From Neptuniibacter pectenicola (GTDB taxonomy: Bacteria > Pseudomonadota > Gammaproteobacteria > Pseudomonadales > Balneatricaceae), in the NCBI RefSeq assembly GCF_001597735.1, contig NZ_LUTS01000004.1, positions 186,001 to 250,000 of the forward strand: DNA of 64,000 nt, written 5' to 3'. Shown piece after piece: positions 1 through 64,000 of the stretch (positions are counted from its first letter, which is position 1; each line of letters starts with the position of its first letter). The notes beneath the pieces are model-generated. The model did no database searches, was not told where the DNA came from, and saw nothing but the letters and a program-made list of their open reading frames with translations. Position numbers and translations under genes: made by a program.

Positions 1-229
1 TGGCCCCAAAATAGATTGCTAGGAGGTGTAGGTCGTGATTACCTAGGACGCAGGTCGCCCGGGAGCCTAGTGATTTAATAAACCGTAAGGTTTCTAGTGA
101 ATGGGGGCCTCGGTTTACTAAATCGCCTGCTACCCAGAGTTGGTCGTTTTCGGAAAATTCAATTTGTTGTAAAAGAAGTTTAAGCTCCTCATAGCAACCT
201 TGAATATCACCAACTGCATATATAGCCAT
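1..229 (-). CDS. apaH: ApaH, diadenosine tetraphosphatase (N-terminal part, cut by window edge)
   Basis: Symmetrical Ap4A hydrolase of the metallophosphatase superfamily, which cleaves Ap4A to two ADP in the cytoplasm. Only the first 76 codons lie in the window. Reading the minus strand from the ATG at 229 gives a protein beginning [16 protein letters not shown]. The metal-binding motifs GDIQG, GDLVNRG and GNHD follow in the expected order and spacing. The gene follows apaG on the same strand, the same order as in E. coli, so it is probably the distal gene of the lptD-surA-pdxA-rsmA-apaG-apaH operon. The frame is open to the window edge and shows no sign of damage. The identification is firm from the motif set and the neighbour. 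Confidence 0.9.
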
Positions 230-250
230 AAGGCGCGACTCTGTTTTTTA

Positions 251-637
251 TTAGTGTAGTGCGTTTGGGCTAGCAAGTGTAAATGGGCTAATAGGGGCTT
301 TGAATAGCTCCCCTTCATTGGTGCTCATTTCGTAATGTCCTTGCATGCTGCCAACACTGGTTGTTAGTACGGCACCGCTGGTGTAAGTGTAACTGGTATT
401 AGGTTCGATAACGGGTTGTTCGCCAACGACGCCTTCACCTTGGACCTCTTGGATATGCTGGTTTCCATCCGTAATTAGCCAATGTCTATTAAGCAGTTGC
501 ACTGGGATGCTGTTGTTGTTTGTGATGGTAATACTGTATGAGAAAACAAAACGCTTACTATCTGGATCTGATTGTTTGTCCAGATAGGCGGTTTGTACAT
601 CAATTGTAATTTGTTCCCCAAGCGACATGTTATCCAT
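251..637 (-). CDS. apaG: ApaG, DUF525 (FN3-like) domain protein
   Basis: A 128-aa cytoplasmic protein of the ApaG/DUF525 family, a single beta-sandwich of about the family's usual size. The precise biochemical role is unsettled; it was linked to Co/Mg resistance in enterobacteria. Family-typical stretches are FSYSITITNNN, LLNRHWLITDG and GEQPVIEPNTSYTYTSGA, followed by the conserved GSMQGHYEM near the C-terminus. The ATG at 637 shares one base with the rsmA stop codon (TAATG), which suggests translational coupling. A second Met at codon 4 is an alternative start. Its position between rsmA and apaH matches E. coli. Confidence 0.93.
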   Translation of the reverse strand: MDNMSLGEQITIDVQTAYLDKQSDPDSKRFVFSYSITITNNNSIPVQLLNRHWLITDGNQHIQEVQGEGVVGEQPVIEPNTSYTYTSGAVLTTSVGSMQGHYEMSTNEGELFKAPISPFTLASPNALH

Positions 638-1455
638 TAATCTGTTTCTTTGCCTTTATGTTGAGTAAGGAAGTTGCTTATGCTGACAAAATCCGCAACT
701 GATAATCGTTCTGGGCGTAATGTTGGATCAATTCCAATGCTTTCGAGTGATTCGGCGCTCAGCAGAGGTTTTAGGTTGTTACGTAGGGTTTTTCGGCGCA
801 TGTTAAACGCGGTTCTAACGACTGTTTTAAATTGTTCTACATCTTCTGCAACATAAGGTAAATCATGGTAAGGCGTTAGCCTTATAATCGCTGAGTCGAC
901 TTTGGGTGCAGGGTTGAAGGCGCCAGGAGGCACTTTAAATAAGGCTTCAACGTTACAGTAATATTGCGCCATAATGCCTAGTCTGCCGTAGTTGTTTTCA
1001 CCCGGACCGGCAGCCATTCTATCGACCACTTCTTTTTGTAGCATAAAATGCATATCTTCCACATTGTCTGAATGGCTAAGCAGGTGAAAGATAAGCTGTG
1101 TTGATATGTTATATGGCAGATTTCCAACGATACGTAGACGTTTTTCGCCTTTTCGTAGCTGAGAAAAATCGAACTTCATGGCATCGGCTTCATGAATACG
1201 GAATTTATCCCCATACATGAAAAACTTAGCACGTAAGATTGGTGGGAGATCCCGGTCGAGTTCTACCGCATCAAGTTCGCCTGCTTCAGATAGCAGTTCC
1301 TCCGTTAAGGCGCCTAAGCCCGGTCCAATCTCAACCATTTGATCCGATTCATGTGGTGAGATAGCACGAATAATTCGACGAATAACGCCGTGATCATGTA
1401 GAAAGTTTTGCCCAAAACGTTTTCGGGCCTTGTGTGCTACTGGTTTTTTGCTCAT
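637..1455 (-). CDS. rsmA: RsmA (KsgA), 16S rRNA A1518/A1519 dimethyltransferase
   Basis: SAM-dependent enzyme that dimethylates two adjacent adenines in the 3' terminal helix of 16S rRNA during late 30S maturation. At 272 aa it is full length. It has the N-terminal RFGQNFLHD signature, SAM motif I (EIGPGLGALTEELL), motif II acid (VELDRDL) and the catalytic NLPYNIS motif (NxPY type for N6-adenine methylation). A C-terminal helical domain contains FNMRRKTLRNNL. The start lies 3 bp after the pdxA stop, and the end overlaps apaG by one base. This tight spacing points to an operon with pdxA and surA upstream. Confidence 0.96.
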   Translation of the reverse strand: MSKKPVAHKARKRFGQNFLHDHGVIRRIIRAISPHESDQMVEIGPGLGALTEELLSEAGELDAVELDRDLPPILRAKFFMYGDKFRIHEADAMKFDFSQLRKGEKRLRIVGNLPYNISTQLIFHLLSHSDNVEDMHFMLQKEVVDRMAAGPGENNYGRLGIMAQYYCNVEALFKVPPGAFNPAPKVDSAIIRLTPYHDLPYVAEDVEQFKTVVRTAFNMRRKTLRNNLKPLLSAESLESIGIDPTLRPERLSVADFVSISNFLTQHKGKETD

Positions 1456-1458
1456 GAA

Positions 1459-2457
1459 TTAGTTCGCGAGTTGGTTGCGATGGCGAGACATTTCGCCAGC
1501 ATAGTCTATTGCTGTTAGTAAGCTACCGGAATCAGCTTTGCCTGTGCCTGCCAGGTCAAGGGCGGTTCCGTGGTCTACCGATGTGCGTATGATTGGCATA
1601 CCTAGTGTAATGTTGACGGCTTTGCCAAAACCTTTGTATTTTAATACGGGTAGGCCTTGGTCGTGATACATGGCCAGTACAGCGTCGGCATTCTGTAGGT
1701 ATTTTTCGGTGAATAAAGTATCGGCTGGAAGAGGGCCCGTCAGGTTAATTCCTTGGCTTCTTAAGCGGGCAAGTGTTGGCTCTATAATCTCAAGCTCTTC
1801 CATGCCCAAGTGACCGTTTTCGCCGGCGTGAGGATTTAGGCCTGTCACCAAAATTCGAGGTGACTTAATGCCAAAACTCAGTTTTAAGTCGTGATCGAGA
1901 ACGTTGATGACCTCGGTGAGTAACGCCGGCGTTATGGCATCAGCAATATCACGCAGCGGTAGGTGTGTCGTGGCCAGCGCGACACGTAGTCCTTCGGTCG
2001 CGAGCATCATGACAACTTTTGATGTGTTCGTTAGTGCTTCAAGGAATTCAGTATGGCCGCTAAAAGGGATGCCTGCATCGTTAATGATGCCTTTGTGAAC
2101 AGGGGCTGTAACTAATGCGGAGAATGTTCCATCTAAGCAGCCTTGAGTTGCGAGGGTCAGCGTTGATAACACATAGTTTGCATTTGCTGTATTGAGCTCT
2201 CCTGCGATGACCTCTGCTTGAAGCGGAACGGGCATCACTAATAATGTTTTTTCTGGTGTGGGTGCAGCCGGCTTAGTGGGGTCAAATTGCTTTAAGGTAA
2301 GCGGGAGCTGTAATTGCTCGGCCCGTTGTTTAAGCAGGTTGGGATCAGCAATGATTACCAACTCATCAGCATGCCCTAACTGTGCAATTTGGATGCACAG
2401 GTCAGGGCCGATACCTGAAGGTTCGCCGGGTGTAATCGCAAGACGGTTTATTGCCAA
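1459..2457 (-). CDS. pdxA: PdxA, 4-hydroxythreonine-4-phosphate dehydrogenase
   Basis: NAD-dependent dehydrogenase of de novo pyridoxal 5'-phosphate synthesis; the unstable product is used by PdxJ. The 332-aa length is normal. Visible family motifs are [13 protein letters not shown] at the N-terminus, the TAPVHKG loop, [20 protein letters not shown] and [12 protein letters not shown]. These include the His and Asp residues that bind the divalent metal in this family. The C-terminal signature [16 protein letters not shown] is intact. The gene starts 5 bp after surA and ends 3 bp before rsmA, the conserved surA-pdxA-rsmA order. Nothing looks unusual. Confidence 0.96.
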
Positions 2458-2462
2458 ACGAC

Positions 2463-3755
2463 TTACTCCTTAATGTCTACATAAGCTTGTGAGCGTATTT
2501 CGCGCAACCAGTTGGTTAGCTCTTCATTAAACTTACGTTTTTGGATAACGGCGCGGGCGCGGTTCTCCTGCATCTCTTCCCCTAAGTCTTGTGTGCGTTT
2601 GTCAACGACGGTCAGTATATGCCAGCCGAAGCGGGACTCAAATGGGGCGGACACTTGACCAACGGGGGTGGTTTTCATAACTTCTTCAAACTCTGGCACC
2701 ATTTGTCCATCTTGAGTCCATCCAAGGGAGCCCCCTTCTGAACCGCTTGCCGGATCATCGCTGTATTCTTTTGCTAGCGAAGCAAATGATTCACCTTTGT
2801 CTATTCTTTGTTTAATGGCGGTGATTTGGGCTTGCGCTTGAGCGGAGGTTCTAATTTCGCTCGGTTTAAGCAGGATATGGCTAACTAAGCGCTGTTCAAC
2901 TAATTGTACGCTGCCACCTCGTTTATCTTTCATTAAAATAATGTGGAATCCACTTGAGGAGCGTATTGGCTTGCTGAACTCTGATGGTGAGAGTTGGCGT
3001 GCGGCGTTACCCAAAGTTTCAGGAAGTTCTGCTGCTTTTCTCCAGCCTAAGTCGCCGCCATTAAGCGCATTGGGAGCATTGGAGAATTCGACAGCCAGTT
3101 TCGAAAAGTCTTCGCCGTTTTTTAGTTTTTCATAGATATCTTTTGCCGTTCTTTCAGCTTGTTGGATGATTTCTGGCGATGCTTGGGATGGGGTAGCGAT
3201 CAGTATATGCCCCAATGAATATTCTGCCGAGAGGTGGCTTTGGCCTACTTCGGATTGTAAAAAATTATCAAGCTCTTGCTCGGAAACACGAATACGGCGG
3301 TTAACCATGTTCTGTTGTACGCCGTTAAGCAAAAGCTCGCCACGAATCTGTTCCCTAACTTGGGTGTAGTTACGGCCTTCGGCGATGAGTGCGTCGCGGA
3401 ACTGTTCAAGTGATAAGCCGTTCTGGGATGCAATACTGCTTAGTGTGTTATTGAGTTGGCTGTCGGAGATGCGAATCCCTTGTTGCACGGCCAACTGTTT
3501 TTGAATGCTCTCTAAGATCAAACGATCTAAAACCTGTTTTTTAAACACATTTTCAGGCGGTAGTTTTGTATTACGAGCAGAGAGTTGCTCTCGTGTGATC
3601 GCAATGCGCTGATCAAGCTCGCTTTGCATCACAATGCCGTCATTAACAACCGCGACAACGCGGTCGAGTGGCACTGGATCTGCAAGTGCTGAGTGAGTAG
3701 GTACTAGCAGTGTTAAGGCTGCTACAGATAAAATTTTTCGGAGCCTAGTTTTCAT
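2463..3755 (-). CDS. surA: SurA, periplasmic chaperone and peptidyl-prolyl isomerase
   Basis: Periplasmic chaperone for outer-membrane beta-barrel proteins; LptD is a known client. The protein has a signal peptide ([25 protein letters not shown]), an N-terminal SurA domain ([20 protein letters not shown]), two parvulin domains and a C-terminal helix. The parvulins are seen at [12 protein letters not shown]...NGGDLGW and [12 protein letters not shown]...GGSLGW. The ATG at 3755 is chosen because it starts directly at the signal peptide and overlaps the 3' end of lptD by only 11 bases. An in-frame ATG at 3776 would add seven residues. The lptD-surA overlap suggests coupled translation of a client and its chaperone. 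Confidence 0.94.
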
Positions 3756-6636
3756 TGTACTCTTCACGCTCTTCATAGCCGATTATGTCATCCATAAAGC
3801 TGCTATCGCCGCTTCCGAATGAACCAAGTCCTTTAAGGGTAAATTTAAGGAAAATACCTGTATCAAATTCGTCTGTATCATCTAGCCAGCGTCGTCCAGC
3901 AACGCTCACTTTCCAACAGCAGCTCTCATATTCGAGTCCGAGTGAGGTCTCAAGGCTGTCACTGTCTTGGATGTCATATAACCACCGTCCCATACCGGTC
4001 CAATTATTGGCGAGAGGCCAAATGAATGATAGATCGGTTTGCTCTCGTGTGGTGTCTTTAAAGCGATAGCTAAAGTTAACTCTGTGGTTAGTATCGCTGT
4101 TATAGCGTAGTCGTGCATTAGATTCCGAAGCTTCGAAATCGCTATTATCTAAAATTGTATCAAGGCTTGCGCGGAAGTTACGCGAAATATTCCATGTCGC
4201 TTGGGTCGCAATATCACTTTGTCCGCTCGTTTCATCCGGGTCAGTGCTGTCTAATTGAACCTTTCGGTCGGCAAAGTAATAAGCTTGCCCAATACTGAAG
4301 CTGGCTTGCTCAAAACCGCTTTTTGTAAAGATTCGTGTACTGATGCCTAATGATACTTGTTCTGCATCCCCGAGCCTATCTGAGCCACTAAAACGGTTGG
4401 TTCGGAACAGCGAGTTGTAATTAAAGGTCGGTTCTGATGTATCAAAGTCCGGGATGCTATCTTGGTTCTTTTCGGGGACATATAATGTGAATAATCGAGG
4501 CTCTAAGGTCTGCGTACCACCATTGGACATGGCGCGTTCAAAGAATAGTCCGCTATCCATGCTGAGTATAGGGGCGTTGATGCTTGGGTTTGAGTTTAAC
4601 CCTGCCGTTTGATTTTCAAGTGAATAGGATGAACTCCAAAGCCCTAGCTGAGGTTTTAGGTATCCCCACGGTGTTTGCCATCTATAGCTTATATTGGGTT
4701 GGGCAAAACGTCGATCGCCGATAACTCTATCACTGCCTGTTAGCCCTGATAGGTTTCGGTCAAACTGGGTATATTCCGCTAGATAATGTAACTCTCCGCC
4801 TTCGCCAAAGCTTTCTTCCCCGGTCAGTCTTAGTTGAGGTAAGCGTTTGTAAGGCGCGGTAGAGTCTTGATCTATTGTTTGGAAGTCATGGACGCGTGCT
4901 CTGAGTTGCCAGTTCTCTTTAACATAAGAGAGGTCAGCTCGCTTATCTAAATGGCTTTCGCGTGATATATCTAAGTTAGTATCGAGGTCATCGAAGTAGT
5001 CTTCATCACTTACCGCGGTGTAATCGATTGCGGTATGCCAGTTAGTGCCGAGTCGACCTTTGTGTTCGATACCTAAGAGCCAGCGGTTATCGTCGATTAC
5101 ATCATCGTTGTTGATATAGGCTGTGTTGAGTGTATTTGTTGACCACTCATTCATGTAGCGGAATTCGTTCTCTAGCATGAGTCCGCGATCGGTGATGATA
5201 CGTGCTCGCAGTGTATCGTCCATATTTGGAGCAATATTGAAATAATAAGGCACGGAGAGATCGGTGCCGCTGTCTTTGCTATAGCCTATGCTTGGCTGTA
5301 AAAAACCAGACTTCCGACGATCATCTATTGGGAATGTAAAATAGGGGGTATAGAAAACCGGAATGCCGGCTACGCGTAAAACAGCATCTTCTGCTTCGCC
5401 ATACCCTTCTTGTTTATTGATGGTGATGCTGTCTGCATGCAATTGCCACGCCTCACTATACGGAGGACAGTAAGTGTAGTCACCATTTTCAAGTCGTAAA
5501 CGTTCATCTTCTAAACGGATAATTCTATCTGCGGTGCCTCGAAACCCTTCCGCATGTAAGACATATTGGGTGTTATTAAAGATCGCTTCAGAGGTGACAG
5601 TATCAACTTGTGCATTATCACTGAGTAAGAGTAGTCCGGGTTCCCGGTATTGTACATTGCCATCAAAACGGGCTTTGTTCGTGACTTGGTCTAGCTCAGC
5701 GCTGCTGGAGTTTAAGCGCCGCTTGCCTTGGCGCATGTTAACACCGCCGGCCAGTTGGCTGAGGCCGCCTATAACGGTAGAGGATTGGTCAGCCTCTAAG
5801 TATAGTGGCGGGTTGGCCAGTTGTTCATCGCCAGTTAGGGCATACTCAGGTTCTAAGTAGCGTCCGGCGCACTGCTGGCCAACGGGGTTTCTATAATAAG
5901 CCCAGTCTAAGTGAGAATAGGGGTTTTCAGTGATATATGCAGGCGCTGATGGTGTTGAACTAGCTGGGCCGCCAGGCACTGAAAGGGCATGAATATTTAC
6001 TTTGTTACAGTCCCACGCGCCACTGGCTGAGGTGCTACATTGCCATTCGCTGCCTATGACCTCTGCGGTTGTGATGGGCTGAGAGCTGGTCGAGGGTGTG
6101 GCTGTTTGCGTCGGTTGGCTTTGTTGCGCTCGTGGTTGAACAACGGGTTGGGCTGCGACCTGATGAACACTTTCGTTGCCCTCACCATTACATACCCATT
6201 CACCCGCTTTATTTGCTACACAGTCCCAAGTGCCGTTAGAAGAGGCTTTGGCTGTAACTTTAGGTGGTGCTGTTACTACGGCGCTAGCACTGCTGTTATT
6301 TGGGGCTTGGGGTTGAGGTTTGTCTGAGCCGACGGTTTGAATTGGTGCTGCAACAGCGGCTGGCGCGGGCTGGATAACAACCGGCTCAGTGGTTTGGTTT
6401 GTGCTTTGAGGTTCTTTAGGGGCTGTTTCGGCCGTCTGTTGTGCTTGATCTGCGTTTTCAACAGCGTCGACAATATCCTCATTAACGGAGCAGTCCCATT
6501 CGCCATTGTCAGTCATACTGCAGCTCCAAGCCATTTCTTGGTCGGTAGGTGCAGCGTCTGCAGCAGCATAGCTAGAAAATAATGCTGCGCTGATAGCAAG
6601 TGTTAGCGTGTATGTTGAGCGTTTGGCGAAGGGCAT
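3745..6636 (-). CDS. lptD: LptD, LPS-assembly outer-membrane protein, with extra N-terminal WxC repeats
   Basis: Outer-membrane beta-barrel that with LptE inserts lipopolysaccharide into the outer leaflet. At 963 aa it is longer than E. coli LptD (784 aa). It has a signal peptide ending ...SSYAAADA, then about 200 residues rich in Pro, Gln and Ala that contain paired WxC elements (WSC/WDC, WDC/WVC, WQC/WDC). The OstA-like jellyroll (about 280-420, with LEADQSSTVIGG) and the barrel follow. The adjacent Cys pair near the C-terminus (YESCCWK) matches the Cys pair used in the disulfides of E. coli LptD. The gene is first in the operon with surA. The N-terminal repeats lie outside the core domains and their role is unknown. 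Confidence 0.95.
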   Translation of the reverse strand: MPFAKRSTYTLTLAISAALFSSYAAADAAPTDQEMAWSCSMTDNGEWDCSVNEDIVDAVENADQAQQTAETAPKEPQSTNQTTEPVVIQPAPAAVAAPIQTVGSDKPQPQAPNNSSASAVVTAPPKVTAKASSNGTWDCVANKAGEWVCNGEGNESVHQVAAQPVVQPRAQQSQPTQTATPSTSSQPITTAEVIGSEWQCSTSASGAWDCNKVNIHALSVPGGPASSTPSAPAYITENPYSHLDWAYYRNPVGQQCAGRYLEPEYALTGDEQLANPPLYLEADQSSTVIGGLSQLAGGVNMRQGKRRLNSSSAELDQVTNKARFDGNVQYREPGLLLLSDNAQVDTVTSEAIFNNTQYVLHAEGFRGTADRIIRLEDERLRLENGDYTYCPPYSEAWQLHADSITINKQEGYGEAEDAVLRVAGIPVFYTPYFTFPIDDRRKSGFLQPSIGYSKDSGTDLSVPYYFNIAPNMDDTLRARIITDRGLMLENEFRYMNEWSTNTLNTAYINNDDVIDDNRWLLGIEHKGRLGTNWHTAIDYTAVSDEDYFDDLDTNLDISRESHLDKRADLSYVKENWQLRARVHDFQTIDQDSTAPYKRLPQLRLTGEESFGEGGELHYLAEYTQFDRNLSGLTGSDRVIGDRRFAQPNISYRWQTPWGYLKPQLGLWSSSYSLENQTAGLNSNPSINAPILSMDSGLFFERAMSNGGTQTLEPRLFTLYVPEKNQDSIPDFDTSEPTFNYNSLFRTNRFSGSDRLGDAEQVSLGISTRIFTKSGFEQASFSIGQAYYFADRKVQLDSTDPDETSGQSDIATQATWNISRNFRASLDTILDNSDFEASESNARLRYNSDTNHRVNFSYRFKDTTREQTDLSFIWPLANNWTGMGRWLYDIQDSDSLETSLGLEYESCCWKVSVAGRRWLDDTDEFDTGIFLKFTLKGLGSFGSGDSSFMDDIIGYEEREEYNEN

Positions 6637-6877
6637 CTATTGACTAAATCCGTTTCAGCAGTTTCCGGAGAATCCGGTAATTGCCCGAACCTCTGTTAAA
6701 CAAAGTGTAAAGCGGAGAATAATAAATCATTCTCTGCGGCGAGTGTAGCATTCGGTTGCTTTTTATGCGGATTGTTGTGTTGTTTGAACTTATCCTAGGT
6801 GAGGTTGTACCCATTTACGGGTGCGGAATGTCATAATAGGCGAAAAATTAGCTTAAAACATAGAGCGAAGTAGTTTA
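6637..6877. promoter_or_regulatory. Divergent intergenic region between lptD and amgK
   Basis: About 240 bp between two divergent operons, so it must hold both promoters. An inverted repeat GAGAAT-N8-ATTCTC lies at 6715-6734. I could not assign clear -35/-10 pairs to either side. Coupling of the LPS-export operon and the peptidoglycan-sugar-recycling operon across one control region is seen directly; joint regulation is inference. Confidence 0.4.
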
Positions 6878-7930
6878 ATGGATCAAAGGTACGGGCAATT
6901 AAAAGACTGGGTGGGGCAGGCGTTATTAGCATTTGATAGGTTTGATGCGAATAATTGGCAGCTGTTACCTGTATCTGGCGATGCCAGTTTTCGCCGTTAT
7001 TTTCGTGCTAATTCTGGTGGGAAGAGCTGGATTGCGGTTGATGCGCCACCGGACAAAGAAGATAGTCGTCCTTTTGTGTCAATGGCGGACGCGTTAGAAA
7101 GTGTAGGTGTTTCCGTACCTCATATACATCAGCATGATCTGCAGCAAGGATTTATGTTGTTGGAGGATTTTGGTGATGATCTTTACCTCGCTAAGTTAAA
7201 TGAGACCACAGTAAATGAGCTTTATTCTGATGCATTAGAGACTTTGCTTGTAATACAGAGCTGTAGACCCGCTGCCGGTAGCGCGTTCCCCCTTTACGAT
7301 CGCACGCTTTTGGATAGGGAAGTGGCGTTATTTAGTGAATGGTTTTTGCAAAAGCTTCTTGGTATCGAATTGGACGAAGACGAGCTGCAAATGGTCGGGC
7401 TTTTATTTAATTATGTGATTGATTCAGCGTTAGAGCAGCCGTTAGTGTTTGTTCATAGGGATTTTCATTCAAGAAACTTAATGTATAGGCCGGGCCAAGC
7501 GCCGGGTGTTATTGATTTTCAAGATGCAGTTGAAGGGCCGGTGACTTACGATCTCGCTTCTATATTGCGGGATTGTTATGTTAGTTGGCCTGATGAGCAG
7601 GTATATGGTTGGGTGGAAGGGTATCGTTTGAAACTTATTGAACGAGGCAGTGCGATGCCAGATGCTGTTCATTTTCGTCGTTGGTTTGACTTGATGGGCG
7701 CACAGCGACATTTAAAAGCAATAGGTATTTTTGCCCGTCTAAATATTCGTGATGGTAAGTCTGGTTATTTAGCGGATATTCCTCGAACTATGAATTATTT
7801 GATTTCGGTAGCGGCGAAGACGGAAGAGCTTAAACCTGTTGCTGGTTGGTTGGTGCAGAAAGTGCTGCCTTGCATGCGAAAGAGCCAATACTTTGAAACT
7901 GATGTCTTAGATGACTGGATTGTTGAATGA
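6878..7930 (+). CDS. amgK: AmgK, N-acetylmuramate/N-acetylglucosamine anomeric kinase
   Basis: Aminoglycoside-phosphotransferase-fold sugar kinase. In Pseudomonas AmgK phosphorylates MurNAc (and GlcNAc) at C1, the first step of a recycling route that bypasses de novo UDP-MurNAc synthesis and gives intrinsic fosfomycin tolerance. The 350-aa protein has the nucleotide-binding SGDASFRRYFR region, the catalytic loop VFVHRDFHSRNLMY (the HxDxxxxN pattern) and the metal-binding GVIDFQDAVEGPVTYDL. It overlaps the following murU by 4 bases (ATGA), and the amgK-murU pair beside lptD is the same arrangement as in Pseudomonas. The assignment rests on family motifs plus context. Confidence 0.92.
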   Translation: MDQRYGQLKDWVGQALLAFDRFDANNWQLLPVSGDASFRRYFRANSGGKSWIAVDAPPDKEDSRPFVSMADALESVGVSVPHIHQHDLQQGFMLLEDFGDDLYLAKLNETTVNELYSDALETLLVIQSCRPAAGSAFPLYDRTLLDREVALFSEWFLQKLLGIELDEDELQMVGLLFNYVIDSALEQPLVFVHRDFHSRNLMYRPGQAPGVIDFQDAVEGPVTYDLASILRDCYVSWPDEQVYGWVEGYRLKLIERGSAMPDAVHFRRWFDLMGAQRHLKAIGIFARLNIRDGKSGYLADIPRTMNYLISVAAKTEELKPVAGWLVQKVLPCMRKSQYFETDVLDDWIVE

Positions 7931-8616
7931 AAGCGATGATTTTGGCTGCGGGGTTGGGCGCGCGTATGAGGCCGCTGACGTTAACGACGCCTAAACCTTT
8001 ACTCAAGGTGGCAGGGGTTCCGTTGATTGAATACCATGTTCAGCGTTTAGTGGATGCCGGTTTTAATGAGATTGTTATTAATCATGCATGGCTGGGCGAG
8101 CAGATTGAGGCGTATTTGGGTGATGGTGCTCGTTTTGGGGCGAGGATTGACTACTCGCGTGAGGGGGCGCCGTTAGAAACAGCGGGTGGTATTCGAAAAG
8201 CATTACCTTTGCTTGGGTCTGCGCAGGAATCCTCATTTGTATTGATTAACGGTGATGTATTTACCAACTATCCCTACTCTGACCTTACCCGGTTAGAAAA
8301 AATGGCGCCTTATTTGGTTTTAGTGCCTAATCCAAGCCATAACCCTCAGGGCGATTTTTGCTTGAATGGCGATCGTTTGCATCCCGTTGATGGTGATCGG
8401 TATACGTTTAGTGGAATTAGCGTGCTGCCTATCGCTATGTTTGATAAGTTACATGAAAATGAATCGGCTCCTTTGGGCCCTCTGCTTCATGAAGCTATCG
8501 CTACGGGTGATGTGAAAGGGGTGTTGTATCAAGGGTATTGGGCGGATATAGGTACACCAGAACGTTTACAGCAGGTAGATATGTTAGTACGGGAGCAAAA
8601 AATAGATGGCATTTGA
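7927..8616 (+). CDS. murU: MurU, N-acetylmuramate 1-phosphate uridylyltransferase
   Basis: Nucleotidyltransferase that converts MurNAc-1-phosphate and UTP to UDP-MurNAc in the peptidoglycan recycling bypass. The 229-aa protein opens with the pyrophosphorylase signature AMILAAGLGARMRPLT followed by PKPLLKVAG. The metal-binding Asp occurs in LINGDVF, and the C-terminus has GYWADIGTPERL. It overlaps amgK at the start and djlA by 11 bases at the end, so the three are very likely cotranscribed. Sequence alone does not separate MurU from glucose-1-phosphate nucleotidyltransferases, but the amgK partner makes MurU the best call. Confidence 0.92.
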   Translation: MKAMILAAGLGARMRPLTLTTPKPLLKVAGVPLIEYHVQRLVDAGFNEIVINHAWLGEQIEAYLGDGARFGARIDYSREGAPLETAGGIRKALPLLGSAQESSFVLINGDVFTNYPYSDLTRLEKMAPYLVLVPNPSHNPQGDFCLNGDRLHPVDGDRYTFSGISVLPIAMFDKLHENESAPLGPLLHEAIATGDVKGVLYQGYWADIGTPERLQQVDMLVREQKIDGI

Positions 8617-9430
8617 TGCACAACAAAAAGGCGCTGAGTTGGGCGCTAGCGTTAAGAAACATTCGACATCGATACTCTTGTGCGCGGTTATTGGGTTGTT
8701 CTGGGGTGGTTTTGCTGGATTGATCTTTGGTGGTTTTGTCGGCTTTTTAATCGGTCGCGGATTAAAAGGTGCGGCTGCCGCTGTTAATCCTCAAGAGGCC
8801 TTTTTTAAAGCAACGTTTATTGTCATGGGGCGGGTCGCTAAAGCGGATGGCCGGGTGACTGAAGACGAAATTCAATATGCGCGTAATGTGATGGCTCAAA
8901 TGCGCTTGGATGAGCCGCGTAAGCGCCAAGCGATGTCGTTTTTTTCTGAGGGTAAGGATCCTGGGTTTGATTTAGCTGGTGTGCTTAAGCCGTTGTCGAT
9001 TATGTTGAGGTCGCGCCCTACCGTAAAGTTAATGTTTGTTGAAATTCAGTTGCAAGCGGCAATGGCGGATGGTGAGGTGAGTGAGGCTGAGCTTAGTGTC
9101 ATTGATGCAGTTTGCCGGTTACTTGATTTTGGTGTCGATTCTGTCGAAGAGGTGATTGCCCGAGTTAAAGGGGAGCGTGATTTTTATCGGCATGGGCATG
9201 ACGGTGTTGATAGCGGTGTAATGCTGAAAGATGCGTATGCGGTTTTGGGCGTGAGTAGTGATGCAAGTGATGCGGAGCTTAAAAAGGCGTATCGCCGTCA
9301 AATGAGTCAGCATCATCCTGATAAGCTCGTCTCTAAAGGTTTGCCTGAAGAGATGATTGAGATTGCTAAAGAAAAGTGTCAAGAGATTCAGGCGGCTTAT
9401 GAGCGTATTAAGCACGCGCGGGAATCATAA
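8606..9430 (+). CDS. djlA: DjlA, membrane-anchored J-domain co-chaperone with TerB domain
   Basis: Inner-membrane DnaJ-like co-chaperone that stimulates DnaK ATPase. The order of features is a Gly-rich transmembrane segment near residues 27-50 (GLFWGGFAGLIFGGFVGFLIGR), a TerB-like helical domain (about 65-190, with the repeated ADGRVTEDE and ADGEVSEAE acidic motifs) and a C-terminal J domain (about 207-272). The HPD motif is intact in QHHPDKL. Gly motifs in the membrane segment are typical of DjlA dimerisation. It is the last gene of the amgK-murU-djlA group and converges on the next gene. Confidence 0.93.
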   Translation: MAFDAQQKGAELGASVKKHSTSILLCAVIGLFWGGFAGLIFGGFVGFLIGRGLKGAAAAVNPQEAFFKATFIVMGRVAKADGRVTEDEIQYARNVMAQMRLDEPRKRQAMSFFSEGKDPGFDLAGVLKPLSIMLRSRPTVKLMFVEIQLQAAMADGEVSEAELSVIDAVCRLLDFGVDSVEEVIARVKGERDFYRHGHDGVDSGVMLKDAYAVLGVSSDASDAELKKAYRRQMSQHHPDKLVSKGLPEEMIEIAKEKCQEIQAAYERIKHARES

Positions 9431-9461
9431 TGTTTTTCTCCGTATGTGGGGCGCCGGCGGA

Positions 9462-10547
9462 TTATTGACCCGGCGCGTTTTCCTTTGTGGGTGCTTTGTT
9501 GTTGAGCTTGAGTTCACGCTCTATACGTTCCGCTTTAACAATATAAGTGTTGATGACGCCCCTGACGTGTTTTAGCAGCCAAGAGTTATTGCGTTTCCAG
9601 TTATCTGTCGTGGCGGGCAGTCTACCTTGGTGGAAGTTATCCATTTTCTTGTGTCGAGCGAGTCGTAACCGGTTGGCGGTGGCGTTTGATATGCTATTGG
9701 TTGCCGACGATATGGGGGAGCTTTGATGCAGGTCGATGATGGTGTCTTTGATCTCAGGGAGTATCTCCGTCAGTGCTAAGCTACCGTTGGGTTGCTTTGC
9801 ATTAATCATAAGCAACCTCAGATCTTGTTCCTCTTGGTATTTCTTTACGTATTGAGCAGCCCAGCTGGCGCCGGTCCCTATGCCTATCACGATAAAACGG
9901 TCTAGGTCGTCACGGGTCGTCATATAGCTAATAGCTGTTTTTCCTAGTCTAAAAACGGCTTCTTCGTAGGGCTCTTCGGGTGTGTCAGTTGCTGTGTTTT
10001 CTTTTATATCTGTGCTTGTTGGTGTTTCGTCGGGTGCCGCAGGTGGCGTGTCATTTGGGGCGTCGGTGTCTTCAGTGGCGGCCGCTGCGGGTGTGAAGCT
10101 TGATAACGTGGGTAATGTTCTTTCGGGAATGGGCTGTACTGGTGGTTGTGGTAGGTAGATAGCAAGTGTGTACCAGCCAAAATCAGCCAGCCCGTTGCTG
10201 AGAACGCTAATATCTTCTGGCCATGCTATATGCGTGCTTTGATCAGGAAAGATAATAATCCCCCCTTGAGATGTTCCGCTACCTTCGCTGCGGTAAAAGC
10301 CGATGAGTTTTTCGTTCTCTTTGCCTGTATCAAGCTGCAGCAGTTCGGTTTCTTGCGGTGTGTTTTTTATCAGCTCCTGAATGCGGTTGCTATCTAAGTT
10401 TGGCTCGGTCCGAGGTGTTTCGGGAGGCGATGGTTGCGATGTGGTTGCCTCGGGTTGATCGGGCGTGGCAGCGTTTTCGTTGTCGGCCGCGTAGCTGAAC
10501 GAACTCAGTGTAAAAATAATAATGGAAATAATCGGAATAAGTTTCAT
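9462..10547 (-). CDS. DUF3530-like secreted alpha/beta-hydrolase-fold protein
   Basis: A 361-aa predicted secreted protein whose pattern fits the DUF3530 family found in Pseudomonas and relatives; function unknown. The start is set at the ATG at 10547, directly before a signal peptide (MKLIPIISIIIFTLSSFSYA). The frame stays open upstream to 10910 but has no signal there and runs into rpe. The core has GGIIIFPDQ and WYTLAIYLP, then a low-complexity Pro/Thr/Glu/Asp insertion near residues 165-215. A GIGTGASWAAQY segment in nucleophile-elbow position follows (GxGxGxS-like rather than a clean GxSxG). It is convergent with djlA and divergent from rpe. Active-site identity is uncertain. Confidence 0.75.
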   Translation of the reverse strand: MKLIPIISIIIFTLSSFSYAADNENAATPDQPEATTSQPSPPETPRTEPNLDSNRIQELIKNTPQETELLQLDTGKENEKLIGFYRSEGSGTSQGGIIIFPDQSTHIAWPEDISVLSNGLADFGWYTLAIYLPQPPVQPIPERTLPTLSSFTPAAAATEDTDAPNDTPPAAPDETPTSTDIKENTATDTPEEPYEEAVFRLGKTAISYMTTRDDLDRFIVIGIGTGASWAAQYVKKYQEEQDLRLLMINAKQPNGSLALTEILPEIKDTIIDLHQSSPISSATNSISNATANRLRLARHKKMDNFHQGRLPATTDNWKRNNSWLLKHVRGVINTYIVKAERIERELKLNNKAPTKENAPGQ

Positions 10548-10634
10548 ATTTCTGATTATGGGTAAGATGTAGGCTGACAGCAAGATGCTTGCTCCGTTAA
10601 AATAGGTTAACTCTATACTTTGTGGATCAAAAAT

Positions 10635-11309
10635 ATGTCTGATTTTAAGATCGCTCCTTCGATACTGTCTGCTGATTTTGCGCGTTTGGGTGAGGAGGTT
10701 GAGAGCGTGTTGACTGCGGGGGCGGATATTGTCCATTTTGATGTTATGGATAATCACTACGTTCCTAATCTTACCATTGGTCCAATGGTGTGTAGTGCCT
10801 TGCGTAAGCATGGTATTACTGCGCCGATTGATGTGCACCTTATGGTGAAGCCTGTCGATCGATTGATTGGTGACTTCATTGAAGCGGGTGCAAGCTATAT
10901 TACGTTTCATCCTGAAGGTTCAGAACATGTAGATCGCTCCTTGCAGATGATTAGGGATGCAGGGTGTAAATCGGGTCTTGTTTTTAACCCTGCAACACCG
11001 TTAAGTCATTTGGAATATGTTTTGGATAAGGTGGATATGGTGTTGTTGATGTCTGTGAATCCGGGGTTTGGTGGTCAAAAATTCATCCCAAGAACATTGG
11101 ATAAGCTGCGTCAAGCGCGTGATATTATTGATCGGAGTGGTTTCGATATCCGTTTAGAAGTTGATGGCGGTGTTGGTGTGGGAAATATTAGAGAGATCGC
11201 TGAAGCGGGTGCGGATACGTTTGTCGCAGGGTCAGCCATATTTAATACGGATGACTATGCTGCAACGATTGAGAAGATGCGTGAGCAGTTGGCATTGGTT
11301 GGTCGTTGA
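10635..11309 (+). CDS. rpe: Rpe, ribulose-phosphate 3-epimerase
   Basis: TIM-barrel metalloenzyme that interconverts ribulose 5-phosphate and xylulose 5-phosphate in the pentose phosphate pathway. The ATG at 10635 ([21 protein letters not shown]) gives 224 aa, the usual length; an ATG at 10620 would add five residues. Motifs present are [48 protein letters not shown] and EVDGGV, including the metal His and Asp residues. It overlaps gph by 4 bases and belongs to the rpe-gph-trpE order known from Pseudomonas. Confidence 0.95.
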
Positions 11310-11986
11310 TCGTGCGTCAGCTTTTTTCTGGTCAGTTGCCTGAGCTTATTATGTTTGATTTGGATGGTACGCTTGTTGATAGTGTGCCTGATTTGGCTAG
11401 CGCCATTGATAAAATGTTAGTCGCTTTAGGTCGGGATGAAGCCGGTGTGGATAAAGTGGTTCGCTGGGTAGGGAATGGCGCTACTGCTCTTGTTCGGCGA
11501 GCGCTGGTCGATGCCTTTGGTGCTGTGCCGGTTGATGATGGCCTGTTCGATCATGGTTATGAGTTGTTCTTGCGTTTTTATGGTGAGGCTACGGCGGATC
11601 AGAGTCAGCTCTATTCGGGTGCTCTTGCATGCTTGGAAGGGTTGAAAGGGCAGGGTATCAAATTAGCATTGGTTACTAATAAGCCGCTAGCGTTTACACA
11701 AACTATGTTGGCAGGCTTTGGTCTAGATGGCTTTTTTAGTGTGGTTTTAGGGGGGGATAGTTTGCCCAAAAAAAAACCAGACCCTTCGCCGTTACTAGAG
11801 GCGATGCGTCAATGCGGAGTAAAGGCTGAGCATTCATTAATGGTGGGGGACTCTGTTAATGATGTGCGTGCGGCTCGAGCAGCGGGTTGCCCTGTTGTGT
11901 GCGTGCCTTACGGCTACAATCATGGTGACGCGATCTCGTTATCTAAACCTGACTTGATCGTTGATCGATTGGATCAGCTTTTATAA
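11306..11986 (+). CDS. gph: Gph, phosphoglycolate phosphatase (HAD superfamily)
   Basis: HAD hydrolase that removes 2-phosphoglycolate, for example that formed during DNA repair. The 226-aa protein carries HAD motif I ([15 protein letters not shown]), motif II (LVTNKPL), the motif III Lys ([11 protein letters not shown]) and motif IV ([16 protein letters not shown]). The start appears to be TTG at 11306, overlapping the rpe stop; an in-frame GTG at 11312 is an equally good alternative. There is no in-frame ATG before the HAD motif itself. Weak start codons and overlap suggest coupled translation from rpe. Confidence 0.92.
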
Positions 11987-12655
11987 TGTGTTTTGCGTCA
12001 CTGATCGTAAAAAATGATAATTTCCGGCATTAAACTCGACTTTTTAGTTTTTATCTGGCTGTTAGGATTGGAGTAGCTCACAAGCCAGATCTTGTTTAGT
12101 TGGTTTGCACTGTTAAGTTTTAATTGTTCGAGACGAAGCAGTATCTTATCACAGCACTTACTTATGCCCTGGCTTGCCGGGGCTTTTTTTTGGTACAAGG
12201 TTTGTGCGTGCTTTTGTCGCCAAGGCCGTTCTTTGTATTGGATAGTGTTTCTGTGTCTAGGTTGTTGCTTTTTATAGCGGATTGCAATTTTAGCCTAAAG
12301 ATTGATTATCACATCATATTTCTCTTGTCGGCAGTTGATTGAAATGAATTGCTGCTATATGGTTTAGGTTACTTAATTTAAATGTAAGCCTGACGTAATG
12401 TTATTTATTACAGCTATGCTAATCAAAACTTTTGCACCTATTCGTTTATCCACCCTAGGTGGATGTTGGCGATGGCGTGTCTGATATTTTATTTAAGCAG
12501 ACGTTAATTTAGGCAGGCTTGCTATCTTTTAATCCGAACTCGTATGTAAATATGGGTTGTAGATTGCCAATATCCCTTGTGGGTATGTCTTCCTCTATAT
12601 TGTGCTGCCCAGTACGCCTTAAAATACAGTTTATCGGCATTGTGAGAGACCCATC
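11987..12655. promoter_or_regulatory. 669-bp gph-trpE intergenic region: terminator, inverted repeat, likely trpE promoter
   Basis: No protein gene is supported here. It holds a terminator at 12166-12191 and, downstream, AT-rich DNA with an inverted repeat ATCCACC-cta-GGTGGAT at 12448-12464. A possible promoter is TTGATT (12335-12340) with an extended -10 TGCTATATG (12353-12361), but the 15-bp spacing is short. I searched the leader for tandem Trp codons and found none, so a classical ribosome-mediated attenuator is not supported. The distance to trpE (about 200 bp from the repeat) leaves room for a long 5' UTR. Confidence 0.45.
12166..12191 (+). terminator. Rho-independent terminator after gph
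   Basis: Stem GCCCTGG / CCGGGGC (one G-T pair) with a CTTG loop, followed by eight T residues. It lies 180 bp after gph and 465 bp before trpE, so it could end rpe-gph transcripts. Confidence 0.8.
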
Positions 12656-14149
12656 ATGACACCAGAACAGTTCGCGGAACTGTCCGCACAGAATTTCAAT
12701 CGTATCCCTGTCACGCGTGAAGTATTAGCTGACTTAGATACGCCTTTATCGACGTACAAAAAATTAGCGAATGCGCCTTATAGTTACCTGCTTGAGTCTG
12801 TGGAAGGGGGGGAGACTTGGGGGCGTTATTCCATAATTGGATTGCCGAGCCGAACGATCTTAAAAGTTTTTGGTAATAAGGTATCTATATTTGAAGAGGG
12901 GGTTTTGGTTGAAAGCCATGATGTAGAAGACCCGCTGGACTTCGTTGAACGCTTTCAGGCGCGTTACCGTGTTCCCGAAATTGAGGGGCTTCCTCGTTTT
13001 AATGGCGGGCTCGTTGGTTATTTTGGTTACGATTGTGTTCGTTATGTAGAAAAGCGCTTAAAAGATAGCTGTCCTGAAGATGTGCTTGGTACGCCTGATA
13101 TTCTGTTGATGGTTTCGGATGAGGTGGTTGTATTTGATAACCTTGCTGGCAAATTGGTGTTGATTTGTCATGGTGATCCTGCAGATGCTGATGCATATGA
13201 AAAAGCGCAAAAACGCCTTGATACACTTGTGCTCCAGTTAAGGTCTACAACGCCTTATGATGAAAAGCCTGTTGAGCAGCAAAGGGTTGTCAGCGAAGCT
13301 GAATTTAAATCGAGCTTTGGTGAGCAAGCGTTTATCGAAGCGGTGGATAAAATTAAAGAGTATGTTTTAGATGGCGACATTATGCAATGTGTCATCTCCC
13401 AGCGTATGTCGATTCCCTTTAGTAGCAAGCCGCTTGATCTGTATCGCGCATTGCGTTGCCTTAACCCCTCTCCTTATATGTATGTGCTCAACCTGGATGA
13501 TTTTCATGTGGTTGGGTCATCACCTGAAATCCTTGCGCGTGTAGAGGATGGTCAGGTAAGCGTACGCCCTATTGCTGGGACACGTAAACGTGGTTTGACG
13601 CCAGAAGAAGACCTAGCGATGGAAAAAGAGCTGCTGGCTGATCCAAAAGAGATTGCTGAACACTTGATGCTCATTGATTTAGGGCGAAATGATGTGGGGC
13701 GTGTTGCTGAAATTGGGGCTGTAGAGCTGACCGATAAAATGGTGGTTGAGCGTTACTCCCATGTGATGCATATCGTATCTAACGTGAACGCAAAGCTGAA
13801 GCCTGATGTGTCTGCTATGGATGTTTTGCGTGCAACTTTACCGGCTGGTACGTTGAGCGGAGCACCTAAAGTGCGTGCTATGGAGATCATTGATGAGATG
13901 GAATCGGTTAAGCGCGGGGTCTACGGCGGTGCGGTAGGTTACCTTTCTTGGAATGGCAATATGGATACGGCTATCGCGATTAGAACGGCGGTTATCAAAG
14001 ATAATATATTGCATATTCAAGCGGGTGCTGGCGTTGTGGCTGATTCGATTCCTCGTTTGGAGTGGAAGGAGACGATGAATAAGGGGCGCGCGATCTTTAG
14101 TGCTGTTGCCATGGTTGAGCGAGGGCTGGATAATTTGGCCAGTTCGTAA
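12656..14149 (+). CDS. trpE: TrpE, anthranilate synthase component I
   Basis: Chorismate-utilising subunit of anthranilate synthase, working with TrpG to make anthranilate for tryptophan synthesis. The 497-aa protein has the N-terminal LLES element (residues 45-48) typical of Trp-feedback-sensitive enzymes. The chorismate-binding domain follows, with [23 protein letters not shown]-like sequence, [24 protein letters not shown] and [13 protein letters not shown]. Its partner trpG lies 24 kb downstream, with a biosynthetic cluster in between. A terminator follows trpE closely, so trpE is transcribed separately from both the cluster and trpGDC. Confidence 0.97.
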
Positions 14150-14175
14150 ATAGTTTAAAGGCCTTTCTATCAAAG

Positions 14176-14203
14176 CACTCGATAGGTTTTATTGAGTGTT
14201 TTG
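14176..14203 (+). terminator. Rho-independent terminator after trpE
   Basis: Nine-bp stem CACTCGATA / TATTGAGTG with a GGTTT loop, followed by a T-rich tail, 27 bp after the trpE stop codon. It would insulate trpE from the downstream megasynthase cluster. Confidence 0.7.
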
Positions 14204-14720
14204 TGCTTTAAACTGACGTGCAGTATTGTTTGATTGTTGATCCCCCCTCCTTCCTCTTTTGTTTATTTGACTGTACCTATGTGTACTTAAGGTAAGCCTT
14301 TAATTTTAAGGGCGATTATATGGCGGTAATAGGTTCGGTTGCTCGCATTCAGTGCATTATTTAGTTTATTGTTCTGTCCTTTTGTTGTCACATTTATATG
14401 TCATTATTTTTCTAGTACGCTGCAAAAGGCTTATTGTGTATATCTCTTGTTTTCATTAGACTGACGATGGCTATAGTTTTTTGTTGTTTTTTGTCTTTTT
14501 TTCATGAGTTTATGCTTTTTTTGGGAACAAAATAAGGTGTAATGACTTTATTTGATAAAATTTTAATAAAATTTAACAAGGGTGTGCGGGTTGTCATGAT
14601 GCATTGCCTTGTGTAGTTATGATCTATAGTAAAATATAGGTTAAGCATTGTGCTTTGATGGCATTGATTTTGCTGTTTGATTTAGGTTGTTAGCTTAATT
14701 TTTGAGGCAGGGATGGTTGC
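14204..14720. promoter_or_regulatory. AT-rich 517-bp region upstream of the megasynthase cluster
   Basis: No ORF with support. The stretch is visibly richer in A and T than its surroundings, with long T and A tracts (for example around 14480-14580). It probably holds the promoter of the 23-kb cluster, but I could not fix a convincing -35/-10 pair. Candidates near TTGCCT at 14606 have poor spacing. The composition would fit silencing by an H-NS/MvaT-type protein, which is inference. Confidence 0.4.
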
Positions 14721-17700
14721 ATGAACGAATTCAAGAAATTTGTATACACTCCAGCGGGCTATAATGATGCTTCGTTGGCGATTGCGGCATGCAGAGCTGG
14801 AGGTATAGGGATATTAAACGCAGAATTAAGTGCTGATTCTGACAAATTACTTGAGCAGTTCGCGCTTCTCTCTGTTCATGCGCGAAACCCCTTCGGTATC
14901 AAAGTTGATACCCCTCAAAAAGCGCTTCTTAGTGCTGCTGCAGCTAGCGTAGACCAAGGCTTTAGTTACCTTATTGTTGATGAGTTAGTACTCGCTTCGC
15001 TTGCAACCGAGATTAAGCGGCTGCGTAAATTAGGTGTAACCGTTTTAGTTGAGGTAACTAACGCTCATACCGATGCCGCTACGCTTGAGAAACAAGTAGA
15101 TGGCTTGATGGTTAAAGGTCATGAAGCTGGTGGCTTTGTTGGTGAAGGCAGTAGCTTTATCTTGCTGCAAAAATGGTCTGCAAAAACGGGCCTTCCGCTT
15201 TTTGTTCGCGGTGGTATTACTCCCCATGTTGCGGCTGCCTGTAGTGCTGTTGGTGCAAAAGGCGGCGTGCTAGAAAGCCAAGTCTTACTGTTAAAGGATT
15301 CACCGCTATCTGAACGCTTATCCTCGTTTATTGGTAATTTGTCGGGTAATGAGACAATAGCAGTAGGTGATGAAGAGCTGGGCGCCTATTTTAGAGTATT
15401 GGTTCGTCCCGGTTATCGAGAAGCACAAGTATTTAACAACAACGTGTCAGGACGCTTAGTTAATCCAGAAGATGTATTAGGTAAAATAGATTGGGATGCA
15501 CCTCAAAAAGGTTTGTTGCCTTTGGGACAAGATGTCTGTTTTGCTAAAGCTTGGCGTGAAAAGTATGGATATCTCTCCAATGTTTTTGCTGCTATAGATC
15601 AGACCATTCATGACTCTATGCAAGCTGCTATTCAATATAAACCGCTTGCTGAGAATGCGCCCTTAGCTGAAGCGTTAGGTGTTCGCTTTCCGCTTGTTCA
15701 GGGGCCGATGAGCCGTGTATCTGATAGTGCAGAATTTGCTGGGGCTGTGGCCGATGGCGGGGCACTGCCTATGCTGGCTTTTGCTCTGTTGAAAGGCGCT
15801 GCCTTAGATAAGTTGTTGGCTGAAACGGATAAGCGCCTAGGTGATAAGCCTTGGGGGATTGGGTTGTTGGGTTTTGCGCCACAGTCTTTATTGGATGAAC
15901 AGATTGAGCTTGCGCAAAAGTACAAGCCTCAGTACGCCATTATTGCGGGTGGTCGACCTGACCAGGCAGTCAAATTGGAGCAGGAAGGTATTCAGTCTTT
16001 CTTGCATGTGCCATCGGCGAATCTTATACCGCTTTTCCTACAAGAAGGCGCACGCCGCTTTATCTTTGAAGGGCGCGAGTGTGGTGGGCATATCGGGCCT
16101 TTGAGTAGCTTTGTTTTATGGAGCTCAATGGTTGATCGGCTGCTTGAGGAGTTGGAGTCGGGTAAAACTAAAGGCGAAGGTATTCAGCTGTTATTCGCCG
16201 GTGGGATTCATGATGCGGCGTCTGCTGCGATGGTTCAGGTGTTAGCTGCCCCCTTGTTGGATAAAGGTGTCCAGGTGGGCGCATTAATGGGCAGTAGTTA
16301 TCTTTTCACCAAAGAGATCGTTGAGTCCGGCGCAATTGTTCCGGCGTTCCAGAAAGAAGTGGTTGAGTGTGAACACACGGTAAGCTTGGAGTCAGGTCCA
16401 GGCCATGCGAGTCGCTGTGCTTATACGCCTTTTGCTAAGATGTTTTTTGATAAACGTCGCGAAATGATAGAGCAAGGCGTGCCAGTAGATGAGGCGCGCG
16501 CTACCTTAGATGACCTGATTATGGGGCGTCTCCGTATCGCCTCTAAAGGGTGTGCTCGCCTTGGTGAAAATGCCAAATTGACGGCGTTAGATGAGGCAAC
16601 GCAGCATGCTGATGGTATGTATATGTTGGGTCAAGTTGCCACTTTGCGTACTGAGCTGATTGATGTTGAAACGCTGCACGCTCAAGTAACCGAAGACAGT
16701 CATGCATTATTGGTCGCTAACTCAATGGATTCCGCTCAGGAAGATGAGGCTGATTCGTCGCCTGTCGATATAGCCATTGTTGGTATTTCTGGCTTATTTC
16801 CGGGTGCAAATTCTACCGAAGAGTACTGGTCTAATATTTTAGACAAAGTTGATGCGATTACTGAGATTCCATCCCATCGTTGGGATTGGCGTTTATATTT
16901 TGATGAAGATCGTTACTCTAAAGATAAAATCTACTCTCGCTGGGGTGGATTTATTGATGACTTAGCATTTGATCCAACTAAATATGGTATGCCGCCTAAA
17001 TCTGTAGAAGCTGTAGATCCAATGCAGTTGATGGCGTTGGAAGTGGCATCGAGAACGCTGGCGGATGCCGGCTATGATAAACGGGATTTTGATCGTGAAA
17101 ATGCCTCTGTCATTATTGGGGCTAGTGGGGGTGCCGGTGACGTGGGCATGCAGTATGGTTTGCGTGCTGAAATGCCACGTTTCAAAGGTGACTTGCCTGA
17201 TCATATAGCGGATATTTTGCCGGAATGGACGGAAGACTCATTCGCTGGGATATTGATCAATGTTATGGCAGGTCGTATCGCTAATAGGTTGAATTTTGGT
17301 GGCGTTAATTTCACGACAGATGCGGCCTGTGCCTCCTCTTTAGCTGCTATTTATCAAGGCATTTCTGAGCTTTCTGCTGGACGTAGCAATATGGTGTTGG
17401 CGGGTGGTGTAGATACCGTTCAAGGCCCATTCGGTTATCTTTGTTTTAGTAAAACTCAGGCCCTTTCTCCGCGTGGTCGTTGCAGCACCTTTGATGTGTC
17501 AGGGGATGGCATTGTGATTTCAGAGGGGATTGCGATGGTCGCTATGAAACGCCTTGCTGATGCAGAGCGGGATGGTGATCAGGTCTATGCTGTTATAAAA
17601 GGCGTGGGTGGTAGTAGTGATGGTAAGGCTAAAGGTTTAACCGCACCATTACCTCAAGGTCAGCTTAGGGCTATGCGTCGTGCTTATAAACAAGCAGGCT

Positions 17701-20700
17701 TTGGTCCTGAAACAGTAGGTTTATTTGAGGCGCATGGTACAGGGACTGTGGCGGGTGATACTGCTGAGCTGGAAAGTACCATTAGTCTACTAAAAGAGGC
17801 TGGCGCTGGGACGCATCAAGCGGTGGTAGGCTCTGTTAAAACAATGATTGGTCACACGAAAGCTGCGGCGGGTGTGGCGGGTCTTATTAAAGCCTGTTTA
17901 GCGTTAAAGCATCAGACTCTTCCGCCTCATTATGGGGTAACTCAGCCGAATAATGTATTAATGGGCGAAGATTGCCCACTTTACCTTGTGGATGAAGCTC
18001 AGCCTTGGATAAAGAAAGAGCAACCACGACGTGCGGCCTGTAGTGCTTTTGGTTTTGGCGGCACAAACTTTCATGTGGTTATGGAAGAGTATCAGGGTGA
18101 ATATAGACCGTGGATGAAGAAGGCTGTACGCACCCAAGGGCCTGCTGAACTCCTTATTTGGAGTGAAGATACGACAGAGGCGTTAATTGCTACATTGTCG
18201 AATGTGGCAAAAGAGTTAACATCAGTTGCTGCGTTAGACCTTAAAAAACTCTCATTCAATCTGATTAATAAGCATAAATCGGGTCTTGAAACCGTTACTC
18301 TGGTTGTTAGAGATCAAGCAGATTTTGCTGAAAAGGTGGTTGCAACATTGGGCTACCTGAAAGATGAAATTTCCGCGTTACCTGAAGGTGCATATTACGG
18401 GAATGGGCAGAAAGCCGACGGTAAGGTTGCTGCTATTTTTCCCGGACAAGGTGCGCAGTATCCACAAATGGGGCGTGAGTTAGCTTACACCTATTCTACT
18501 GTGGGTAATGCTCTGTCAGACGCAGATAAGTTATTGAAAGCCCCTTTCGAGAAAAGGTTTGCTGGACGTTCACTAAGCGACTTCATCTATCCGCGAGGTG
18601 CTTATACGCCTGAACAGAAAACTGCGGCGACTCAAGCGTTAACAAGTACAGATGTGACTCAACCCGCATTGGGCGCAGTGGAAACGGGTTTGTGGCGTAT
18701 GCTGAAAACCTTAGGTTTTAAAGCGGATATGTTTGCGGGTCACAGTTATGGTGAGTTTGTAGCTTTACATGCAGCTGGGGCATTTGATTATGAAACCTTA
18801 GTCTCTTTGTCGGAGGCACGAGGCCGCTTTATTGTTGATGAAGCGAAGCGTGCCGGTGATGAGCTAGGTACAATGGCCGCAGTGCAAGCGACGCGGGATA
18901 AAGTTGAAACTGCTATTAAGCAGATCGACGGTGTCATCGTTGCAAATCATAATGCGCCTACGCAGTGTATTATTTCTGGTTCTAAGGCGGGCATCGCTCA
19001 AGCGATCGAAGCGTTGTCTCAAGCCGATATAATGGCGACTCCAATTCCGGTTGCAGCGGCGTTTCATTCCTCATTCGTCAAACCCGCTCAATCTCATTTA
19101 GCTAAATTGATCGAGAGCACTAAGTGGATATCACCTGAACTGCCTGTTTATTCTAACAGTACGGGCGATGTGCATGATGCAAGCGTTGCAAAGCTGAAAT
19201 CATCGATGGCTGCTCACTTGGTCAACCCAGTTGAATTTGTGGCTGAAATTGAAGCTATGTACCGTGACGGTGCGCGCATATTTGTTGAAGTAGGGCCTAA
19301 ATCCATACTATCTCGCTTAACCAAGCAAATACTGGGTGATCGTCCGCATACAACTATTACTTTGGATAACGATCAGGAAGGTGTTTACGGGCTATTAAGC
19401 GCGCTTGCTAATTTAGTTTGCGAAGGTGTAGAGCTTGATTTGCAGCCGTTGTTAGCCGGGATTCAGAGTGAATTAGTCTCGTCGAATGGGCTTGAAAATT
19501 ATGACAGTGCCGCGCCCATTTCTAAACAGACCTGGATGCTTAATGGCAGTGGTGCGAGGCGTGCGACTGAAGCAGTTCGACAGATTGGGGTAACGCTTGA
19601 GCAAGTGTTAGCGCAAAACAGTGTAGCCGCTGAGGCTTCAAGTGCAGGAAGCGTTATGACGACGGTTCCTTCTCCGCAAATAAACGAAAATATTTCTTAC
19701 GATAGACATCATTTTAAGCATAACAAGGAGCGAAAGATGGATGGGCGCAGGCAAGCACCAAATGCTGGTGGTCCGGCAGTAATGGCAGAATACTTTGATA
19801 TGATGCGTCAATTCCTGGAAAGTCAGGAAAGTGTTATGTCAATGTATTTAAGTGGTACTCCGGTACCGCGTTCAGGTGAAACGCGACCACAGCGTCTCCC
19901 TAAAACGGCCCCTCAAATGGCTGAGTTATCAATGGGAGTTCCTGTTGTTGCGGCACCCGTCGCTGCGCCTGTAGTAGCCCCAGTCGCTGCTCCAGCCCCA
20001 GCGCCCGTTGCTGTTGCTCCTGTTGCGGCTCCCGCGCCAGCACCAGTGGCTGCTCCAGTAGCTGAAGCTAAACCGGCCACAGATGATGCATTTGATCGTG
20101 AAAAAATCACGCAGATGTTGTTGGACATCGTGGAAGACAAAACCGGCTACCCGAGCGATATGGTCGGCTTAGATCAGAAGTTAGAAGCCGATTTGGGTAT
20201 CGATTCGATAAAACGTATCGAGATTGTTGGTTCCTTATTAAAGGCACTTCCAGCGGCTTACGGTGATGCATTAGGCGAAAATCGAGGTCAGTTGAATACA
20301 CAAGAAAATCTGACAGGTATGTTAGATCTTTTATGTGATTTGCCAGTAGGAGCGGCGACAAGCCCTTTTAAAGTAGCCGGGGTGAGAGCAGAGGTTTCGA
20401 GTACATTATCGGACTCCTCATTCCGGCATGTAGTAGTACCTTCGCCTGCTCCTATAGAGGTGAATGCTAAACGTGCGCTGAATATTGGGCACTATGTTAT
20501 TACTCGAGATGCAGCAGATATCGCAGGTAAATTAGCGGCGCTGCTGACTGATCGAGGATGTACCGTACAGATTGTTGAGCCGTCGGTTCTTGAGGATGAA
20601 GAACAGATTCTCAAATTTTCTGCTGCGGTTTGCGCAGAAAAAGCCGATCTCGCCGGTGTTATTCACTTGGCTGAGATCGGCAGCCCTGCCTTGATGAGTG

Positions 20701-22883
20701 AAAGCTCAGTTGTGGATTTTAAAGCGGTACTGAATAGTAATGAGAAGTCATTTTTTCTCTTACTTAAAGGACTAAGTCCCGCGTTCTCTGATGCTGCACA
20801 TATTGTTGCTGCCAGTGGGCTCGGGGGAGCATTTGGCCGTACAAATGCGGTTTTTAATGGCTTATCTCTACAGTCCGGTTTCGTCGGTTGCTTAAAATCA
20901 GTATCGGAAGAGCGTCCTGCTCTAAGAGTTAAAGCTATTGACCTAGATGCTGAACAGTCTGTAGGTGATTTGGCAAATATTTTACTCGAAGAGATGATGC
21001 TGTGCGGCGGCCGTCAAGAGGTAGGCTACCCTGCAGGTAAGCGTACAATATTTAAAACGGTTGCCGAAGTGGCTCCGCAGCCGGCAGAAAATGCGACATT
21101 GGACGGTTTGACTGTACTGGCTACAGGCGGCCTACGAGGCATTACGGCTGAAGTTCTACGCGAAGTGGCGTTACCCGGTAATACATTGCTGTTAACGGGG
21201 CGCAGTCCTTTGCCAGAACCTGAAACGGCTGAAACGGCCGCACTGAAAACTGAAGCAGAGCTGAGACAGTTCTTTATAGCTCAAGTACGTGATGGCATTT
21301 TGTCACTGACACCGGCTGAAGTTATGAAAAAAGTCGCAGGTGTGATCGGTGCTCGCGAGATGTTGAGTAATCTTCAGGATTTCCAACAGCGGGGTGCGAA
21401 GGTTGAGTATTTTGCTGTTGATGTAACTGATGAAAGCTCCATGAAAGGGCTTTTGGATACGATCTACGATAAATACGGTGCGCTACATGGCGTTGTTCAT
21501 GGCGCGGGTATTATTGAAGATAAACTTTTACAAGATAAAACAAGTGAGAGCTGGTCTCGTGTTGTGGAGACTAAAGTACTTGGGCTTTTTCATATTCAAA
21601 AGTATGTGCGCCCTGAGTCTTTACGCTTTTTGACAGTCTTTAGCTCAGTGGCTGGCCGATACGGCAATAGTGGACAGTTGGATTACGCTACAGCGAATGA
21701 GTTACTAAATCGTTTGTGTAGTCAGCTTAATCAGCTATGGAAAAATAAAGTGGTTGTCCGTTCGCTTTGCTGGGGGCCTTGGGGGCCTACACAGTTTGGT
21801 GAGGGTATGGTAACCGCTGAGACCGAAGCAAAATTTGCAGAAAAAGGCGTTGCGTTGGTAACCGCAAAAGCGGGCCGAGATGTATTCCGTGAAGAGATAT
21901 TACAACAGCCATCTGAAAATATTGAAGTGATCTGCGGTATTGGTCCTTGGGAGAAGCATGAAGCAACGATTGGTCGTGTTGAGTTTGATGAAAGTATCCC
22001 ACGTATAACCGGTGCGCTACTCGATAATGCACGTGTGACTGCGATGCCAAAAGGTGATCAGGTTGTTGAATTTTATCTGAGCGATCGGCATGAATACCTA
22101 CAACAGCACCGTATCGATAATATCCCTGTGTTACCTGCTGCGGTTGCGTTGGAGATAATGTCCGAAACAGTGACAGCGCTTTGGCCAGGATGGCATGTGG
22201 TAGAAGCGCGGGATAGTCGTTTACTTAAAGGTTTGCAACTGGATGACCTTAATCAGAAGTTAAAAGTAGTTGTAAACCCACCGCCTTATGGTAGCAGTGA
22301 CGGTTTTGATGTGACTGTGAGCCTGCAGTCCGAAAAACGGATGCACTACAAAGCGGTGTTACGTTTAGAACAAACGTATCCTGAAAGCTTCACGTATGAG
22401 CCTGAAAAACATTCAGATAAGCAGCTTTCTGTTGAGACGGCTTATAACGAATGGCTGTTTCATGGGCCTTGTTTTCAGGTGATAAAGAAAATTGCTGGTT
22501 TATCTCAGCAGGGTTCGGTTTCTGATGTTGAAACGAGCACCCCAGCGGGATGGTTAAGCACAGTAATGGTCGACGATGGTTGGGTGTTTGATCCTGCTAT
22601 GACCGATGCGGCTGCCCAAATGGCTCTTCTTTGGGGTCGCACGTTTAATGATCAGTCTGCTTTGCCAGCGCGTTTTGGGAAAGTGATGAAATTCCAAGAG
22701 AAACTACCTGAAAAGCTCAGGATGTGCTTTGCACGTAAAGAAAGTGAACAACCCAACACGATTGTCTCTGATGTTTATTTTGTTGATGAGAAAAATAATG
22801 TTGCACTGTTAATTGAAGACCTTGAATGTATTTCTAGCATGGAACTGAACCGTTTAGGCGGAACAGAAAAACTTGCCCTTTGA
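14721..22883 (+). CDS. PUFA-synthase-like megasynthase: enoyl-reductase-like tandem, KS, AT, ACP, KR, DH
   Basis: A 2720-aa iterative lipid/polyketide synthase. Domains: two flavin-dependent nitronate-monooxygenase/PfaD-like barrels (about 1-240 with GHEAGG, and 320-585 with EGRECGGHIGP); KS (about 683-1120, catalytic Cys870, His1005, His1045); AT (about 1235-1550, Ser1342 in GHSYGE and an AFHS motif typical of malonyl loading). An Ala/Pro linker leads to one ACP (Ser1829 in LGIDSIKRIEI, the sequence style of Pfa carrier domains). KR (about 1910-2420, TGGLRGIT, Tyr2322, Asn2326) and a C-terminal double-hotdog DH (about 2437-2710, HRIDNIPVLP and DAAAQ) follow. RBS-like AGGCAGGG precedes the ATG. 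It resembles PfaD fused to PfaA, but with a single ACP. The product is unknown. Confidence 0.9.
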   Translation: MNEFKKFVYTPAGYNDASLAIAACRAGGIGILNAELSADSDKLLEQFALLSVHARNPFGIKVDTPQKALLSAAAASVDQGFSYLIVDELVLASLATEIKRLRKLGVTVLVEVTNAHTDAATLEKQVDGLMVKGHEAGGFVGEGSSFILLQKWSAKTGLPLFVRGGITPHVAAACSAVGAKGGVLESQVLLLKDSPLSERLSSFIGNLSGNETIAVGDEELGAYFRVLVRPGYREAQVFNNNVSGRLVNPEDVLGKIDWDAPQKGLLPLGQDVCFAKAWREKYGYLSNVFAAIDQTIHDSMQAAIQYKPLAENAPLAEALGVRFPLVQGPMSRVSDSAEFAGAVADGGALPMLAFALLKGAALDKLLAETDKRLGDKPWGIGLLGFAPQSLLDEQIELAQKYKPQYAIIAGGRPDQAVKLEQEGIQSFLHVPSANLIPLFLQEGARRFIFEGRECGGHIGPLSSFVLWSSMVDRLLEELESGKTKGEGIQLLFAGGIHDAASAAMVQVLAAPLLDKGVQVGALMGSSYLFTKEIVESGAIVPAFQKEVVECEHTVSLESGPGHASRCAYTPFAKMFFDKRREMIEQGVPVDEARATLDDLIMGRLRIASKGCARLGENAKLTALDEATQHADGMYMLGQVATLRTELIDVETLHAQVTEDSHALLVANSMDSAQEDEADSSPVDIAIVGISGLFPGANSTEEYWSNILDKVDAITEIPSHRWDWRLYFDEDRYSKDKIYSRWGGFIDDLAFDPTKYGMPPKSVEAVDPMQLMALEVASRTLADAGYDKRDFDRENASVIIGASGGAGDVGMQYGLRAEMPRFKGDLPDHIADILPEWTEDSFAGILINVMAGRIANRLNFGGVNFTTDAACASSLAAIYQGISELSAGRSNMVLAGGVDTVQGPFGYLCFSKTQALSPRGRCSTFDVSGDGIVISEGIAMVAMKRLADAERDGDQVYAVIKGVGGSSDGKAKGLTAPLPQGQLRAMRRAYKQAGFGPETVGLFEAHGTGTVAGDTAELESTISLLKEAGAGTHQAVVGSVKTMIGHTKAAAGVAGLIKACLALKHQTLPPHYGVTQPNNVLMGEDCPLYLVDEAQPWIKKEQPRRAACSAFGFGGTNFHVVMEEYQGEYRPWMKKAVRTQGPAELLIWSEDTTEALIATLSNVAKELTSVAALDLKKLSFNLINKHKSGLETVTLVVRDQADFAEKVVATLGYLKDEISALPEGAYYGNGQKADGKVAAIFPGQGAQYPQMGRELAYTYSTVGNALSDADKLLKAPFEKRFAGRSLSDFIYPRGAYTPEQKTAATQALTSTDVTQPALGAVETGLWRMLKTLGFKADMFAGHSYGEFVALHAAGAFDYETLVSLSEARGRFIVDEAKRAGDELGTMAAVQATRDKVETAIKQIDGVIVANHNAPTQCIISGSKAGIAQAIEALSQADIMATPIPVAAAFHSSFVKPAQSHLAKLIESTKWISPELPVYSNSTGDVHDASVAKLKSSMAAHLVNPVEFVAEIEAMYRDGARIFVEVGPKSILSRLTKQILGDRPHTTITLDNDQEGVYGLLSALANLVCEGVELDLQPLLAGIQSELVSSNGLENYDSAAPISKQTWMLNGSGARRATEAVRQIGVTLEQVLAQNSVAAEASSAGSVMTTVPSPQINENISYDRHHFKHNKERKMDGRRQAPNAGGPAVMAEYFDMMRQFLESQESVMSMYLSGTPVPRSGETRPQRLPKTAPQMAELSMGVPVVAAPVAAPVVAPVAAPAPAPVAVAPVAAPAPAPVAAPVAEAKPATDDAFDREKITQMLLDIVEDKTGYPSDMVGLDQKLEADLGIDSIKRIEIVGSLLKALPAAYGDALGENRGQLNTQENLTGMLDLLCDLPVGAATSPFKVAGVRAEVSSTLSDSSFRHVVVPSPAPIEVNAKRALNIGHYVITRDAADIAGKLAALLTDRGCTVQIVEPSVLEDEEQILKFSAAVCAEKADLAGVIHLAEIGSPALMSESSVVDFKAVLNSNEKSFFLLLKGLSPAFSDAAHIVAASGLGGAFGRTNAVFNGLSLQSGFVGCLKSVSEERPALRVKAIDLDAEQSVGDLANILLEEMMLCGGRQEVGYPAGKRTIFKTVAEVAPQPAENATLDGLTVLATGGLRGITAEVLREVALPGNTLLLTGRSPLPEPETAETAALKTEAELRQFFIAQVRDGILSLTPAEVMKKVAGVIGAREMLSNLQDFQQRGAKVEYFAVDVTDESSMKGLLDTIYDKYGALHGVVHGAGIIEDKLLQDKTSESWSRVVETKVLGLFHIQKYVRPESLRFLTVFSSVAGRYGNSGQLDYATANELLNRLCSQLNQLWKNKVVVRSLCWGPWGPTQFGEGMVTAETEAKFAEKGVALVTAKAGRDVFREEILQQPSENIEVICGIGPWEKHEATIGRVEFDESIPRITGALLDNARVTAMPKGDQVVEFYLSDRHEYLQQHRIDNIPVLPAAVALEIMSETVTALWPGWHVVEARDSRLLKGLQLDDLNQKLKVVVNPPPYGSSDGFDVTVSLQSEKRMHYKAVLRLEQTYPESFTYEPEKHSDKQLSVETAYNEWLFHGPCFQVIKKIAGLSQQGSVSDVETSTPAGWLSTVMVDDGWVFDPAMTDAAAQMALLWGRTFNDQSALPARFGKVMKFQEKLPEKLRMCFARKESEQPNTIVSDVYFVDEKNNVALLIEDLECISSMELNRLGGTEKLAL

Positions 22884-22908
22884 GTGGTAGTTAAGGACGG
22901 AATCAGTA

Positions 22909-25900
22909 GTGAAGAGTAAAAGTGAAAGCTCAGAACCTATTGCTATAATAGGTATGGCCTGTGTGTTTCCAGAAGCGCCGGATCTTAAAACGTTTTGGCA
23001 AAATATAATCCAGTGCGTTGATGCTGTTGGTGAGCCTCAAGCCGCATGGGAAGCTGAACGTTATTTAGAATCAGGTCGTATTAATACTCCCTATGGTGGT
23101 TACTTAAAGGACCTCTTCCGTTTTGACCCCCGAGAGTTTGGTATTATGCCAAACTCAGTCGATGGCGGAGAGCCAGACCAGTTCTTGGCGTTACGTGTTG
23201 CTCGAGACGCGTTGCTTGATGCAGGGTATTTGGGTGATGAGCATGATCATACTGATACGGGTATTATTCTAGGGCATAGTACGTACCTTCATAGAGGACA
23301 AGGAAACCATGTACAGCACCATATTGTGCTGGATCAAACCATGGAAATTCTTGCTGCGGTTTCGCCATCCTTATCGGACGACAAACTTGCTCAAATCCGT
23401 AAACTACTGACCGACAAATTGCCACAATCCAATGCGGATATTGCTGCAGGCCTTGTGCCTAACGTGATGACTGGGCGCATAGCAAATCGCTTAAATCTCA
23501 GAGGGCCGAATTATATTCTTGATGCGGCCTGTTCTTCTTCCTTACTTGCGGTAGGTGCCGCAATGGATGAGTTACGTAATCATCGCAGTAACCTCATGCT
23601 TGCTGGCGGTGTTAATGCATCATTACCGGCTGAAGTGTCTGTTATTTTTACACAGCTAGGTGCATTGAGTGAGCGGGGTAAAGTCCGTCCATTTTCTAAA
23701 GGCAGTGATGGAACGCTATTGGGCGAGGGCTTGGGTACGGTTGTACTTAAACGCTTATCTGATGCTGAAGCCGACGGCGATAAAATTTATGCCGTTATTC
23801 GAGGTATTGGGCAAGCGAGTGATGGCCGTGGACATGGACTATTAGCACCGAGTGTGGAAGGTGAAGCGTTAGCTATTCAGCGCGCGTATCAAGACAGTGG
23901 TGTAGACCCTTCAACTATAGGCCTTATCGAAGCGCATGGTACAGGTATTCCGCTTGGGGATCAGACTGAAGTATCGGCTTTGGGTTCAGTGCTCGGTGAG
24001 CGCAAAGGCCCATTAGGCAGTGTTGCTTTGGGTTCTGTGAAATCGATGATTAGTCATTGTATTCCCGCTGCAGGCATTGCTGGCTTAATAAAAACGTCAT
24101 TGGCGTTACATCATAAAGTATTACCGCCAACGCTATGTGACGAAGTTAATCCAGATTTGGCGATCGAGAAAACGCCGCTTTATGTGAATACCGCTTTGCG
24201 CCCTTGGTTTACCTCAAAAGAAAACCCTCGTCGTGCGGGAGTTAACTCGTTTGGTTTTGGTGGTATTAATACCCACGCGATTTTGGAAGAAGCGCCGTCA
24301 CAAGCCAATAAACCTTTATATTACAGTACGCGCCCAGCCGAGCTTTTTGCATTGTCAGCGGCCTCTAAGGACGCCTTGGTTGATAAAATTCGTCAATTAC
24401 AGCCGCTCGCTGATGCTCAAAATTACACAATTGCAGAAATAGCCGCTGAAGTTTGTCGTCAAGATACTGCAGAAGCCCAGCGTATTGCTTTTGTTGTAAA
24501 AGATCATGCTGATCTGACGAAGAAACTGGCTCAAGCGCTTAAAAAGTTAGAAACGGATAAAAAGGGGCGCTGGTCCACACGTAATGGTGTAGTTTTTAGT
24601 GATCAGCCTTTATCAGGGAAATTGGCCTTTATCTTTCCGGGAGAAGGCTCGCAATACCTGAGTATGCTCGAAGAGTTATCTTTAAACTTCCCAGAAGTGC
24701 GTGGTTGGTTTGATTTTTGGCGTGGCCTATATGGTGATGATCAGCAAGGCAGTAGCCGAACCGATTTGGTTTTTCCGCCAGAAATAGAATTAACGCCAGA
24801 GATTAAAAAGGCTTTAGAGCTACGGTTACATGATATGGATATTGGCTCTGAAGCCGTATTTGTTGGTAGCCAAGCGATGAATGGTTTACTCAAAGCCTTT
24901 GGTGTAGAGCCTGATGCAATGTTAGGCCATAGCACCGGAGAGTCCTCGGCACTCGTCGCATCTGGAGCTATTGATAATACCGATCTTGATCAGTTAGCTA
25001 AGTTTATTCGTGAACTTAATTTAGTGTATCAGCAAGTATTGGAAAGCGGCGGTATTCATACAGGCGCGTTGTTGACGGTTGGGGCATTGGAACCTGCTGT
25101 TATTGATCAGCATATTGCGAAGCTCTCATCTACTGTTTATGTGGCGATGGATAATTGCGCTAACCAGAAAGTTCTATTTGGTGATAAAGAAGCGATCGCG
25201 AGCCTACAAAAATCTTTAAGTGAGGCGGGTGGTATTTGTGTGCCATTACCGTTCGACCGTGGCTACCACACACCTTTCTTTTCGGCCGTGACGGACGCAT
25301 TTCAGCAGTACTATGCGGATGTGGGTGTTAAAGCGCCTAAACTGCCACTTTACTCTTGTGCATCGGCGGGTCTTTTTCCAACGAAGCAAGCAGACGTTGT
25401 TAATTTGGCCGCAAGTCAGTGGTCAAAAACCGTTCGTTTTGCTGAGACAGTTACTGCGATGCATGATGATGGGATCCAATATTTTATCGAAGTTGGGCCT
25501 TCAGGGAACCTTACTGCGTTTGTAAATGAAATATTGGCGGATAAAGAGTATCTCTCTGTCGCAAGTAATATTCGTAAGAAAAGCAGTGTCGAGCAGTTTT
25601 TACTCGTGCTTGGACAGTTATATGTAAACCAGAAAACGGTTGATATCGAACGGTTATTTGTTGATAGAGCGTTAGACTCGGTTGATTTGAATAGTAATGT
25701 GCATCGTCGGGCATCGGGTATGCTGCTCGATAATACGATGCCGGTCTTGCATTTAACGGATGACGATCGAACACTTTTACAGACAATGGCGCCTGTTAAT
25801 TATGATGCAGCGCCTGTTGTCAGGAATGATGCGCCGGTTCAGCCAGCAGGTTCAGAACCTGCTGTTCAAGAATCAGCCGTGCTTGATGCTGAGATGGAAA

Positions 25901-27687
25901 GTACGAATGCTGCCAGTGATGCTGTCATGGCCGATTATTTTGATTTGATGCGTGGCTTTTTGTCGCAACAAGAAACATTATTCTCCTCGTCTGTTCTGTC
26001 TGAATCTCAGGTGGAGGCAGACACTGAATACGCTGAAGCAACGCCTTTCCCGTTTCTGAGTGACATCCTTGAACATACGGAGCAGCACTTACGTGCCCGT
26101 TGTGAGCTGAATGTCTATCAAGACAAATTTTTACAAGATCACATTTTATCGGGTACTGTCTCAGAGCATGACTCAGCGCGTATGGGTTTATCCTGTGTGC
26201 CGATGATGGTCAGCCTTGAAATTATGGCTGAAGCTGTTGCTGCACTGACAGGTAATGTTGCGATAACAACGATTGAAAATGTTAAATCATACGATTGGAT
26301 TGCATTGGATGATATGTCTATTGAATTGGATGTATCCGCGCAGGCCCTTGATGGCGATAACGGGCGCTTTAGTGCCGCTATTCATAGTCAGGGCGCGTTG
26401 ATTGTTGAAGCTGAGCTTACCTTAGGGGCCGCAATGACTCAGCCTCGCCTACCTGATTTAGGCGCGGCTAATGGGTACCGTTGGGGTAATGATGAGCTTT
26501 ACAGTACGGGCATGTTCCATGGCCCTATTTTTCAAAGCATGCAAGGCATCGATGGCTGGAATGATCAAGGTATTGATGCATCGCTCAGTACTGTTAGTTT
26601 GCAAGGCTTTTTTACTGAGGGCGAACGTGCCAACCTAGTGCTCAATCCGGTTTTATTGGATGCCCTAGGTCAGTTAGCGGCGTATTGGATTGCGCAACAA
26701 GTTGGTACCGATTTCAATAGTTTCCCTTCTGCTATAGAAAAAATAGAGTTTCCCGTTACCTGTCCACAGGCCCTACCGGAACTGCGGTTACGTGGGCGTC
26801 AGCACCCCGTTGATCCGAAAACGACCTCTGTTGAGAGTCCTCGCGCATGGCAGTTTGAGTGTGTTGATGGCAACGGACAGGTGTTATTAAGTGCCCGTAA
26901 CTTAGTGAATATCTTTTTCCCGGTTCCTAACCGTTTTTACAATGTTAGGCGGGACCCTTTGAATGGCTGGTTAGGGGCGGGATCGGTCATCTCGGATACG
27001 GATGTACTCTTATGGCAGGTTCCACACTTTGATGAAGCATTCTGCGCTCAGTCAGGTGGTGTATTTATGCGAATATTAGCTCACATCTTACTCAGCTATG
27101 ATGAGCTAAATGAGTGGCGCGCACTGACAGGAAACGTTCGTCATAAACGTCAGTGGTTACTTGGGCGGGGAGCGTTGAAAGAAGCGGTGCGTTACTGGAT
27201 TTATCAACAAACCTCCACCTTATTATACCCAGCTGACATTGAGATTGTTCATGATGAGCTAGGGGCTCCTTATGTGACCGGTTGGTGGGTTGATAGCTTG
27301 ATTCCTGCACCTGCTGTGTCGTTAAGCCATGATAATCAACAGTGTGTTGCGGCGGTGTCAGCAAGCTATGCATCGATTGGTTTAGATATAGAACAGCAAG
27401 TCAGTGATAAAGATTATGACTTTTTACTCGGGGCTTTATCCACGACAGAAACGGCTGTATTACAGCAGATGCCGGCACAAACTAAACATGATTATTTACT
27501 CCGTACTTGGTGCGCTAAAGAGGCAGCCGCTAAGTGCTTGCGCACAGGCCTGCAAGGCCAACCGGAACTGTTTGAAGTCTCATTTCTTGATCAGAGCTTA
27601 GTACAGGCGACTGTCAATTATCAGGGGCATATAGTCGCGATTAAGTTGTTGACCAATGATGGTCTGATTACGGCATTGGCTGTTTAA
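22909..27687 (+). CDS. Second megasynthase subunit: KS, AT, DH and C-terminal phosphopantetheinyl transferase
   Basis: A 1592-aa partner of the preceding synthase, started by GTG behind AAGGACGG and 25 bp after it. Domains: KS (about 7-455, Cys208 in DAACSSSL, His343, His383); AT (about 560-860, Ser675 in GHSTGESSA, with GYHTPFF replacing the AFHS motif); a linker with VMADYFDLMRGFL; a double-hotdog DH (about 1040-1330, DALGQ motif); and an Sfp-type phosphopantetheinyl transferase (about 1380-1592, GLDIE at 1491-1495 and WCAKEAAAK from 1534). No ACP is present, so its KS and DH must act on a carrier elsewhere, most simply the upstream one. It combines functions that PUFA systems place on PfaC, PfaB and PfaE. 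Confidence 0.9.
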   Translation: MKSKSESSEPIAIIGMACVFPEAPDLKTFWQNIIQCVDAVGEPQAAWEAERYLESGRINTPYGGYLKDLFRFDPREFGIMPNSVDGGEPDQFLALRVARDALLDAGYLGDEHDHTDTGIILGHSTYLHRGQGNHVQHHIVLDQTMEILAAVSPSLSDDKLAQIRKLLTDKLPQSNADIAAGLVPNVMTGRIANRLNLRGPNYILDAACSSSLLAVGAAMDELRNHRSNLMLAGGVNASLPAEVSVIFTQLGALSERGKVRPFSKGSDGTLLGEGLGTVVLKRLSDAEADGDKIYAVIRGIGQASDGRGHGLLAPSVEGEALAIQRAYQDSGVDPSTIGLIEAHGTGIPLGDQTEVSALGSVLGERKGPLGSVALGSVKSMISHCIPAAGIAGLIKTSLALHHKVLPPTLCDEVNPDLAIEKTPLYVNTALRPWFTSKENPRRAGVNSFGFGGINTHAILEEAPSQANKPLYYSTRPAELFALSAASKDALVDKIRQLQPLADAQNYTIAEIAAEVCRQDTAEAQRIAFVVKDHADLTKKLAQALKKLETDKKGRWSTRNGVVFSDQPLSGKLAFIFPGEGSQYLSMLEELSLNFPEVRGWFDFWRGLYGDDQQGSSRTDLVFPPEIELTPEIKKALELRLHDMDIGSEAVFVGSQAMNGLLKAFGVEPDAMLGHSTGESSALVASGAIDNTDLDQLAKFIRELNLVYQQVLESGGIHTGALLTVGALEPAVIDQHIAKLSSTVYVAMDNCANQKVLFGDKEAIASLQKSLSEAGGICVPLPFDRGYHTPFFSAVTDAFQQYYADVGVKAPKLPLYSCASAGLFPTKQADVVNLAASQWSKTVRFAETVTAMHDDGIQYFIEVGPSGNLTAFVNEILADKEYLSVASNIRKKSSVEQFLLVLGQLYVNQKTVDIERLFVDRALDSVDLNSNVHRRASGMLLDNTMPVLHLTDDDRTLLQTMAPVNYDAAPVVRNDAPVQPAGSEPAVQESAVLDAEMESTNAASDAVMADYFDLMRGFLSQQETLFSSSVLSESQVEADTEYAEATPFPFLSDILEHTEQHLRARCELNVYQDKFLQDHILSGTVSEHDSARMGLSCVPMMVSLEIMAEAVAALTGNVAITTIENVKSYDWIALDDMSIELDVSAQALDGDNGRFSAAIHSQGALIVEAELTLGAAMTQPRLPDLGAANGYRWGNDELYSTGMFHGPIFQSMQGIDGWNDQGIDASLSTVSLQGFFTEGERANLVLNPVLLDALGQLAAYWIAQQVGTDFNSFPSAIEKIEFPVTCPQALPELRLRGRQHPVDPKTTSVESPRAWQFECVDGNGQVLLSARNLVNIFFPVPNRFYNVRRDPLNGWLGAGSVISDTDVLLWQVPHFDEAFCAQSGGVFMRILAHILLSYDELNEWRALTGNVRHKRQWLLGRGALKEAVRYWIYQQTSTLLYPADIEIVHDELGAPYVTGWWVDSLIPAPAVSLSHDNQQCVAAVSASYASIGLDIEQQVSDKDYDFLLGALSTTETAVLQQMPAQTKHDYLLRTWCAKEAAAKCLRTGLQGQPELFEVSFLDQSLVQATVNYQGHIVAIKLLTNDGLITALAV

Positions 27688-27738
27688 TGTGTATGAGAAG
27701 AATGGATAGGGTTTTAGTGAGTAGTATGGAGATCGGTA

Positions 27739-28803
27739 ATGCCAGCAGTTGAGGTAAATGGCACTAAGATAAACTACCTGCAGTTGGATAGTGATGCAGG
27801 GCCAGATGCTGAGCATTTGGTAATGGTACATGGCCTCGCTACAAATATGGCCTTTTGGTATATCCGCCATGCGCCTGAATTTGCCAAACGTTATAAAGTT
27901 ACGTTATTTGATTTGCGCGGTCATGGCCGTTCGCGTGTAACTGAGGATGGTTATACGCCGGCAAATATGGCTGCTGATATGTTGGGTTTGATGGACCATC
28001 TGGCTATACCTAAAGCGCATGTAATGGCACACAGTTTTGGTGGTGTTGTCGCCTTGAACTTTGCTTGTAATGCGCCTGAACGGGTTGAAAGCTTAATGCT
28101 GATTGACTCGCACATTAGCGCAATACGGAAGCTAGAGACTGTAGAAGGTTGGGATTATGGCGATAAATTACAAGTGTTGCTTCATGATCAGGGTATCGAT
28201 ATTAATGTAAAAGAGCCCTATTTTGGCTATCGCCTTTTAGCGGAAGTCGCCCTGTTACAAGAGCAAAAAATTGAGATATCACCCGAACTAAAAGAAATTG
28301 TTACGCCGATTGTTGGTAACTATGGAAATCGTACCGCTAAATTGTGGTTGAAGTTACTGAACACTACCGCTGCTGAAAAAGAGTTGATGGGGGATGATGG
28401 TTTGGCACTTGATATGCTAAAACAGCTTAAGTTTCCTATTTTGGCGGTTTATGGTGAGCACTCTCAGTCGATGTTAACGGGCCGGCATTTGCTGGAAGTA
28501 TGGCCCCATGCGGATTTCAGAAAAATGCTACGTGCAGGACATTTTTTTCCTACGACGCGCCCAGATGAACTAATTTCAACATGTGAGCAATTTTGGCATG
28601 GTGCAATGGTGTCCGGCGTGAGTATAAGAGATGGTGATAATAAGCGCCATTTCCGTAGTGAGCGTTTTGAACAACGGGACGATGGTTGGTATTTTTCTAC
28701 TAGGGATGGTGAAGAGGGACCTTTTGAAACAGTTGAATCTGCTCAGGAAATGTTGTCTTTTTATATTACTCAAGTCAAAGATAGTAAGGTGGCTCAAGCG
28801 TGA
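27739..28803 (+). CDS. Alpha/beta hydrolase with small C-terminal DUF6316-like domain
   Basis: A 354-aa cytoplasmic hydrolase. It has the oxyanion-hole VHGLATN region, DLRGHGRS, the nucleophile elbow AHSFGG with Ser99, and a late AGHFFPTTRP segment supplying the His. After residue 295 there is a separate module around ERFEQRDDGWYFSTRDGEEG followed by PFETVESAQEML. This pattern resembles the small standalone DUF6316 proteins of marine gammaproteobacteria (recognised by eye). The gene sits 51 bp after the megasynthase and overlaps the next gene by 4 bases. A thioesterase-like role in releasing the acyl product is the simplest inference. No signal peptide is visible. Confidence 0.8.
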   Translation: MPAVEVNGTKINYLQLDSDAGPDAEHLVMVHGLATNMAFWYIRHAPEFAKRYKVTLFDLRGHGRSRVTEDGYTPANMAADMLGLMDHLAIPKAHVMAHSFGGVVALNFACNAPERVESLMLIDSHISAIRKLETVEGWDYGDKLQVLLHDQGIDINVKEPYFGYRLLAEVALLQEQKIEISPELKEIVTPIVGNYGNRTAKLWLKLLNTTAAEKELMGDDGLALDMLKQLKFPILAVYGEHSQSMLTGRHLLEVWPHADFRKMLRAGHFFPTTRPDELISTCEQFWHGAMVSGVSIRDGDNKRHFRSERFEQRDDGWYFSTRDGEEGPFETVESAQEMLSFYITQVKDSKVAQA

Positions 28804-30248
28804 AAGCTAACCGGTTGGGTATTCATAAAGGCAACAAAGCAACCGATTTTAAATTAATCGCTAAAGGTGGCTTTGGCGATGGGGTGAATGCGTATGCTCA
28901 TTCGATGGCATGGTTTAATGGCTATTTATATGTTGCGACTACGCGGGGTAACTTCCCCTTAATGAAGGCGCGCTTGCCTATAGGTTTAAATCCGTGGCCA
29001 GTTGAATGTCCTGAAAACCCATTTGATCTTGATCTTCATGCTGAGATTTGGCGTTTCGATCCTCGTGAAGAGAGTTGGGAGCGTGTCTTTAAGGCGCCAA
29101 GTATTATTGGCAGTCATGGAAAACCTATACCGCGCGAGTTGGGGTATAGGGGTATGTTGGTTTACCGGCCTGAGAACGGTGATGATCCTGTTTTATTAGT
29201 CAGTACATGGTCGCCGGCCAAAGGTCCAGGTCCTCTTATTTTAATGTCCCGTGACGGTCGGACGTTCGAGCCTTCATGTGAACCCGGTTTGATCGGTCTT
29301 CCTGTAACGACTATTAGAACGATGGCTCAGTTTAAAGGACGTTTATATACCACGCCTGCAGGTTCAAGGGGCGGTAACCCAAACGTTTCAGCCCACTCCA
29401 TCGTGTATGAAAGCAAAGACCCAACCAAAGGTGGCTGGGAGCCTGTCAGTGATTTTGGTTTTGGCGACCCTGGTAATAAAACGGTTTTTGAAATGGCCGC
29501 TTTTGGCGATCATTTATATGTAGGTACTTTCAATTTGGAAGGGTTTCAAATTTGGCGTACCGATGCTGAAGGTGAAGCCCCATATCACTGGGAACGGGTG
29601 ATTGAGAAAGGCGCTTATCGTGGTGCTTTTAATCAGAGCGTATTAAGCATGTACCCTTTTAAAGGGGCGCTTTATGTCGGTGGTGCGATTCAAGGTGGCG
29701 GTATTGATAGGCAAAATAAAATAGGCCCTGCGCCACCAGAGCTGATTCGTATCTTCCCAGACGGTGATTGGGATCTCTTAGTGGGTGAAGCAAGGGATAC
29801 GCCTGATGGCTTTAAAGCGCCGTTATCAGGTTACTTGCCGGGCTTTGATAACTTTTTTAACGGTTATTTTTGGCGCATGTGTGAACATGATGGTTGGTTA
29901 TATGTCTCCACGTTTGATTGGAGTACCATCATTGGGTATGCGCAACAGAGTACTTGGCCTGAGGCATTTAAAAATATTGTCGGTGAACTTGGTGCTCAAT
30001 TTGTTATGGACCATCATGGAGGTTGCGACCTATATCGAAGTTATGATGGCGAGAACTGGGTACCTGTTACAACGAGTGGGATGGGTAATCCATATAATAT
30101 TGGTATGCGTACCATGGCGTCTACGCCTTATGGCTTTTTCATTGGTACCGCTAACCCATTTGGTCCAAAAGTAATACCAATCGGTGGGGATCGTTATATC
30201 CCTAACCCCAGAGGCGGCTGTGAAGTCTTTTTCGCGCCTGATGTTTAA
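28800..30248 (+). CDS. Unrecognised beta-propeller-like protein of the lipid cluster
   Basis: I do not recognise a characterised family. The 482-aa protein begins with GTG overlapping the stop of the hydrolase (GTGA). It has no signal peptide or membrane segment. Repeated blade-like units recur: MAWFNGYLYVATTRG, EIWRFDPREESWERVF, MAAFGDHLYVGTFNLEGF, QIWRTDAEGEAPYHWERV, MYPFKGALYVGGAI and CEHDGWLYVSTFDW. This hydrophobic-LYVGT-then-W spacing is what kelch/YncE-like propellers show. The C-terminal half has the conserved-looking DHHGGCDLYRSYDGENWVP and NPFGPKVIP. Its location among synthase and tailoring genes suggests an enzyme or scaffold for the product, but no catalytic motif can be named. 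Confidence 0.7.
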   Translation: MKANRLGIHKGNKATDFKLIAKGGFGDGVNAYAHSMAWFNGYLYVATTRGNFPLMKARLPIGLNPWPVECPENPFDLDLHAEIWRFDPREESWERVFKAPSIIGSHGKPIPRELGYRGMLVYRPENGDDPVLLVSTWSPAKGPGPLILMSRDGRTFEPSCEPGLIGLPVTTIRTMAQFKGRLYTTPAGSRGGNPNVSAHSIVYESKDPTKGGWEPVSDFGFGDPGNKTVFEMAAFGDHLYVGTFNLEGFQIWRTDAEGEAPYHWERVIEKGAYRGAFNQSVLSMYPFKGALYVGGAIQGGGIDRQNKIGPAPPELIRIFPDGDWDLLVGEARDTPDGFKAPLSGYLPGFDNFFNGYFWRMCEHDGWLYVSTFDWSTIIGYAQQSTWPEAFKNIVGELGAQFVMDHHGGCDLYRSYDGENWVPVTTSGMGNPYNIGMRTMASTPYGFFIGTANPFGPKVIPIGGDRYIPNPRGGCEVFFAPDV

Positions 30249-30303
30249 CAGTTTGTCGTTTGTATAGCATTAGTTAAATCAAACGAACATTAGAATACTA
30301 TGG

Positions 30304-32718
30304 ATGGAGAAGACCACAGTGAGTAATGAGGCCCAGAAGGTTGCGCTACCTGCATTTTTAAAGAAGAGGCTGCATGCATTTCGTATTGGGCAGGGCGCTG
30401 AGCAGTCCTATCTGATTAAAGATCCTCAAGAGGATCAAGTTCATCAGCTGGAGACTTGGCAGTTTTTCCTGCTTGAAGTGCTTCCTGGCTGTGAAGATAT
30501 GCCTAAGCTTAAAGGTGTTTTTGAAGATCGCTTCGGTCATGCTATTACAGATGAGCAGATTGAAGAGTTATTCACGTTAATTGCCGATAAAAGTTTATTT
30601 GGTATTACAGCGCTCTCCAACCCTATTCTTAAAGCTTTCCAGAAAAAACGTGCGGCAGAAGGAAAAGGGCGTGCGGCACCTGGTGCGAAGGCAGAAGCAG
30701 CAGTCGAAGAAAAAGCGACTGTTAAAGAGCCGTTACCCCCCGGTATTGAAGATGTTATTGGGCTGGATACGTCGATTAAACAGGCAGGGTTAAAGCTATT
30801 TAATCCTAAGCGATTAATTAAGCTTACCAGCCCTATTGTTAAACCGATTAGTTACTTAATGTATGCGATACCGCTGATGCTTATCGCGGCGTTATTTCTT
30901 TTGGGTCGCTACTTTACTGTTATGGAAGAGGATATAACGCTTCTATTATCAGGTGTGAGCATTATTGAGCACGCGTTGTTCAGTATGTTAACGGTTAACC
31001 TATCGGTTACCTTCCTTATTATGTATGTAGCCCATTCGTTTAGGGCCAGCGTTAATGGGTTAGGTATTGTGTTTTATCTAGGTTTCTTCCCTAGATTCTG
31101 CCCTTTCATTGGTAACCTAGATCAACTATCTCGCCGTGAGCGGATGTGGCTGCATGCTGCACCACTTATCTTTAGGTTGGGCTTGTTTAGTACTGCGATT
31201 CTAATGTGGTTTAACACGCGAGATATGGGGGGTGTGATTGCGCCATTTTCTCTTGTTGTGGCAGTAGCGAGCGCATTGTCGTTTCTTATTACGGTGAACC
31301 CATTAGTTAAAAGTAGTGGCTATCATCTTGTTGCAACGATATTGGACGAACCCCAACTGCGTAAGAAAGCTTACGGCGCGTTGATGAACAAGCTGAAAGG
31401 GGATACGTACAAAGAAGCGAATGGCCGTCTTTTAGCTGCGTATGCATTAGCTTCAACTGTATTCATGATTGTTCTTTTTGGATTGATCTTGCTGCTATTG
31501 GGTAAGTTTCTAAAAATCCATTTGGGTGGTGCGGGTGTCATTCTGACATTTTTTGTGGCGGCAATCTTTGCATATCGTATGTTCGTCAGTTTTGCCCGAA
31601 TTAATCAATCTTATGATCGTGCATCTCAGTTTAAAAAGTGGCGCGATCGTACGCTAGTTTCCAAGGAAACTGAAAGTCAGGGATCAGAGGCTGCACCTAA
31701 AAAAGGCAGCTATGTTCGCCGTGCCCTTTTAATCATGTTATTGGGTTGTCTATTTTTACCTTATGCTTATGAACCAGGTGGTTCGTTTGTCTTATTGCCA
31801 AACCAGCAACAGGAGATAACGTCTGATCTATCAGGACTTGTTGATTGGGTTAAATATGATGGCGGTGAAGAACTTAAAAAAGGTGAAGCGATTGCTGCCT
31901 TATGGCAGGGTGATTACAGCGCTAAAGTAAAAGTTTATGAAGCGTTAATGAAAGAGCAGCAAGCGGTTATTGATGAGCTAAAATCAAGACCGAGAAAAGA
32001 AGATGTACTGCTAGCTGAACGCGCACTTGAAACGGAAGAAACACGGACACAATTTAGCTTGTCTAAATTGAGCCGTTTAGAAAAGCTTTATAAATCACGC
32101 ACAGTGTCATATGAAGAGTTAGATGATGCTCGTCGTGAGTATCGTATTGATCTTGCCCAAGTGGCAGAGAGCAAAGCTGACCTCGAGGTGACTAAGCTAG
32201 GAGCAACGCCTGATCAGATAGCCGCAGCGCAAGCAAAACTTGAAGGCTATGAAGAAGAGTATAAGTACTATAACGAGAAGGTTAAATTATCAACCTTACA
32301 CATGCCATTTGATGGTCGTTTAGTCTCTATGCATCTACGCCAGAAGGTCGGTAGTTACCTTGCACCAGGTGAGCCGTTTGCAATTGCAGAAAATACATCC
32401 AAGGTACTCGCAGAGATCGAGATCCCTGAAGCGGATATTCCTTATGTTAAAAAAGGAGCGTCAGTTAGGGTGCGTCCGCAAGCGTATCACTCAGCCGATT
32501 TTATAGGCACCGTGTTATCGATTGATTCTAATGTAACGGAAGAGCGTTACGGACGTGTTGTCAAAGTTATCACTATTTTAGAGAACAGTGACCAGCGTTT
32601 GAAAACGGGCATGACGGGCTATGCAAAAATTGAAAGTGAAACGTTGCCTGTATGGGAAGTGCTTTCAATGGCAATAATTCGTTTTGTTGAAGTCGAAGTG
32701 TGGTCATGGTTGCCTTAA
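30304..32718 (+). CDS. Chimera of degenerate M50-type membrane domain and HlyD periplasmic adaptor
   Basis: An 804-aa membrane protein. Residues 1-120 resemble a PqqD-like/winged-helix cytosolic module, followed by an Ala/Glu-rich linker. About 170-430 contains several transmembrane segments laid out like M50 site-2 proteases. The HExxH motif reads H244-S-F-R-A and the later NPxxKxDGYY motif reads NPLVKSSGYH, so both the catalytic Glu/His and the Asp are lost. Another membrane segment (about 469-490) precedes a HlyD-type adaptor (about 490-800) with a long coiled coil and a barrel domain (PFDGRLVSMHLRQKVGSYLAPGEP). M50-HlyD hybrids accompany peptide or lipid export clusters. An adaptor in export with the downstream channel is inferred. 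Confidence 0.82.
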   Translation: MEKTTVSNEAQKVALPAFLKKRLHAFRIGQGAEQSYLIKDPQEDQVHQLETWQFFLLEVLPGCEDMPKLKGVFEDRFGHAITDEQIEELFTLIADKSLFGITALSNPILKAFQKKRAAEGKGRAAPGAKAEAAVEEKATVKEPLPPGIEDVIGLDTSIKQAGLKLFNPKRLIKLTSPIVKPISYLMYAIPLMLIAALFLLGRYFTVMEEDITLLLSGVSIIEHALFSMLTVNLSVTFLIMYVAHSFRASVNGLGIVFYLGFFPRFCPFIGNLDQLSRRERMWLHAAPLIFRLGLFSTAILMWFNTRDMGGVIAPFSLVVAVASALSFLITVNPLVKSSGYHLVATILDEPQLRKKAYGALMNKLKGDTYKEANGRLLAAYALASTVFMIVLFGLILLLLGKFLKIHLGGAGVILTFFVAAIFAYRMFVSFARINQSYDRASQFKKWRDRTLVSKETESQGSEAAPKKGSYVRRALLIMLLGCLFLPYAYEPGGSFVLLPNQQQEITSDLSGLVDWVKYDGGEELKKGEAIAALWQGDYSAKVKVYEALMKEQQAVIDELKSRPRKEDVLLAERALETEETRTQFSLSKLSRLEKLYKSRTVSYEELDDARREYRIDLAQVAESKADLEVTKLGATPDQIAAAQAKLEGYEEEYKYYNEKVKLSTLHMPFDGRLVSMHLRQKVGSYLAPGEPFAIAENTSKVLAEIEIPEADIPYVKKGASVRVRPQAYHSADFIGTVLSIDSNVTEERYGRVVKVITILENSDQRLKTGMTGYAKIESETLPVWEVLSMAIIRFVEVEVWSWLP

Positions 32719-32829
32719 TTTGTTAATGCTTTATTAGCCTGATGTGGTATTTGTTGTGATCAGGTCGGGCTGATAAAGGTACAAATTAAAGTGTATTTTC
32801 TTGAAATATTGAAAATCAGATAGTGATAT

Positions 32830-33738
32830 ATGGCAGCTCCACTGTTTTTATTAGCACCACCGAGATCGTATACATCACTGATCAATGCAATGATTGGTCA
32901 GCACCCCGAAGCGTTCGGTTTGCCGGAATTGAATCTGTTCAATGTTCAGCAGACCAAGGACCTTTGGCGAAATGTATCTGATGATATCGGAGACGATAAC
33001 AACCGCAGACAAGGTTTGCTTCGTGCTGTAGCAGAGATATATGCCGGCGAGCAAACCCGTGATGCAGTTGTTATGGCTCAACACTGGGCATCGGCCCGTG
33101 AAAACATGATGACGGGTGATGTGTTTGTTGAGCTTGTGAACAAAATTGATCCATTGATCGCCGTGGAAAAAAGCCCTGCTTATACGATCTCAGTCGATCG
33201 TATGAAGCGTATTTATGAGGCCTTTCCAGATGCTAAGTTTATCCACTTAGTGCGGCACCCTATACCGCAAAGTAAATCGGTTATGGGTTTGAATGATGGT
33301 ATCTTTGCGCTGTTTGTTAATGCGATTGATTTCCAAGCGGAGCGAGCCATTCTAGACCCACAGATTGCGTGGCATGATATTAATATCAACATTTTAAACT
33401 TTTTAGATATTGTGCCTGCTGAAAACCAAATGCGTATTCGTGGTGAATTAATAATGGAGAATCCCCGTGAAGAGCTAGCCGGAATTTGTCGTTGGTTAGG
33501 TATACGCGATGATGAAGAAGCGGTGGATGATATGATGCATCCAGAAGCCTCCCCATTCGCCTGTTTTGGTCCGGTTAATGCCCTGTTTGGGAATGATCCT
33601 AACTTTCTTCGTGGCTCCAAATTTCGCCCACATAAGCCAAGGCTTCCTGCGATGGATGCAGAACTACCTTGGCGAGATGACGGTAAGCGATTACGGCCTG
33701 AAGTTGTTGCTCTGGCGAGAGAGTTTGGGTACGAATGA
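32830..33738 (+). CDS. Sulfotransferase-family protein
   Basis: A 302-aa P-loop-like sulfotransferase, the class that moves sulfate from PAPS to hydroxyl groups. The N-terminal PAPS 5'-phosphosulfate loop is APPRSYTSLINAMI (PRSGST-like with Tyr for Gly). EKSPAY follows, and the 3'-phosphate site region is KFIHLVRHPIPQSKSVMG. There is no signal peptide, so it acts in the cytoplasm. It is one of two sulfotransferases in this operon; the other, at 36708-38006, is fused to a carrier protein and has a canonical loop. The substituted loop may indicate altered activity. The acceptor is probably the megasynthase product or an acyl-ACP, by inference. Confidence 0.82.
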   Translation: MAAPLFLLAPPRSYTSLINAMIGQHPEAFGLPELNLFNVQQTKDLWRNVSDDIGDDNNRRQGLLRAVAEIYAGEQTRDAVVMAQHWASARENMMTGDVFVELVNKIDPLIAVEKSPAYTISVDRMKRIYEAFPDAKFIHLVRHPIPQSKSVMGLNDGIFALFVNAIDFQAERAILDPQIAWHDININILNFLDIVPAENQMRIRGELIMENPREELAGICRWLGIRDDEEAVDDMMHPEASPFACFGPVNALFGNDPNFLRGSKFRPHKPRLPAMDAELPWRDDGKRLRPEVVALAREFGYE

Positions 33739-33763
33739 GTATGAATTTAATTGAGGTATTTCT

Positions 33764-34183
33764 GTGAGCCAAGATAGCGAAACGAATAAACCGGGAAGCA
33801 GAAAAGGTATTGGCCAAGTTACGACTGAACCCAAAAGTATAAAGTCTGAACCACCAGAGCTTACGCCACAACAGCAGGCGTTACGTCAGGCGGTAATTAC
33901 TGAGTTCAGATCGAAAAAAATTAAAGCATTTGTTGCGAAGCAAGTTAAGCACATTAATGCGAATCGGCAAGTAGCTGATGGTATTCGCTTTCTATTTGAT
34001 GAAAATGGACTGCCACCGGCAAACGCGCCTTTGGAAGATATTATTTCAGAGCGCAAAAAAATCGAGTCTGAAATCCGCTGGTTTGAAGCGATGGCAAACG
34101 AGATGCGTGGCCGTTTAGTGCAGATTAAAGAGATTGAAGAACTTGCGTTAGAAATGATTGAAAATCCACCGGCAGATGAATAG
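33764..34183 (+). CDS. Small helical protein of the lipid cluster, unknown function
   Basis: A 139-aa soluble protein with a GTG start, 25 bp after the sulfotransferase and 13 bp before the esterase. The first 40 residues are polar and likely disordered (Lys, Ser, Pro rich). The rest is predicted by eye to be helical, with a possible coiled coil around ISERKKIESEIRWFEAMANE. I recognise no family. Its position in the middle of a tightly packed operon argues that it is a real gene and serves the cluster, perhaps as an accessory or scaffold protein. Confidence 0.65.
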   Translation: MSQDSETNKPGSRKGIGQVTTEPKSIKSEPPELTPQQQALRQAVITEFRSKKIKAFVAKQVKHINANRQVADGIRFLFDENGLPPANAPLEDIISERKKIESEIRWFEAMANEMRGRLVQIKEIEELALEMIENPPADE

Positions 34184-34196
34184 GTAGGGTTAACAG

Positions 34197-35075
34197 ATGA
34201 ACATAGCTAGATGTCTTAAAAATCGGTTGTTTTGGGCTATGTTGTCGACTGTTTTATCGACGTTCCTGTATGCAGGGAATGAAGAGGAGGTCGAGCATCA
34301 GATTGTTATGGATAAGGGGGATGCGCGGACAGCGTTAATCCATTTTCCCTTAATGCGTGACGCCGAGACGTTGCCAGTGTTAATTGTTTTACACGGGGGC
34401 TTAGGTAATGCTGAGCACGTTCAGGAAACGACTGGGCTGGATAAATTGGGGGAAACCGAAGGTTTTTTAACGGTCTACCCTAATGGTACGGGATTACGGT
34501 TTTTGAAAAATCGTCGAACCTGGAATGCAGGGCGTTGCTGTGGACCGGCTGTTAAAAAATCGATTAATGATGTGGGCTTTTTAAGTCGTTTGATTGATGA
34601 TCTGGTATCAGATTACCAGGCCGACCCGAAAAAGATTTATATAACAGGTTTTTCAAATGGGGCCATGATGGCGTACCGTTTGGCTTGTGAAATACCTGAC
34701 AAGATAGCAGCCATTGTACCCGTGTCCGGTACGCTAGCGGTCGACAACTGCCAAGCTGCTATAGGCGTGCCTATATTACATATACATGGGGAAACGGATG
34801 ATAACGTTCCTGTTTTAGGCGGGGAAGGGTCACGGAGTGTTGCCGGTGTGAAACATCGCTCGGTACAAGATTCACTCAATATAATGATGAGGGATCGAGG
34901 GTGTGGCACCGCGCAGACAGAGTCGTTTACTCATTATGAAAGAGTGAAGTATGACTGCACAAAAGGTGCAAATGTACAGCTAATCATGGTTAAAAATAGC
35001 GGCCATGTTTGGCCAGAAAAAATTCAGGCTAATCGCACAGTTTGGGATTTTGTGAGCCAGTTTATAAAGAAATAA
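34197..35075 (+). CDS. Secreted esterase of the PHB-depolymerase/LpqC type
   Basis: A 292-aa predicted periplasmic or secreted hydrolase. A signal peptide (hydrophobic FWAMLSTVLSTFLYAG after a basic start) is followed by an alpha/beta-hydrolase core. The core has VLHGGLGNAEHV, GFLTVYPNGTG, the nucleophile elbow GFSNGAMM (Ser153), the Asp region HGETDDNVPV and the His region NSGHVWP. Those are the typical motifs of the polyhydroxybutyrate depolymerase/feruloyl esterase family. Lying between cluster genes, it may process or release an exported ester-linked product, which is inference; a polymer-degrading role is the family default. Two Cys residues (RCC) follow the YPNGTG region. Confidence 0.82.
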   Translation: MNIARCLKNRLFWAMLSTVLSTFLYAGNEEEVEHQIVMDKGDARTALIHFPLMRDAETLPVLIVLHGGLGNAEHVQETTGLDKLGETEGFLTVYPNGTGLRFLKNRRTWNAGRCCGPAVKKSINDVGFLSRLIDDLVSDYQADPKKIYITGFSNGAMMAYRLACEIPDKIAAIVPVSGTLAVDNCQAAIGVPILHIHGETDDNVPVLGGEGSRSVAGVKHRSVQDSLNIMMRDRGCGTAQTESFTHYERVKYDCTKGANVQLIMVKNSGHVWPEKIQANRTVWDFVSQFIKK

Positions 35076-35133
35076 GGGGATGGAGATTGAGCTTCGGTGA
35101 TAACTCCAATTAATTTTTTAAAATCACAGGTCA

Positions 35134-36651
35134 ATGGATGTGATAGTTTCTAAACGAAAAATTCAGTATACAGCCAGTTTGCGGAAAGTATCCCAAAAGG
35201 CAACACTCGTCGCTTGCTTGTTGGGCTTAGCGGGGTGCTCCACTGTTGAAATTTTTAGCCCCCCAGAGGTTGAAATTAAGCAGAATTGGCGTGTGGATTA
35301 TGAATCATCCGCAGAGCTTGCTAATACGGCGTGGTGGGAATCATTTAATGACCCTGTACTGAATAGCCTTATTGAAACAGCGCTTCAGAACAATAATGAC
35401 CTGATGTTGGCTGCTGCCCGTATTGATGAGGTTGCTGGCCGCTATAAAAGTCAGCGCTCAAACCTTTACCCTCAAATTGGTTATGGTGCTAATGCAGGTG
35501 GATCTCAGCGTAGCTATGAACAACCCCTATCATTCCCAAATCTTGGTGAGAGAACCAATGAGGATTATAGTGTTGGGTTGAATATAGGTTGGGAATTGGA
35601 CCTATGGGGACGTTTAGCACAGGCGAACGATGCGGCGCGAGCTGATTTAATGGCGGCTGAAGAAAACCGTCAAGCGGTGATTATGTCACTGGTATCGGCA
35701 GTCGCTGTTGAATATATCGAATTGCTCAACTTAGATAAGAAGCTTCATATTGCGGTGCTTACGCTCGAAGATAGAAAAGAATCTGTTGATCTATTTGAGA
35801 AGAAATTTAAAGGTGGACAGATCTCTGAATTAGAGCTCGCTCAGGTGCGTTCAGCGTATCAGCAGGCAGCATCGCAAATACCTGTGATTGAGCTGGATGT
35901 GTTGTTACAGGAAAACCGACTTTCTTTGTTATTAGGTAAAAACCCAGGGCCGATTGAACGTACTGCAAACATTGAGTCGTTAACGATGTTGGAGCTACCC
36001 TCGGGTTTACCTGCGGACCTTTTAGTGCGCAGACCTGATATTCGTCAAGCGGTACAAAAGTTGGCATCGGCTAATGCGCGGGTGAATATTGCTGAAACTC
36101 AGTATTTACCGAGTATCTCTTTAACGGGTTTACTTGGCTATGCTAGCGATAATATATCAAATCTATTTAATGGCTCTGCAGGGCTTTGGGAAGCGGCGCT
36201 AGGCGCTGCGGGACCTATCTTTACTGGCGGTAAAATCGAAGGTAACGAACAGCAAGCAGAAGCGGTTAGGCAACAGTTGGTTTTTGAGTATAAAAATACG
36301 GTTCAACGGGCGCTTAAAGAAGTTGATGATGGCTTAGTTACGTTGGAAAAATTACGTGTGTTGCAGAAGATACAAGCACGACATGTGACGGTATTGGAAG
36401 ACTATGTTGAATATGCAATGAGCAGACATGATGCGGGCTATTCTCGTTATATGGAAGTCTTAGACGCACAACGTAATCTGTATGCGACTCAAATTAATTT
36501 AGCAGCCACTGAAAAAAGTATTTTTACCACTTTGGTTAATATATACAAAGCAATGGGCGGTGGTTGGGTCCAGTTAGCTGACGAAAAATATGCTAAGCCT
36601 CTGATTCAGGTCGAGCCAGCGGAATCGTCAACTGCAGTAGATGAATCGTAA
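35134..36651 (+). CDS. OprM/NodT-type outer-membrane efflux channel lipoprotein
   Basis: A 505-aa TolC-superfamily channel of the RND outer-membrane-factor lipoprotein type. The N-terminus has a hydrophobic stretch and lipobox LAGC, so the mature protein would be acylated at that Cys. Family motifs include ANTAWWESFNDPVLNSLI, NNNDLMLAAARIDE, the pair of helical hairpin repeats, LLVRRPDIRQA-like sequence (VRRPDIRQAVQ) and YLPSISLTG. With the HlyD-type adaptor encoded at 30304-32718 it could form an envelope-spanning conduit. No RND or ABC pump subunit lies in the window, so the energising component is missing or encoded elsewhere. Confidence 0.88.
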   Translation: MDVIVSKRKIQYTASLRKVSQKATLVACLLGLAGCSTVEIFSPPEVEIKQNWRVDYESSAELANTAWWESFNDPVLNSLIETALQNNNDLMLAAARIDEVAGRYKSQRSNLYPQIGYGANAGGSQRSYEQPLSFPNLGERTNEDYSVGLNIGWELDLWGRLAQANDAARADLMAAEENRQAVIMSLVSAVAVEYIELLNLDKKLHIAVLTLEDRKESVDLFEKKFKGGQISELELAQVRSAYQQAASQIPVIELDVLLQENRLSLLLGKNPGPIERTANIESLTMLELPSGLPADLLVRRPDIRQAVQKLASANARVNIAETQYLPSISLTGLLGYASDNISNLFNGSAGLWEAALGAAGPIFTGGKIEGNEQQAEAVRQQLVFEYKNTVQRALKEVDDGLVTLEKLRVLQKIQARHVTVLEDYVEYAMSRHDAGYSRYMEVLDAQRNLYATQINLAATEKSIFTTLVNIYKAMGGGWVQLADEKYAKPLIQVEPAESSTAVDES

Positions 36652-36707
36652 CTATTCGTTAAAAATTTAAATTGTAATCCGGTCATGGAATATTGAAGGT
36701 TTTTCAG

Positions 36708-38006
36708 ATGCCTATAGAACAAACGGAAGTCCAAGCTAAGATTATGCAGGTTTTAGACACCATTATGGAAGAATGGGACGACGACCTGGATGAAGAAGTA
36801 ACGTTAACGTCTAAGCTCGTTGAAGATGTGGGGTTTGCTTCAATAGACTTTGTGCAGTTTGCAGTGGCAATTGAGTCTGAATTTAAACAAAAACTGGGTT
36901 TCCAGGCTTTGTTGATGCAGGATGGCGCCTACGTAGATGATCTAAGTTTGCAGCAAGTGGTTGATTTTGTTTTTGCTCGTCTTAATGCAGATCCTGTCGC
37001 ACCAACATCTACAGCTCCGCCTAAGGAGAGTAATGTCCAGCGTATTGAATCTGTTGACGATAAAGTCACTGCTGAAATGGTTGAAGAGTTTCGCAAAATT
37101 ATTCGACCGTGTGCCCCTCATAGCGTGCCGAGTAAGAAGAATAAGCCCGCTGTTTTTATTCTTTCCCCGCCACGGTCAGGATCAACATTGCTACGTATAA
37201 TGTTGGCGGGTTGTCCTGAGCTGTTCGTGCCACCGGAATTACACTTACTGTCATATGTCGATATGAAAGAGCGTTTGGCTGCATTAGATGATGAGCATAA
37301 CCGTCATCTTCTTGAAGGCACGATTCGCGCCTTGATGCAGTTGAAAAACTGGTCAGGAGAAGAGGCGAGAAAATTCTCTATAGCTTGTGAAGCGAACGGT
37401 ATGAGTTGTCAGGCCTTTTATAATATCTTACAGCTTGCGGCGGGTGACCGTTTGCTGGTTGATAAAACACCGACCTATGCGGTGAACTTAGATATTCTTA
37501 AAAATGCTGAAACTGATTTTGAGAATGCGAAGTATATCCACTTGCAACGTCACCCATGTGGCACTATCCGTTCATACGAAGAATCAAAACTAACGCGTAT
37601 GATGCCGTTGATGAAAGATAGCGAATTTTCGAGCCGTGCCTTGGCCGAAATGACATGGCTAACTTGCCATCAAAATACATTGGAATTTGCCGAACAGGTG
37701 CCTTCAGATCGAATCCTTGCGGTTCAGTATGAAAACTTAGTGAAGCAGCCTGAAATTGAGATGCGTCGTGTGTGCGACTTCTTAGGTGTCGATTTCAACC
37801 CAGAAATGCTGAATCCTTATAAAGATCAGGATCAGCGTATGACTGATGGAGTGGATGTGGCGTCTAAAATGAGTGGCGACCTTAAGTTTCACCTACATCA
37901 GAATATTGACCCAACGGCTGCTGATCGTTGGCGCCAGTTCTATTCTGAAGAGATTTTAGGTGATGTGACTAAAGACGTTGCTAAGCGTTGTGGTTACGAC
38001 ATCTGA
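36708..38006 (+). CDS. ACP-sulfotransferase fusion protein
   Basis: A 432-aa two-domain protein. Residues 1-95 form an acyl carrier domain with the phosphopantetheine Ser45 in DVGFASID (Ala in place of the usual Asp before Ser). After a linker comes a sulfotransferase (about 140-430) with the PAPS loop PPRSGSTLL (154-162), PPELHLLSY, DKTPTYAVN and the YIHLQRHPCGTIRSY 3'-phosphate region. The ATG at 36708 is preferred because GAAGG sits 8 bp upstream; a TTG at 36693 would overlap that site. ACP-ST pairs are known from curacin (CurM) and cyanobacterial olefin synthases, where sulfation of a beta-hydroxyl acyl-ACP drives decarboxylation to a terminal alkene. It is the last gene of the cluster. 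Confidence 0.88.
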   Translation: MPIEQTEVQAKIMQVLDTIMEEWDDDLDEEVTLTSKLVEDVGFASIDFVQFAVAIESEFKQKLGFQALLMQDGAYVDDLSLQQVVDFVFARLNADPVAPTSTAPPKESNVQRIESVDDKVTAEMVEEFRKIIRPCAPHSVPSKKNKPAVFILSPPRSGSTLLRIMLAGCPELFVPPELHLLSYVDMKERLAALDDEHNRHLLEGTIRALMQLKNWSGEEARKFSIACEANGMSCQAFYNILQLAAGDRLLVDKTPTYAVNLDILKNAETDFENAKYIHLQRHPCGTIRSYEESKLTRMMPLMKDSEFSSRALAEMTWLTCHQNTLEFAEQVPSDRILAVQYENLVKQPEIEMRRVCDFLGVDFNPEMLNPYKDQDQRMTDGVDVASKMSGDLKFHLHQNIDPTAADRWRQFYSEEILGDVTKDVAKRCGYDI

Positions 38007-38029
38007 TTTGTGAAAGATAGCTTAATAAA

Positions 38030-38061
38030 ACGGAGGCTGTGTTTCACGCCTCCGTTTTTTT
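38030..38061 (+). terminator. Strong rho-independent terminator ending the lipid cluster
   Basis: Eight-bp GC-rich stem ACGGAGGC / GCCTCCGT with a 10-nt loop and seven T residues, 24 bp after the ACP-sulfotransferase stop. It separates the cluster from trpGDC. Confidence 0.9.
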
Positions 38062-38258
38062 ATGTCTAAATTATGTTGATGCGTATCTATTTACGGTCTA
38101 CTCGCCTATCGAACTGAAGATTTCTTCTATCGTACCGATTTCAGCTATGGGGTGGGTTTAGAAAAGTATGGTAGGATCACAAGCTTATATTGTTGTGCTA
38201 TTCCGGTATGCGCAGAGTGAATATTCGGTAAGAAAATCAGGAATGGAACGGACGTTTT

Positions 38259-38843
38259 ATGTTACTAATGATCGATAACTACGACTCTTTTACCTACAAC
38301 GTAGTGCAGTACTTCGGTGAGTTGGGTGCAGATGTTCAAGTCTATCGTAATGATGAAATTACGGTTGAAGAGATTGAAGCGCTTAACCCTGACCATCTGG
38401 TGATATCCCCGGGTCCCTGTACGCCGAATGAAGCAGGTGTGTCGGTCGCGGCTATTAAATATTTTACTGGTAAGTTGCCGATCTTGGGTATCTGCTTGGG
38501 GCATCAAAGTATTGGGCAAGCCTTTGGCGGTACTATTGTCCGTGCGAAGCAGGTGATGCACGGTAAGACCTCACCGGTTTATCACAATGATAATGGTGTG
38601 TTTAGCGGGTTAAATAACCCGGTGGAAGTCACCCGTTATCACTCTCTAGTTATTGACCAAAAAACACTGCCCGATTGTTTAGAAATAACATCATGGACCC
38701 AAGATGAAGCGGGGCAGTTGGATGAGATTATGGGTGTTCGCCATAAAACCTATGATATTGAAGGCGTGCAGTTCCACCCAGAATCAATCTTGACCGATCA
38801 GGGCCATGAGCTTTTAGCTAACTTTCTGAAACGAACTAAATAA
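38259..38843 (+). CDS. trpG: TrpG, anthranilate synthase component II (glutamine amidotransferase)
   Basis: Class I glutamine amidotransferase that supplies ammonia to TrpE. At 194 aa it has the N-terminal [16 protein letters not shown], the oxyanion region [11 protein letters not shown], the nucleophile Cys in [16 protein letters not shown] and the catalytic His-Glu pair in VQFHPES. It is the first gene of trpGDC. In this group the same enzyme often also serves p-aminobenzoate synthesis with PabB; no pabB is seen here. It is separated from trpE by the 23-kb cluster. Confidence 0.96.
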
Positions 38844-38867
38844 ACTGGTGCTATTAAGGATACTCTT

Positions 38868-39890
38868 ATGGATATAACACAAGCATTGGCTGCAACGGTT
38901 GGGCGCCAGAACTTATTAGAATCAGAAATGAAGTCAGTGATGATGCAGATCATGACAGGCAACGCGACGGATGCACAAATTGGTGGGTTATTGGTTGCCT
39001 TGCGCATGAAAGGGGAGAGTGTTGCTGAGATTATTGGTGCTGCCAATGTCATGCGTGAATTAGCGATCCCTGTATCTATCTCAATACCTAATGCGGTAGA
39101 TATTGTGGGTACAGGGGGGGATAGCGCGAACCTCTTTAACGTTTCAAGTGCTAGCTCGTTTGTGGTTGCTGCCGCTGGTGGTCGTGTTGCAAAGCACGGT
39201 AATCGCTCGGTTTCTTCCAACTCAGGGTCTGCTGATTTACTCGAGATTGCAGGTATTAATTTAGAGCTGAATCCCGAGCAGATTGCACAATGTATTGAGC
39301 AGGTCGGACTTGGTTTTATGTTTGCCCCTCAGCATCATACGGCGATGAAACATGCCGTTGGGCCCCGTAAAGAGATGGGGTTACGAACATTATTTAATAT
39401 TTTAGGGCCTCTCACTAACCCAGCAGGTGTGAAACACTACCTGTTAGGCGTATTCGATAAAACGTTGTGTAAACCGATGGCTGAAGCACTTAAATCGTTG
39501 GGGGCTGTTCATGCCATGGTTGTCCATGCAGCGGAAGGTCTAGATGAAATTAGCTTAGCAGGCGATACCTTTGTCGCTGAGCTGAAAAATGGCGAAATTT
39601 CAGAATATATTATGACAGCGGAAGATGCGGGTTTAAGTATTCAGTCTCTCGATGGCTTACAGGTTGATGGTTCTGCTGAAAGTTTAGCGTTAATTCAAGC
39701 CGCCTTTAGCGGTCAGAATATGAAAGCAATAGATATGATCTCTCTGAATGCGGGGGCTGCGCTCTATGTTGCTGGAGAAGCGTCAGACCTTAAGGACGGC
39801 GTGCGTAAGGCTAAAGAGGCTATTTTAAGTGGCGCTGCGGCGGCTAAAGTTAAAGAATTGGCCGATTTTAGCCAAGGGTTTAAAGGTTAA
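38868..39890 (+). CDS. trpD: TrpD, anthranilate phosphoribosyltransferase
   Basis: Transfers phosphoribose from PRPP to anthranilate, second committed step to tryptophan. The 340-aa protein has the helical N-terminal domain ([23 protein letters not shown]), the Gly-rich PRPP loop [35 protein letters not shown], and [33 protein letters not shown] (shown here as family landmarks). Spacing of 24 bp to trpG and 3 bp to trpC indicates one transcript. Confidence 0.96.
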
Positions 39891-39893
39891 TAG

Positions 39894-40703
39894 ATGTCTG
39901 ATACACCAACAATTTTAAAGAAAATACTGGCGCGTAAAGCTGAAGAAGTCGCTGAACGTCAACCTAAGGTTTCTATTGCTGACCTACAGCAGCGGATTGC
40001 CGATCAGAAAGGTTCTGCGTTTGACCCTCGTGGTTTTGCCGACAGTATGGCAAAAAGTATTGCTGCTGGTCGTTCAGCGGTTATTGCGGAAGCTAAAAAG
40101 CATAGTCCCTCTAAAGGTCTGTTACGTGACCCTTTTATCCCTGCGGATATCGCCCAATCATATGAGCGTGGTGGAGCCAGCTGTTTATCTGTTTTAACGG
40201 ATAAAGACTACTTTCATGGGAGTGAGGACTATTTGATGCAAGCGCGGGCTGCCTGTGGGTTGCCGGTGATCCGTAAAGATTTTATTGTGGACCCTTACCA
40301 AGTTTATGAAGCAAGAGCGATTGGCGCTGACTGTATTTTGTTGATTGCTGCAGCGTTAAGCGACCAACAGATGGCTGACCTGAATAGCTTAGCGAATGAG
40401 CTCGGAATGGATGTACTGATTGAAGTGCATGGCGCGGACGAGTTAGCGAGAACGCTGCCGCTTAACACCCGATTGGTTGGTATTAATAACCGTAACCTGC
40501 ATACTTTCGAAGTGTCGTTGAACAATACCTATGACCTGTTGGCTTCAATTCCAGATGATAGAATTGTTGTGACAGAGAGTGGTATCCATAGCATTGAAGA
40601 TGTACATGCTATGCGTGAGCATAATGTGCATGCTTTCCTTGTGGGGGAAGCATTTATGCGTGCTGAGAACCCAGGTCAAAAACTTAAAGAATTATTTGCA
40701 TAA
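39894..40703 (+). CDS. trpC: TrpC, indole-3-glycerol phosphate synthase
   Basis: TIM-barrel enzyme that closes the indole ring from CdRP. At 269 aa it is monofunctional, without the TrpF fusion seen in enterics. Landmarks are the N-terminal [27 protein letters not shown], the catalytic Lys regions ([12 protein letters not shown] and [12 protein letters not shown]), [13 protein letters not shown] and VTESGI. It starts 3 bp after trpD and is followed 11 bp later by an OsmC-like gene, an adjacency also seen in Pseudomonas. Confidence 0.96.
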
Positions 40704-40714
40704 GGTCGTATCTG

Positions 40715-41128
40715 ATGAGCATGAGCGCCAAAGTTAAATGGGACGGTGATGTACGCTTTCAAGGTACAACCGGCTCTGGTTTTGATGTAATGATTGATGG
40801 AGAGCTTCAGAAAGGGCCACGCCCAATGGAGTTGATCCTTTTAGGGTTGGGCGGTTGTACGAGTTATGATGTTGTCGGTATCTTAAAGAAAACACGACAA
40901 GATGTAGTGGATTGCGTGGCTGAAATTGAAGCGGAGCGAGCGGATACAGTCCCATCCGTTTTTACTAAAATTCACGTTAAGTTCGTGGTCAGTGGTCGGG
41001 GGCTTAATGCGAAGAAAGTAGAGCGTGCCGTGAGCCTGTCCGCAGAACAGTATTGTTCAGCTTCAATTATGTTAGAAAAGGGTGGTGTTGAGATTACCCA
41101 CAGCTTTGAGATTGTTGAAGTCGCGTAA
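40715..41128 (+). CDS. OsmC/OhrA-family protein
   Basis: A 137-aa protein of the OsmC superfamily, small homodimeric thiol peroxidases and related proteins. Both family cysteines are present: LGLGGCTSYDVVGIL near residue 49 and SAEQYCSASIML near residue 112. The organic-hydroperoxide subfamily and the YhfA-like subfamily cannot be separated by eye; the short N-terminus and GPRPMELILLGLGGC fit YhfA-like members. It lies 11 bp after trpC and is followed by a strong terminator, so it is probably the last gene of the trp transcript. An internal ATG at 40721 is an alternative start. Confidence 0.88.
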   Translation: MSMSAKVKWDGDVRFQGTTGSGFDVMIDGELQKGPRPMELILLGLGGCTSYDVVGILKKTRQDVVDCVAEIEAERADTVPSVFTKIHVKFVVSGRGLNAKKVERAVSLSAEQYCSASIMLEKGGVEITHSFEIVEVA

Positions 41129-41156
41129 ATAATAGAACGTTCTGGTTAGACTGATA

Positions 41157-41188
41157 ACGAGCTGCCTGATAAGGCCGCTCGTTTTTTT
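41157..41188 (+). terminator. Rho-independent terminator after trpGDC-osmC
   Basis: Stem ACGAGC / GCTCGT with a 14-nt loop and seven T residues, 28 bp after the OsmC-like gene. Confidence 0.85.
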
Positions 41189-41330
41189 GTTTAAGCGTGG
41201 AGTAATGTAAAATATACGATATAGTATGTGCGCTTTAATGTTACTTACTCTTTGATTTTATTGAATGTTTATTCAGGATTGAATGGTTTTTCTTTTAGAA
41301 AATGAAAAACAAATAAGGATAATCAGATAG

Positions 41331-42974
41331 ATGCGCTTATCAATATCAAAAGCATTGGCACTTGGGATTGTCTCGCTACAAGTGATTACTGTGTGCGTTA
41401 TTTTAGCGTCCTCGTACCTCAGTACTGAGCAGGTGCTCATCGGCCATGCTCAGCAGCTTATGCGTAATTTATCGCGAGAAGTGATCGACCGCTCTGAAGA
41501 GTTTTTGGCGCCGGCTCGCTCGGCGGTAAGCTTAACAGGCCGCTTGGCGCATCATCAGGTTGTGAGTTCTGAAAAACCTGATGAAATGGAACAATACTTC
41601 TTTGATCAGTTGATTTTGCATCCCCATATTGCAGGTATCTATTACGGTAATTTAGCGGGGGAGTTTCACTTTGTTCGCCGCTCCATCGAGGATGCCGCCT
41701 TCCACATTAAGCGAGTTAAAGAGGACTCGAAAGGGCGTTCTGTTTTGAATCGTTGGTTTGGGGAGGATCACAGCCTAATCAAAAGTGAAACGGATCCAAA
41801 TGATGCTTACGATCCGCGTACGCGTCCTTGGTTTAAAAAGGCGCTGATGGAGCGGAAGCAGATCTGGACCGATCCATACCTTTTCTTCACGTCAAATACC
41901 CCAGGTATTACTGTGGCTAGCCCCGTCTTTTCTAAGGGAGGGGACGTGCTAGGGGTTGTTGGCGTTGATATTGACCTTTCATCCCTGTCTGATTTTTTAG
42001 GCTTTCTTGAGCTTAGTGAACATGCCTCGGCGTTAATTTTAAATAATAACGGTGATGTTATTGCTCATAGAAGTAATGGGCCACTTTATACCGAAGACGC
42101 GAACACCGGTGTGCGTAGGTTGATGCACATTGATGAAGTTAAAAGTAATGCTGCTCGTGCAGCGGTTAAATCCTTAGGCAAAAAGCCGGGTTGGTATGTA
42201 TTAAACACGGCCATGAACACCAGTTTTGAGCATGATGGCAAAACATATCAGACTGTCTTTACCCCCTTTTCGGATAACTGGCCTTGGTTGTTGGGTATCT
42301 ATGTGCCGGAGGATGATTTTTTAACGGAGATCAAAGCGAACCGTAAGCTAAATATTCTGCTTGCCTTAGCCATCACATTTGTCAGTGTAATTATTGGCGT
42401 TATGTTTGCGCGCTCCCTCTCAAGACCCATACTCTCCTTACAGAAAAGCGTGAACGCTGTAAAAAATGGTGAGTTAGAAGTTGATATAGACAAATCGGGC
42501 AGTGTGTTTAGTGATATAGACGAAACCACGACGGCTTTCTCTAATATGATCGCCTTTCTAAAAGATAATCGGACAAAAAACCAAGATTTAAAAAAGCAGC
42601 TGTCACATCAAGCGCATTTCATGGAGGCCGTATTGGCCGCCATTGATGACGGCGTTGTGGTATGCGATATCGATGGGAAGCTGATCTACTCAAGCCGTGT
42701 TGTCATGCGCTTGAGAGGATTGCCTGAAGATGAACGGTTAGATCGGTTTGATGATGTGCCGTTTAAATTATTTGCCGCTGATGGCAAAACCTTACTCTCA
42801 AAAGCTCAATGGCCTATCTATCGTGCGTTATCGGAAGAGATGATTACCGAAGAGGACGTGATTATTGAATCTGCGCTTGGGGTGCGTAAACACCTATTGA
42901 TCAGTGGTAAGGCAATATTTGATACTAATGGTGAAAAACTTGGCGCATATATTTCGATGCGTCCCTATGCCTAA
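41331..42974 (+). CDS. Membrane sensor (dCache-HAMP-PAS) lacking an output domain
   Basis: A 547-aa inner-membrane protein. Order: transmembrane helix (about 9-30), periplasmic double-Cache-like domain (about 35-325, with YDPRTRPWFKKALM, SNTPGITVASPVF and GVVGVDIDLSSL), second transmembrane helix (about 338-358), HAMP (about 360-410), a short coil and a PAS domain (about 430-545). It then stops at TAA. No methyl-accepting, histidine kinase, GGDEF or EAL domain follows, and the 200 bp downstream have no continuing frame. The protein may be a truncated receptor or a stand-alone sensor that signals through partners. It is flanked by terminators, so it is probably monocistronic. Confidence 0.8.
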   Translation: MRLSISKALALGIVSLQVITVCVILASSYLSTEQVLIGHAQQLMRNLSREVIDRSEEFLAPARSAVSLTGRLAHHQVVSSEKPDEMEQYFFDQLILHPHIAGIYYGNLAGEFHFVRRSIEDAAFHIKRVKEDSKGRSVLNRWFGEDHSLIKSETDPNDAYDPRTRPWFKKALMERKQIWTDPYLFFTSNTPGITVASPVFSKGGDVLGVVGVDIDLSSLSDFLGFLELSEHASALILNNNGDVIAHRSNGPLYTEDANTGVRRLMHIDEVKSNAARAAVKSLGKKPGWYVLNTAMNTSFEHDGKTYQTVFTPFSDNWPWLLGIYVPEDDFLTEIKANRKLNILLALAITFVSVIIGVMFARSLSRPILSLQKSVNAVKNGELEVDIDKSGSVFSDIDETTTAFSNMIAFLKDNRTKNQDLKKQLSHQAHFMEAVLAAIDDGVVVCDIDGKLIYSSRVVMRLRGLPEDERLDRFDDVPFKLFAADGKTLLSKAQWPIYRALSEEMITEEDVIIESALGVRKHLLISGKAIFDTNGEKLGAYISMRPYA

Positions 42975-43071
42975 ATAGACAGCTAGCCGCACCATATTCT
43001 CCGTTTTAAGGCGGTGTTACGGGTGAATATGGGCAGTTAATAACCGTTGATCTGAGCTCTATAATCAGTGC

Positions 43072-43100
43072 TTGCATAAGGCTTGCAAGGTGCGTAATAT
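43072..43100 (+). promoter_or_regulatory. Sigma-70 promoter for rpsF-rpsR operon
   Basis: TTGCAT at 43072-43077 and TAATAT at 43095-43100 are separated by exactly 17 bp. Transcription would start near 43107, giving an 82-nt leader before rpsF. Confidence 0.7.
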
Positions 43101-43106
43101 TACGCG

Positions 43107-43188
43107 TCCTTTGGAGAACTATTTCCAATCTCCTTGCTGCCGGTCCACATGGTGTGTTCCGGGGGCTATTAACCCGAAAGGAGCTAAA
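43107..43188 (+). promoter_or_regulatory. Structured rpsF leader, candidate S6:S18 autoregulatory element
   Basis: The predicted 5' UTR contains a hairpin built from CCGG-tc-CACA-tgg-TGTG-tt-CCGG (43140-43162). It is preceded by a weaker GGAGA/TCTCC stem and followed by the AAAGGAG ribosome-binding site. Many bacterial rpsF leaders carry an S6:S18-binding element with exposed CCG bases. The match here is by location and general form, not by covariance search. Confidence 0.5.
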
Positions 43189-43626
43189 ATGCGTCATTAT
43201 GAAATCGTATTTCTGGTTCACCCGAACCAGAGTGAGCAGGTTTCTGCGATGGTTGAGCGTTACACCTCTCTTATTGAAGGTGCTGAAGGCACAATCCATC
43301 GTTTAGAAGACTGGGGCCGTCGTCAGTTGGCTTACCCAATCAACAATGCTCATAAAGCACACTACATCCTGATGAACATCGAATGTAATCAGGAAACACT
43401 AGACGAGCTGGAAAATCTTTTCCGTTACAACGATGCAGTTCTGCGTAACATGATTATCCGTCGTAAAGAAGCGATCACTGAGATCTCTCCAATCAAAGCT
43501 GCAGAATCTCGCGAAGAGCGTAAGCCTCGTCGTGATGACAAACCAGCTGAAAAGCCAGCTGAAGAAGCTGCTCCGGCACCAGCACCTGTTGCTGAAGCTG
43601 AAGCATCTGAAGAAGCAGCTGAGTAA
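43189..43626 (+). CDS. rpsF: Ribosomal protein bS6
   Basis: Small-subunit protein S6, which binds with S18 to the central domain of 16S rRNA. The start is the ATG at 43189, six bases after AAAGGAG; an open frame extends upstream to 43072 but crosses the promoter and leader. The 145-aa product begins [18 protein letters not shown] and contains [14 protein letters not shown] and HYILMNIE. An acidic Ala/Glu/Pro-rich tail occupies the last 45 residues; E. coli S6 also has an acidic tail, to which glutamates are added by RimK. Confidence 0.97.
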
Positions 43627-43649
43627 TTTAATTTCTGAGGAGAGATACA

Positions 43650-43877
43650 ATGGCTCGTTTTTTCCGCCGTCGTAAGTTCTGCCGTTTTACGGCTGAAGGT
43701 GTTCAAGAGATCGATTATAAAGATCTGGACACACTAAAAGGTTATGTAACCGAAACTGGTAAGATCGTACCTAGCCGCATCACAGGTACTAAAGCTCGTT
43801 ACCAGCGTCAGTTGGCAACTGCTATTAAGCGCGCACGTTTTGTTGCGTTACTACCTTACACTGATAGTCATCAGTAA
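43650..43877 (+). CDS. rpsR: Ribosomal protein bS18
   Basis: Small-subunit protein of 75 aa, partner of S6. The sequence [17 protein letters not shown], then [22 protein letters not shown] and [15 protein letters not shown], is the standard S18 pattern. A good GAGGAG site precedes the ATG. It lies 23 bp after rpsF in the conserved rpsF-rpsR order. Confidence 0.98.
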
Positions 43878-43893
43878 ACGGTAGGAGAGTCGC

Positions 43894-44745
43894 ATGCGAG
43901 CCTTGGCCGAACTGGTCATGAAAGGCCGTAAACAAGCGGCTTTTGTGGCAGTTATTGCCGCCTTGCTACCACTGCTCTATTGGGTAAGTGCAGCAGCCGT
44001 CGCTTTGGTCACTTTAAGACAGGGACCAAAAGATGGAGCCAAAGTGCTTGTTTGGGCTTTTTTGCCCGCAGGCGCTTGGGCATACAGTGGGGACCCGACA
44101 CCACTGGCCGTGATACTAGGTGTATTTCTTCTAGCTATCGCATTAAGACGTACAGCAAGTTGGCCGCAGGTGCTTATGTTAGCACTGCCGGTTGGCGTTA
44201 TTGCTGGTTTAGCTCTGGAAACAGTACTAGATGGTCTTTTAGGTCAAGTTGTAGAAGCAACTGAACAGTTTCTTTTGCAGTCGGCAAGTCAGTCAACCGA
44301 GAGCGTAACGCTCGATAAAGAGCGCTTAAAGCTGCTTTTGTTAGGTGGATTGGCATCAGTGCATACAGCAACAATGTTGCTGTGCTTGATACTGGCGCGT
44401 TCGTGGCAATCAGGATTGTTTAATCCTGGGGGCTTTCAGACGGAGTTTCATCAATTGAGACTGCCTCTGAAATATACAGGCGTGTTAGTAGCTGTGTTAT
44501 TAGTTTTTGCTCAGTTTGAGCTCGACTTTATGCGCTGGTTACCCTTGTTACTGCTTCCTTGGATCTTTGCGGGTTTCGCATTGGTGCATGGTAGTTTGGC
44601 TAAACGTGATTTAGGCAGGTCCTGGCTGATAGTGTTTTATCTATCAGTTATTTTTATGGGACCTTATGTGATTACGCTGCTGGTTTTTGCGGCTGCTATC
44701 GATTCGTTAGTTGATATCAGGTCACGCATACCAGCCACGAACTAG
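43894..44745 (+). CDS. DUF2232/YybS-like polytopic membrane protein
   Basis: A 283-aa integral membrane protein with about seven or eight hydrophobic segments, for example AAFVAVIAALLPLLYWVSAA, VLVWAFLPAGAWAY and VLMLALPVGVIAGLAL. Similar membrane proteins occur between rpsR and rplI in Pseudomonas, and the YybS/DUF2232 family is found near rplI in Firmicutes; function unknown. It begins 16 bp after rpsR and ends 36 bp before rplI, so it is translated from the ribosomal-protein transcript. No catalytic motif is visible. Confidence 0.82.
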   Translation: MRALAELVMKGRKQAAFVAVIAALLPLLYWVSAAAVALVTLRQGPKDGAKVLVWAFLPAGAWAYSGDPTPLAVILGVFLLAIALRRTASWPQVLMLALPVGVIAGLALETVLDGLLGQVVEATEQFLLQSASQSTESVTLDKERLKLLLLGGLASVHTATMLLCLILARSWQSGLFNPGGFQTEFHQLRLPLKYTGVLVAVLLVFAQFELDFMRWLPLLLLPWIFAGFALVHGSLAKRDLGRSWLIVFYLSVIFMGPYVITLLVFAAAIDSLVDIRSRIPATN

Positions 44746-44781
44746 ACTGCATTTATTTGCAGAACAGAAGAGGTTTACGAG

Positions 44782-45228
44782 ATGGAAGTTATTCTGCTCG
44801 AGAAAATTGGTAAGCTAGGTAACCTCGGTGACAAAGTTTCCGTAAAAAGCGGTTTCGGTCGCAACTACCTAGTACCGCAGGGCAAAGCTGTTCCTGCAAC
44901 TGCAACGAATGTTGCAAAATTTGAAGAGCGCCGTGCTGAACTAGAAGCTGCTGCTGCAGAAAAACTAGCAGTTGCTACAGCACGTGCGGAAGCACTGAAC
45001 GAACTTCAGGTAACTATCACATCTAAGTGTGGTGACGAAGGTAAATTGTTCGGTTCTATCGGTACTCGTGATATTGCTGATGCGATCACAGCTGCTGGCG
45101 CTAATGTTGATAAAAGCGAAGTTCGTTTACCAGAAGGTGCATTGCGCGCTATTGGTGAATTCGGAATCGATATTCAGCTTCACGCTGAAGTAACAGCAAC
45201 AGTTAACGTAGCTGTTATTGGCGAGTAA
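44782..45228 (+). CDS. rplI: Ribosomal protein bL9
   Basis: Large-subunit protein of 148 aa with two globular domains joined by a long helix. The N-terminal domain reads [22 protein letters not shown] and [13 protein letters not shown]. The connecting helix is Ala/Glu-rich, and the C-terminal domain has [14 protein letters not shown] and [11 protein letters not shown] strong terminator follows directly. Confidence 0.98.
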
Positions 45229-45262
45229 TCGCCTTTAGCTAAGTACAACTGTGCTGTAATAT

Positions 45263-45298
45263 AAAGCACCGCAGGGTTAATCCTGCGGTGCTTTTTTG
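45263..45298 (+). terminator. Strong rho-independent terminator after rplI
   Basis: Twelve-bp stem AAGCACCGCAGG / CCTGCGGTGCTT with a short GTTAAT loop and a T run, 35 bp after rplI and 22 bp before dnaB. Confidence 0.92.
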
Positions 45299-45319
45299 TT
45301 TTTAGGCCGCTGCTAAATT

Positions 45320-46714
45320 ATGGAAATGAGTCAACTTACAGACGAAGATCTGGCAAAAATTAAAGTTCCCCCCCATTCGATGGAGGCAGAGCAATCTGTT
45401 TTGGGCGGACTTATGCTGGATAACAATGCATGGGATACGGTGTCCGAGGTGGTATTGGAGGATAATTTTTATCGCCAAGAGCATCGTCAGATCTACCGTA
45501 CTATGCAGAAGCTGGTTAATGATGGTAACCCTATTGATGTGGTCACCCTCTCAGAAGAGCTGGATCGTACCGCTGAACTAGAAAGTGCGGGCGGTTTGGA
45601 TTATCTGATTGAGCTGGCTAAAAATACGCCCAGTGCATCCAATATTCGGGCGTACTCCGAAATTGTGCGTGACCGTGCATTATTGCGTCAGATGATATCG
45701 GCTGCCAATGAGATTGCAGACCAAGCGTTTCATCCTGAAGGACGCAGTTCGGAAGAGATTCTGAATGAAGCAGAGCAAAAGATTTTCCGTATCGCGGAGA
45801 ATCGGCCTAATCAAGGTGGTCCCGAAAACGTAAACACCCTGCTTAAAAAAGCTGTTGATCGTATAGATACACTATTCAATAGCGATGGTGACCTGACAGG
45901 GGTTACAACCGGGTTTGATGACCTTGATGCAAAAACTGCAGGTTTGCAGCCTTCTGATTTGATTATTGTTGCTGCGCGTCCCTCCATGGGTAAAACCACG
46001 TTTGCGATGAACTTGGTTGAAAATGCGCTGATGGCGTCCGACAAACCGGTGTTGGTATTTAGTCTTGAGATGCCGGCGGATCAGCTGGTTACGCGTATGT
46101 TGTCGTCGTTGGGCCGAATAGATCAAACCCGTGTACGTACGGGAACCTTGGAAGAAGAGGATTGGCCTAAGTTAACAACCGCCGTCAATATGATGCGTGA
46201 TAAGCCGCTGTTTATTGACGATCAGGCTGGTATTAGCCCCAACGAAATGCGGACGCGGGCACGGCGTATAGTACGTGAGCATGGGGAGCTTTCGCTCATC
46301 ATGATCGATTACCTTCAGCTCATGCAGATGAAGACGAAAAATATTGAAAGCCGAACACAGGAAATATCTGAAATATCTCGCTCCTTAAAGGCGTTAGCCA
46401 AAGAGTTGGAGTGTCCTGTTGTGGCACTATCTCAGCTCAACCGTTCACTTGAGCAACGTCCTAATAAACGCCCTGTAAACTCGGATCTGCGTGAGTCGGG
46501 AGCTATTGAGCAGGATGCCGATGTGATTATGTTTATCTATCGTGATGAGGTTTATAACGAAGATTCAGAGCATAAAGGGGTCGCTGAAATTATTATTGGT
46601 AAGCAGCGTAATGGTCCGATTGGTACATCAAGGCTCGCCTTTATTGGTAAATATACGAAGTTTGAGAACTTAGCACCTGATGTCTATGCTCAATACGTAG
46701 GTGCAGATGATTAA
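45320..46714 (+). CDS. dnaB: DnaB, replicative DNA helicase
   Basis: Hexameric RecA-fold helicase of the replication fork, 464 aa. The N-terminal domain has VPPHSMEAEQSVLGGLMLD, followed by a linker helix. The C-terminal helicase domain carries Walker A (ARPSMGKTTFAMNL), SLEMPADQLVTRML, Walker B (LIMIDYLQLM), the LSQLNRSLEQRPNKRP arginine region and a final IGKQRNGPIGT. Start may be ATG 45320 or 45326; neither has a strong Shine-Dalgarno site. No intein interrupts the gene. Confidence 0.97.
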   Translation: MEMSQLTDEDLAKIKVPPHSMEAEQSVLGGLMLDNNAWDTVSEVVLEDNFYRQEHRQIYRTMQKLVNDGNPIDVVTLSEELDRTAELESAGGLDYLIELAKNTPSASNIRAYSEIVRDRALLRQMISAANEIADQAFHPEGRSSEEILNEAEQKIFRIAENRPNQGGPENVNTLLKKAVDRIDTLFNSDGDLTGVTTGFDDLDAKTAGLQPSDLIIVAARPSMGKTTFAMNLVENALMASDKPVLVFSLEMPADQLVTRMLSSLGRIDQTRVRTGTLEEEDWPKLTTAVNMMRDKPLFIDDQAGISPNEMRTRARRIVREHGELSLIMIDYLQLMQMKTKNIESRTQEISEISRSLKALAKELECPVVALSQLNRSLEQRPNKRPVNSDLRESGAIEQDADVIMFIYRDEVYNEDSEHKGVAEIIIGKQRNGPIGTSRLAFIGKYTKFENLAPDVYAQYVGADD

Positions 46715-46752
46715 TAAACGGGAAGATGATTTTTTATTAACCTGTTGAGTAC

Positions 46753-46781
46753 AAAAAAGGCCGCAATAAGCGGCCTTTTTG
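46753..46781. terminator. Bidirectional terminator between dnaB and the thioesterase gene
   Basis: A-tract, stem AAAAAGGCCGC / GCGGCCTTTTT with an AATAA loop and T-tract, placed between two convergent genes and able to stop transcription from both sides. Confidence 0.9.
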
Positions 46782-46792
46782 TTATCTGCTGT

Positions 46793-47227
46793 TTACTCCG
46801 TGTCTTTAATAACTTTATTGGTAAACTCTTCAGGCACAGCTGAGACTTTACGCGTTTCATAATTAAAAAAGACGACCCCTGTTTTGGCGTGAGCCAGTTC
46901 TACAGCGGTTTTTTTGTTGGTGATTAAATAGTAAATATCACAGCCATATGCGTTTAGATCGGCAATCGCTATATCAATCTGTAATTGGTCACCATGAAAG
47001 CCTTCAGCTTTATAAACAATGGCTGAGTCCGTCATGATCAAGCCAAGGCCTTCAATATCAAGCTCTCCATAATGATAATGGTTCAGGAAGCGGATTCTCG
47101 CTTCATGAATAATAGAGAGCATTGCATCATTACTGAGGTGTCCACCATAGTTAATATCGCTGATACGAATAGGCAGCTCAGTGGAAAAGATATAGTTTTC
47201 TGGCATATCTAGTTTGATTCTTGCCAT
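46793..47227 (-). CDS. Hotdog-fold acyl-CoA thioesterase (4HBT/YbgC-like)
   Basis: A 144-aa protein of the 4-hydroxybenzoyl-CoA thioesterase class. The pattern SDINYGGHLSNDAMLSIIHEARIRFL (landmark Asp, Asn, Gly-Gly-His) is the catalytic segment of this hotdog family, and the C-terminal strand VVFFNYETRKVSAVP is typical. The substrate cannot be told from sequence; an acyl-CoA or acyl-ACP is likely. It lies 6 bp after bioA on the same strand, so a role near biotin or pimeloyl precursor metabolism is possible, although this adjacency alone proves little. Confidence 0.85.
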   Translation of the reverse strand: MARIKLDMPENYIFSTELPIRISDINYGGHLSNDAMLSIIHEARIRFLNHYHYGELDIEGLGLIMTDSAIVYKAEGFHGDQLQIDIAIADLNAYGCDIYYLITNKKTAVELAHAKTGVVFFNYETRKVSAVPEEFTNKVIKDTE

Positions 47228-47233
47228 GTTTCC

Positions 47234-48520
47234 TTACCTTGTATAATGGGCGACGGCATCGACCATGCCGGTAGTTAATTGGTTGAGATCCTCATCCTGC
47301 ATAATATAGGGTGGCATCACATAAACCAATTTTCCAAATGGACGAATCCAGAGTCCACGTTCTATAAATAGTTTTTGAATTTTAGCGGTGTTTACCGCTT
47401 CTTTCATCTCAATAACACCGATAGCGCCTAGGCAGCGAACATCTGCCACGCCTTCTAAGGTTTGTGCTTCGGCTAAACCTTGCTTGAGCAATCGCTCGAT
47501 ACGGTTAACGTCGCTTTTCCAGTCGTTGCGCTGCAATAGAGCCAAGCTTGTGTTGGCCACTGCACAGGCTAGAGGGTTGCCCATGAAGGTTGGGCCGTGC
47601 ATAAAACAGCCCGCACCTCCCGCTGAAATAGTCTCACCAATATGTGTAGTGGTCAGTGTTGCCGCTAAGGTCATATATCCCCCTGTCAGGGCTTTCCCCA
47701 CACAGAGTATATCCGGTTGTATATCGGCGTGTTCACAGGCAAACAACCGCCCGCTACGGCCAAACCCTGTGGCTATTTCATCGGCAATTAATAGTACATT
47801 ATATTCATCACAGAGTTTACGTGCTTCTTTAAGGTAGTGGGGTGAGTAAAAACGCATCCCTCCTGCGCCTTGCACTATAGGCTCCAAAATGAGGGCGGCA
47901 ATGTTGTGATGATGTTCATCGAATAAGGCTTTTAGGGGGGCAATATCGTCACTGTCCCAAGGTTCATCGAACCGGGTTTGGGGAGCGGGTGCAAAAAAGT
48001 GTTGGGGCAGTAAGCCGGTGAAAATTTCATGCATTCCCGTCACGGGGTCGCAAACAGACATGGCGCCAAAGGTATCACCGTGATATCCATTTTTAATGGT
48101 AATCAGTTTGTTTTTTTCGCTAAGATCTTGGGCGTGAAAGTACTGGATAGCCATCTTTATGGCCACTTCAACGGCCACCGAACCTGAGTCGGCGAGAAAT
48201 ACTTTATCTAAGTTGGCGGGGGTCATTGCCACCAGTTTTTTGCACAGTTCGATAGCGGGTTCATGGGTAAGGCCGCCAAACATCACATGGGACATTTTAT
48301 CAATTTGCTCATGTGCAGCCTGGTTAAGTTCAGGGTGTCCATAACCGTGTATGGCTGACCACCAGGATGCCATGCCATCAATAAGTTCCCGCCCGTCCGA
48401 CAGCGTTATTTTTACGCCGGATGCCGATTCTACAGGGTAGGTTGGCGGTGGATTTATCATCGATGAGTAGGGGTGCCATATATGTTGCTGGTCAAAAGTG
48501 ATCTGTTTGGAGCTAATCAT
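47234..48520 (-). CDS. bioA: BioA, adenosylmethionine-8-amino-7-oxononanoate aminotransferase
   Basis: PLP enzyme converting KAPA to DAPA with SAM as amino donor. The 428-aa protein has the N-terminal [24 protein letters not shown], the PLP-region [24 protein letters not shown] (Asp contacting the PLP nitrogen) and the Schiff-base Lys in VGKALTGGY. The other biotin genes lie about 7 kb downstream at 55612-60158, on the other strand. The promoter must lie in 48521-48807, shared divergently with the RiPP operon. Confidence 0.96.
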
Positions 48521-48807
48521 CGTAATGGATCCTAAAGAACGGTGAAAATATATAGTGTGAGACTAACTTAGGTATTTGATCCGCAACTTTTAATATAAAA
48601 AATAACAGTGGTAAGGAACTAAATACAAAAACGATGTTCTATTTAAACACGTACTCGCTGTAATAAAAAAATTCAGATTTATTTTTTTAGTATTTGAAAC
48701 TTTATTTAATACATTGAGTCACAAATGACAGAGCACGTTATGAGCTTGAATCAATTTTAGAAAATATAATGCAAGATATAACAAATTATAATTGGGGTGA
48801 ATTCAAA
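48521..48807. promoter_or_regulatory. Divergent AT-rich region between bioA and hvfA-type operon
   Basis: A 287-bp AT-rich spacer carrying both promoters. A perfect TATAAT lies at 48765-48770, 38 bp before the RiPP precursor ATG and correctly oriented for it. No good -35 hexamer lies 16-18 bp upstream, which would fit an activator-dependent promoter. No BirA-like operator (TTGTAAACC type) was seen for bioA. A GGGGTGA ribosome-binding site ends 7 bp before the hvfA ATG. Confidence 0.45.
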
Positions 48808-49206
48808 ATGGTTAAAAATATTTCAGTAAAACCTATGGTAGCAGTTGTTGGCGCAGCATTCATTGCAGGTATGGCAACAGCACCTTTAGCATCCGCTGCA
48901 GAAAACCCTTTTGCGGCTAAAGAGCTGTCTTCAGGTTATAGCCAGCAAGTTGCTATGAACGAAGGTAAGTGTGGCGAAGGCAAGTGCGGTGGCGACAAAG
49001 CTAAAAAAGCTGAAGGTAAGTGCGGCGAAGGCAAATGTGGCGGCGATAAAGCTAAAAAAGCTGAAGGCAAATGCGGCGAAGGCAAATGTGGCGGCGATAA
49101 AGCTAAAAAAGCTGAAGGCAAATGCGGCGAAGGTAAATGTGGCGGCGATAAAGCTAAAAAAGCTGAAGGCAAATGCGGTGAAGGTAAATGTGGCGGTTCT
49201 AAGTAA
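48808..49206 (+). CDS. hvfA: HvfA-type RiPP metallophore precursor with ten EGKCG motifs
   Basis: A 132-aa secreted precursor peptide. The ATG at 48808 is chosen because GGGGTGA lies 7 bp before it and a signal peptide follows at once ([20 protein letters not shown], cleavage near ASA-AENPF at 30-31). After residue 51 comes a 17-residue unit [17 protein letters not shown] repeated four times plus a fifth partial copy, giving ten EGKCG motifs and ten Cys, the only Cys in the protein. In Haemophilus influenzae HvfA, EGKCG Cys residues are converted by HvfB/HvfC to oxazolone/thioamide pairs that bind copper. The downstream genes match that pathway. A frame extending upstream to 48769 exists but adds nothing signal-like. 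Confidence 0.93.
48961..49203 (+). repeat. 51-bp tandem repeat in hvfA (five copies, last partial)
   Basis: In-frame repeats begin at 48961, 49012, 49063, 49114 and 49165. Copies differ mostly at synonymous third positions, and copies 2-4 are nearly identical, as expected of recent expansion by slippage or recombination. Each full copy encodes two EGKCG motifs plus a GDKAKKA spacer. Confidence 0.95.
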
Positions 49207-49237
49207 CCCCCGCTAGGCTTTTATTGTAGCTTTATAG

Positions 49238-49261
49238 AGGCCCTGCGATGCGGGGCCTTTT
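49238..49261 (+). terminator. Intra-operon terminator/attenuator between hvfA and hvfB
   Basis: Nine-bp stem AGGCCCTGC / GCGGGGCCT (one T-G pair) with a GAT triloop, then TTTT. It lies 32 bp after hvfA and 24 bp before hvfB. The short T run suggests partial termination, which would make more precursor than enzyme. Confidence 0.75.
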
Positions 49262-49284
49262 GATATCAGGTTTGAGGTGTGTAG

Positions 49285-50136
49285 ATGAGCAGAGAAAACT
49301 ATCCTGTACAAGGCGCTGGCTTTGGGTTTCGACGTTGTATGTCGGAAACATTGAAAGAGGTGGAGTCTAGTTCGTTTGATTTTCTTGAGATCGCTCCAGA
49401 AAACTGGATGGGCTTGGGTGGGCGTTTTGGTAAGGCATTTCGTCAGTACACTGAGCAGCACCCGTTTATGGCGCATGGTTTGTCGCTCTCTATTGGTGGG
49501 CCAACGCCTCTTGATATGGATTTTCTGTCTAGGCTAAAGCAGTTTTTAGCGGATCATAATATTCGCGGTTACTCTGAACATTTAAGTTATTGTTCGGATG
49601 ATGGTCACCTATACGATTTAATGCCAATCCCTTTTACCGAGGAGGCGGTTAAATATGTCGCAGGACGCATACGTCAGGTGCAAGATGTTCTAGAGCAGAA
49701 AATTGCTATGGAAAATGTCTCGTATTATGCGGCGCCGGGTTCAGAAATGACGGAACAAGCGTTCCTCCTTGCTGTCCTCGAAGAGGCGGATTGTGACCTG
49801 TTGTTAGATGTAAATAATATTTATGTTAATAGCGTTAACCATGGCTATGATGCCGCAGACTTTCTAAAGGCGATGCCTGCTGAGCGGATTATGTATCTGC
49901 ATATCGCTGGGCATTATACCGAGGCAGACGATTTGTTGGTGGACACTCATGGTGCGCCAGTAATTGATCCTGTTTGGTCATTATTACAGCGCGCCTATGA
50001 ACAATTTGGTGTGCTTCCGACATTATTGGAAAGAGACTTTAATATCCCATCACTCCCTGAGTTACTTCAGGAAGTTGAACAAGTTCGTTTCTATCAAAAT
50101 CAGTGGAAGATGATCCATGCACAAACCGTCGCCTGA
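49285..50136 (+). CDS. hvfB: HvfB-type MNIO (DUF692) multinuclear iron oxidase, RiPP maturase
   Basis: A 283-aa TIM-barrel enzyme of the DUF692 multinuclear non-heme iron-dependent oxidative family, which modifies Cys or other residues of RiPP precursors. The family's His/Asp/Glu iron-ligand regions are visible in order: FMAHGLSLSIG, YSEHLSYC, AMENVSYYA, LLLDVNNIYVN, YLHIAGHYTE, DTHGAPV and TLLERDFNIP. Start GFGFRR follows PVQGAG, the usual N-terminus. The next gene overlaps by 20 bases, which suggests strict coupling to its HvfC partner. The predicted reaction is four-electron oxidation of EGKCG Cys to an oxazolone/thioamide pair, by analogy with Haemophilus. Confidence 0.94.
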   Translation: MSRENYPVQGAGFGFRRCMSETLKEVESSSFDFLEIAPENWMGLGGRFGKAFRQYTEQHPFMAHGLSLSIGGPTPLDMDFLSRLKQFLADHNIRGYSEHLSYCSDDGHLYDLMPIPFTEEAVKYVAGRIRQVQDVLEQKIAMENVSYYAAPGSEMTEQAFLLAVLEEADCDLLLDVNNIYVNSVNHGYDAADFLKAMPAERIMYLHIAGHYTEADDLLVDTHGAPVIDPVWSLLQRAYEQFGVLPTLLERDFNIPSLPELLQEVEQVRFYQNQWKMIHAQTVA

Positions 50137-50914
50137 TCAACCTAACTTTCAGAACGTGCAGTATCAATTTGCTGCGCATATCAGAAACCCCCAGGAGAAT
50201 GCTGCGCCTGAGGGGATTGAAGATCGTAGAATGGCGATCTACCGCGACCTGTTTTTTAACAATGTTGAAGGCTTTCTTGCGGGTAATTTTCCAGTCTTAA
50301 AGCTTATTAGTTCTGAGCAATACTGGCTTCGCTTAGCGCGTGATTTTTTTGATAAACACCGTTGCCATACGCCCTATTTTTTAGAGATTGGTCAGGAGTT
50401 TATCGAGTATGTGGCGGATGAGCGTGAGCCGAGTATCGAGGATCCGGCTTTTCTCCAGGAGTTGATTCATTATGAATGGGTTGAATTAGCGCTCGATGCA
50501 TCGACCGTGGAGTTGCCTTTACAGGATGTTGATGCAAATGGCGACCTGCTAACAGGGCACCCAGTACAGTCGCCTTTAGCGTGGTTACTGTCTTATCAGT
50601 TCCCTGTGCATTGTATCCGTCTCGATTATCAGCCAGAGGCACCTTTGGAGGCGCCGACCTTTCTTATCGCTTATCGCAACCGTGAAGATGAAGTTAACTT
50701 TATGGAAGTTAATTCTGTCACGGCTAGGTTGCTCTACTTGCTCTCGGAGGATGAGGGGCTGTCGGGTGCGGACGCACTCAAGGCGATCGCTGATGAGATG
50801 CAGCACCCTGATCCACAGCAGGTGATCGATGGAGGGTTACAAACGATGGAACATTTGCGTTCCAAAGGGATCCTATTAGGGACAAATATCAAATCTAATG
50901 CTGCCGTAGGTTAA
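50117..50914 (+). CDS. hvfC: HvfC-type RiPP maturation partner (DUF2063 domain)
   Basis: A 265-aa protein with the N-terminal DUF2063 (putative DNA-binding-like helical) domain: QYQFAAHIRNP, EDRRMAIYRDLFFNNVEGFL and NFPVLKLISSEQYW. A C-terminal domain follows, with FMEVNSVTARLLYLLSEDEG. Partner proteins of this type bind the precursor leader and complex with the MNIO enzyme. The reading frame begins inside hvfB (20-base overlap), so synthesis of the two is coupled. There is no signal peptide, so modification takes place before export of the precursor. Confidence 0.92.
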   Translation: MHKPSPDQPNFQNVQYQFAAHIRNPQENAAPEGIEDRRMAIYRDLFFNNVEGFLAGNFPVLKLISSEQYWLRLARDFFDKHRCHTPYFLEIGQEFIEYVADEREPSIEDPAFLQELIHYEWVELALDASTVELPLQDVDANGDLLTGHPVQSPLAWLLSYQFPVHCIRLDYQPEAPLEAPTFLIAYRNREDEVNFMEVNSVTARLLYLLSEDEGLSGADALKAIADEMQHPDPQQVIDGGLQTMEHLRSKGILLGTNIKSNAAVG

Positions 50915-50952
50915 GGCGCTTTGGCATTATACGTATAATAAAGGATGTAATT

Positions 50953-51558
50953 ATGGCCAATGCTGTCATTAATATAGCGAACCGTTTGCAAGATATATTG
51001 GATCGAACACGGTGTGTAGATGGCTTAGCGCCGCTGCTACTACGTTTGTATTTAGCACCCGTATTTATGCAAGCGGGCTGGAATAAACTCTCTCATTTTG
51101 AAGATACCGCGGCTTGGTTTGGTAACCCAGACTGGGGTCTTGGGTTGCCGATGCCTGAGGTGATGGCTGCTTTAGCTGCTGGCACAGAGCTCTTTGGCGG
51201 TGCTTTGTTAATTGTTGGCTTAGCGGTACGTTGGATCAGTATTCCGTTAATGGTGACCATGTTGGTAGCTGCTTTTGCAGTTCATTGGGATAATGGCTGG
51301 TTAGCGATCGCGGATGGTAGCAGTTGGCTAGCTAATGAGCGTGTTATGGAAGCTCAGGAGCGTTTAGCTGCGGTAAAAGGCGTCTTGCAAGAGAACGCTG
51401 ATTACGATTGGTTAACTGGGCGGGGCTCAGTGGTGATTTTAAATAACGGTATTGAGTTTTCGATAACTTATCTCATTATGTTATTTAGTTTATTTTTTAC
51501 AGGTGCGGGTCGTCTCTTTAGCATTGATTATTGGGTAGCTAAGCTATTTCGAGATTAG
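50953..51558 (+). CDS. hvfX: DoxX-family membrane protein of the Hvf operon (HvfX/HvfD-like)
   Basis: A 201-aa integral membrane protein of the DoxX family with four predicted helices: LLLRLYLAPVFMQAGWNKL, VMAALAAGTELFGGALLIVG, ISIPLMVTMLVAAFAVHW and FSITYLIMLFSLFFTGAGR. DoxX members are regular last genes of Hvf/bufferin operons; their exact role (redox, or handling the modified peptide or copper) is not settled. An insert of about 50 residues between helices 3 and 4 (WLANERVMEAQERLAAVKG) is longer than in minimal DoxX proteins. A strong terminator follows. Confidence 0.9.
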   Translation: MANAVINIANRLQDILDRTRCVDGLAPLLLRLYLAPVFMQAGWNKLSHFEDTAAWFGNPDWGLGLPMPEVMAALAAGTELFGGALLIVGLAVRWISIPLMVTMLVAAFAVHWDNGWLAIADGSSWLANERVMEAQERLAAVKGVLQENADYDWLTGRGSVVILNNGIEFSITYLIMLFSLFFTGAGRLFSIDYWVAKLFRD

Positions 51559-51581
51559 GCAGAGAGTTAAAAAGCACAGCA

Positions 51582-51615
51582 CAATAAAAAAGGCCGTTAA
51601 CGGCCTTTTTTATTG
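51582..51615. terminator. Bidirectional terminator after the Hvf operon
   Basis: A perfect 34-nt palindrome: A-tract, GGCCGTTAACGGCC core and T-tract, flanked by CAAT/ATTG. It lies between the DoxX gene and a convergent small ORF and can act in both directions. Confidence 0.92.
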
Positions 51616-51628
51616 TAATGAAACTGAG

Positions 51629-51799
51629 TTAGCGTTGTTGAGTCTGGGAGAATAAACCGATATAGGCATCAGCATACCAATGAGAAGCACTCATTAGGTC
51701 GTTCACTGATGCAGAGTCTAAAACCCGCTCAATATAATATTCATATAATGCGCTAGATTCTTCGATAAAATTTTCTATATATCCAATATCGTAATTCAT
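51629..51799 (-). CDS. Small acidic protein of unknown function (56 aa)
   Basis: A short frame on the minus strand beginning MNYDIGYIENFIEESSALYE and ending GLFSQTQQR. A GAGGTG Shine-Dalgarno site lies 6 bp before the ATG, and the stop is immediately followed by the bidirectional terminator. The product is acidic, rich in Tyr (six) and predicted helical. There is no signal peptide, membrane segment or recognised family. Good initiation signals plus a terminator make it a probable real gene. Confidence 0.6.
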   Translation of the reverse strand: MNYDIGYIENFIEESSALYEYYIERVLDSASVNDLMSASHWYADAYIGLFSQTQQR

Positions 51800-51926
51800 A
51801 TACACCTCAAGGGTTAATTAACTCAGCTCCTTAAATCGTTCCGTGGTAAGGAAAGTGCGGGGTAAACTAACGCTTATTTTACGTTCATCTTATACTTTAG
51901 TCAAAATTGATATAGATCAATGTTTT

Positions 51927-52295
51927 TTAAAGGCTTTCCTCTAGCAGGCGTTTCTTTTGCTCTTCACTTAACGAATCAACTGGTTGGTCTGTCAGTGATT
52001 CGAGCATCTCATTTAATAAGGGGGCACATTCATTACCTGAGTTGAGGGCGTTATCGATCAGCTCACCAATGGTCATGTCCGGTTCCTGATTCAGGGCTTG
52101 TTGGTCATCCATACACTGTAGGTAGTTTTTCATATATGAACTGCTTATTTTGCCTTTTTCATCAACGAGCGCAGGAAGTTGGAAGAGCCATTGCTGTAGT
52201 TGCTCTGTTAGTGGGTCGGTATCTTCATCGGCGGCTAGATAAGACGATGTCGTCAGTAGTAAACAGCTGAGTAAAAGCCTATATAAATATGTCAT
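51927..52295 (-). CDS. Small secreted protein, unknown function
   Basis: A 122-aa protein with a signal peptide (MTYLYRLLLSCLLLTTSSYLAA) and an acidic, mostly helical mature part with two Cys residues (YLQCMDD and NECAPLL), which could form a disulfide in the periplasm. The ATG at 52295 is preferred because AAGGAG lies 6 bp upstream; a GTG at 52301 would be too close to it. I recognise no family. It sits downstream of trmO on the same strand with a 60-bp gap. Confidence 0.65.
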   Translation of the reverse strand: MTYLYRLLLSCLLLTTSSYLAADEDTDPLTEQLQQWLFQLPALVDEKGKISSSYMKNYLQCMDDQQALNQEPDMTIGELIDNALNSGNECAPLLNEMLESLTDQPVDSLSEEQKKRLLEESL

Positions 52296-52361
52296 TGTCA
52301 CTCCTTAAAGTATGGGATGCAGCTTAGTACGCGCGAACTGAAGAGGGTCTGAATATTTCAT

Positions 52362-53078
52362 TTAACGCACTTGCTCAATTGTATCTACATAGATGTGTGT
52401 GTCTGTAATTCTGAAGCGGATATTCAGGTCATGTAATCGTATACCGTAGGCTTTATCAGGGTCATTTTTTTTGTAAGCGGGGCGTGGGTCACATTTGAGT
52501 AGTTCGCTGATCTGGCTTTTTAGGGGTTGCTGCAAGCGCTGGGCTTCGGTTTGCAATGCGCTGAGTGCGTTGTCAGAAAAGAGGAGTGTTTGTGCTAACG
52601 GTGTGATTGTCTCAGCAAAGGGAAAGGTCGCTTCCGGTAGGCTATCGGAGTAAGGCAGGTAGGGCTTTATATCAAGAATGGGCGTACCGTCTAACAGATC
52701 AGCGCCGCTGACAGTAAGCTCTACACCGCACTCAGTGGTATGTATCTCCAGCAGTTTTACCGATGATAACCCAATCGGGTTGGGCCGAAAAGGAGAACGT
52801 GTTGAGAATACTCCGAGACGTTTATTACCGCCGAGTCGGGGGGGGCGCACGGTCGGCTTCCAGCCTTTGTCGACGCATTCGCTAAAAATAAAGATGAGCC
52901 AAATATGACTGCAGTCCTGTAAGCCTCGAATGCTTTCCTCGCTACTGTAGTTTGGCAGCAAGGTGATGGTGGATACGACGGTGTCGGCAAGCCCCGGTTG
53001 TCGAGGAATACCAAATTTCTCTTTATAAGGGCTTTTGACAACGGCAATGGGCTGGAGTGTATAAGTATCTTGCATCAA
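52362..53078 (-). CDS. trmO: TrmO, tRNA(Thr)(GGU) m6t6A37 methyltransferase
   Basis: SAM-dependent enzyme (formerly YaeB/TsaA) that methylates t6A37 of tRNA-Thr-GGU. The 238-aa protein has the N-terminal beta-barrel fold with IAVVKSPYKEKFGIPRQPGL, CSHIWLIFIFSE, VFSTRSPFRPNPIGLSSVKL and GADLLDGTPILDIKPYLPYSD, all hallmark segments. The C-terminal domain has DPRPAYKKND and YGIRLHDLNIRFRI. It starts 12 bp after the Na/Pi cotransporter gene on the same strand. Confidence 0.93.
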   Translation of the reverse strand: MMQDTYTLQPIAVVKSPYKEKFGIPRQPGLADTVVSTITLLPNYSSEESIRGLQDCSHIWLIFIFSECVDKGWKPTVRPPRLGGNKRLGVFSTRSPFRPNPIGLSSVKLLEIHTTECGVELTVSGADLLDGTPILDIKPYLPYSDSLPEATFPFAETITPLAQTLLFSDNALSALQTEAQRLQQPLKSQISELLKCDPRPAYKKNDPDKAYGIRLHDLNIRFRITDTHIYVDTIEQVR

Positions 53079-53090
53079 TGGTTTTATCTT

Positions 53091-54728
53091 TTATTGATTA
53101 ATCGCTGAATCACGACTCTGCATAGGGGTTAAGCTGCTCCAAAAACGAGCGGCTTTTTCAACCTGTTCAGATAATCTGTGAATATGACTTAAGGCATCAA
53201 GCAGTAAGATACTGTCCTGTGGGTTGAGTGTGCCTTTAATACTGCTTTCTAAAATAAGGGACTTAATGGTTTGATATTTGTGCTCTAGTCTTTTGATCAG
53301 TTTACGGCTATCGATACCTGATATGCATGAATTATCGGCTATTTTGCAGCTGTCGATTAATTCGATAGTACTGTGTTGATAACTATGCACCTGTTCGCGA
53401 ATGGATCTGTCTGAGAGTTGCTCAATATATTCATAGTATTGAGGTATTAGAGCAGATAAACGCGCGATTTCACTATAGTACCGTGTAATACGCATTGCGG
53501 AGGGTAGTATTTCACTGATCTCGGTTGTTAAGTTGTTTTGAGCTATCTTCTGGTTATATTCGCCGATTTGTTCATTCAGTTCATGAACGCTATGCATTGA
53601 TGTGGTCAGTTTCGCTGTTTCGGAGAGTTCAGCGCTCACTGCCGCTTTAGCCATTTTCGATGTCAGCACGCTAACACGGCTTAATTCATTTTTCATTGCT
53701 TCTACGGCTAAGGCGGGGGATGCAAGAATCGTTTTATCAAGAAATCTAGGTTGGCCAAAACGCTCTTCTTGCGAGCAGAATCGCCGATTAAGAAACTGTT
53801 CTAGATGGTTAGTGAACGGCCATAAAATGGCGACCCCGATCAAATTGAAGAGGGTATGAAAAGCGGCTAAAAGAATAACTAAATTAAGATTTTTTAGATC
53901 GTTGTTAATGATTCCAGCAAGTAGTACTAATAAAACAACCCCAATAAGCCCCGTTATTAAATTAAAAATAACATGGGCCGCTGCAATTCTTTTTGCATTA
54001 GATGTAGCGCCGATGACAGACAGTATGGCGGTTGAGGTTGTGCCTAAGTTAGCCCCGATAACGAGGGCGCCTGCTGATGCGATTGGAATGGAGCCCGCCG
54101 CGGTCAATGAAAGTGTAATAGCCATGGCGGCAGATGATGACTGCATTAACAAGGTTAAAATAAATCCGGCTAACACGCAGAGTATTAAGCCCAGTGCTGA
54201 ATCTGTCATTTGATCAAGGGGCAGATAGCTATCTAAACCATCAAACGCATTTTTAAGATAATCGAGCCCAATAAAAAAAAGACCAAATCCCGCTAAGGCC
54301 ATACCTAAGTGACTCACTTTACGGTCGCCGCCGATGAGTTTTAAGAGCATGCCGATCGCGACCATAGGGAGAGCAAAGGCGCTAATTTTAACTTGAAAAC
54401 CGATCAGTGCGACCAGCCACCCTGTCATTGTTGTGCCGATATTACAGCCATAGATAACGGCGATGGATTGTCTAAGTTTAAGTAAACTCGCATTCACAAA
54501 GCCAATGGTTGCGATGGTGACTGCACTGGAGGACTGCACGATTGCCGTGATGAGAATGCCGGATGCTAACCCCTTTAAGGGCGAACCTGTCGCTGCTTGT
54601 AAGGCTTTTTTCAAACCGTGACCTGCAGCTTGCTGCATGCCTGTGGTCATTAAATGCATACCAAGAAGGAATAAGCCTACGCCTCCGGCTAAGTCACCCA
54701 ATAGTCCCAACATCATAAATAACCACAT
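53091..54728 (-). CDS. Na/Pi cotransporter family protein (NptA/YjbB type) with PhoU-like tail
   Basis: A 545-aa inner-membrane phosphate transporter of the NaPi-II (PNaS) family. Two inverted membrane repeats each carry the QSSSA signature (AIVQSSSAVTIATIG near residue 66 and LLMQSSSAAMAITLS near 196), and GCNIGTTMTGW and GANLGTTSTA mark the paired loops. After residue about 345 a cytosolic PhoU-like helical region follows, ending in HIHRLSEQVEKAARFW. It may mediate phosphate uptake or efflux; the direction cannot be read from sequence. It probably shares a transcript with trmO. Confidence 0.9.
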   Translation of the reverse strand: MWLFMMLGLLGDLAGGVGLFLLGMHLMTTGMQQAAGHGLKKALQAATGSPLKGLASGILITAIVQSSSAVTIATIGFVNASLLKLRQSIAVIYGCNIGTTMTGWLVALIGFQVKISAFALPMVAIGMLLKLIGGDRKVSHLGMALAGFGLFFIGLDYLKNAFDGLDSYLPLDQMTDSALGLILCVLAGFILTLLMQSSSAAMAITLSLTAAGSIPIASAGALVIGANLGTTSTAILSVIGATSNAKRIAAAHVIFNLITGLIGVVLLVLLAGIINNDLKNLNLVILLAAFHTLFNLIGVAILWPFTNHLEQFLNRRFCSQEERFGQPRFLDKTILASPALAVEAMKNELSRVSVLTSKMAKAAVSAELSETAKLTTSMHSVHELNEQIGEYNQKIAQNNLTTEISEILPSAMRITRYYSEIARLSALIPQYYEYIEQLSDRSIREQVHSYQHSTIELIDSCKIADNSCISGIDSRKLIKRLEHKYQTIKSLILESSIKGTLNPQDSILLLDALSHIHRLSEQVEKAARFWSSLTPMQSRDSAINQ

Positions 54729-54809
54729 CTCAAATCGGTAAACTTAATTGTTGTGCTAAACCGACAAAGAATCAATTAGATGTCAAAATCATTCACTAAT
54801 AATTACTGC

Positions 54810-55499
54810 TCATTTGGGTGTTCTTGCTAGAACAATCGCATCAACACGTTCAGCGCCGGCACTGAGTAATGTTTGCGCGGCTGCATCTAAGGTCGCACCG
54901 GTTGTCATCACATCATCCACTAATACGATATGTCGGTGAGGAGGGGCGATACATTTGAATACGTTATGTTGGTTTTTTAGACGCTCATCCCGTGTGAGTG
55001 TCATCTGTCGCCGAGTTAGTTGTGTTTTTTTTAATAGGCGTGTTTCTACGTTCATATTGAGCTTTTTACCGAGTTCTAAGGCGAGAAGTTCGGCTTGGTT
55101 GAAACCTCTTTTATAAAGATTGAAACGATGCATCGGCACCGGAACTAAAGCATCCGCGTGTATCGGTAATGAACCGTGGGTCGATAACAGCTGGGCGAGG
55201 TGGCCGATATACTGTGTTTTTCCACTGTATTTTATCTTCCCTATAAAATGGTCAATTGGGAATTTATAGAGGAAGAGGGCATCGACGTGAGTAAATGCAG
55301 GTTTCTTTTTAAGGCAGGAGCCGCATAAGGTGTCGTGGTTGGTCGCGGTTAAAGGAAGAGCGCAGATAGCGCACCGTGCCTCTAACCAAGGGAGGTCTTT
55401 TTGGCAAGCGCTGCAGATGCCTGATGGGGTGTTACAGTGTTGCAGGCATATAATGCATAGATCAAATAATGACCTATAGTCTACTTTATTGAATATCAT
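54810..55499 (-). CDS. comF: ComF-family phosphoribosyltransferase-like protein
   Basis: A 229-aa protein of the ComF/GntX family, linked to DNA uptake and use of DNA as nutrient. The N-terminus has zinc-finger-like Cys pairs (CIICLQHC, CSAC, CAIC and CGSC). The phosphoribosyltransferase fold follows, with VPVPMHRFNLYKRGFNQAELLA and the PRPP loop HIVLVDDVMTTGATL. It diverges from bioB with only 112 bp between the two starts, the common gammaproteobacterial bioB-comF arrangement. Confidence 0.92.
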   Translation of the reverse strand: MIFNKVDYRSLFDLCIICLQHCNTPSGICSACQKDLPWLEARCAICALPLTATNHDTLCGSCLKKKPAFTHVDALFLYKFPIDHFIGKIKYSGKTQYIGHLAQLLSTHGSLPIHADALVPVPMHRFNLYKRGFNQAELLALELGKKLNMNVETRLLKKTQLTRRQMTLTRDERLKNQHNVFKCIAPPHRHIVLVDDVMTTGATLDAAAQTLLSAGAERVDAIVLARTPK

Positions 55500-55502
55500 A
55501 GG

Positions 55503-55530
55503 TTGACAGTTCCTTCTGTCAGGATAGAAT
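55503..55530 (+). promoter_or_regulatory. bioB promoter with embedded inverted repeat
   Basis: TTGACA at 55503-55508 and TAGAAT at 55525-55530 are separated by 16 bp, a strong sigma-70 match. An inverted repeat TGACAG-N6-CTGTCA (55504-55521) starts in the -35 box and fills most of the spacer, an ideal place for a repressor. It does not look like the enterobacterial BirA operator. Confidence 0.7.
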
Positions 55531-55611
55531 TACGCTATTACATAGGCGTAGCCTGTAGAGCGTTGAAGCATCATGCTTCATGATCGTTATTTTCAAGGGG
55601 ATGGTTTTAAG

Positions 55612-56655
55612 ATGCAACAGTTGGGTGCAATTCGTCATGATTGGACAGAGGCAGAGGTGAAAGCGCTGTTTGAGCTGCCTTTCAATGATTTGATGTTTAA
55701 GGCGCATAGCGTGCATCGGGAGAACTTTGATCCTAATGAAGTGCAGGTGAGTACGCTGTTATCGATTAAAACAGGTGCATGTCCTGAAGATTGCAAATAC
55801 TGCCCTCAGAGCGGCCATTACAATACGGGGCTTGAGAAAGAGCGCTTAATGCAAGTTGAGCAAGTGCTTGAGAAGGCAAGAAAAGCGAAAGAGACGGGAT
55901 CGACTCGTTTTTGCATGGGAGCCGCTTGGAAGCACCCTGCAGATAAAGATATGCCGTATGTGATCGAGATGGTTAAAAAGGTTAAAGAGTTGGGCTTAGA
56001 AACCTGCATGACCTTAGGTATGTTAGATGAAGACAAAGCAGAACAGCTCGCGGATGCGGGTTTGGACTACTACAACCATAACCTTGATACTTCTCCGGAA
56101 TTTTATGACAAGATTATTACCACACGTACCTACCAAGACCGTCTAGACACGTTACAAAATGTGCGAGACTCCGGCATGAAGATTTGTAGCGGTGGGATTT
56201 TGGGTATGGGCGAAACGGCAAGAGACCGCTATGGTCTATTGATGCAGTTAGCGAATATGCCTGTCCAGCCAGAGAGTGTGCCAATTAACATGTTGGTTAA
56301 AGTGGCAGGTACGCCACTGGAAAACGTAGAAGACCTGGATCATTTAGACTTTATTCGTACGATCGCTGTCGCACGTATTATGATGCCCGCCTCCCATGTG
56401 CGTTTATCCGCCGGGCGTGAGCAGATGAGTGATGAGACTCAAGCCATGACCTTCTTTGCGGGGGCGAACTCTATCTTTTATGGTGAGTGCTTGTTGACGA
56501 CACCTAACCCAGAAACGCACCGCGACCTACAGCTTTTCCGTAAACTCGGTATCAATCCTGAGCAGCGTATCTCTGAAGCTGATGATACACAGGAAGCCGT
56601 TATACTGAATGACTTGCAGAAGCAGACGGATAGTCAGCACTTCTACGAAGCTTAA
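55612..56655 (+). CDS. bioB: BioB, biotin synthase
   Basis: Radical SAM enzyme that inserts sulfur into dethiobiotin. The ATG at 55612 gives 347 aa, close to E. coli BioB (346 aa), and is preceded by AAGGGG; an upstream ATG at 55573 would add 13 residues. The 4Fe-4S motif CPEDCKYC follows [41 protein letters not shown] and [10 protein letters not shown] are the family landmarks. The [17 protein letters not shown] segment is also typical. It is the first gene of bioBFHCD. Confidence 0.96.
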
Positions 56656-56734
56656 CGCTGTTATCTAAGAACGAGGAGCAGCGTCTACTGCTCCTGATTT
56701 TTTGTCCGGATCTACTCCTTACTAGAGATCGTCT

Positions 56735-57889
56735 ATGTCTTTTGATGATTTATCTGCTGAGCTTGAGCTAAGAAAGCAGCAATCCCTTTATCGTAGTCGC
56801 CGCACACTTCAAACGGCCCAGCAGCCCATCGTGCAAGTTGAGGGGCGGGAGTTTCTAGCGTTCTGCTCTAATGATTATCTAGGGCTGGCTAACCATCCTG
56901 AAGTGATCAGGAGTTTTCAGCAAGCGGCGAATAAATATGGTGTAGGAGGCGGCGCTTCCCATCTTGTTAATGGCCACAGTCAGGCCCACCATGAGCTTGA
57001 AGAAGCGTTAGCTGAATTTACCGGACGGCCAAAAGCGTTGTTGTTTTCAACGGGCTATATGGCAAATATTGGTGCGGTGAATGCGTTACTGGATAAGCGT
57101 GATGCTATTTTTCAAGACCGGTTAAACCATGCGTCGTTACTGGATGCAGGCTTGCTTAGTGGGGCACGGTTTCAGCGCTATCTACATAATGATGCGGATA
57201 GCCTAGATAAAAAATTAGCCAAAACTGATGCCCGTCGTCACTTAGTGGTGACCGATGGTGTTTTTAGTATGGATGGCGATGTGGCGGATCTTCCTGCGCT
57301 CTCCTCCGTGTGCAAAAAGCATCAGGCATGGTTGATGGTCGATGATGCCCACGGTTTTGGTTGTTTAGGGCAGCAGGGTGGCGGGTGTGCCGAATACTTC
57401 GCTATGCCGAATGACGATTTACAAGTCTTGGTGGGGACCTTAGGTAAAGGGTTTGGTACTGCGGGTGCGTTTGTCGCCGGTTCAGACGCGTTGATTGATA
57501 CACTGGTACAGCATGCACGCACCTACATTTACACCACAAGTATGCCGCCTGCTGTTGCCGCGGCAACCCTCACCAGTTTACGCCTCCTTAAAGAGGAAAC
57601 GTGGCGACGGGATAAATTAACTCAGCTCATAAAACAATTTAGGCAAGGGTGCTCTGAACTCGGGTTAACATTGATTGATTCTCCTACGCCCATTCAGCCA
57701 ATTATGATTGGTGAATCCTCTAAAGCGATGCAGATAAGCAAAATATTAGAAGATGATGGTATCTATATTAGCGCGATTCGTCCGCCAACGGTGCCGCAAG
57801 GCGGGGCGCGGTTGCGGGTTACATTGAGTGCTGCCCATACGGAAGAACAGGTTAATCGCTTACTTCACGCGTTAGAGAAGGTGAGCTAA
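56735..57889 (+). CDS. bioF: BioF, 8-amino-7-oxononanoate synthase
   Basis: PLP enzyme condensing pimeloyl-ACP and alanine to KAPA. The 384-aa protein has [36 protein letters not shown], the DDAHGFG Asp and the PLP Lys in [13 protein letters not shown]. The C-terminal [22 protein letters not shown] is standard. It ends at the first base of bioH (overlapping TAATG), indicating translational coupling. Confidence 0.96.
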
Positions 57890-58656
57890 TGGGCCTTTAT
57901 GTTGAACGTTATGCCAATGCAGATAAACCTGAATTGGTTTTATTGCATGGCTGGGGTATGGATAGTCAAGTATGGGGGGGCTTTGCTGAGGCGCTATCCT
58001 CCTACTTTACTTTGACCTTAATTGATCTCCCAGGGTTAGGCCGATCGACTGGGTTTCCTGAACCTTACCGGGCCGATGCTGTTGTGGATATGTTAGTGGC
58101 GCAGGTGCCTAAGCGCGCCGTCTGGTTAGGTTGGTCTATGGGGGGGCAAGTGGCGATCGAGTTTGCAGCGCAACACCCTGAACGCGTTCAGGGGTTAATT
58201 ACGGTCGCATCAAATCCCTGTTTTGTTCAGCGCAGTGATTGGCCCTGTGCTATGAGTGAGGCCACACATCAGCAGTTTGAACAATCATTAGTGTCTAATG
58301 TTAATAAAACGCTTCAGCGCTTTATTATGCTACAAACCCAAGGGGCTGAAGCGGGACGCGATACGCTGAAACAGTTAAAACGCATTCTAAAAGCTCAGGC
58401 CCACGCGGCACCTATACAAAGCCTTCAGCTCTTAAGAGAAGATGCCCGTCCTCAATTGGCCGCTTTAACGATGCCGGTTATGCAATTGTTTGGTGATAAA
58501 GATCTATTGGTGCCATCCGCTGCTGCACAAGCGTGTGGACAGTTATCGAAGGGCGAAATCAAGGTGTATGAGGGGGCAGGTCATCTGCCTTTTTATTCAC
58601 ATCAGGCCGAGGTTGTTGATGACGTTGTTCGCTTCGTTCAGGAGTCGATTGTTTAG
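57889..58656 (+). CDS. bioH: BioH, pimeloyl-[ACP] methyl ester esterase
   Basis: Alpha/beta hydrolase that removes the methyl group from pimeloyl-ACP methyl ester, ending the BioC-BioH pathway. At 255 aa it has LLHGWGMDSQVW, the nucleophile elbow GWSMGG (Ser83), the Asp in LFGDKDLLVP and the His in GAGHLPFYSH. Overlap with bioF and with bioC by one base each makes the operon very compact. Confidence 0.95.
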   Translation: MGLYVERYANADKPELVLLHGWGMDSQVWGGFAEALSSYFTLTLIDLPGLGRSTGFPEPYRADAVVDMLVAQVPKRAVWLGWSMGGQVAIEFAAQHPERVQGLITVASNPCFVQRSDWPCAMSEATHQQFEQSLVSNVNKTLQRFIMLQTQGAEAGRDTLKQLKRILKAQAHAAPIQSLQLLREDARPQLAALTMPVMQLFGDKDLLVPSAAAQACGQLSKGEIKVYEGAGHLPFYSHQAEVVDDVVRFVQESIV

Positions 58657-59462
58657 TGGACATGCTTATCGACAAACAAAAGGTAGCGAGCTCGTTTAGT
58701 CGTGCAGCGGTGACTTATGACAGCGTTGCTGAGTTACAGCGTGATGTAGGCCATACACTGATGCAGCGCTTACCTAAAGAGCTTCGCTCTAGTGCTGGGC
58801 CGTGCGTGATGGATCTTGGGTGCGGCACGGGTTTCTTCTCGCCAAAATTAAAGCAGACATATCCTACGGCTCAGTTATTCAATGTAGATTTGGCGTTGGG
58901 GATGCTGCGCTACGCGCGGGAACAGAGAGCGGTGACCGGTGCCCATTGGATCTGTGCTGATGCGGAATACTTACCCTTTGCTAAGGGTAGTATGCATCTT
59001 ATCTTTTCCAGTTTAGCGATTCAGTGGTGTGAAGACTTTCCCGCATTAATGCAAGAGATTGAGCGGGTGTTAGCGCCGGGTGGTCAGTTTGTTTTTGCTA
59101 CGCTTGGGCCTAACACGTTGTGTGAATTACGCACGGCCTGGGGGCAAGCGGATCGCTATACACATGTAAATCAATTTCTCTCTTCCGATGAGCATTTGTC
59201 TGCTTTGCCGGACAGTCTCAGTGTTAATGTATTTGAAGAAGAGCTCAGGGTGTTACGTTATCCACAGCTTAAAGGGTTGACCGATGAATTAAAAAGGTTG
59301 GGCGCCCATAATATGAATGCAGGTCAGCAGATAGGTTTAACCGGTAGAGAAAGAGTCAAACGTTTTAAAGCGGCGTATGAAGCGCAGCGCCTGTCGGATG
59401 GCTCTATTCCTGCAACCTATCAAGTTTTCTATGGTGTGTTTGAAAAACGCTCAATGGAGTAA
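58656..59462 (+). CDS. bioC: BioC, malonyl-ACP O-methyltransferase
   Basis: SAM-dependent enzyme that methylates malonyl-ACP to start pimelate synthesis by the fatty-acid machinery. The 268-aa protein starts at GTG 58656 (overlapping the bioH stop; ATG 58662 is an alternative). It has KVASSFSRAAVTYDSVAELQ, the SAM motif VMDLGCGTGFF, AEYLPFAKGSMHLIFSSLAIQW-type sequence and FATLGPNTLCELR, all typical of BioC. It is translated with its functional partner bioH. Confidence 0.95.
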   Translation: MDMLIDKQKVASSFSRAAVTYDSVAELQRDVGHTLMQRLPKELRSSAGPCVMDLGCGTGFFSPKLKQTYPTAQLFNVDLALGMLRYAREQRAVTGAHWICADAEYLPFAKGSMHLIFSSLAIQWCEDFPALMQEIERVLAPGGQFVFATLGPNTLCELRTAWGQADRYTHVNQFLSSDEHLSALPDSLSVNVFEEELRVLRYPQLKGLTDELKRLGAHNMNAGQQIGLTGRERVKRFKAAYEAQRLSDGSIPATYQVFYGVFEKRSME

Positions 59463-59471
59463 GACGTACAG

Positions 59472-60158
59472 ATGGCTAAAAAAACCTACTTTATTGCAGG
59501 CACTGATACCGATGTGGGGAAAACCTGGGTAGCTGCGGGCTTGTTGGCTGCGGCGAATGGCAAAGGGTTATCAACCATGGGGCTAAAGCCTATTGCTGCT
59601 GGGTGTGAGCATACCGCAGAGGGGCTTAGAAACAGTGATGCGCTGTTGTTGCAAAATACCGCATCAATTCAATTACCGTATGAACAAGTGAACCCTTTCT
59701 CGTTTGAACCACCCATTGCGCCCCATATTGCGGCCATGGAAGAGCAGAGAATGTTAAGCGCCGATAGAATCGCGGCGTTGTGCCGCGGTGCTTTAATGCA
59801 ACCTGCGGACTTCGCGATTGTTGAAGGTGCGGGGGGGTGGCGCGTACCCTTAAGTCATCGAGAAACGATGGCCAGCATTCCTAAACAGTTAGGTATTCCA
59901 GTGATTATGGTTGTCGGGATTAAGCTGGGGTGTATTAATCATGCGTTGTTAACGGCAGAGAGCATCGCTCGAGACGGTTTGAGGCTTGCAGGTTGGGTGG
60001 CCAATTCAACAGCTGAATCCATGTCATGTTATGACGAAAATGTGGCAACGATCTCATCAATGTTACGTGCGCCGTTAATCGCAGAAATACCGTTTTTGCA
60101 GGAACTTTCACCCGAAGCCGTAGCCCAATATATCGACATAGATAAACTAGAATCCTAG
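59472..60158 (+). CDS. bioD: BioD, dethiobiotin synthetase
   Basis: ATP-dependent carboxylase that closes the ureido ring of dethiobiotin. The 228-aa protein has the P-loop FIAGTDTDVGKTWVAAGLL, the LKPIAAGCE substrate loop, VEGAGGWRVPL and VVGIKLGCINHALLTAE. It is the last gene of bioBFHCD, 9 bp after bioC. No clear terminator follows in the 86-bp gap to the next gene. Confidence 0.96.
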   Translation: MAKKTYFIAGTDTDVGKTWVAAGLLAAANGKGLSTMGLKPIAAGCEHTAEGLRNSDALLLQNTASIQLPYEQVNPFSFEPPIAPHIAAMEEQRMLSADRIAALCRGALMQPADFAIVEGAGGWRVPLSHRETMASIPKQLGIPVIMVVGIKLGCINHALLTAESIARDGLRLAGWVANSTAESMSCYDENVATISSMLRAPLIAEIPFLQELSPEAVAQYIDIDKLES

Positions 60159-60244
60159 AAAGTTGGTTAAAATGTGAACATTTCGTTGCTATGATCTATA
60201 ATAACAGCTGGAATGACTGTATTTGAATAAGCTGAGGTGCCAGC

Positions 60245-60496
60245 ATGAATGTGACTAACGCAATGCAATCTGGTTTTATAGGCATCAACCGTGGCTTGGA
60301 CAATGCGCCGAAAGCTGCGAGTGATGTAACTGGCTCAGGTAAACCTGAAGAGGTAGAGCAGGCTTCAGGTAGAAAACGAGATGAGGTTGTCGCCGAATCA
60401 GCAGCGGGGGTGTCTGTTGAAGCTGCGGCCACTAAAGTGGTGGGTGAGGTTGAAGAGTTAGGCCAGCCCGGATCCATTATTAATATACGCGTTTAA
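60245..60496 (+). CDS. Small conserved-looking protein upstream of an SprA-like gene
   Basis: An 83-aa soluble protein, start behind TGAGGTG. The N-terminus (VTNAMQSGFIGINRGLDNAP) resembles small flagellin-tip-like helical segments seen in short proteins that precede SprA-like genes in Pseudomonas and relatives (recognition by eye). The middle is polar and acidic. It lies 82 bp before the SprA-like gene on the same strand, so a shared role is possible. A 14-bp palindrome AAATGT-GA-ACATTT lies upstream at 60170-60183. Confidence 0.6.
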   Translation: MNVTNAMQSGFIGINRGLDNAPKAASDVTGSGKPEEVEQASGRKRDEVVAESAAGVSVEAAATKVVGEVEELGQPGSIINIRV

Positions 60497-60578
60497 TGAC
60501 GTGATTCACGGATAGAATCAGAGAGTTAAGTGAAGCATCATCGTTTTACCACTAAATTAATAGAGAGGAGGGCTGTTT

Positions 60579-61487
60579 ATGCAAATTACCAGCTCTAGTC
60601 ACTCTCAGGCCCTAAATGCCAATACTGCACCTATTGAGCTTCGATCCCAAGATGCTCAACGGGTGTTGTCATCTGTTGCTAATCTAGCCTCTCAAGAGGT
60701 CTTGGCGTCTAATCAGGGTGCGCTTAATCGTGATCGCGTGACGCTGTCGGCCGAAGCTGCTGCATTATCTCGCTTGGCTTCGCCTAGTACTGGACTGGCG
60801 GCGGATGAGGGCGAATTTATTGGTTTAGAATCCACCGGGCGTTCTATAACTTCAGCCACTGCTCCTGCCACTTCACAAGAGGAGGAGCAGCAAGAGTTAG
60901 CCATCAGTCGTGAGTTGGCGAAGCGTGATCGTGAAGTGAAAGCGCATGAGCAGACTCACGCTTCCATTGGTGGTGCTTACGCCTCGGCTCCTAGCTATAC
61001 ATATGAGCGAGGTCCCGATGGACGAATGTATGCGGTTGAAGGTGAGGTAAAAATTGATACATCCCCCATACCTAATGATCCAGAAGCAACCTTAGAAAAA
61101 GCTGAAATTATTCAGCGGGCCGCGCTAAGTGTGTCTGAACCATCATCAGCCGATCGTGCTGCAGCCGCTGAGGCGCGTGCGATGGCGATAGAAGCGAGGG
61201 CCGCAATACTTCAGCAGGAGAGGGAAGCTGAGGTAGAAAAAACGGAACAAAACGCTGCAGCAAAGGATGAAGCACCTGAGGATGAAAAATCTGCCGGTGA
61301 TGTTCTGCGCGAGTTAAGAGATGAAAAACTGGCCCGTTCAGATGGTGCTGCTGAAGCGTTGAATGAGTTTAATGATCGAATCAACGAAATTAACAAGCAG
61401 TTAGCAGAGATTAACAAAAAGTTAGTGGATGCAGGTGTGTTTCAGAAACGATTCCCCGAAGGCTTTTTCTTAGATAGCCAAGTTTAA
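60579..61487 (+). CDS. SprA-related putative metalloprotease (CJM1_0395-like family)
   Basis: A 302-aa protein whose central part (about 105-205) has the family block LAKRDREVKAHEQTHASIGG, SYTYERGPDGRMYAVEGEV and IDTSPIPNDPEATL. The HEQTH sequence is of the HExxH zinc-protease form. The N-terminal 100 residues are low-complexity, and the C-terminal 80 are charged and probably coiled coil (EALNEFNDRINEINKQLAE). No signal peptide is visible. The family is widespread and functionally unproven; peptidase activity is inferred from the motif only. GAGAGGAGG precedes the ATG. Confidence 0.8.
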   Translation: MQITSSSHSQALNANTAPIELRSQDAQRVLSSVANLASQEVLASNQGALNRDRVTLSAEAAALSRLASPSTGLAADEGEFIGLESTGRSITSATAPATSQEEEQQELAISRELAKRDREVKAHEQTHASIGGAYASAPSYTYERGPDGRMYAVEGEVKIDTSPIPNDPEATLEKAEIIQRAALSVSEPSSADRAAAAEARAMAIEARAAILQQEREAEVEKTEQNAAAKDEAPEDEKSAGDVLRELRDEKLARSDGAAEALNEFNDRINEINKQLAEINKKLVDAGVFQKRFPEGFFLDSQV

Positions 61488-61588
61488 ATTGGCTTGTGTC
61501 CTGCTGGCCTAACGCCTTACCGCTTTTTGGCGCGGCTGAACCTCTTACCCCCTGTATTGTGGCGGCCTACGTAAACGCATGGGCTACG

Positions 61589-62359
61589 TTAATGCCTACC
61601 TTTGTTTAAGTGATTCAATGCAATTTTTGAAAAGTCGGCGGGTTTCTCCGCATGGGGGTTATGGCCTGATCCCATGACGACTTTATAGCGTGCCTGTGGA
61701 AAAAGTTTGAGTACTGCGTCCCGGTGGGCTGGAAGCATGTAGTCTGACAACTCGCCTTTTACGAACAAAACCTCAGCATTAAACGGATTGCCGTTAGGGG
61801 CCGCACAAATGTTGTCGTACTGGTTATAAAGCGCATCGAGGTTCATGAGCCACGCAAAGGTGTTGTCTGCTGTGCGATAAAGATTTTTTAACAAAAATGC
61901 TCGGGTACCGTGATCGTCCACATACTGTGCTAACTGTTTACTGGCTTCGTTTCTTGACGTTAATGTGGCAAGGTCTATTGAATATAAGCCTTCAAATACG
62001 TTCGCATGGTGGGGAGGGTATTCGATGGGGGATATATCAACCACAATGAGCTGATCAATGCGTTCGGGATGATTTAGGGCAAGTTGCATGGATGTTTTTC
62101 CGCCCATTGAGTGGCCAATAATATTCACTTTGTTAAATCCAAGGTGATCGATTAACTCTACAATGTCATCCGCCATCAAGGCATAACTCATATCGTCTGA
62201 GTGTGGGGAGTGTCCGTGATTTCTTAAGTCTACAGCGATAACCTGAAAGTGCTGGGAGAGGACTTTAATTTGGCCGCCCCAGTTATCCATTGTGCCCAAC
62301 AGGCCGTGAAGGATAATTAAAGGCGCACCTTCACCCTGTTGTTTGTAGTTTAAAAGCAT
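61589..62359 (-). CDS. ybfF: YbfF-like alpha/beta hydrolase (esterase)
   Basis: A 256-aa cytoplasmic esterase. Landmarks are LIILHGLLGTMDNWG, VDLRNHGHSPHSDDMSY, the nucleophile elbow IIGHSMGGKTSM, VVDISPIEYPPHH and a late GSGHNPHAEKP that provides the His. This set matches E. coli YbfF, an acyl-CoA/ester hydrolase. It lies downstream of fklB on the same strand, beyond a terminator, so it may have its own promoter or rely on read-through. Confidence 0.9.
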   Translation of the reverse strand: MLLNYKQQGEGAPLIILHGLLGTMDNWGGQIKVLSQHFQVIAVDLRNHGHSPHSDDMSYALMADDIVELIDHLGFNKVNIIGHSMGGKTSMQLALNHPERIDQLIVVDISPIEYPPHHANVFEGLYSIDLATLTSRNEASKQLAQYVDDHGTRAFLLKNLYRTADNTFAWLMNLDALYNQYDNICAAPNGNPFNAEVLFVKGELSDYMLPAHRDAVLKLFPQARYKVVMGSGHNPHAEKPADFSKIALNHLNKGRH

Positions 62360-62377
62360 GACCGGTTCCCACTCATT

Positions 62378-62402
62378 AAAAAAGGCGGCCTAAACCGCCT
62401 TT
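62378..62402 (-). terminator. Rho-independent terminator after fklB
   Basis: Stem AAAGGCGG / CCGCCTTT with a 6-nt loop; on the minus strand it is followed by a run of T. It lies between the fklB stop and the ybfF start. Confidence 0.85.
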
Positions 62403-62417
62403 CTATGATAAACGAAA

Positions 62418-63044
62418 TTATAGAATTTCTAAAAGCTCAACATCGAAGACAAGCGCAGAGTAAGGCGGAATACCACCTGGAGAGCCCTGTTCGCCGTAAG
62501 CAAGGTTGTAAGGGATGTATAATTTCCACTTAGCGCCTTTGTTCATTAACTGAAGTGCTTCAGTCCAGCCAGCGATAACGCCACCGACTGGGAATTCAGC
62601 AGGTTGACCGCGGTCATAAGAGCTGTCGAACACTTTTCCATCGATGAATGTACCGTGGTAGTGGGTACGTACTTTGGATTCGCGCGTTGGTTTTTCGCTA
62701 CCCTCTTCACCGGCTTCAAGGATTTCGTATTGAAGGCCTGACTCAAGCACAACTACGCCATCACGTTTTGCGTTATCGGTTAGGAATGCTTCACCTACAG
62801 CGGATGCTTTTTTGGCTTCTTCTTCCTGTTGAGCACGCATACGCTCATTAAGCACATTAAATGCTTCTTGGATTTCGCTGACTTCAACCTGCATACCATC
62901 GCCATTAACGGCATCAGCAATACCGGCTGAAATGGCTTTAATGTCCATGCCTTCAAAGGGTTGCTGTGCTAATTGATCGCCCATCTGGCGACCGATGCCG
63001 TAACTTGCTTTTTGTTCTAGTGTTTCTAGTTGTACATCAGACAT
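62418..63044 (-). CDS. fklB: FklB, FKBP-type peptidyl-prolyl cis-trans isomerase
   Basis: A 208-aa FKBP of the FkpA/FklB/Mip class without a signal peptide, so probably cytoplasmic like E. coli FklB (22 kDa). The N-terminal dimerisation domain reads LEQKASYGIGRQMGDQL. The FKBP domain has SKVRTHYHGTFIDGKVFDSS, FPVGGVIAGWTEALQLM and YIPYNLAYGEQGSPGGIPPY, including the family's aromatic pocket residues. It is flanked by terminators on both sides and so is likely monocistronic. Confidence 0.95.
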   Translation of the reverse strand: MSDVQLETLEQKASYGIGRQMGDQLAQQPFEGMDIKAISAGIADAVNGDGMQVEVSEIQEAFNVLNERMRAQQEEEAKKASAVGEAFLTDNAKRDGVVVLESGLQYEILEAGEEGSEKPTRESKVRTHYHGTFIDGKVFDSSYDRGQPAEFPVGGVIAGWTEALQLMNKGAKWKLYIPYNLAYGEQGSPGGIPPYSALVFDVELLEIL

Positions 63045-63067
63045 GAATTAAGTCCTACTAGGTTTCT

Positions 63068-63092
63068 AAAAAAAACGAGCCTTCAGGCTCGT
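63068..63092 (-). terminator. Rho-independent terminator after the M23 peptidase gene
   Basis: Stem ACGAGCC / GGCTCGT with a TTCA loop, followed on the minus strand by eight T residues, 23 bp after the peptidase stop. Confidence 0.88.
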
Positions 63093-63114
63093 CCTAAAAA
63101 TGTTTGTATTAAAA

Positions 63115-63954
63115 TTATGGTGCTAAAAACAATGTGGGGTCGACCCGGGTATTATTCAAGCTTACGCTCCAATGAAGATGGGGTCCGGTTACTCGACCGG
63201 TTTTTCCAATCTCGCCCAACTTGTCGCCGGTAGTGACATTATCTCCAATTTTCACATCGATTTTGCTCATATGACAGTACATGGTGGTGAGACCAAAACC
63301 ATGGTCAAGAATAACAGTATTGCCATTAAAGAAATAATTACCTGTATCAACCACTGTACCTTGGCTTGGCGCAACAATTGGGTCGCCGTGCGGGGCTGCA
63401 ATATCTAAACCGCTATGTGGGTTTCGTGGCTGCTTGTTAAAGAAGCGCTTTAAGCCAAATGGACTACTGTAAGGGCCTTGGGCGGGGAGCGCAAACTGTG
63501 TTGTCGCTGCTGTAGGCTCACTCCAATGCTTGAATGCCGCAACCATTTTGGCTTTTTCTGTACGCCAGCGTTTTATATCTTCTGGGTCTGGATCTACGTG
63601 GCGTTTGTTTTTGACGGTTAAATACTGGGCTTTGTACTCTTTATCCTCTATTTCAAAATAGAAGGAGGTTGCGTTCGCCCGTAGGTGCTGCTTTTGGTTG
63701 GGTTTTGCGCTTAATGGAATGCCAGCAATAGCGAGCCATGCACTCTTGCTTGCGTGCGTGCTGCCCTGGCTGGGTATTACCATTACTCTGTTGCCTTTAT
63801 ACCAAGCAGAGGGGGGCGTGCTACTCTCAATCCCCGTAAGTGGAATAATTGCGATGCCGCCGGGGACACGGCTCTCTTGTGGTAGCGGCTGGGCATAGGT
63901 TGTGAGGCTGATAAATAACAGCCCAATGAATATCATTAATTTTTGCATAGTCAT
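63115..63954 (-). CDS. Secreted M23 (LytM-type) zinc endopeptidase
   Basis: A 279-aa periplasmic peptidoglycan endopeptidase. A signal peptide (MTMQKLMIFIGLLFISLTTYA) is followed by an N-terminal beta domain (about 25-150) and a LytM domain (about 165-279). The domain has zinc ligands in HSGLDIAAPHGDP and HLHW, plus TMYCHMSKIDVKIGDNV. Both catalytic motifs (HxxxD and HxH) are intact, so it should be active rather than an EnvC/NlpD-like activator. The ATG at 63954 shares one base with the stop codon of the upstream xseA-like frame; an ATG at 63948 is an alternative. Confidence 0.92.
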   Translation of the reverse strand: MTMQKLMIFIGLLFISLTTYAQPLPQESRVPGGIAIIPLTGIESSTPPSAWYKGNRVMVIPSQGSTHASKSAWLAIAGIPLSAKPNQKQHLRANATSFYFEIEDKEYKAQYLTVKNKRHVDPDPEDIKRWRTEKAKMVAAFKHWSEPTAATTQFALPAQGPYSSPFGLKRFFNKQPRNPHSGLDIAAPHGDPIVAPSQGTVVDTGNYFFNGNTVILDHGFGLTTMYCHMSKIDVKIGDNVTTGDKLGEIGKTGRVTGPHLHWSVSLNNTRVDPTLFLAP

Positions 63955-64000
63955 TATTCCGTAATTACTTCATCTACGCGGCAGCGTAAATGTCCTTTAT
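63954..64000 (-). CDS. xseA: 3' end of a gene, probably xseA (exodeoxyribonuclease VII large subunit)
   Basis: The last 15 codons of a minus-strand frame read KGHLRCRVDEVITE then TAA. This resembles the C-terminal end of XseA proteins (a short CRV-containing strand), and XseA followed by an M23 peptidase gene is a plausible gammaproteobacterial arrangement. The evidence is very short, so the identity is tentative; only the presence of a coding end overlapping the peptidase start is well supported. Confidence 0.45.
   Translation of the reverse strand, partial: KGHLRCRVDEVITE

Follow-up and report, generated by a model that had tools for sequence, protein, structure and literature searches.

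Here we report that a co-directional gene block between trpE and trpG of Neptuniibacter pectenicola probably encodes a two-protein iterative fatty-acid synthase of the ArsA type, rather than the PfaABCD type, which feeds a sulfation and export pathway. The window analysed is a 64,000-nucleotide stretch of contig NZ_LUTS01000004.1 (positions 186,001 to 250,000, forward strand), and all coordinates below refer to it unless a locus is named. The evidence lies in the sequence itself: the domain content and motifs, the kinship of the ketosynthase (KS) to the ArsA clade and of the sulfotransferases (STs) to known enzymes, and the position within trp. The locus, until now taken for a PUFA-like enzyme without a match, can be placed in a branch of the ArsA-type family that lends itself to testing, and its predicted product is a long-chain lipid bearing sulfate or, alternatively, a 1-alkene. 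To our knowledge, this would be the first case in which an ArsA-type synthase is joined by an exporter and a carrier-linked sulfotransferase.

Architecture of the two synthase proteins

The synthase is encoded by two intact open reading frames (ORFs), with the following domains:

14721..22883, + strand: PKS1, ArsA-like synthase NMO1-NMO2-KS-AT-ACP-KR-DH, 2720 aa (ORF, Pfam/NCBIfam, homologues, KS trees)
14721..15620, + strand: NMO1, FabK-type unit in which GGF replaces GGH and the motif His is missing (alignment; FabK model 48 bits, cut-off 453)
15633..16700, + strand: NMO2, FabK-type enoyl reductase-like unit with the GGH motif (alignment; FabK model)
16755..18095, + strand: KS of PKS1, Cys in 16/16 rows, EAHGTGT and GHTK present (Pfam, alignment)
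18423..19364, + strand: AT of PKS1, GHSYG and AFHS (Pfam, alignment)
20103..20306, + strand: single ACP of PKS1, LGIDSIK (Pfam, alignment)
21093..21800, + strand: KR of PKS1, GGxxGI and S..Y...N present (Pfam, alignment)
22008..22856, + strand: C-terminal PS-DH of PKS1, His and Asp motifs present (Pfam, alignment)
22909..27687, + strand: PKS2, KS-AT-DH-PPT, 1592 aa, GTG start (ORF, Pfam/NCBIfam, alignment)
27070..27678, + strand: PPTase domain of PKS2, motifs LGAP (P1a) and VSLSH (P1b'), without P0 (Pfam)

Both ORFs of the original prediction were upheld, and so by Pfam were its domain orders, with NMO, KS, AT, one PP-binding domain, KR and DH on PKS1, and KS, AT, DH and an ACPS-type transferase on PKS2; the last, at the C-terminus (E 2.4e-14), bears out the PfaE-like transferase that had been placed at the end of the KS-AT-DH protein. 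KS and AT motifs are intact in both proteins, and the AFHS motif in the AT of PKS1 is presumably a mark of malonyl specificity. With its own PPTase and with KR, DH and ER-type domains, the pair is, as proposed, a self-contained Pfa-related iterative synthase. The active Cys is aligned in all 16 first-KS rows and in 13 of 16 second-protein rows, the three rows without a KS at this site being the Rhodobacteraceae, Beijerinckia and Methylosinus partners. Only a subset of first proteins carries the C-terminal DH, whose His motif is seen in 6 of 16 rows. The PPTase fits the class of Types M-T, with P1b' (hShxH) as VSLSH and P1a (x(G/D)xP) as LGAP, and neither P0 nor P1b, both of which were looked for, is present in it; these motif definitions are those given in the available part of PMC3098273.

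The reductase at the front of PKS1, previously described as PfaD-like, is better described as tandem FabK-type. The first 660 residues comprise two FabK/NMO-type units, which the FabK model matches weakly (48 bits for NMO1 and 66 bits for NMO2, against a cut-off of 453). Neither unit matches the PfaD model TIGR02814 at E<=0.01, while a real PfaD used as positive control (from genome G220) scores 613.9 bits, which rules out a PfaD identity. The front of the Beijerinckia ArsA-like protein shows the same FabK pattern and likewise gives no PfaD match. Across the 16-row alignment the His of the GGH motif is kept in NMO2 in every row and is found in NMO1 in none of the 15 rows with letters at that site, PKS1 included (the sixteenth row is a gap), and NMO1 is probably a non-catalytic partner.

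The claim of a single ACP holds for PKS1, by Pfam, but not for the locus, where a second carrier-like domain (36693 to ~36992) is fused to a sulfotransferase. Nor need a single ACP imply a different product, as had been suggested: ACP number changes PUFA yield without changes of profile in the available part of PMC5067506.

Ketosynthase kinship and relatives of the same design

The KS of PKS1 groups with the Beijerinckia ArsA-like protein in two trees: in the first, of 59 rows, their clade has 17 rows (support 100/98), and in the second the clade is kept at 100/97. For the second tree five rows were taken out, namely the second Streptomyces pair, two from Desulfococcus and G035b, and four were added, including an enediyne row and an ST-TE PKS row. 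Eight PfaA-type rows form a clade of their own that excludes the PKS1 KS (100/100 in the first tree, 100/99 in the second); this clade is sister to the ArsA clade at 98/96 and, more weakly, at 94/64. The single KS of PKS2, with its Cys present, lies in another clade (17 rows and 96/99 in the first tree, 95/94 in the second), apart from PfaC-KS and CLF rows in both trees. The one enediyne row, from a locus so annotated, lies outside the ArsA and PfaA clades, on a branch 2.25 long with weak support. Photobacterium GJ3, Tolypothrix, Streptomyces globosus and Azospirillum (matched ORF of 1755 aa) were left out of the trees; the Photobacterium GJ3 matches fall in modular-type ORFs. Judged by these trees, the PKS1 KS is kin of the ArsA clade ("Type P", ars-type). 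The original prediction had named clustering with a characterised family as grounds for rejecting it, and such clustering is seen, but through a Beijerinckia homologue of the characterised ArsA and not with ArsA itself.

In the available parts of the sources, Azotobacter ArsA makes C23-C25 chains, with ArsD as PPTase (PMC4824345), ArsA chains are given as C22-26 (PMC3098273), and Beijerinckia indica ATCC 9039 is named as a Type P organism (PMC3098273). On B. indica pBIND02 an ArsA-like gene is followed by two genes of KAS III C-terminal type and then by a DH-PPT protein, which we infer to correspond to arsA-D, reading the KAS III-type pair as type III PKSs. Taken to represent the Type P ArsA/ArsD of Azotobacter, pBIND02 shares with our block the tandem FabK-type front with its first His lost, the KS-AT-ACP-KR core, a KS in one clade and a DH-PPT partner; it differs in having two ACPs, the KAS III-type pair between, a partner without KS-AT, and no ST in the part of the annotation that is shown. 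Type III PKS genes were sought beside PKS1 and PKS2, and since none is found among the nine ORFs of at least 150 aa from trpE to trpG, we do not file the block as an ars cluster.

The architecture had been considered unmatched, a view that no longer holds. In the available text of PMC13291983, a fused pfaDA gene and a pfaBC gene with PPTase are compared to the system of Renibacterium salmoninarum (Type M in the available part of PMC3098273), and the ER-KS-AT-ACP-KR front matches the Beijerinckia ArsA-like protein. As far as that text goes, the fused pfaDA and pfaBC-PPTase systems (Renibacterium, Aquimarina TRL1 and Flavobacterium N502540) share with the block a fused reductase-KS protein and a PPTase-bearing second protein; those of Aquimarina TRL1 and Flavobacterium N502540 differ in being tied to PKS-NRPS lines (PMC13291983). 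Two Streptomyces plasmid clusters, L003 and L070, encode NMO-NMO-KS-AT-ACP-KR and KS-AT-DH-PPT proteins (domains mapped in L003 only) and resemble the block further in an alpha/beta hydrolase and a discrete ACP, annotated directly after the PKS2 homologue, but no C-terminal DH was found on their first protein, and a glycosyltransferase and a methyltransferase take the place of the STs.

Domain mapping shows this two-protein layout also in Streptomyces L003, Obscuribacterales L008, G061 and G101. Variants include second proteins without a DH match (G265), without a PPT match (L010) or without a KS (Rhodobacteraceae), and the first protein of G045 and the second protein of a Clostridiales record are truncated by contig ends. 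Several phyla have the FabK-fronted synthase together with its KS-AT-DH-PPT partner, with differing tailoring genes beside them. Within the order, P0002 has a match at 1e-100 in 14 of 293 genomes, the host genome counted, several of which are tandem-ACP Pfa-type loci. Three Neptuniibacter records (KS identity 91-98%) hold both synthase genes and the downstream genes through the ACP-ST, at 62-99% identity per domain or gene. In one of these, Neptuniibacter marinus (L007:10901-15657), the second synthase gene appears as two overlapping ORFs split within the KS, through a frameshift or sequencing error. The two-protein factory design is not new; what sets this locus apart is its combination with genes for probable sulfation and export in a trp operon. 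In the open-licence literature we found no title on such a Neptuniibacter polyketide locus and no paper pairing a sulfotransferase with a PUFA-synthase.

Second carrier, sulfotransferases and proposed product

Downstream of PKS2 the block continues with the following genes:

27739..28803, + strand: alpha/beta hydrolase with DUF6316 tail, AHSFGG (Pfam, comparison)
28800..30248, + strand: 482-aa repeat protein (no Pfam match above cut-off)
30304..32718, + strand: membrane protein with C-terminal HlyD-type adaptor (Pfam; N-terminal part weakly M50-like)
32830..33738, + strand: sulfotransferase ST1, PF13469 (Pfam, comparison)
33764..34183, + strand: 139-aa ORF between ST1 and the esterase (no Pfam match)
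34197..35075, + strand: esterase-like protein, apparent signal peptide (by eye)
35134..36651, + strand: TolC/OEP-family outer-membrane protein (Pfam)
36693..38006, + strand: ACP-sulfotransferase didomain (ST2), carrier-like part ~36693-36992 (GFASID), ST part 37128-38000

The carrier domain of the ACP-ST scores 17.8 bits in Pfam, below the cut-off of 20.8, and it likewise stays under the cut-offs of the nine NCBIfam ACP models that it matches (1.5e-5 to 0.0097); stand-alone carriers of 98 aa homologous to it lie directly after PKS2 in G061 and G045. Directly after the carrier in G045 there is a PF01663-type protein (L050:12427-14028), with a similar protein by eye in G061 (L049:2624-4234), and none among the ORFs of at least 150 aa in our block. 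The ST part matches 4gox (labelled 'Polyketide synthase'; E 2.1e-59, 42% identity) and the CurM ST 4gbm (E 5.9e-59, 41% identity), the former of which we take to be an olefin-synthase ST. In a tree of a 14-row ST alignment ST2 groups with two NRPS-embedded STs at modest support (90/91), beside CurM, 4gox and Calothrix, and ST1 forms a separate branch. STs of the CurM/olefin-synthase kind sulfate carrier-bound beta-hydroxyacyl chains, according to the available part of PMC3903477; as ST2 groups with the NRPS-embedded STs and not with CurM/OLS, the hydroxyl may not be beta.

ST1 and ST2 are the two PF13469 matches of the host genome. Among 274 genomes of the class, a match that reaches into the carrier part of the ACP-ST occurs only in G000 and G316, both of which are also among the three with the 482-aa protein. 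In G316 a single contig carries both synthases (the first one as two ORFs) along with the 482-aa and HlyD proteins, and a different contig carries the ACP-ST didomain; the ST1 of G316 is divergent. ST2 is not obligatory, since G061, G045 and G854 have the synthases and the carrier but no ST2, their matches being either to the carrier only or, at 26-28%, ST1-like. The usual PAPS motifs are gone from the ST1 of G854, which by these motifs we presume to be degenerate. At the G854 locus (L122-L123) both synthases and a carrier are accompanied by a phosphodiesterase-family protein and two copies of the 482-aa family. Three plasmid records match ST2 at 1e-20, all within PKS/NRPS proteins.

Judging from its repeats, the 482-aa protein is probably a beta-propeller, its best Pfam match being Kelch_6 (E 0.022, below cut-off). 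It is found in 3/274 genomes of the class, 3/349 of the phylum and 4/11 of the genus, the host genome counted in each, and is 94-99% identical to the three Neptuniibacter copies; the family often lies near ST1-like genes in relatives, and the plasmid records hold no relative of it. For the membrane-HlyD protein a transport role is possible, and no ABC or RND partner is found among the nine ORFs of at least 150 aa between trpE and trpG. To call it a dead M50 protease would be too strong, given that it has no Pfam peptidase match and scores 37.2 bits against a cut-off of 300 on the M50-like model NF041824; HExxH is absent from the aligned site in 6/6 rows and absent anywhere in 5/6, and the G316 row has one HEDLH at residue 63, distant from the aligned site at 279. 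The 139-aa ORF is 88-99% identical in the three Neptuniibacter loci and 36% identical over 101 aa in G061.

We infer the following course as the most probable one, from chain length and hydroxyl position through sulfation and the order of steps to release and export. The PKS2 PPTase would activate the carriers, and PKS1 and PKS2 would build the chain from malonyl units on the one ACP of PKS1; with KR, DH and the FabK-type NMO2 acting on it, the chain would become long and mostly reduced, and the last KR step would probably leave it a hydroxyl. The chain would then be handed over to the second carrier (36693-36992), whose fused ST would sulfate this hydroxyl, and the alpha/beta hydrolase, the probable chain-release enzyme, would free it; ST1 may sulfate it again, and the HlyD-type membrane protein and TolC would export the product. 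That these genes form one dedicated long-chain sulfolipid pathway, with an ArsA-type megasynthase, a carrier-sulfotransferase hand-over, membrane-HlyD and TolC export, and the propeller-like protein as a tailoring or chaperone step, we put forward tentatively.

That the locus is a canonical Pfa-type synthase with a polyunsaturated fatty acid as its product is very improbable. The block and PfaABCDE share the KS-AT-ACP-KR core and have sister KS clades, and PKS1 exceeds the cut-off of the NCBIfam PfaA model TIGR02813 (1071.6 against 1010.1 bits, spread over three stretches), with PKS2 under it at 600.7 bits. However, the block has no PfaD match at the PKS1 front, no CLF-type domain, no FabA-like DH match in Pfam and no separate PfaB that we could see, its KS lies outside the PfaA clade in both trees, and the ACP is single, also in the Neptuniibacter relatives, where Types A/B have 4-6 in PfaA. 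An ArsA-type synthase could instead make an unsulfated long-chain lipid, with ST1 and ST2 acting on another molecule or glycan. The absence of ST2 from G061, G045 and G854 would agree with this, as would the glycosyltransferase genes in relatives with the same synthase (Streptomyces by Pfam, G265 by eye), but the fusion of ST2 to a carrier homologous to the one that stands alone after PKS2 in G061 and G045 argues against it, and we regard it as unlikely.

It is also quite unlikely that the locus is a terminal-olefin pathway, in which ST2 would sulfate a beta-hydroxyacyl chain and the hydrolase would drive decarboxylation and sulfate loss to a long 1-alkene, a mechanism described in the available parts of PMC3903477 and PMC6274090. 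The likeness to the olefin synthase/CurM termination module lies in an ACP followed by a homologous ST (41-42% identical) and in a hydrolase encoded in the cluster. The block differs from that module in having no fused TE and no AMP-binding (FAAL) loader among the nine ORFs of at least 150 aa from trpE to trpG (Pfam), and ST2 falls outside the CurM/OLS branch. Its hydrolase is distantly like the Calothrix ST-TE thioesterase (28% over 116 residues only, LIDSH against LVEPPLP) and closer to that of G061 (48%, with 33% to that of G316), a genome that shows no ST2. A hydrocarbon would have no obvious need of TolC-type export or of a second ST. It was the thioesterase and ST comparisons that led us to rank this route below the sulfolipid reading.

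Position within the trp operon

The borders of the block are as follows:

12656..14149, + strand: trpE, left border (Pfam, comparison)
38259..38843, + strand: trpG, right border, followed by trpD and trpC (Pfam, comparison)

Between these genes the co-directional block extends to 38006, and the trpE-trpG gap is 24.1 kb, against 22-65 bp in G606, G258 and G577. Of the other stretches in this comparison of eight from relatives, that of G583 contains the block, in G594 one different ORF separates the two genes, and G589, G596 and G572 show no trpE within the stretch examined. From these comparisons, insertion at trpE/trpG would be a simpler reading than loss elsewhere. The GC content of the block (0.453) is close to that of its flanks (0.465 and 0.459), so there is no compositional sign of foreign origin. 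A border scan found neither promoter-like nor terminator-like sites before trpG; to the left of PKS1 it found five promoter-like sites (mean in shuffles 2.2, sd 1.8) and none resembling a terminator.
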